This document shows, one piece after another, positions 1-22,340 of a stretch of 22,340 bases of DNA. The position numbers and the translations under genes were made by a program. Source of the stretch: Verrucomicrobiota bacterium (GTDB taxonomy: Bacteria; Verrucomicrobiota; Verrucomicrobiae; Chthoniobacterales; UBA10450). How positions within the stretch are numbered: position 1 is the stretch's first letter; each line of letters opens with the position of its first letter. Under the pieces are notes generated by a model. The model made no database searches, was not told where the DNA came from, and saw only the letters and a list, made by a program, of their open reading frames with translations. The stretch lies in the NCBI GenBank assembly GCA_005887855.1, contig VBQB01000113.1, forward strand, positions 1 to 22,340, given 5' to 3'.

Positions 1-66
1 GTTGTATACTTCAAAACACGCGCCGATAATCGCGTAGCTTTCTTTTTTAAATATAATTTCTGTCAT
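1..66 (-). CDS. GxxExxY protein, N-terminal fragment (runs off window)
   Basis: Reading leftwards from the ATG at 66-64 gives 22 codons that stay open to the window edge. The visible peptide contains ESYAIIGACFEVYN, which matches the start of the small GxxExxY family (a Gly-x-x-Glu-x-x-Tyr-like core near the N-terminus, about 125 residues when complete). The family's function is not established; a nuclease-like role has been suggested. It sits 33 bases downstream of the nuoK stop on the same strand, where nuoL would normally follow, so it interrupts the complex I gene order. A three-unit nonamer array fills the gap before its ATG and there is no clear Shine-Dalgarno. Only the N-terminus is visible, so intactness is unknown. 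Confidence 0.72.
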   Translation of the reverse strand, partial: MTEIIFKKESYAIIGACFEVYN

Positions 67-70
67 CTGT

Positions 71-97
71 ATTTGCGTCAATTCGCGTAATTCGCGG
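71..97 (-). repeat. Nonamer tandem array (3 x 9) before GxxExxY
   Basis: Three 9-base units lie at 71-79, 80-88 and 89-97 (ATTTGCGTC, AATTCGCGT, AATTCGCGG on the plus strand). They fill nearly all of the space between the nuoK stop and the GxxExxY start. Only one polarity is visible here. Confidence 0.75.
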
Positions 98-99
98 GT

Positions 100-420
100 T
101 TAGAATTTCAAAGCGCTGATGTCTTTGACGTCGGTGGTTCGCCGTGCGCGAAAGAGCGCGACGATAATGGCGAGTCCTACGGCGACCTCAGCCGCCGCGA
201 CCGTGATGATAAAGAAAACGAAGACCTGCACGTTGTAATCAGGCAAACCAGTAGGTTGAACGCGAGATCTTGAGAAGGCGACGAGCGATAGATTTGCCGC
301 GTTCAACATCAGCTCCAGCGACATCAGAATGATGATGAGATTGCGGCGCACCATCACGCCGGCGAACCCGACGGCGAAAAGAACGCCGCTGACAAGGAGA
401 TAATCGCCGAGCGTGATCAT
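100..420 (-). CDS. nuoK: NADH-quinone oxidoreductase subunit K
   Basis: This 106-residue, three-helix inner-membrane subunit is part of the proton-pumping arm of complex I and is related to MrpC antiporter subunits. Its length equals the usual 100-110 residues. The core [21 protein letters not shown] contains the conserved membrane glutamate ([10 protein letters not shown]), and a second buried acidic residue lies in [12 protein letters not shown]. The ATG at 420-418 begins one base after the nuoJ stop, so translation is probably coupled. Gene order I-J-K is the standard one. Downstream the operon continues into a GxxExxY gene, not directly into nuoL. Confidence 0.96.
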
Positions 421-421
421 G

Positions 422-925
422 CTATCGAGGTTCGCGTTGGCTCAAAATGACAACGCCAATCGTCGCCACCAGCACAAGAACGCCGATGATTTGAAACGGC
501 AGATTGTAATTCTCGAAAAGCAACGACCCAACGTTGCGGACATCGTCGGTTGTCGATCTTGCCAGAGGAGGAAAAGTTTGTCCGGCAGATTTAAGATGGC
601 CGATTACATAAAAAATCTGGATGAGCAACGCGAGCGCGACGGCGATTCCGCCCGCCGAGGCCAGCCAGTTAATGTGGCGTCCTTCTTCAGCGCGAAGATC
701 GAGAAGCATGATGATAAAAAGAAAGAGCACCATCACGGCGCCGGCATAAACCAGGACTTGAATGATGCCGATGAAGTAGGCATCGAGCGACATGAAGAGC
801 GCGGCGAGCCCAAGGAACGAAACGACGAGACTCAGTGCGCTCGCCACCGGATTGCTGTTGATGACCACAGCGGCGCCAAAGATCAACATCAAAAGCGCAA
901 AGATCCAAAATAGGAACGGAGGCAT
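422..925 (-). CDS. nuoJ: NADH-quinone oxidoreductase subunit J
   Basis: This 167-residue membrane subunit of complex I (five predicted helices) belongs to the NuoJ/ND6 family. Family features seen are the N-terminal helix [20 protein letters not shown], the sequence [49 protein letters not shown] with the characteristic [18 protein letters not shown] segment, and a C-terminal helix [16 protein letters not shown]. NuoJ helps form the hinge between the quinone site and the pumping modules. It is separated from nuoI by about 100 bases holding an inverted octamer array, an unusually long gap inside a nuo operon, and ends one base before nuoK. Confidence 0.96.
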
Positions 926-935
926 GACGGCGCGC

Positions 936-1022
936 TAATGGAGTAATGGAGCCATGGACTAGTGGACTATCGAATTCTCTCCGACCGGCACTCGATTTCT
1001 CCAATACTCCAGAACTCCAATC
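936..1022. repeat. Inverted octamer array between nuoI and nuoJ
   Basis: The left arm has four consecutive 8-base units at 936-967 (TAATGGAG, TAATGGAG, CCATGGAC, TAGTGGAC). The right arm has three units of opposite polarity at 999-1022 (CTCCAATA, CTCCAGAA, CTCCAATC). About 30 less regular bases lie between. The reverse complement of the right arm reads as TGGAG-containing octamers like the left arm, so the segment can fold back on itself. It fills the gap between nuoI and nuoJ and no ORF with family support lies in it. Confidence 0.8.
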
Positions 1023-1026
1023 TGCT

Positions 1027-1557
1027 TCATTTCTTCTCGTTCCATTTCACAACAACGCCGTGCATTACGCCGCCGATTTTCAGCAGCTTTTCCTTGTCAT
1101 GCACCATATCTGCCCGCGTGAATCCAGTGATGGCGTAGTCTTTGCGCAGAAAAATCGCCTGCTCGGGACAGACCTCCTCGCACATTCCGCAGAAAATGCA
1201 GCGGATCATGTCGATATCGAATTCCTCGGGGTATTTTTCGACTTTGGCGAAGCGGTCCGTCGAAGGAATTTCGCCTGGAATAATTTTGATTGCGCGCGGC
1301 GGACAAATAAATTCGCATAGCTGACAAGCCACGCAGCGCACATGACCGTCCGAGTCTCGTACGAGCGCGGGTGCCCCGCGGTAATGGTCCGGCAGGCTAC
1401 TATCCCATTTTTCTTCGGGATATTGCATCGTGACCTTCGTGCGTCCGAGCAGCATGTTTTTGAAATGCTTCAGGGTGATGGCAAGGCCGGCGACGATTGC
1501 AGGGAGGTACATTCGCTCGCGCCAGTTGAGCTTTGGTCGTGAAACGGTAACGGTCAT
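1027..1557 (-). CDS. nuoI: NADH-quinone oxidoreductase subunit I
   Basis: This peripheral-arm subunit of complex I carries two [4Fe-4S] clusters (N6a and N6b) that pass electrons from NuoG towards the NuoB cluster. Both ferredoxin motifs are present and complete: CVACQLCEFICP and CIFCGMCEEVCP. I chose the ATG at 1557-1555 (MTVTVSRPKL, 176 residues). A GTG five codons upstream at 1572 is open but lies in the nonamer repeat and adds a GGF extension not typical of the family. There is no strong Shine-Dalgarno for either start. Both flanks are repeat arrays (1567-1651 and 936-1022), so nuoI is bracketed by two of the unusual elements. Confidence 0.95.
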   Translation of the reverse strand: MTVTVSRPKLNWRERMYLPAIVAGLAITLKHFKNMLLGRTKVTMQYPEEKWDSSLPDHYRGAPALVRDSDGHVRCVACQLCEFICPPRAIKIIPGEIPSTDRFAKVEKYPEEFDIDMIRCIFCGMCEEVCPEQAIFLRKDYAITGFTRADMVHDKEKLLKIGGVMHGVVVKWNEKK

Positions 1558-1566
1558 CTTAAAACC

Positions 1567-1651
1567 GCCCACGAAACAAGCGAAGGAACACGAAAACCTT
1601 GGTCAAATCATTCACGAAATTTTTTCGTGTCATTTTGTGTGTTTAGTGGGC
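1567..1651. repeat. Inverted nonamer array overlapping the nuoH stop
   Basis: The left arm (1567-1597) shows 9-base units CCCACGAAA, CAAGCGAAG, GAACACGAA. The right arm (1620-1651) shows TTCGTGTCA, TTTTGTGTG, TTTAGTGGG. The two arms are imperfect reverse complements over about 31 bases, with the outer GCCCAC/GTGGGC and inner CACGAAAA/TTTTCGTG blocks best preserved. The right arm runs over the last codons and TAA of nuoH, so the element supplies the end of that gene. The left arm reaches the upstream alternative GTG of nuoI. Confidence 0.78.
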
Positions 1652-2746
1652 AAAAGCTAAAATCCCGGCAGCGATGAAAATGTTGACGAGTGCGATCTCG
1701 AAAAAGAAGAGCCAGCCGAGCCGCATGAGTTGATCGTAACGAAAACGCGGCAGCGTCCAGCGAACCCAGATAAAGAAAAAGAGTAGCGCAGTTACCTTCG
1801 CGAAAAAGGTGACGATGTTAAATAAACCTCCCATCACGCCACGCCAGCCCGGTGCGGATCCATCGATAAGGACCCAGTGAAATCCGCCATACAAAGATGG
1901 AAGCGGCAGATGCCAGCCGCCAAAAAACAAAGTTACGATGATAGCCGAGCCTGTGATCATGGCTGCGTATTCGCCGAGAAAAAAGAGCGCGAACTTCATT
2001 GACGAATATTCTGTGTGGTAACCACCGGCGAGCTCCTGCTCGGCTTCGGGAAGATCGAAAGGCAATCGATTCGTCTCGGCGAAAATAGCGATCGCAAAAA
2101 CGAGGAATGAAATGAGCATGGGAATTGCGAGCAACCACTTCCAAGGATTCATCCAGTCGCCGATAAAAGGTGCGATCATCCAGCCGTGCTCAATTTGATA
2201 GCGGACAACGCTGGTCAGGCGCAAATTTCCGACGAGCAAAAAAATTGGAATGACCGCCAGTCCAAGCGACAGCTCATAGGAAATCATTTGCGAACTGGAA
2301 CGCACACCGCCGAGGAATGGATATTTGGAATTGGACGCCCAGCCGGCGAGAACAATCCCGTAAACCCCCAATGAAGCGATGGCGAACACATATAAAATTC
2401 CGACGTTGATGTCCGCGATCACCATTGGAACGCCGAAAAGCGTGCTGCCAAATGGAACGACCGCGATCGTGATGATTGCCGGCATCATCGCAAGACATGG
2501 AGCGAGCCAGTAATAAAACGTGTTTACGTGGCGCGGACTGAAATCTTCTTTCAGCAGCAATTTGAAAATGTCGGCAATCGGTTGAAAAAGACCTGCAGGA
2601 CCGACCCGATTTGGACCCCTCCGATCCTGAATAAATGCGCTGACGCGCCGTTCTGCGTAAACGCTGTAGGAGACCATCGGCAGGATCACGAGGAAAAGGA
2701 TTCCGACGATCTTGAGTAGCGACGTGATGATCAGAAAATAATCCAT
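1643..2746 (-). CDS. nuoH: NADH-quinone oxidoreductase subunit H
   Basis: NuoH (ND1 family) is the membrane subunit of complex I that contacts quinone and joins the hydrophilic and membrane arms. At 367 residues it is slightly longer than many homologues (about 325-350). Diagnostic segments are YAERRVSAFIQDRRGPNRVGP near residue 30, the long loop ending in LKEDFSP, GVRSSSQMISYELSLGLAV, and AETNRLPFDLPEAEQELAGGYHTEYSSMKFALFFLGEY, the strongest family signature. The ATG at 2746-2744 has a good Shine-Dalgarno (GGGAG about 7 bases upstream on the coding strand). A 203-base gap with mini-hairpins separates it from nuoG upstream. Its last codons and stop lie in the right arm of a nonamer repeat. 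Confidence 0.97.
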   Translation of the reverse strand: MDYFLIITSLLKIVGILFLVILPMVSYSVYAERRVSAFIQDRRGPNRVGPAGLFQPIADIFKLLLKEDFSPRHVNTFYYWLAPCLAMMPAIITIAVVPFGSTLFGVPMVIADINVGILYVFAIASLGVYGIVLAGWASNSKYPFLGGVRSSSQMISYELSLGLAVIPIFLLVGNLRLTSVVRYQIEHGWMIAPFIGDWMNPWKWLLAIPMLISFLVFAIAIFAETNRLPFDLPEAEQELAGGYHTEYSSMKFALFFLGEYAAMITGSAIIVTLFFGGWHLPLPSLYGGFHWVLIDGSAPGWRGVMGGLFNIVTFFAKVTALLFFFIWVRWTLPRFRYDQLMRLGWLFFFEIALVNIFIAAGILAFAH

Positions 2747-2820
2747 CTCGATCTCCCAGCTCTAGTGTGTTGTAACAGGCGCAGCTTTACAACGACCGAT
2801 CTTTTACAGAATTTCGACGG

Positions 2821-2912
2821 CTGATCAGCCAAGGCCGCAGCGCCTGCTTTCGCCAGCGGATAACACGCGGCGTGTCACCAGGGTCCACATCAAGTGCGCT
2901 GAAGCAGCGCAC
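2821..2912. repeat. Mini-hairpin cluster between nuoG and nuoH
   Basis: The 203-base gap 2747-2949 holds no convincing gene. It contains tight palindromes: ACACG-CGG-CGTGT at 2863-2875 and an exact 8-bp stem with loop AAG at 2894-2912 (GTGCGCTG/CAGCGCAC). A looser GC-rich stretch with CCGCAGCGCC lies at 2835-2845. The same style of module recurs in other gaps of this window. It could act as a transcription attenuator or an RNA-processing or stability element inside the operon; that role is inference. Confidence 0.6.
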
Positions 2913-2949
2913 ACGACACCACTGAGGGCTGCAGGTTGGATGGCAGAGC

Positions 2950-4674
2950 CTAACGCCCTGGCGGTCTTTCCGATTCCGCTTTTTCGATATCTTTCGCCGC
3001 AGGATCGACGGGCGGAGCAGGGGATTCGTGCGCTTGCTCGATTTGCACGCCGAGGTCGCCGATTTTGCTCAAGCTCAATCCGGCGAATTGTGGAACGGCT
3101 TCTGCCATCTGCCGAAAAACATCTTCGATCAAATAGATGCTGTTATGACCGGAACACGCCTGGATCAAGTCGCGCAAGATTTCCCAATCGTCCCGCGCTT
3201 GGCCCGGTGCGCGCACGGCGCGATTGAGCCGTTGCAGACGGCCTTCGCCGTTGATCATCGAGCCACGCTTTTCCGCGAAGGTAAACGAAGGGAACACCAC
3301 CGTCGCATATTCCGTCGCAGCGTTTGACAGAATGTCCATCACGATGAAGGCCGGGAGATTTTCGAGGTCTCCCGCCGAAATTCCCAATCGCATCGGGTTT
3401 TCGCCGAGGGTGATCAATACTTTGACGCGCCCAGAACTCACGGCCTCCGCGATGGTGGGTAATTTCGCGCCTGGCTGCGAGGTTACGCCGAGCAATTGAG
3501 CGCCGTTCGTGTTCGGGTTGCGATCTTCGCTCAGGAGAATGTCATCGCCGGGACCCGTGCGCGGCACGATGTCGATCAACTGAACGTCGAGCGTCTTCGC
3601 GAGTTGCCGCGTCAGCCAAAGTTCTTCATTGGTCATCCGGCCCGAAGCGATGATCGCGATTTCCGGGCCTGAGAACTGTTTCAACTGGAGCGCCGCTTGC
3701 GCGATCACGATTTGCCAATCGGCGGCGACAAGTTTTTTATTGGAGACGATCTGTGGCTCGAGCAATCGTCGTTCCGATTGAATATAATCGAAGTTGAGGC
3801 GGCCGTAATCGCACATCCAGCACGAGTTCACCGCATCGTTCTCCCGCGGGGTCTGCCGGTAAATGACATCTTCGCGCGTGCCAATGATTGTGTTGCAGCC
3901 AGTGGCACAACTCGTGCAGATACTTTTTGTTTCTTTCAAAAACCAGACACGCATCTTAAAACGAAAGTCGGTCGAGGTGAGCGCGCCGACCGGACAAATA
4001 TCGACGGTGTTAAGGGAATAATTGTTCTCTAGCTGGTTGCCGGGATGCGCGGTCAACACGGTATAACTGCCGCGATCGACAAATCCGAGCACGTCATCCT
4101 TCGCAATTTCCTGGCAAAACCGAATGCAGCGCGAGCAGAGAATGCAGCGCTCATCATCGAGAGTAACGCGTGGCCCGAGTACCACGTTTTTCGGTTTCTT
4201 TACTTTGTTCTCGAGAAACCGCGACTCACTCGTGCCGTACTCCACGCTGAATTCTTGCAAGCGGCATTCGCCAGCCTGATCGCATATCGGACAATCCAGC
4301 GGATGATTGATGAGCAGAAATTCCATTACGCCGCGCTGACACTCCTTCACCAACGGCGAATTCGTACGCACGCCCATGCCTTCGGCGACATCCTGTGCAC
4401 AGGAAATTTGCGGACGCGGCATCCAGTTGATCACGGGTTTGCCGTCGGGGCCCAGCTCAGGTTTGCGGTCAGGACCGAGCCTGGGCATTCCCATCTCGAT
4501 CAAGCACATCCGGCAATTGCCCGGTGAACTGAGCTTCTTGTGATAGCAATAACGTGGCACGTAACTGCCTGCCTGTTCGCACGCCTCGATTACGCGCGTG
4601 CCCTTCGGGAATTGATGCCACACGCCGTCGATCTGGACGTTGAACATCTGCGGCGATGACACTGGATCGGCCAT
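2950..4674 (-). CDS. nuoG: NADH-quinone oxidoreductase subunit G (short form)
   Basis: NuoG carries electrons along the peripheral arm of complex I. Cluster ligands seen are: [2Fe-2S] N1b C43, C54, C57, C92; the N5 motif with H124, C128, C131, C137; N4 C177, C180, C183 and C227; and an N7-type set C253, C256, C260, C288 (27 residues between the last two, the same spacing as in E. coli). The remainder is a shortened molybdopterin-oxidoreductase-like domain (about residues 290-545) and a Pro/Glu/Lys-rich tail. At 574 residues it is much shorter than the E. coli protein (about 900). The ATG at 4674-4672 gives MADPVSSPQ, directly followed by the 2Fe-2S domain. It lies between nuoEF and nuoH, with repeat-filled gaps on both sides. 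Confidence 0.95.
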   Translation of the reverse strand: MADPVSSPQMFNVQIDGVWHQFPKGTRVIEACEQAGSYVPRYCYHKKLSSPGNCRMCLIEMGMPRLGPDRKPELGPDGKPVINWMPRPQISCAQDVAEGMGVRTNSPLVKECQRGVMEFLLINHPLDCPICDQAGECRLQEFSVEYGTSESRFLENKVKKPKNVVLGPRVTLDDERCILCSRCIRFCQEIAKDDVLGFVDRGSYTVLTAHPGNQLENNYSLNTVDICPVGALTSTDFRFKMRVWFLKETKSICTSCATGCNTIIGTREDVIYRQTPRENDAVNSCWMCDYGRLNFDYIQSERRLLEPQIVSNKKLVAADWQIVIAQAALQLKQFSGPEIAIIASGRMTNEELWLTRQLAKTLDVQLIDIVPRTGPGDDILLSEDRNPNTNGAQLLGVTSQPGAKLPTIAEAVSSGRVKVLITLGENPMRLGISAGDLENLPAFIVMDILSNAATEYATVVFPSFTFAEKRGSMINGEGRLQRLNRAVRAPGQARDDWEILRDLIQACSGHNSIYLIEDVFRQMAEAVPQFAGLSLSKIGDLGVQIEQAHESPAPPVDPAAKDIEKAESERPPGR

Positions 4675-4682
4675 TATCTTTT

Positions 4683-4757
4683 CGTCATCGCGCCCATGCT
4701 CTTGATCGTAATCGAAAAATATCGATCACGATCACGAGTATGAGCACGAGCAAGAGG
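4683..4757. repeat. Inverted hexamer array between nuoEF and nuoG
   Basis: The right arm (4719-4757) is built of 6-base steps such as ATCACG, ATCACG, AGTATG, AGCACG, AGCAAG. The left arm (4683-4714) is its imperfect reverse complement. From the centre outwards about 25 of 33 positions match, and the core pairs are GATCGTAATCGA with TCGATCACGATC around a short A/T loop. It fills almost the whole gap between the nuoEF stop (4766) and the nuoG start (4674), and in the operon mRNA would fold into a long hairpin just before nuoG. Confidence 0.8.
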
Positions 4758-4765
4758 TTTCATCT

Positions 4766-6751
4766 TCAGATTGTCCCCGCGGCGCCGGCTTTTTCCCAGC
4801 CCGGATCGTGGGCGAGGGGAGCAGTGGCAATCTTATCCTCTTCAATCAGTTCGCCGGGCGTGTATTCAGGGGGAAGTGGCGGTGGCATTGGTTTTTTGGC
4901 GCGCTCGGCAAATTCTTCCCGGAATTTCTCGACAAAACTTTGCGTCGGCCACGCGCATGCTTCGCCAAACGCGCAAATCGTACGGCCGGCGATGTTGTCG
5001 CCAATGGTTTTGAGTGTCTTTGGATCTTCCGTTACGCCCCCGCCAAGCAACATGCGGTCGGTTATTTTTTTCATCCAAAGCGAGCCTTCCCGGCAGGGCG
5101 TGCATTGGCCACAGCTCTCGTGCGCATAGAATTCGTTGATGTTATTGAGCGTCCAAACCATGTCGCGGGAATCGTCGAGCACGATCACACCGCCGGAACC
5201 GGCCATCGAACCTGCTGCGGTGAGCGAATCGAAATCCATAGGTATGTCATCGATCGACATCTCGCGTTCGATGGTCGATCCATCGGGTTGCTTTTGCTTG
5301 AGTTTGAATCGCTCGTCCGCTCGCAAGACTTTGGCTGAGCTCCCACCGGGGATCACCGCCTTCAGTTTTCGCCCGGGTTTTAATCCGCCAGCCATTTCGT
5401 GGACCAACTGACCCATGGTCACTGCGCCAACTTCGATTTCAAAATAACCGGCTCGCTGCACATCGCCGCTTACACAAACGATGCGCGTTCCGGTGTTATT
5501 CTGCCGTCCCAGTCGCGCATACTGTGCGCCACCCATCGCGATAATGTGTTTCACGTGGCAAAGTGTTTCGACGTTGTTCACGATTGTCGGGCACATGTAG
5601 AGACCAAGCACGGCAGGAAAATAAGGCGGCTTAATGCGCGGATAACCGCGTTTGCCCTCGAGTGATTCGATCAAGCCAGTTTCTTCGCCGCAAATGTAAG
5701 CGCCGCCGCCGCGATGAATGTAAACCTCGACATCGAACTCGGAGCCGAGAATGTTCTTGCCGAGGAATTTGCGCTCCCGCGCTTCTTCGATGGCGCGTTC
5801 AAGGATTTTCGCGCCTTCGGGGAACTCGCCTCTTATATATATGTACGCCGTCCGGGCGTTCAGCGCGAAACAGGAGATCAGAATTCCTTCGAGCAGTTGG
5901 TGCGGATCTTCGTGGATGATATATCGGTCTTTGAACGTGCCCGGCTCGGACTCATCCGCATTGCAGATCAAATAGACCGGCTTCTTCTCATCGGGCTTGA
6001 TGAAGCTCCACTTCACGCCGCACGGAAATCCTGCGCCGCCACGCCCGCGCAACCCGGAGGTCTTGACCTCATTGACGATCTCGACGCGCGACATCGTAAT
6101 TGCCTTCCGCAATTGTTCGTAACCGCCATCACGCAGGTAGGTATCGATGTCGATCCTCCAGTCGTCGCGTCCGATATTTTTAAAAATCAGGCGACGTTCG
6201 AGCGGATGAGGAGATGTTTGACGTTTGATGTTTGATGTTTGACTTCGGAGAAGCTCCAGCACGGACTCGGCGCGTACATTCTCGCGTAGGTTTTCGCCGA
6301 TCATGCACACGGGCGCAGTGCCGCAACTTGCCAGGCATTCGACAAACTCGATGCTGTAATTTCCATCAGGGCTCACCGAAATGGGATTGTGCATTCCATC
6401 GCTCTGACGGTGTCGCTCAATTCCAGCCGCCCCGCATAAGTTTTCCATCAGCTGATAACTACCTGCCATCGCGCAACTGAGCGTACGACAAACACGGATA
6501 TGGGTTTTGCCGGCAGGCTCCGGGCGAAACATCGGATAGAATGTGACCAGTTCGAAAATATTGATCGGCTGCAATTGGAGTTTCGCGGCGATCCATTGCA
6601 CCCCTTCATCGCTGATAAAGCCGAAGTGTTCCTGCCACAAATGCAGCAGTGGCATCGCCGCGCTTCGCCGGTGATCCTTCGGATAACGCGCGATCGCCGC
6701 ATCCGTTTTGCGCTCCAACTCGGCGGGAACGCGTGTGCTCGTCGAGTCCAC
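4766..6751 (-). CDS. nuoEF: Fused NADH-quinone oxidoreductase subunits E and F
   Basis: One uninterrupted 661-codon frame encodes both NADH-input subunits of complex I. Residues 1-168 are NuoE (thioredoxin-like, [2Fe-2S] N1a ligands C88, C93, C139, C143). Residues 186-661 are NuoF, with FMN/NADH motifs [11 protein letters not shown] (233-243), [13 protein letters not shown], and [19 protein letters not shown], and the N3 [4Fe-4S] ligands in [13 protein letters not shown] and TICAFGEAC. The linker (about 169-184) is encoded by a heptamer array (6215-6242). I see no stop or start codon separating the halves. The GTG at 6751-6749 is the start that gives a full NuoE N-terminus; no strong Shine-Dalgarno is seen, and the preceding lipoprotein stop is only 12 bases away. 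NuoF stays intact and should still bind NADH and FMN. Confidence 0.94.
6215..6242 (-). repeat. Heptamer array (4 x 7) inside the NuoE-NuoF linker
   Basis: Four 7-base units lie at 6215-6221, 6222-6228, 6229-6235 and 6236-6242 (TGTTTGA, CGTTTGA, TGTTTGA, TGTTTGA on the plus strand). Read on the coding strand they specify the low-complexity linker [10 protein letters not shown]. The same kind of short-period array is otherwise between genes here, which suggests that this one was once intergenic. Confidence 0.85.
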
Positions 6752-6763
6752 GAAAGCGGAAGA

Positions 6764-7069
6764 CTAGTCGGACAACGTGCTGTCTTTTGACTGCACTTTA
6801 TCGTCTTTAAAAACGATCGTCACCGTGTCTTTGCCCTGGCGGTAAACGTAGGTCGTTTTTTTCATGATAACGAAATCCTCGTTGTTGATGGAAGTGGCGG
6901 GGCCAAGGATCGATTCCACCTGCTTTTTCGACATTCCCTCGGCCACCTCATCGACGTTCGCTTTCGTGATTCGCTTGCCTGGAGTGCATGCACTCAAACC
7001 AACCAAACTCAAAGCGAGGAGCGCTGTGATCGAGATTCGCCGCATTGATCTAAAGATCGACATATTCAT
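6764..7069 (-). CDS. Small BamE/SmpA-like lipoprotein
   Basis: The 101-residue product starts with a short basic segment and hydrophobic stretch (ISITALLALSLVGL) followed by the lipobox LSAC, giving lipid attachment at C28. The mature part, ITKANVDEVAEGMSKKQVESILGPAT then a beta-rich stretch (TYVYRQGKDTVTIVFKDDKV), matches the SmpA/OmlA (BamE-like) fold: two helices with a GMSxxQVxxILG signature and a small sheet. I chose the ATG at 7069-7067 because it overlaps the nuoD stop as ATGA (4 bases), typical of coupled translation; an ATG three codons upstream is also open. Its role in a complex I operon is unknown. It could be an outer-membrane assembly factor or an unrelated lipoprotein with the same fold. 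Confidence 0.82.
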   Translation of the reverse strand: MNMSIFRSMRRISITALLALSLVGLSACTPGKRITKANVDEVAEGMSKKQVESILGPATSINNEDFVIMKKTTYVYRQGKDTVTIVFKDDKVQSKDSTLSD

Positions 7070-8322
7070 CTGTCGCATTCGCCCATGACGAAGTCCAGAC
7101 TGCCCAGCACAGCGGGCACGTCGCTCACCATGCAGCCTGGCAAAAGCTCGGGCAGGATGCTTAGGTTCACAAACGATGGTGCGCGAATTTTCAGCCGGTA
7201 CGGCACGCCGCCGCCCTTGCTGTTAATGTAAAAGCCGAGCTCGCCTTTTGGATTTTCTGCCGCGAAATAAACTTCGCCCGGCGGCGCGTCGAGTCCTTCC
7301 GTCACGACGATGAAATGATGGATCAACTCTTCCATCTTCGTCATGACCTGCGATTTTGGCGGCGTCATGTTTTTCCAATCCGCAACGTTGATCGGTCCGC
7401 TTGGGAGTTTATCGATCGCCTGGCGCAAGATGCGCACGCTTTGCCGCATTTCTTCGATTCGCACCAGATAGCGATCGTAACAATCTCCCGCGCTCCCGAT
7501 CACGACATCGAAATCGTAATTCTCGTAGTCGAGGTATGGATGTTTGCGCCGCAAATCATGTTCGATCCCGCTACCGCGCAAATTCGGACCGGAGAGCGCA
7601 TAGGCAATCGCGCGATCCTTCGGAATGATGCCAACATCCCTTGTTCGATCGACAAAAATGCGATTGCGCGTGAGCAATTTGTCACACTCATTGAGGCTCG
7701 GAATAAATTCATCGAGGAACTTTTTGAGCTGCGGGATGAAACTTTCGGGAAGATCACGAATCTGTCCGCCCACGCGGGTGTAGGACGTGGTGAAGCGCGC
7801 GCCGGTCAACAGCTCGAAAAGATCATAGAGTTTTTCGCGCTCGGTGAACGTGTAAAGAAAAACCGTCATCGCGCCCAAGTCGAGAGCCATCGCGCCGAGA
7901 CCGAGCAAGTGTGACGAGATGCGCGATGTTTCGCAGCAAATCGTCCGAATGGCTTTTCCGCGCGCCGGGATTTCCCAGCCCATCAATTTTTCGACCGCAA
8001 GCGCGTAAGCGACGTTGTTTGAAAGCGGCGCGAGATAATCGAGTCGGTCCGTGTAGGGCACGAACTGGTTGTATTGCATGTTCTCGGCGATTTTTTCGTC
8101 GCCGCGATGCAGAAAGCCGATGTCTGGCGTCGCTTTTGTGATGATTTCGCCGTCAAGCTCGAGTACGAGGCGTAAAACTCCGTGCGTCGCCGGATGTGAC
8201 GGCCCCATGTTCAGCACCATCTTCTCACCGATGTCGTCATCGGGATGCCGCAGTTTTGCGTCCGCCGCGACTACTCGCGTCACCGGATCCGGTGATTCAA
8301 TCTCGCGTGTCGTGAAGGGCAT
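7066..8322 (-). CDS. nuoD: NADH-quinone oxidoreductase subunit D
   Basis: This 49-kDa-type subunit of complex I lines the quinone pocket together with NuoB and is related to the large subunit of [NiFe] hydrogenases. Its 418 residues are full length. Clear signatures are LNMGPSHPATHGVLRLVLELDGE, PDIGFLHRGDEKIAE, YTDRLDYLAPLSNN, ETSRISSHLLGLG, GPNLRGSG, and the C-terminal VPYRLKIRAPSFVNL with DVPAVLGSLDFVMGECDR. The ATG at 8322-8320 is the first in frame and leaves about 35 residues before the conserved core. It is the promoter-proximal gene of this operon: upstream DNA is divergent towards fabD and contains no nuoA, nuoB or nuoC. Its stop overlaps the lipoprotein start. Confidence 0.97.
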   Translation of the reverse strand: MPFTTREIESPDPVTRVVAADAKLRHPDDDIGEKMVLNMGPSHPATHGVLRLVLELDGEIITKATPDIGFLHRGDEKIAENMQYNQFVPYTDRLDYLAPLSNNVAYALAVEKLMGWEIPARGKAIRTICCETSRISSHLLGLGAMALDLGAMTVFLYTFTEREKLYDLFELLTGARFTTSYTRVGGQIRDLPESFIPQLKKFLDEFIPSLNECDKLLTRNRIFVDRTRDVGIIPKDRAIAYALSGPNLRGSGIEHDLRRKHPYLDYENYDFDVVIGSAGDCYDRYLVRIEEMRQSVRILRQAIDKLPSGPINVADWKNMTPPKSQVMTKMEELIHHFIVVTEGLDAPPGEVYFAAENPKGELGFYINSKGGGVPYRLKIRAPSFVNLSILPELLPGCMVSDVPAVLGSLDFVMGECDR

Positions 8323-8388
8323 AACAAGTTTGACTACGCTCGCGGCAGAGGATAAGCGCGCAAGCGTAATTTCCCATTCACGTCTTCT

Positions 8389-8515
8389 GGGAGCACAGGC
8401 TGCTACCCTGTAGTTTGCGGCAGCTTTGCCGCGAACAGCTAACGAAACGACTTGATTCCCCGCAGCTGTGGTCGGCGCAGCGGCCGACTGTTACAGGCCA
8501 GCGGCCTGTGCTCCC
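8389..8515. repeat. Nested mini-hairpin element between nuoD and fabD
   Basis: An exact 12-base inverted repeat (GGGAGCACAGGC at 8389-8400, GCCTGTGCTCCC at 8504-8515) encloses smaller palindromes: 8413-8436 (10-bp stem, one mismatch), 8471-8488 (GTCGGC/GCCGAC) and 8493-8509 (ACAGGCC-AGC-GGCCTGT, perfect 7-bp stem). It lies in the only divergent intergenic region of the nuo side (8323-8570), which must hold the promoters for nuoD and fabD. I cannot identify convincing -35/-10 pairs in that region. Confidence 0.75.
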
Positions 8516-8570
8516 CCGAAACACAATGCGCTCGCGTCAGCATGTGAAGCGCGTTAACTACTCTGCGCGT

Positions 8571-9509
8571 ATGGCACAAAAAAAGATTGCGCTGCTCTTT
8601 GCCGGCCAGGGCGCGCAGACCGTTGGGATGGGACGCGATTTAGCGGAGCAATTCCCTGTGGCAGCGGATTTGTTTCGGCAAGCGGATGAAATTCTCGGAC
8701 GGAAGTTGAGCGATATTGCGTGGAGCGGTCCTATTGAAGAATTGACCAAGACTTCGAACTGTCAGCCGGCGCTTTATGTTCACGGACTCGCCTGCTTGTC
8801 GATCTTGCGCGAGCTGGCTGGCAGTTTTCCGATTGGAGGTAGCGCCGGTCTGTCGTTAGGCGAAATGACTGCGCACGCCGCTGCCGGTACGTTTGACTTC
8901 GCCATCGGACTCAAGCTGGTGCAAAGGCGGGGCGAATTGATGGATGAAGCCTGCGCCGCGACCAACGGAGCGATGGCAGCAATGATCGGCGGGGATGAAG
9001 CCGCGGTGCGCGCGCTGGCCGCGGACGCAGATGTCGATGTTGCAAACATCAATGGGCCGGGACAGATCGTGATCTCCGGTGAGAAAGCAAAAGTGGAGAT
9101 CGCGGTCGGCCTGGCCAAGGAACATGGGATTCGGCGCGCGACCCTACTCAACGTGGCGGGCGCGTATCATTCGCGTTTGATGGAAGGCGCCTACCAAAAG
9201 CTGGGCGCGGTGCTGTCCCACGTCCCGGTGCAACCGCCGCGTTTTCCTGTGATTAGCAACGTGACCGGCGCTGAAGCGACAACCCCGATTGAAATTCGAC
9301 GCACGTTGCAGGATCAGGTCACGGGCACCGTGCGCTGGCTCGATTGCATGGAGCGACTGGCCGAGCTTGGCTGCGATTTTTTTATTGAGTTGGGACCGGG
9401 CGGCGTGCTTGCTGGCTTATTGAGACGAACACGCAAGGACGTGGACGTGATGGGCGTCAGCGATTTCGCATCTGTGCAAGCGTGTGCTGAGAAACTGCGC
9501 GGCGGCTAG
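8571..9509 (+). CDS. fabD: Malonyl-CoA:ACP transacylase
   Basis: FabD moves malonyl groups from CoA to acyl carrier protein in the cytoplasm, feeding fatty-acid elongation. The 312-residue length is normal. It shows the LFAGQGAQTVGMG start, nucleophile S95 in GLSLGE, the malonate-binding arginine region QRRGELM (about 118-124), H200 in AGAYHSRLM as partner base, and the C-terminal FFIELGPGGVLAGLLRR. I start at the ATG 8571 because MAQKKIALLFAGQG aligns with the family; the frame is open upstream with another ATG at 8526, but that extension is basic and unlike the family. No strong Shine-Dalgarno is visible. Other fab genes are not adjacent. It is divergent from nuoD. Confidence 0.95.
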   Translation: MAQKKIALLFAGQGAQTVGMGRDLAEQFPVAADLFRQADEILGRKLSDIAWSGPIEELTKTSNCQPALYVHGLACLSILRELAGSFPIGGSAGLSLGEMTAHAAAGTFDFAIGLKLVQRRGELMDEACAATNGAMAAMIGGDEAAVRALAADADVDVANINGPGQIVISGEKAKVEIAVGLAKEHGIRRATLLNVAGAYHSRLMEGAYQKLGAVLSHVPVQPPRFPVISNVTGAEATTPIEIRRTLQDQVTGTVRWLDCMERLAELGCDFFIELGPGGVLAGLLRRTRKDVDVMGVSDFASVQACAEKLRGG

Positions 9510-9525
9510 CGGAGGAAATCTTCCG
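9510..9525 (+). terminator. Possible weak hairpin terminator after fabD
   Basis: Directly after the fabD TAG, CGGAGG-AAAT-CTTCCG forms a 6-bp stem with one G-T pair and a 4-base loop. The next bases are A/T-rich but there is no clean T run, so this is weak. It lies in the short convergent gap between fabD and the propeller pseudogene. Confidence 0.3.
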
Positions 9526-9597
9526 ATCAAAATTTCACTGTCCGGAACGGCCGGGGAGACAGGTCACGGTGAATCGTTTCGAGGAGTGCTTCGGCCT

Positions 9598-10518
9598 CTA
9601 CTTGTCTGCCTGAAGAACTATCTCGCGGATGATCGTACGACGCGGCAGGGAAGACGTTGATTCGTTGACATACTCGTTGATATAGAACCGACGCCCATAT
9701 GGAGAAGACGCAATTCCGTTGGGGAAAGAGAGCCGCGCCTTTGCGCCCGCTCCATCCACAATCCCGTGTTCGCCATTACCAAGGATACGCTTGACGGTTC
9801 CATCTAACCTTACTTCGTAAATGGCGTGCGATTCATGCGCGGTGACATAGAATCGATCCTCCTTGAAGCATAAGTGCCCCAACCCCTTTTCGGATACTGT
9901 CGCGAAGGGCGCGACAACACCCCTTGGATCGATCTTCAGCATCTTGTTGTCTCTGTAGTTGACGACATAGAGGTTTCCCTCGCGATCGAAGGCGATGCCA
10001 TTTGGACAACGGAGAAGATCGCTTTTGGCGAATGGCGAAACGGTGCCATCGCGCGCAATCCTGGCGATCGAATTGCCGCTGCAGTTTGCGACGTAGATAT
10101 CGCCCGTTTGCCTGTTGACCGCTACGCCAACAGGGCCGCTCAGGCCGCTGGTGACGAATGGCGTCGTTTGACCTTTTCGATCAATCCTGGTGATTCAATT
10201 GCCGTAGAAATCCGATTGCAGGAGGTTGCCTTCGTTGTCGATCGCGTTTCCGGATGCGCCGTAGAGGTCCGACGCAAAGACGTGACGCTCGCCTTCCGGC
10301 GTGATCTTCCAGACGAAATCGCCAAAGTCTGCGACATAGATGTTCCCGACGAGATCGGTCGTTACACCACCGGTGCTGTGGCCGTTAATAACACCAGTAA
10401 GCGAACGGATTTCCGTCTCTGCGCGTGCAGAAACCGCCGCAAAGAGTAGCGCCAACACGAACCATGGTGCGCGACTGCGTCTCGTGGGGACGATGATGGG
10501 ACCGATCATCGAACGCAT
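9598..10518 (-). pseudogene. Secreted NHL/SMP-30-type beta-propeller, one in-frame stop
   Basis: One frame from the ATG at 10518 to the TAG at 9598 (307 codons including the final stop) is continuous except for a TGA at 10197-10195. The product would have a signal peptide (hydrophobic WFVLALLFAAVSARA, cleavage likely after ARA) and repeated blades of the form GNIYVADFGDFVWKITPEG, GNLYVVNYRDNKMLKIDPRG, typical of NHL/SMP-30/virginiamycin-lyase-like propellers. The TGA stands where the next blade reads GNSIARI (TCG for Ser), so a single C-to-G change in a Ser codon explains it. A strong AGGAG lies at 10529-10525, 6-7 bases before the ATG. The frame stays clean after the stop, so inactivation is recent, or the base is a sequencing error. 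Confidence 0.8.
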
Positions 10519-10622
10519 CGTGCTCTCCTATGCGTGCAGCCACGAGCCGTCAAGTTCCTCGTAAATGCTTACCTCTCTTGCTCTCATTGGAATGCAAGAC
10601 GTAACAGCTAACGCATTCTGCG

Positions 10623-10984
10623 ATTTCATTATCTCTGGCCGACCTTACTTGTGCTTCGCTTATTCCCTCGGCCGGATTTTTCAAAACCGCTCAGAGCCTC
10701 ATCAATTGGCGCGCATTCAGTTTCACTTTCTTCCTCCTGCTCCTGATCAGTCTGCTCTGGAAGTGACGCTTGCTCTGCCCTACAGCTGGTGGCGATATCG
10801 TGACGAGGCAATGATCGGCCTGAAGATCGGTGCTTGGTCCGACTTACCCATCGAACCGATCTGCGTCTGGATGGCTGTGACCTCCACAACCGTGATCGTC
10901 TACGCGCTGATCAAAATCTGGAAAGCGCTCGGCATACGGGCCCTCTCGGCGTTCTTTGGGAACGCCCGACGTCAGACGTGGTGA
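10623..10984 (+). pseudogene. Frameshifted remnant of an integral membrane protein
   Basis: The 3' half, in the frame ending at the TGA 10982-10984, reads VTLALPYSWWRYRDEAMIGLKIGAW then DLPIEPICVWMAVTSTTVIVYALIKIWKALG, which looks like two conserved membrane segments. The 5' half is sensible only in a different frame: KTAQSLINWRAFSFTFFLLLLISLLW, which runs into a TGA at about 10760. A one-base indel around 10755-10763 joins them. No start codon or full-length N-terminus is found upstream. The GxWxxLPIE-like pattern recalls carotenoid/lycopene-cyclase-type membrane proteins, but I do not assign a function. It is followed by 53 bases without a gene. Confidence 0.6.
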
Positions 10985-11037
10985 ACCGTACCACAACAAG
11001 GTTGCCGGTCTTGTCGGCCCTGCCATAGTTTGTCCGG

Positions 11038-11375
11038 ATGAGCATTCAAGAGCGCATCGATTCTGATCTGAAGGATGCAATGCGGGCCAAGGACACGACG
11101 AAACTGGGGGTTCTGCGTATGATCAAATCAGCGTTGAAATACGCTGCGATCGCGAAATCTGACGCAGAAGCCGAGCTGAGTGAGGCCGAAGCGACGCAGG
11201 TCATTCGCAAGCAAGCCAAACAACGCCGAGATTCGATCGAGAGTTTTGAAAAAGGCGGTCGCGCCGTATTACAAAGGCGCAGATGGGTGCGGTCATGAAA
11301 GCGTTGCAAGCGAAAGTGGCGGGTCGCGTCGATGGCAAGACGCTGAGCCAGGAAGTGTCACGGCAGTTGTCGTGA
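11038..11375 (+). pseudogene. yqeY: YqeY/GatB-related protein with internal deletion
   Basis: Codons from the ATG at 11038 give a normal YqeY N-terminus: MSIQERIDSDLKDAMRAKD, LGVLRMIKSALK, then KQRRDSIESFEKGGR. The family's C-terminus appears in a different frame, TKAQMGAVMKALQAKVAGR and DGKTLSQEVSRQLS, ending at the TGA 11373-11375. About 40 residues that normally lie between (the EKAEIxxLxxYLP region) are missing, and the frame changes at about 11255-11275. YqeY is usually about 148 residues and related to the GatB tail domain that helps tRNA-dependent amidation; its own role is poorly known. As it stands the N-terminal frame ends after 86 codons. The octamer array begins three bases after the stop. 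Confidence 0.85.
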
Positions 11376-11378
11376 CGT

Positions 11379-11474
11379 GTTGAAGAGACGAAGGGTTGAA
11401 GCGATGAAGCCATTTGGCGATTCAACGTTTCAACATTTGAACGCTTTAACCCTTTAACGCTTCAACACTTTAAC
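11379..11474. repeat. Twelve-unit octamer array with polarity switch before ispD
   Basis: Exactly 96 bases divide into twelve 8-base units in one register. Units 1-4 (11379-11410) are GTTGAAGA, GACGAAGG, GTTGAAGC, GATGAAGC. Unit 5 (11411-11418, CATTTGGC) is the turning point. Units 6-12 (11419-11474) are GATTCAAC, GTTTCAAC, ATTTGAAC, GCTTTAAC, CCTTTAAC, GCTTCAAC, ACTTTAAC. The first group is the reverse complement type of the second (GTTGAAGC against GCTTCAAC), so a hairpin is possible. It fills the whole gap between the yqeY stop and the ispD ATG and leaves no room for a normal Shine-Dalgarno. Confidence 0.9.
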
Positions 11475-11475
11475 A

Positions 11476-12189
11476 ATGCTCAGTGCCATCATCGTCGCAG
11501 CGGGCAGCAGCCGGCGCATGGGGTTCAATAAATTGTTTGCGGCAATCGCGGGGAAACCGGTGATTACGCACACCATTCGTGCATTCGAGCGCGCCAGTTC
11601 TGTTACCGAAATTATCGTCGTCGCGTGCGAAGAGCGACATGACGAAATTAAAAAGATCGCCGCCAATGAAAGCTTCAAGAAAGTCCAATCGATCATCGGT
11701 GGCGGCGAACATCGACAAGATTCTGTCAGTGCCGGTTTGGATCACCTGAACGTCGACGCGAAATATGTCGCAGTGCATGACGCCGCGCGTCCGTTGATCA
11801 CTGCAGAACAAATCGAGCGCGTCTTCGTGCAATGCCACGCGCACGGTGCCGCTGCCTTGGCTGAGCCAATTAACGACACGATCAAACGCGTCGATGTCGA
11901 TCCATTCGGCTCACGCTCAGGACAAGTTCTTGTCGTCGCCGGTTCCGTGGATCGACATCAACTTTATGCCATGCAAACGCCCCAGATTTTCAAGCGTGAG
12001 TTGATCGAAGAAGCTTATCGCGCCGTCTACACGGAAAGAGTTTCGGTGACAGACGAAGTTTCCGCGGTTGAGCGGCTCGGTGGCAAAGTGATTCTCGTAC
12101 TCACCGATGACTTCAACTTCAAAGTCACTTACCCACGCGATTTGCCACTGGCGGAGTTCATCCTGAGCCAACGGACGCGCGGTGCCTGA
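11476..12189 (+). CDS. ispD: 2-C-methyl-D-erythritol 4-phosphate cytidylyltransferase
   Basis: IspD joins MEP to CTP to give CDP-methylerythritol in the non-mevalonate isoprenoid pathway, in the cytoplasm. The 237 residues are full length. Motifs are the nucleotide-binding AAGSSRRMG (8-16) followed by K19, the GGGEHRQDSV segment, VHDAARPL (100-107), AMQTPQIF, VTDEVSAVE, and FNFKVTYPRDL at the end. The ATG at 11476 directly follows the octamer array by one base; there is no purine-rich ribosome site other than what the array gives (the last units are CTTTAAC types), so translation may be weak, leaderless or structure-controlled. It converges with the glycosyltransferase gene, stops 27 bases apart. 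Confidence 0.95.
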   Translation: MLSAIIVAAGSSRRMGFNKLFAAIAGKPVITHTIRAFERASSVTEIIVVACEERHDEIKKIAANESFKKVQSIIGGGEHRQDSVSAGLDHLNVDAKYVAVHDAARPLITAEQIERVFVQCHAHGAAALAEPINDTIKRVDVDPFGSRSGQVLVVAGSVDRHQLYAMQTPQIFKRELIEEAYRAVYTERVSVTDEVSAVERLGGKVILVLTDDFNFKVTYPRDLPLAEFILSQRTRGA

Positions 12190-12216
12190 GATCGAAACGC
12201 AAGGGCAGCTAAAATT

Positions 12217-13188
12217 TTAAGCCAGCATTGGGTCGACCGGCACGAGTGGCCGAATCAACTCGGCTGCGGCAGGGACATCTTTGCACCTGAAACGACGGCC
12301 GCGCCTTCGAAGCTCGGCGATTTCGAGTTCGCTGACGCGCAGAAGTAGGCCGTTTTTCCAAACCCAGGCGTTCCGATTATAGGGGCCGACCCGGCGTGGG
12401 TCGGTCCAGGTGTGGACCGACAACAAGTTGTCGGTCACGGCGGCGGCAATGTGCATCGGACCGCTGTCCACACTCACGACGAATCGCGCGACGCGAATGA
12501 GCCGGATCAATTGAAGCAGTGAAGTTTGGTTGGTCAGATCAATGCAATTTCCCGGCGTGTCGATCTTGCGTCGCGATTGCCCGACGACCACGACGCGCGT
12601 GGGAGCAAGAGCGCCGCAGAATTCTTCGATTACCGCGTTAGAGAGCGATTTTCCATCGCCGCGCGCAAATGGGTGAAGAAGAATGAACGGCGGATACTCA
12701 TCGAAACGCGGAAGCGGATCTCCCGTCGGAAGCGGCCAACGAAGCGACTCGCCAATAGCGGCGCCAGCGCATTCGGCGAGCTTAAGATATCGGTTAACGG
12801 CATGCCCGCGGCGATTGACTTTGGCGACACGATCATAAAAAAAGCGCGAACCTTCACGCCCATCGCTCATCCCGTAAATTTCTTTGGCCCCGCTGATCCT
12901 TGCGATGAGCGCGCTGCGCAGCAATCCCTGGAAATCCAGCGCGAGATCGGCCCGAATCCCTCGGGTTTTCTTCAACCACGGCAGCAGGCTCCTGGGCGCC
13001 CCGAGGCCTCGGAATTGACCGCGCGGAAAGAAGTGGACGTGGTTCACATCAGAATTTCCGCGGAGCAGCGGCGCGAACTCGGGATTAATGACCCAAGTAA
13101 TCTCAGCGCCAGGGTGCGCCTCGCGAAGCAGAGCTACCGCTGGGAGCGTGTGGACGATGTCGCCGAGCGAACTCGGCTTGATGATCAA
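12217..13188 (-). CDS. Glycosyltransferase family 9 (heptosyltransferase-like)
   Basis: This 323-residue GT-B fold protein resembles the ADP-heptose:LPS heptosyltransferases (WaaC/WaaF family) that build the lipopolysaccharide inner core at the inner membrane. Seen are the N-terminal IIKPSSLGDIVHTLPAVALLREAHP with the GDIVHTLP signature, DLALDFQGLLRSALIA, ILLHPFARGDGKSL, and the donor-binding FVVSVDSGPMHIAAAV. No ATG is available near the conserved N-terminus: a TGA lies nine codons upstream and the choices are TTG at 13188-13186 or the ATC/CTG codons before it. I take the TTG. A heptamer array begins 12 bases upstream and replaces any Shine-Dalgarno. It is the last gene of the minus-strand block and follows the broken phosphoesterase. 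Exact sugar substrate is unknown. Confidence 0.85.
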   Translation of the reverse strand: MIIKPSSLGDIVHTLPAVALLREAHPGAEITWVINPEFAPLLRGNSDVNHVHFFPRGQFRGLGAPRSLLPWLKKTRGIRADLALDFQGLLRSALIARISGAKEIYGMSDGREGSRFFYDRVAKVNRRGHAVNRYLKLAECAGAAIGESLRWPLPTGDPLPRFDEYPPFILLHPFARGDGKSLSNAVIEEFCGALAPTRVVVVGQSRRKIDTPGNCIDLTNQTSLLQLIRLIRVARFVVSVDSGPMHIAAAVTDNLLSVHTWTDPRRVGPYNRNAWVWKNGLLLRVSELEIAELRRRGRRFRCKDVPAAAELIRPLVPVDPMLA

Positions 13189-13200
13189 GATCGATTTAGG

Positions 13201-13235
13201 ATTCAGAGTTCAGGTTTCAGGCTTCAGGGTTCCCG
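13201..13235. repeat. Heptamer array upstream of the GT9 gene
   Basis: Five 7-base steps lie at 13201-13235 (ATTCAGA, GTTCAGG, TTTCAGG, CTTCAGG, GTTCCCG), ending 12 bases before the GT9 start codon. Between it and the phosphoesterase stop, the stretch 13236-13260 holds CCTACGCCAAGGCTACGGCG, another short palindromic motif, and 13273-13286 holds two more 7-base steps (CAGTGGT, CAGTGAT) with a different unit. The whole gap 13189-13287 is thus repeat-derived. Confidence 0.75.
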
Positions 13236-13287
13236 CCCTACGCCAAGGCTACGGCGCGGCAGAATCAGCTGCCAGTGGTCAGTGATC

Positions 13288-13897
13288 TCATCGCCCAATC
13301 GCCAGCCGCTCGGCGAGCAACCGCGGCAAGCCCGCCTTGATGATCTTCTTTTGCGCGGTGGCTAGATCATATTTTAATCGCCGTTGCTGGACGACGTTGT
13401 CCTCGGTGTCATATATGCAGTAAGCAGCGCGCCAATTTCCGTCGCGTGGTTGACCAACGCTGCCCGTATTGATGAAATATTTGTTGCTCGCGTCGATGCG
13501 GATGTGTTCGAGCCTCTCCCGTCTTACGCCATCGCCGCGAATAAATACCATCGGGACATGGGTGTGGCCGAAAAAACAAACTGTCGTGTGTTGGTAAGTG
13601 AAGCTGGCAGCGGCGTCGAGATTATTAAAAACGTAGCCCCACTGCGCTGGGGTATCGAGTGTCGCGTGCACGATGGTAAAATCGTGCACCCGTTGCTGCA
13701 ATTGCATCGTGATTACCTTTCACGATGGGGCAATCCATTTCCCGGACGCGGCGCACGCATTCGTGAGGGTTGGCGTTGTAACCGACCACGTCGCCCAGAC
13801 AAACAAAGCGTGTGCACTTGCGGTCGCGCGCATCCGCCAGCACGGCCTCCAGTGCCTCGAAGTTGGAGTGGATATCACTGAAAACTGCGAAACGCAT
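13288..13897 (-). pseudogene. Calcineurin-like metallophosphoesterase with internal deletion
   Basis: From the ATG at 13897 the frame gives a standard phosphoesterase start: FAVFSDIHSNFEALEAVL with D-x-H, CLGDVVGYNANP with GDVVGY, and VKGNHD. Immediately after GNHD the frame becomes senseless and stops at 13625. The C-terminal half lies in another frame from about 13705 to the TGA at 13288: LQQRVHDFTIVHATLDTPAQWGYV, CFFGHTHVP (GHTH metal ligands), FINTGSVGQPRDG. About 40 residues normally between GNHD and the HDFTIVHA region are missing, with a frame change near 13693-13712. All metal-binding motifs survive in pieces but not in one protein. It is 12 bases downstream of the TPR-like gene and upstream of GT9. 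Confidence 0.85.
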
Positions 13898-13909
13898 GAT
13901 CGAAACGCG

Positions 13910-14668
13910 CTACGGTGCCCAGTCGGGAATTCGCTGATCTTGTGGGATATCGAGTTTGTTTTCGAGAAACTTCAGCCGCGTGATCAAAGTCGGCAGCCGT
14001 TCTTTTTTACCCTCGTTATAAAGCTGGTGCAGGCGCTCGTACGCTTCGCGCTCGCGTCCTTCGCAGTAGGAAAGCTCGTAGGTGGAAAAGCGCTTGTTAT
14101 AGCTGGGGGCCCCGGGCAAGGCCGCCGCCTTGGCGAAAAATTCGGACGCGTGTTCGTGGTCTTTATACTTCTCCTTGTAAAGGCGCGCGAGCGCTTCGTA
14201 GAGCTGCGGGCGATCGGGATTATTTTTTACTCCGCGCTCAAGAAAATCTTTGCCAAGCGCGAAATATTCCCGCTGCGCCTTGATCCGCAGAGCGAGACGC
14301 GGTTGGGTTCGATCGTTCATTGCAGCCACGCTCGCATTCCAGGCCATGTGCCATGCCGCCATGTCCCAAAATAAAATTGCGCGCGGCTGTAGTGTGGTGA
14401 CGTGCCGAAACAACAACAGTACGCGGCCCCACTCTGTCCGCTCCCATGCGACATGCGCTTGAATGAAAAGCATATCGGCGACGATCGACCGGAATCCGCT
14501 CAGGGCGGCGATGAAACCGAGCTGGCCAAGTTTCTCTCGAAGATCCAGATTAAATTCGACGCTGCGAAAATGTTCCTGTCGATGTTGCGCAAAGATAGCG
14601 CGCTCCGCGGGCAGTTTGATTGCGCCGAAAACGAAGAGAATAATGACAACGGAAATGAAACGGATCAT
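13910..14668 (-). CDS. Membrane-anchored TPR-like protein of unknown function
   Basis: The 252-residue product starts with a hydrophobic segment (ISVVIILFVFGAIKLPA, residues 4-20) that acts as a signal anchor or signal peptide. The rest is helical with TPR-like pairs: FLERGVKNNPDRPQLYEALARLYKEKYKDHEHASEFFAKAAALPGAP, then a second unit ending in EAYERLHQLYNEGKKERLPTLITRL. The N-terminal part has a conserved-looking AALSGFRSIVADMLFIQAHVAWERTEW. Start ATG at 14668-14666 has AAGGA about 5 bases upstream on the coding strand. It follows the ABC permease in the same direction after a 107-base gap with mini-hairpins, so it may work with that exporter; this is inference. I do not recognise a named family. 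Confidence 0.75.
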   Translation of the reverse strand: MIRFISVVIILFVFGAIKLPAERAIFAQHRQEHFRSVEFNLDLREKLGQLGFIAALSGFRSIVADMLFIQAHVAWERTEWGRVLLLFRHVTTLQPRAILFWDMAAWHMAWNASVAAMNDRTQPRLALRIKAQREYFALGKDFLERGVKNNPDRPQLYEALARLYKEKYKDHEHASEFFAKAAALPGAPSYNKRFSTYELSYCEGREREAYERLHQLYNEGKKERLPTLITRLKFLENKLDIPQDQRIPDWAP

Positions 14669-14706
14669 AATTCCTTACCATAAAATACGAACGCAGCCAG
14701 CCTTCC

Positions 14707-14734
14707 GTCGCCGCAGCGACCTGCGGCTCGGCAG
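14707..14734. repeat. Mini-hairpins between permease and TPR-like gene
   Basis: The gap 14669-14775 contains adjacent palindromes GTCGC-CGCA-GCGAC (14707-14720) and CTGC-GGCTCG-GCAG (14721-14734), followed by a GC-rich stretch with GCGCCGGGGGC (14748-14758). No ORF is supported. The style matches the modules at 8389-8515 and 2863-2912. Confidence 0.5.
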
Positions 14735-14775
14735 GCCAACATTGGTAGCGCCGGGGGCTAAGAAGGCAAGACGCG

Positions 14776-15678
14776 TCATAGTTCTTTCCCGTAGAACACG
14801 AAGGTGGCCAATAGAGTGTAAATCGTCGTATAGAAAATTCCGAGCACCGCGGTTTTAGCGAAAAGTCCGAGCGAAATCGCCGCGCCGGCGACGATATCAT
14901 CGACCAGATTAAACGCCTGCAAGTCGGGAAAGATCAGCGCAACCACAGCCAGGAATGTGTGCGTAATCCAGCCGCTGCTGTGCCCCTGGAGCCAATACTC
15001 GCGCGCGGTCGCTTGCAAGTGCCCGATAAAGTAAATGAAAGCCATGACGACAATGGTGAAGATGTTTGTTGTCGCGAACGTTGAAACAAAAAGCGTCAGT
15101 GCCGCGAGCAAACAGGCTTTCAGGTAAACGATGAGGATGCCGGGGAAAATATCGACGTTGAGGGCCGAAGAGCGCAGCACGCGCAGAGCATCGTCGATTT
15201 GTTCGCGCGGCGCGTTAGACATTTGGCGCAGGGTTTCATGCAGCACGGTTTGTTCGCGCGTGTAGAGCACGGCGAGAAATACCGCGCTCATTATCAGGGT
15301 GCTGATCGCGAGCAGTAAAAGCACGCCGGCAATTTTTCCGAGTAGATATTCGAAACGCGGCACCGGCTTGGCAAGAATGGTGTAAACGGTGCGATCCTCT
15401 ATGTCTTGCGGGATGAGCCGCGCCGTGGCTACGATCGCGAGCAAGGAAGTGAAGATCGACATCGCGCCAAGCGAGACATCTTTCAGGATCTGGAATTCCT
15501 GTTGAAAAGTGAGCTGTGCCATGAAGATGGAACTCCCTATTAACAGCAAGGCGAAGATCAGCAGAAAATAAAAAACTTTCAGGCGCGTCAACTCAGTAAG
15601 CGTGTTGGTGGTAATTGCCAGGACCCGTGAGAAAGAAAAAGCGCGATATTGCGCCACCGCGGCGGTTTCGCTGCTCAT
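14776..15678 (-). CDS. ABC-2 type transporter permease
   Basis: The 300-residue polytopic membrane protein of the ABC-2 export family pairs with the ATPase just upstream. Visible membrane segments include VFYFLLIFALLLIGSSIFMAQL, LGAMSIFTSLLAIVATARLI, LLGKIAGVLLLLAISTLIMSAVFLAVLY, FPGILIVYLKACLLAALTLFVSTFA, IFTIVVMAFIYFIGHLQ and the last pair with LGIFYTTIYTLLATFVFY. The sequence IPQDIEDRTVYTILAKPVPRFEYLLGK is typical of ABC-2 permeases of the NosY/GldF type (cytoplasmic loop contacting the ATPase). The ATG at 15678-15676 overlaps the ATPase stop as ATGA, so the two are translationally coupled. The exported substrate cannot be told from sequence. Confidence 0.9.
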   Translation of the reverse strand: MSSETAAVAQYRAFSFSRVLAITTNTLTELTRLKVFYFLLIFALLLIGSSIFMAQLTFQQEFQILKDVSLGAMSIFTSLLAIVATARLIPQDIEDRTVYTILAKPVPRFEYLLGKIAGVLLLLAISTLIMSAVFLAVLYTREQTVLHETLRQMSNAPREQIDDALRVLRSSALNVDIFPGILIVYLKACLLAALTLFVSTFATTNIFTIVVMAFIYFIGHLQATAREYWLQGHSSGWITHTFLAVVALIFPDLQAFNLVDDIVAGAAISLGLFAKTAVLGIFYTTIYTLLATFVFYGKEL

Positions 15679-16529
15679 GACTTGGGACGCTCCGTGGTCG
15701 CGTCGAGAAACAACCTCTCAAGCGTTGTGGTCGATTTTCGGCGCTCGATCAATTTCGCGTTTGATCGATTAATCAATGATTCAATCTCCTCAACGAGTTG
15801 AGGAGACGCATCCGCGAGGATAAGCTCGGTTTGATTTTCGATCGCGATCAACTCCTGGAGCCGCCCTTCGCGCACGAGCACACCGTCCGCGAGAATGCCA
15901 ACGCGGTCGCACATTTCCTGTGCTTGCGCCAGCAAATGCGAGGAAAGCAGCACCGTAATTCCACGTCGCTTGAGGTCGATAATCAAATCGCGAATCTCCC
16001 GCGAACCGGCCGGATCGACGCCTGCAGTCGGTTCGTCGAGCACGACCAGTTTCGGCTCATTAATCAACGCTTGCGCGAGCCCGATGCGCTGCAACATGCC
16101 TTTTGAATATGTACCAAGCCGCCGCTTACGCGCCTTTGCCAACCCGACAAGATCAAGCAACTCGGATATTCGATTTCTTAATCGATTGCCGCCGAGCCCA
16201 CAGAGCCGGCCAAAGAAGCGCAGCGTTTCTTCACCGGTGAGATATTTGTAGAAATATGGGTTCTCCGGCAAAAAGCCGACCGCTTCGCGACTCTTAACCA
16301 GACTACTGTTACGTCCGAAAATTTCCGTGTGGCCGCGGGTGGGCGAAACGAGACCGAGAATAATTTTCAGCGTTGTGCTTTTACCGGAGCCATTTGGCCC
16401 AAGCAGACCGTAAACTTCGCCGGGCTCGATGCGCAGATCGAGATCCCGCACCGCAACGACTGATTGCCGATGGAACGGAACCGGGAAAATTTTTGTCAGC
16501 CCTCGAACAGCGACCGCCGGATCAGCCAT
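15675..16529 (-). CDS. ABC transporter ATP-binding protein
   Basis: This cytoplasmic ATPase powers the ABC-2 permease encoded next. With the ATG at 16529 (MADPAVAVRGLTKIFPV) it has 284 residues. Walker A GPNGSGKST (44-52), signature YSKGMLQRIGLAQAL, Walker B LVVLDEPTAGVDP and the switch LLSSHLLAQ are all intact. A C-terminal extension (about 215-284) after the core is typical of ABC-2 exporters. The frame is open further upstream into the acylphosphatase gene, but that extension is antisense-like shadow sequence; the start used here overlaps the acyP stop by 8 bases. Order acyP-ATPase-permease implies a single transcript. Confidence 0.93.
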   Translation of the reverse strand: MADPAVAVRGLTKIFPVPFHRQSVVAVRDLDLRIEPGEVYGLLGPNGSGKSTTLKIILGLVSPTRGHTEIFGRNSSLVKSREAVGFLPENPYFYKYLTGEETLRFFGRLCGLGGNRLRNRISELLDLVGLAKARKRRLGTYSKGMLQRIGLAQALINEPKLVVLDEPTAGVDPAGSREIRDLIIDLKRRGITVLLSSHLLAQAQEMCDRVGILADGVLVREGRLQELIAIENQTELILADASPQLVEEIESLINRSNAKLIERRKSTTTLERLFLDATTERPKS

Positions 16530-16797
16530 GGCGAATTTCAAAACCGCGCGCGGTGACGGGTTTTTCCAATCTGTTTTCGGTTTGCTTGCGAATATGCGCG
16601 CGAAGTTCACTCTGCGCGACGGCGTCGAGAAAGGCGCGCACTTCATTGTCCTCTCCGTTAGCCTGAAGCTCGACGCGGCCATCGGAGAGGTTGCGCACCC
16701 AGCCAGTGATATCGAAGCCGTTCGCTATGTGCCGAATCGACCAGCGAAAGCCGACACCCTGAACGTTGCCTTCGTAAAATACCTGGAGCGAGTTCAT
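16522..16797 (-). CDS. acyP: Acylphosphatase
   Basis: This small cytoplasmic enzyme (91 residues, usual 90-100) hydrolyses acyl phosphates such as carbamoyl phosphate or 1,3-bisphosphoglycerate. It has the family signature GNVQGVGFRW with catalytic R18, and GWVRNLSDGRVE with N36 (18 residues apart, as in the family). Start ATG at 16797-16795 gives MNSLQVFYEGNV. It overlaps the ABC ATPase gene downstream by 8 bases and probably heads that operon; the 92-base gap upstream (16798-16889) has no gene and no promoter I can assign with confidence. Confidence 0.93.
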   Translation of the reverse strand: MNSLQVFYEGNVQGVGFRWSIRHIANGFDITGWVRNLSDGRVELQANGEDNEVRAFLDAVAQSELRAHIRKQTENRLEKPVTARGFEIRHG

Positions 16798-16889
16798 GCA
16801 GTAGGACCGGGTCTGATCCTAAGAAAGGGGCGACCGGGTTAAAGTCTAGCTGCCGAGAGCCGGGTGAAGTCGAATCATTGACGATTGTT

Positions 16890-17324
16890 TCACTTGTAAG
16901 AATAAACGAGACAGAAGCTGCCCTCCTGGCCTTCGACCAGATCGACTGCAACAAAGTACTGGCCGCTATTCGTTGGCGAAAAGCCGGCCGCGGCTTTTTC
17001 TCCGGCATCGTACGGTTCAGTTGTGACTTGCTTCCCACTCTCGTCATAAACGCTCACTGCAATTTTCTTCGCCTGTTCGGTCGCGCCGACGGAGAACCAA
17101 TACTGATTTCCGGCGTACAGGTTCACCGCGATGAGGGCGGGCTCGTGTGGTTTAATGGTTCCACACCAATGACCGTCGCGCATTTTGAACCCATCGTTCG
17201 TAAATGCGCCCGCGACATCAAGCGCGGCTTTTCGTGCGTTGACTTCGGTGTCCGTGTCTCCGCGCGCAGGGACGCTGGCGGCAAGCACAAAGATTGACAA
17301 GAAAGTCGACAAACGGCGTCTCAT
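16890..17324 (-). CDS. Secreted protein, possible PPC-like beta domain
   Basis: The 144-residue product has a signal peptide (RRRLSTFLSIFVLAASVPARG, cleavage near residue 22) and a mature part rich in beta-type sequence: HEPALIAVNLYAGNQYWFSVGATEQAKKIAVSVYDESGKQV and a final GQYFVAVDLVEGQEGSFCLVYSYK. That pattern (a lipid/sugar-free beta sandwich with NxYAGxxYWFSVGA and YFVAV) resembles bacterial pre-peptidase C-terminal-like domains; I rate this as a resemblance only. Two cysteines (WCGT and SFCL) may form a disulfide. The ATG overlaps the stop of the upstream gene as ATGA, so the two secreted proteins are made together. Confidence 0.78.
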   Translation of the reverse strand: MRRRLSTFLSIFVLAASVPARGDTDTEVNARKAALDVAGAFTNDGFKMRDGHWCGTIKPHEPALIAVNLYAGNQYWFSVGATEQAKKIAVSVYDESGKQVTTEPYDAGEKAAAGFSPTNSGQYFVAVDLVEGQEGSFCLVYSYK

Positions 17325-18130
17325 TTGGCGATAGCCTTGTTCTGTATCTCTTCCATCACTTTTCCAACCGCTTGGTTGACTTTCCGCACGTCATCGACAC
17401 TGGGGGCTTTGCCTGCCGGAAAAGAAACGAGCTTCTTGATACCAGTGAGCTGTTCACTCACATCCTTCACGAGAGGCTCGCCGCGAAGTTCGGGTGAGAT
17501 TTCTCCGATTTTCGATTGTATGAAACTGATAAGCGCCGGCTGTCGCAGGACCTTTGCGCTTCGCTCGTCATAGTTTTGCATGATCGCTCCGCTGACCACT
17601 TGCGTGCCGCGAATCCAACCGCCGAGACTCACGAGAATCACCAAGTCTTGGTCGCTGTGCGATTGCATTGACGATTTTACCTCGTTTTGCGTCGCTTCCA
17701 GTTCCTCCTGTAACGTGTCCCATTCGTCATTCTCGGCAAATTCGTTGATGCTGTTGCCGCGGCTGAGCAGGTTCTCACTTACTCCGAGTGCTTTTGCGAG
17801 TTTGATGATGTCTGAACCAATGTTCTTGACCTGCTGACTGTCTTTCGCTTCGACGGCAATGAAGCCGTCCGCGATCAATCCACCGAGATTGAGTGCGATT
17901 TGGGCGCGGTTTCGGTAGGTCATCGGCATCGGACCGCGGTATTGGCCCGCCCAATTTGGTTTGCCGGGCTTGAGTGCCGCGAAAAGTTCACCCGGCGTTG
18001 GAATGCTGATCGACTCGCTCTTAATTGCTTTTGCAAGCTGATCTGCCGGGAGATGCCCCGTCTCCGCGCCGACGACGGCAAAAACAGTTCCAATTAAGCC
18101 AATCGCGCTCAATCTCGCCAAACGAATCAT
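17321..18130 (-). CDS. Conserved secreted protein of unknown function
   Basis: The 269-residue product begins with a signal peptide (LSAIGLIGTVFAVVGAETG) and is otherwise soluble and mostly helical. Recognisable segments are SISIPTPGELFAALKPGKPNWAGQYRG, YRNRAQIALNLGGLIADGFIAVEAKD, LVILVSLGGWIRGTQVVSGAIMQNYDE and a C-terminal helix KVNQAVGKVMEEIQNKAIAK. I do not recognise a named family. It is coupled by a 4-base ATGA overlap to the smaller secreted protein downstream, which suggests a joint periplasmic or extracellular role. Upstream (18131-18202) is a short gap, then the VOC remnant. Confidence 0.8.
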   Translation of the reverse strand: MIRLARLSAIGLIGTVFAVVGAETGHLPADQLAKAIKSESISIPTPGELFAALKPGKPNWAGQYRGPMPMTYRNRAQIALNLGGLIADGFIAVEAKDSQQVKNIGSDIIKLAKALGVSENLLSRGNSINEFAENDEWDTLQEELEATQNEVKSSMQSHSDQDLVILVSLGGWIRGTQVVSGAIMQNYDERSAKVLRQPALISFIQSKIGEISPELRGEPLVKDVSEQLTGIKKLVSFPAGKAPSVDDVRKVNQAVGKVMEEIQNKAIAK

Positions 18131-18202
18131 CGGTCAGATTATCCGCACCTCGGCAAGATTGCTAGTAGGAATGTCGGCGTAAGACAGAGCGGCTTCACTT
18201 GA

Positions 18203-18406
18203 CTACTTTGCTTCCTTATCTTCCTCCCACACCCCGTGAACGTTTTCATCGGAATCCGCGAAGAAAGCGAGCCAGCCCATCGTGGCAACAGGTCACTTCG
18301 GGACAACAATGTTCCCTCCCGCTTTCTCAATTGCTTTCATGGAAGAGGCAATATTATCCACCATCTTGTCGGAGGGAATTTCAAAGTGTGTTACTCTGTT
18401 ATTCAT
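18203..18406 (-). pseudogene. VOC/glyoxalase-family remnant, internal deletion plus stop
   Basis: From the ATG at 18406 the frame reads MNNRVTHFEIPSDK, the standard start of many VOC proteins, and then jumps directly to VDNIASSMKAIEKAGGNIVVPK, which belongs near the end of the domain. A TGA at 18295-18293 interrupts in frame, followed by PVATMGWLAFFADSDENVHGVWEED and a TAG at 18205-18203. An intact relative is about 120-130 residues, so roughly 60 codons of the middle are gone, and the TGA can come from an arginine CGA. All other sequence stays in one frame. This matches a dead gene in the gap between two functional blocks. Confidence 0.8.
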
Positions 18407-18515
18407 GGGACTTTTTTTCGATTATTATTTGGGCTTTCAGGATTTAGCCTGCCGGCGGCACGGAGGTGCAGCAGAGTTAATATCTATCTACAACCCTGAA
18501 CCGCACTATTCGTAA

Positions 18516-19799
<1,284 letters not shown>

Positions 19800-20165
19800 G
19801 TGGATCACACTTACGCCGATTTCCGCGCGCGTCGCGAAGCCACAGTTTGGCAGCGACTCAATCGAATTCTTCGCGTCTTGCTCGTCCTCGCAATCTGGCT
19901 GGTGATCATGAGTTTGTTCGTTCCGCCCTACAAAAAACTCGTGCAGAGCCGTGCCGAGATCGACAACCTGCAAGTACAGGTAAACGAGCAACAGAGATTG
20001 CTCGCGCATCAAACTCGCGAGATCAATTTGCTTAAGACCGACGCAGTTTATCTGGAAACGATCGCGCGCGATCGTCTCGATCTCATGAAAGAAGGCGAAA
20101 CGGTCTTTCGGCTTGAGCCGGCGCGCCCCGCCAAACCGAACGCCATCAAATCCGCACGCAGGTAA
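19800..20165 (+). CDS. FtsB/DivIC-like septum formation initiator
   Basis: The 121-residue product has a short cytoplasmic N-terminus, one membrane helix (about residues 24-41, ILRVLLVLAIWLVIMSLFV), a coiled coil (about 46-80, SRAEIDNLQVQVNEQQRLLAHQ) and the family motif ETIARDRLDLMKEGETVFRL, normally read as ARexlgLvkpGExv in FtsB/DivIC. These proteins bridge FtsL and FtsQ in the divisome. The start is a GTG immediately after the enolase TAA, so translation is likely coupled to eno, the same arrangement as eno-ftsB in many bacteria. A basic Pro/Lys/Arg tail ends the protein. Confidence 0.85.
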   Translation: MDHTYADFRARREATVWQRLNRILRVLLVLAIWLVIMSLFVPPYKKLVQSRAEIDNLQVQVNEQQRLLAHQTREINLLKTDAVYLETIARDRLDLMKEGETVFRLEPARPAKPNAIKSARR

Positions 20166-20264
20166 TTTCGATACCTTGAGGTGCGACGGCAGACGACGAT
20201 CTCATGCCGCAGCTCATGAACGCGCGCGCTTTGCACATCGCGAAGGGTTCAATTATCTTTTCGT

Positions 20265-21387
20265 ATGGCTACTGAGCTTCTGGCAATAGATGGTGAAGAT
20301 TTGAAATCGCGTGTCCGCAAGCTGCGGAGGTTTCTTTGACGTCGAAAAGCTCCAGAAAAATCTAGTCGCAATCGAAGCACGCATGGCTGCGTCCGATTTC
20401 TGGTCGAATCGCGAGCGCGCCCAGGCCGACGTCGAGGAAGTCTCTCGCTTACGTTCGCTCGTTAATCCATTTCAAGAGCTGGAACGCGAAATCGAGGATT
20501 TTGATGCATTGCAGCAGCTAGCCACGGAAGAAACCGATCCAACTGCACGCGCCCACGCAGAGAAAGAAGTCGCGAACGAACACGCCCGCTTAATTCATAA
20601 GCTGGAGGAATTCGAGCTGCGCCAATTTCTCTCCGGAGAAAATGATCGCGCCAACGCATTTCTCACCATTCACTCCGGCGCGGGCGGCACCGAGTCGTGC
20701 GATTGGGCTGACCTGTTGTTGCGGATGTATCAGCGCTGGATCGAGCGAAGTGGTTTCAAATCGCAGACCGTGGACATTCAACAAGGCGAAGAAGTTGGTA
20801 TAAAATCTGTGACGATGCTCGTGAGCGGCGAGTATGCTTACGGACATCTTCAGACCGAGCGTGGCGTGCATCGGCTGGTTCGCATTTCACCGTTCGATGC
20901 GAACAAGCGCCGCCATACTTCCTTCGCGAGCGTCGATGTCGTTCCGGAGATCCCCGATTCCGCGCCAATTGAAATCAACCCGGCCGATCTGGAGATCGAC
21001 ACCTTTCGCAGCGGTGGCAAAGGGGGACAAAACGTCAACAAGGTGGAAACCGCCGTGCGCATCCTTCACAAGCCGAGCGGCATTGTCGTCGCCTGCCAGG
21101 CCGAGCGCAGCCAGGGGCGTAATCGCGAGCTCGCGTTAAAAATGTTGAAAGCGAAGCTCTACGAAATTGAGCAAGACAAAAAACGCGCCGAGATCGATCG
21201 GCAATATGGAGAAAAAGGCGACATTGCTTGGGGCAGCCAAATTCGCTCCTATGTATTCCAACCGTACCAGATGGTGAAAGATCATCGTACTGGCGCGGAA
21301 ACCAGCAACGTGCAGGATGTCATGGACGGCAACATCGACAGGTTCGTCCAGGCGAAATTGCGTGGGGAGAAAGCCGACAGGGAGTAG
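20265..21387 (+). CDS. prfB: Peptide chain release factor 2 (programmed frameshift)
   Basis: RF2 releases proteins at UGA and UAA codons. The gene is two pieces: a 24-codon zero frame from the ATG at 20265 ([20 protein letters not shown]...) ending in CTT TGA at 20334-20339, and the +1 frame from 20338 (DVEKLQKNL...) to the TAG at 21387, giving about 373 residues after a +1 shift that skips T20337. The product has RF2's SPF tripeptide in [15 protein letters not shown], and the GGQ hydrolysis motif in [15 protein letters not shown]. It follows the ftsB-like gene after 99 bases. A non-shifted reading would give only 24 residues. The start has no good Shine-Dalgarno (GAAGGG is about 16 bases upstream). 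Confidence 0.95.
20326..20340 (+). promoter_or_regulatory. prfB programmed +1 frameshift site
   Basis: GGAGG at 20326-20330 lies three bases before the slippery CTT TGA C at 20334-20340. The spacing and the CTT-TGA-C heptamer match the classic RF2 autoregulatory site, in which low RF2 slows termination at UGA and the internal Shine-Dalgarno pushes the ribosome one base forward. Confidence 0.95.
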
Positions 21388-21437
21388 CGCGAGCCTCTGG
21401 CTTGCGAACGAGCCAACGGCAAGCGGGGACGCTTTCG
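21388..21437. repeat. Hairpin element in the convergent prfB/sprT gap
   Basis: The 50 bases between the prfB and SprT stop codons contain CGCGAGCC-TCT-GGCTTGCG (near-perfect 8-bp stem, about 21389-21407) and outer GTAGCG/CGCTAC arms that extend over the SprT stop. It probably acts as a bidirectional terminator. No clean U tract is seen, so this is inferred from position and structure. Confidence 0.5.
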
Positions 21438-21950
21438 CTACTTCACCAATCGCAATCGAAAACGCGCATCGAACTCTCCACCGTTATGTGCGCGACAACA
21501 CGCCAGGCACGCAACTGCGCGCCGCACTCGGTGTACGCGCGGAAAACTACTTCGACAGTTAGGACAGCGATAGACGAAGCGGCGGCGATAATTTTTCACC
21601 GGGAACGGAAGATTATGACAGCGCTTCTCGTCGCCGATTTCCAAATCGTGGCAAGCCCGCCGCCACTCGACGCTATGCGGCAAAATCCGATGCCGGCCGG
21701 CGCGAAATTGCGCGAGAAGATGCGCCAGCTCGTGCCGAAATGTGCGATCGAGTTCGACCGGATGATGAATAAGCTGCGGATTCAAGGAGATTAATCTCTG
21801 CCGATAATCAGCCCGTCCGGCGCAGGTTTTTAGACGCGAGTTCCACTCCACGCGAATTTCGGTCGCGATTCGATCTGCCCCGTTAGTGCGCAAAAGCGTT
21901 CTCGCTTTTTCCTCCAAAGCGGAGTCGACGCTGCGAAGCAATTGAGACAT
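21438..21950 (-). CDS. SprT-like zinc metalloprotease family protein
   Basis: With the ATG at 21950 (MSQLLRSVDSAL) the product has 170 residues. It shows a zinc-protease core HELAH (73-77) with a third ligand H92 in PHSVEWRRAC, and a C-terminal zinc ribbon with C129, C132, C148, C151 (YRCPNC and ACLACC). This is the layout of SprT/Spartan-type proteins. The frame is open further upstream to 22058, but that part runs through mini-hairpin sequence at 21966-22020 and lacks family similarity, so I exclude it. Its 3' end is convergent with prfB across a hairpin. In bacteria the role of such proteins is not settled; eukaryotic relatives cut DNA-protein crosslinks. Confidence 0.85.
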   Translation of the reverse strand: MSQLLRSVDSALEEKARTLLRTNGADRIATEIRVEWNSRLKTCAGRADYRQRLISLNPQLIHHPVELDRTFRHELAHLLAQFRAGRHRILPHSVEWRRACHDLEIGDEKRCHNLPFPVKNYRRRFVYRCPNCRSSFPRVHRVRRAVACLACCRAHNGGEFDARFRLRLVK

Positions 21951-21965
21951 GGCCGTCTCGGCTGT

Positions 21966-22020
21966 GGGGGCCTCGGGCATCCTGCCCCCGAATTCGCTGG
22001 CTACAGACAGCGTGCCTGTA
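21966..22020. repeat. Mini-hairpin element before sprT-like gene
   Basis: The 94-base gap 21951-22044 holds GGGGGC/GCCCCC (21966-21971 with 21984-21989) and an ACAG..CTGT palindrome around an AGCGT loop (about 22003-22019). Phrases such as GGGCATCCTGCCC and CAGCGTGCCTGTA resemble those in the element at 8389-8515, so it looks like another copy of that class. Confidence 0.6.
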
Positions 22021-22044
22021 TTCCGGAACGCGAATTCGAGTTGC

Positions 22045-22340
22045 CTAAGCAACAGCATAAGCGCTGTTGGATTTTATCAGTCGCTCGATGATCCGCTCGG
22101 TTGCTTTTGCGGCGTCATCGATTTCTGCCGCGCTCGTCTGTTTGCCTAACGAAAAGCGAACGGCTGAGCTTGCTCGCTCCATCGGTAATCCCATTGCGAG
22201 CAAAACATGCGACGCCACTACCGAGCCAACCATGCAAGCTGAACCGCTCGAGGCGCAAACGCCTTCCAAATCGAGCGCCATGAGGAGCGTTTCCGAATCG
22301 AGGCTCGAAAAACTTACATTCAGCGTGTTCGCGAGACGAT
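22045..22340 (-). CDS. Cysteine desulfurase (NifS/IscS type), C-terminal part
   Basis: The open frame runs in from beyond the right edge and ends at the TAG 22047-22045; about 98 residues are visible. It includes RLANTLNVSFSSLDSETLL, then CASSGSACMVGSVVASHVLLAMGL with the active-site cysteine in SGSAC, and AVRFSLGKQTSAAEIDDA, all typical of the C-terminal third of PLP-dependent cysteine desulfurases that supply sulfur for Fe-S clusters and tRNA thiolation. The N-terminus, PLP lysine and exact subgroup (IscS, NifS) are outside the window. Upstream partner genes are not seen. Confidence 0.9.
   Translation of the reverse strand, partial: RLANTLNVSFSSLDSETLLMALDLEGVCASSGSACMVGSVVASHVLLAMGLPMERASSAVRFSLGKQTSAAEIDDAAKATERIIERLIKSNSAYAVA

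Follow-up and report, generated by a model that had tools for sequence, protein, structure and literature searches.

The nearest known system to the arrays described here is the 23S rRNA intervening sequence (IVS) with its S23p/IVP gene, found in Coxiella, Leptospira and Brucella. According to the available passages of PMC4990558, terminal inverted repeats of the IVS form a hairpin with this gene in the loop, and in Coxiella tandem heptamers (GACAGAT) lie ahead of the S23p gene. Intergenic heptamers have also been reported as GGGAATC in Xanthomonas, with 70 and 75 inverted pairs in two genomes, and as GGGGA(T/C)T in Nostoc. They were treated as quadruplex sequences, generally without a link to mobile elements, and the text contains neither S23 nor 23S and, by search, no mention of GxxExxY (PMC4692102). 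The TAACTGA repeats of Beggiatoaceae likewise form intergenic heptamer sets, most of them upstream of a start codon, with the largest class stopping 1 nt short of it; in contrast to the elements below, 169 of the sets are direct, a single inverted repeat is described, and the accessible passages mention no gene-holding hairpin element (PMC4679880). In REP/REPIN systems, short palindromes outside genes accompany the RAYT protein and may be acted on by it.

We analyzed a 22,340-nucleotide stretch of the genome of a soil bacterium of the Verrucomicrobiota (the window), and found that its seven array sites look like arms of hairpin elements (Table 1). The full element, observed in relatives, has a loop with one gene between two arms: the left arm consists of a small number of degenerate tandem units, and the right arm is its reverse complement. 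The original prediction missed that the arrays match the arms of this gene-bearing element, and that their units recur across sites and species.

Table 1. Array arms and the truncated gene in the window, with best arm matches (score vs null)
Feature	Position	Strand	Evidence
GxxExxY-like gene, first 22 codons (MTEIIFKKESYAIIGACFEVYN), cut by window edge	1..66	-	Translation; DNA aligns with start of GxxExxY gene after nuoK in L007
Left arm, period about 9, ACGCGAATT, of GxxExxY element at window edge	71..97	-	GxxExxY locus L104 arm, 34 vs null libraries <=17; same arm in L007
Right arm, period 8, CTCCATTA, nuoI-nuoJ gap hairpin, loop without gene	936..968	-	Widened library: IVP locus L137 arm, 27 vs null 18; first library: none above null
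Left arm, period 8, TTGGAGTA, nuoI-nuoJ gap hairpin	986..1022	-	Widened library: L137 arm, 27 vs null 17; first library: no better than null
Right arm, nuoH-nuoI gap hairpin, loop without gene	1567..1597	-	GxxExxY locus L145 arm, 33 vs null 20
Left arm, CACTAAACACACAAAATGACACGAAA, nuoH-nuoI gap hairpin	1622..1651	-	GxxExxY locus L145 arm, 48 vs null 21
Right arm, period 6, nuoF-nuoG gap hairpin, loop without gene	4690..4718	-	IVP locus L173 arm, 26 vs null 18
Left arm, period 6, CTCGTG, nuoF-nuoG gap hairpin	4722..4757	-	IVP locus L134 arm, 44 vs null 35
Single arm, period 7, TCAAACA, in NuoE-NuoF linker, translated in frame	6213..6243	-	TRF; first library 20 vs null 21; widened library: IVP locus L124 arm, 26 vs null 21
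Left arm, period 8, GTTGAAGC, hairpin upstream of ispD, loop without gene	11379..11410	+	IVP locus L136 arm, 40 vs null 25
Right arm, period 8, GCTTCAAC/GCTTTAAC, hairpin upstream of ispD	11420..11475	+	IVP locus L131 arm, 33 vs null 23
Single arm, period 7, TTCAGGN, without partner arm	13193..13235	+	IVP locus L113 arm, 51 vs null 26

The predicted short-period arrays proved to be real. Our own scan for periods of 6-9 called five arrays in the window at a score of at least 14 (at 936, 4692, 6213, 11373 and 13193), compared with 0.1-0.25 arrays expected per copy at a score of at least 12 in Markov copies of order 1, 3 and 5. TRF listed arrays at 71-96 (period 9), 936-966 (period 8), 4723-4756 (period 6), 6216-6243 (period 7), 11379-11474 (period 8, several rows) and 13198-13232 (period 7). 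Site 71-97 fell below the threshold of our scan, and site 1567-1651 was called by neither detector because its unit spacing is irregular; its two arms can, however, be aligned to those of a GxxExxY element. The suggested comparison of close relatives with randomized sequence gave 155 arrays in 0.92 Mb (L001-L066), against 2 in order-3 Markov copies. The arrays are not CRISPR, as had been predicted, and searches of the window found no tRNA genes and no known RNA families.

In 16 related genomes, the loop of the fuller elements holds one gene, encoding either a GxxExxY PD-(D/E)XK nuclease or a four-helix-bundle "23S rRNA IVP" protein. Inverted arms were found around 46/50 GxxExxY and 58/70 IVP places, compared with 5/400 random pairs; these places comprise the best loci plus others chosen further down the match lists, rather than all matches. 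Arms over threshold were absent at the other 4/50 and 12/70 places, and at 4/9 plasmid-borne relatives. Where a contig end truncates a locus, we assumed the position of the gene, and an arm match may have been lost as a result. Loci L081-L140 were taken in genome strand; since the arm test is strand-symmetric, their counts stand. Across Verrucomicrobiota, the arms recurred at 29/30 GxxExxY and 24/30 IVP places. The arm period is 8-11 for GxxExxY elements and mostly 7 for IVP elements. The GxxExxY proteins (TIGR04256/PF13366) have the family score, the nuclease fold and the active-site D and K. The strict D..[ED][VILT]K motif is present in 40/50 of them, with a variant seen by eye in 8 of the other ten, and Foldseek with the nuclease model returned no match at E <=0.001. 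Both gene families are under purifying selection. A distant blastn of one IVP locus found no match in phages, and six stretches of viral contigs matched a GxxExxY pattern, none of which was confirmed.

Like the 23S rRNA IVS, the IVP places have a PF05635 gene enclosed by terminal inverted repeats (58/70 and 24/30 places; the PF05635 match was obtained for locus L025). Unlike it, they showed no Rfam match at the gathering score, to rRNA or to any other RNA family, in flanks of up to 1.5 kb, a scan covering 60 loci (L111-L140, which are 30 of the 70 places, and L250-L279). A further difference is that the same architecture also occurs here with the unrelated nuclease gene GxxExxY, and that elements without a gene are common. 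We found no published link between GxxExxY or IVP genes outside rRNA and short-tandem inverted arms in titles and abstract openings; most subscription journals and bioRxiv were outside this search.

All seven window sites match element arms. Two of them (936-1022 and 6213-6243) match only with a widened library, for which the arm cut-off was lowered from a score of at least 30 to 23, and 6213-6243 has the weakest match. Six sites have no GxxExxY or IVP gene: four of these form complete hairpins, and the other two each consist of one arm. The array sites had been described as lying in gaps or overlapping gene ends, without an ORF of their own. Most do lie in gaps; the array at 6215-6242 is inside ORF 4766-6751, a fused NuoE-NuoF, in the linker. 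The second part of the description was wrong at 71-97, where a start codon at 66-64 on the minus strand follows the array and opens a GxxExxY-like frame running off the window. Of the arrays away from GxxExxY and IVP genes, 102/164 match the arm library, compared with 32/164 for the null, and the gene-less copies share inverted repeats with gene-bearing elements, as MITEs do. These gene-less forms presumably arose by loss of the loop gene.

We consider it probable that the window arrays are arms of small intergenic hairpin elements. The original prediction of one family, sharing a design yet with a different unit at each site, agrees with this. Differing units are also expected of locally born microsatellites, in which slippage and strand switching would generate each array independently and no element or gene would be involved. 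However, the same units, with a common irregularity, occur at many sites and in 12/16 genomes. Polarity was fixed in 33/34 arrays (12/13 outside the library genomes); of 179 arrays, 67 could not be assigned a polarity and a further 78 lacked a partner within 150 bp. Arms also surround 104/120 places of the two gene families, which a random origin would not seek out. As predicted, the arrays are thus not ordinary microsatellites, and their local birth is very unlikely.

Arms were more similar within an element than between orthologs (0.71 vs 0.54 for IVP and 0.77 vs 0.73 for GxxExxY; higher in 21/30 and 24/41 pairs, respectively), as local birth would have it, but this similarity is raised because arms were picked by within-element matching. 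Both arms differ together in several orthologous elements. Slippage with strand switching, the proposed generating process, is accordingly plausible for keeping units and arms alike and does not define the family. Among the 45 pairs listed, no near-identical gene-bearing copies occupied non-orthologous sites (best about 75%), and therefore recent movement of full elements was not seen.

REP/REPIN or MITE-like sequences moved by RAYT or another Y1 transposase would fit the palindromic, extragenic elements, and Y1_Tnp matches are present in 16/16 genomes. Although 18/20 Y1_Tnp places scored at least 26 (500-bp flanks, without a random control of that length), reading of these flanks showed tandem arms at 0/20: 16 (L230-L245) are non-tandem REP-type palindromes and two (L247, L249) are ambiguous. 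The REP-type palindromes thus differ from the arms in lacking tandem units, and it is Y1_Tnp genes that they surround. We rejected this explanation as highly improbable.

Alternatively, the IVP protein, being related to Avd, the accessory protein of DGRs, might pass hairpin RNA to a reverse transcriptase in trans, with the short repeats as reverse-transcription products. A review likens PF05635 to Avd and points, in the passage available, to a structural alignment (PMC10053308). Hairpin RNA and tandem reiteration would also fit. However, the GxxExxY type carries no Avd-like protein, and the reverse transcriptase domain (RVT_1) was found in only 6/16 genomes compared with IVP genes in 16/16, so a reverse transcriptase in every host was rejected. 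For the same reason, the template-copying enzyme suggested originally is unsupported as a general cause, and this RNA-mediated route appears quite unlikely.

For the hairpin elements with recognized arms, we propose that the element is transcribed together with neighboring genes and would fold into a long hairpin, as computed folding suggests. By analogy with 23S rRNA IVS hairpins, this would probably be a substrate for RNase III cleavage. The element's protein may recognize the repeated arms and promote copying or retention of its family, and gene-less copies would ride along through this promotion. Slippage and arm-to-arm copying may keep units and arms alike.

More tentatively, a bacteria-wide class of such elements could exist outside rRNA, in which two unrelated proteins, the Avd-like four-helix bundle and the PD-(D/E)XK nuclease, would each target their cognate, self-homogenizing short-tandem arms. 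This might give a role to the GxxExxY and IVP genes and explain the 6-9-nt repeats of many genomes (the Xanthomonas and perhaps the Nostoc heptamers), and the 23S rRNA IVS as members that landed in rRNA. One IVP element here (L279) has the arm CGGGAATCGGGAGTC, resembling the Xanthomonas GGGAATC repeats; from such likeness we infer the link to those heptamers. Repeats and little-studied genes so far described apart would become tied together, and separate reports of heptamer-type repeats from several bacteria could describe one phenomenon. For GxxExxY and IVP/S23p, two widespread protein families of unassigned function, the elements provide a consistent genomic setting, and the repeated arms around each gene are a substrate that can be tested. 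Conserved operons offer many sites for following insertion, loop-gene loss and repeat-unit turnover.

One such operon is nuo. Across the nuoD-nuoK region of L001-L066 and the window, the 47 kb outside nuo and lipoprotein alignments contain 91 arrays, compared with 9 in the 396 kb covered; the gap comparison involving NuoF rests on an out-of-frame NuoF query, which was corrected for this density count. IVP elements of nuo loci lie between protein genes. The unit of the window arm at 936..968 is also present in the nuoI-nuoJ gap of the 7 relatives aligned.

This setting brings up hairpins selected in operon gaps for mRNA processing or stability, with gene-bearing copies incidental. Elements in nuo often occupy the whole interval between a stop codon and the next start codon, one gap holds different units in different species, and folding was strong in 11/12 hand-chosen stretches. 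As predicted, the four inverted sites of the window can fold back, with z of -2.37 at 926-1026 (nuoI-nuoJ; 6/200 shuffles fold as well), -4.35 at 1565-1652 (nuoH-nuoI), -7.43 at 4678-4760 (nuoF-nuoG) and -5.57 at 11370-11476, upstream of a gene that we take to be ispD. No fold-back was found at 13190-13300 (z -0.23). Against selected hairpins, the nuoJ-nuoK gap is empty in 26/31 rows, and two gene families with family-specific arm periods are left unexplained. In addition, RNA covariation in eight nuoI-nuoJ hairpins gave a term of 0.08 with both-sided change in 4/26 pairs, which does not support conservation of an RNA structure in that gap. We regard such selection as unlikely. Terminators were rejected as well, with 15 terminator-like sites in 1-13400 compared with 16.0 in shuffles. 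One terminator-like site, +1613-1629, falls within the nuoH-nuoI hairpin.

The short-period arrays of the original prediction proved real: TRF and a separate autocorrelation scan both detected them, and the window held 5 arrays of period 6-9 at score >=14, compared with 0.1-0.25 in Markov copies at score >=12. The closest likeness of the window is to Chthoniobacterales, Candidatus Udaeobacter among them, and its NuoD is 92-96% identical to NuoD of the relatives L001-L025. The best 80 of 314 relatives carried 161 period 6-9 arrays (score >=14) in 1.14 Mb versus 4 in Markov-3 copies; L001-L066 (0.92 Mb) accounted for 155 of them and L067-L080 (0.22 Mb) for 6. Within the nuoD-nuoK region, we found 91 arrays in 47 kb outside nuo/lipoprotein gene alignments versus 9 in 396 kb inside.

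Comparison of orthologous gaps revealed gaps in which a single hairpin, made of a tandem left arm and its reverse-complement right arm, spans from stop to start codon; its unit may vary by species. The nuoH-nuoI gap contains ACACGAAA-type arms in the window, period-7 TTCGTCA arms in L012, L033 and L056, period-9 ACAGGATTA arms in L028, L034, L044, L045 and L050, and period-6 CTCGTG arms in L051 and L062. Between nuoJ and nuoK, the gap is <=5 nt or an overlap in 26/31 rows, and L003, L019, L033 and L044 have elements of 119-208 nt. L045 has a 160-nt insert there with CGTTAGGC close to both ends, unlike the tandem-arm elements. L027 and L060 show, by reading, one hairpin nested inside the loop of another. 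A further family of hairpins, whose arms are non-tandem (GTCATCCCGAGCGGAGCGAGGGATCTC ... GATCCTTCACTTCGTTCAGGATGAC), occurs as gap filler and nested in loops of tandem-arm elements, at nuoD-lipoprotein (L027, L060) and nuoI-nuoJ (L007, L020, L022, L056). In L013, L015 and L025, CTCGTG arrays of period 6 also occur where the lipoprotein gene after nuoD begins, and we read the arm there as if co-opted for the hydrophobic leader. A NuoE-NuoF fusion without an array was observed in L054.

Some loops contain genes. In many relatives, a small GxxExxY gene (TIGR04256, 128 bits; PF13366, PD-(D/E)XK) lies between arms at nuoF-nuoG, and in L003 and L025 a four-helix-bundle gene (TIGR02436; PF05635, 23S rRNA IVP) lies between arms at nuoH-nuoI. 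At nuoF-nuoG, L002 has no gene, but its right arm is of the GxxExxY type and part of a left arm is present.

GxxExxY was present in 14/16 genomes and IVP in 16/16, and a subset of these places (50 GxxExxY, 70 IVP) was tested by aligning each left flank to the reverse-complemented right flank. Arm scores reached the cut of 26 in 46/50 GxxExxY and 58/70 IVP places, compared with 5/400 random pairs from one genome. The arms are tandem: among those of testable length, 54/57 IVP and 33/44 GxxExxY arms were equalled by <=2/50 shuffles. The best period was 7 in 42/58 IVP arms and 8-11 in 34/46 GxxExxY arms. Across 145 genomes sampled from the phylum, IVP scored above cut-off in 92 and GxxExxY in 67; at the best-scoring genes only, arms were found at 24/30 IVP loci (control 1/30) and 29/30 GxxExxY loci (control 0/28). 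Furthermore, 5/9 hits in plasmid records from other phyla (Gemmatirosa twice, Bernardetia, Bacteroides, and Sphingomonas between fabD and fabG) scored 36-119 against shuffle maxima of 22-26. The Fusobacteria record exceeded its shuffle maximum by only 2 (24 versus 22), and the Persicobacter, Treponema and Prevotella records did not score above shuffles.

Using a library of arms from gene-bearing elements, we found that 117/179 arrays in relatives scored >=30, versus 32 with reversed or complemented libraries. After removal of arrays <=400 bp from a GxxExxY/IVP hit, 102/164 matched (null 32), and after removal of library-source genomes as well, 51/78 (null 13). In the relatives, polarity was as in gene-bearing elements in 33/34 arrays with a nearby partner arm; 67 gave no call and 78 had no partner. 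All seven window sites matched library arms, five of them with the first library. Judged by these matches, the window arrays probably belong with the arms of gene-bearing elements.

Coordinates of window arrays and of features in relatives
Source	Position	Feature	Library match	Polarity
Window	71-97	Array; start codon next, frame reads MTEIIFKKESYAIIGACFEVYN, consistent with L007 GxxExxY gene	First library	Correct, judged by adjacent gene
Window	936-1022	Dyad	Lowered cut only	Correct
Window	1567-1651	Dyad	First library	Correct
Window	4683-4757	Dyad	First library	Correct
Window	6213-6243	Single arm, in NuoE-NuoF linker	Lowered cut only; weakest, 26 versus null 21	-
Window	11379-11474	Dyad	First library	Correct
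Window	13193-13235	Single arm, TTCAGGN	First library	-
Window	13236-13300	Non-tandem palindrome-like stretch, then GTGGTCAGTGATC piece resembling another IVP arm family; read as composite or decayed site
Window	4766-6751	NuoE and NuoF in single reading frame
Window	100-8322	nuo genes, minus strand (names assigned by reading of ORFs)
L038	7291-7590	nuoF-nuoG ORF where others hold GxxExxY; presumably clan-AA aspartic-protease-like
L052	13792-14085	As L038
L067	12841-13140	As L038
L080	9399-9653	As L038
L066	17119-17477	nuoH-nuoI IVP gene matched as two overlapping pieces; may be broken
G012:C13	43765-43833	Perfect TTCGTCA array, unusually long, at least 9 units

In orthologous pairs, which share genes and are not independent, pN was below pS in 46/46 GxxExxY and 49/49 IVP comparisons, and dN/dS was 0.05-0.19 where dS was finite (13 GxxExxY, 11 IVP pairs). 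Arm similarity correlated with protein similarity at non-orthologous sites (rho 0.22 and 0.26; 0/500 permutations reached either), which is compatible with arms that their own protein recognises or that travel with it. Some orthologous IVP elements differ wholly in the unit of both arms, suggesting homogenisation; the mean effect was clear for IVP only, and arm selection was biased toward such an effect.

In kind, the closest known counterpart is the 23S rRNA IVS, a hairpin with an S23p gene, and tandem heptamers are described in the Coxiella IVS (PMC4990558). However, the IVP loci tested here are not IVS by location. PF05635 also resembles DGR Avd (PMC10053308), but reverse transcriptases were found in 6/16 genomes. 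REP-type palindromes with Y1 transposases form a separate population in these genomes; by reading, such palindromes flank the Y1 transposase genes of L230-L245.

We infer movement of the elements, RNase III cleavage and arm recognition. Full elements look old, since non-orthologous copies are ~75% identical at best among the 45 pairs listed. One gene-less family is dispersed in 12/16 genomes, with 0-136 hits per genome to a 20-base pattern at <=2 mismatches (overlapping hits within one array counted), which suggests that it was copied at some time.
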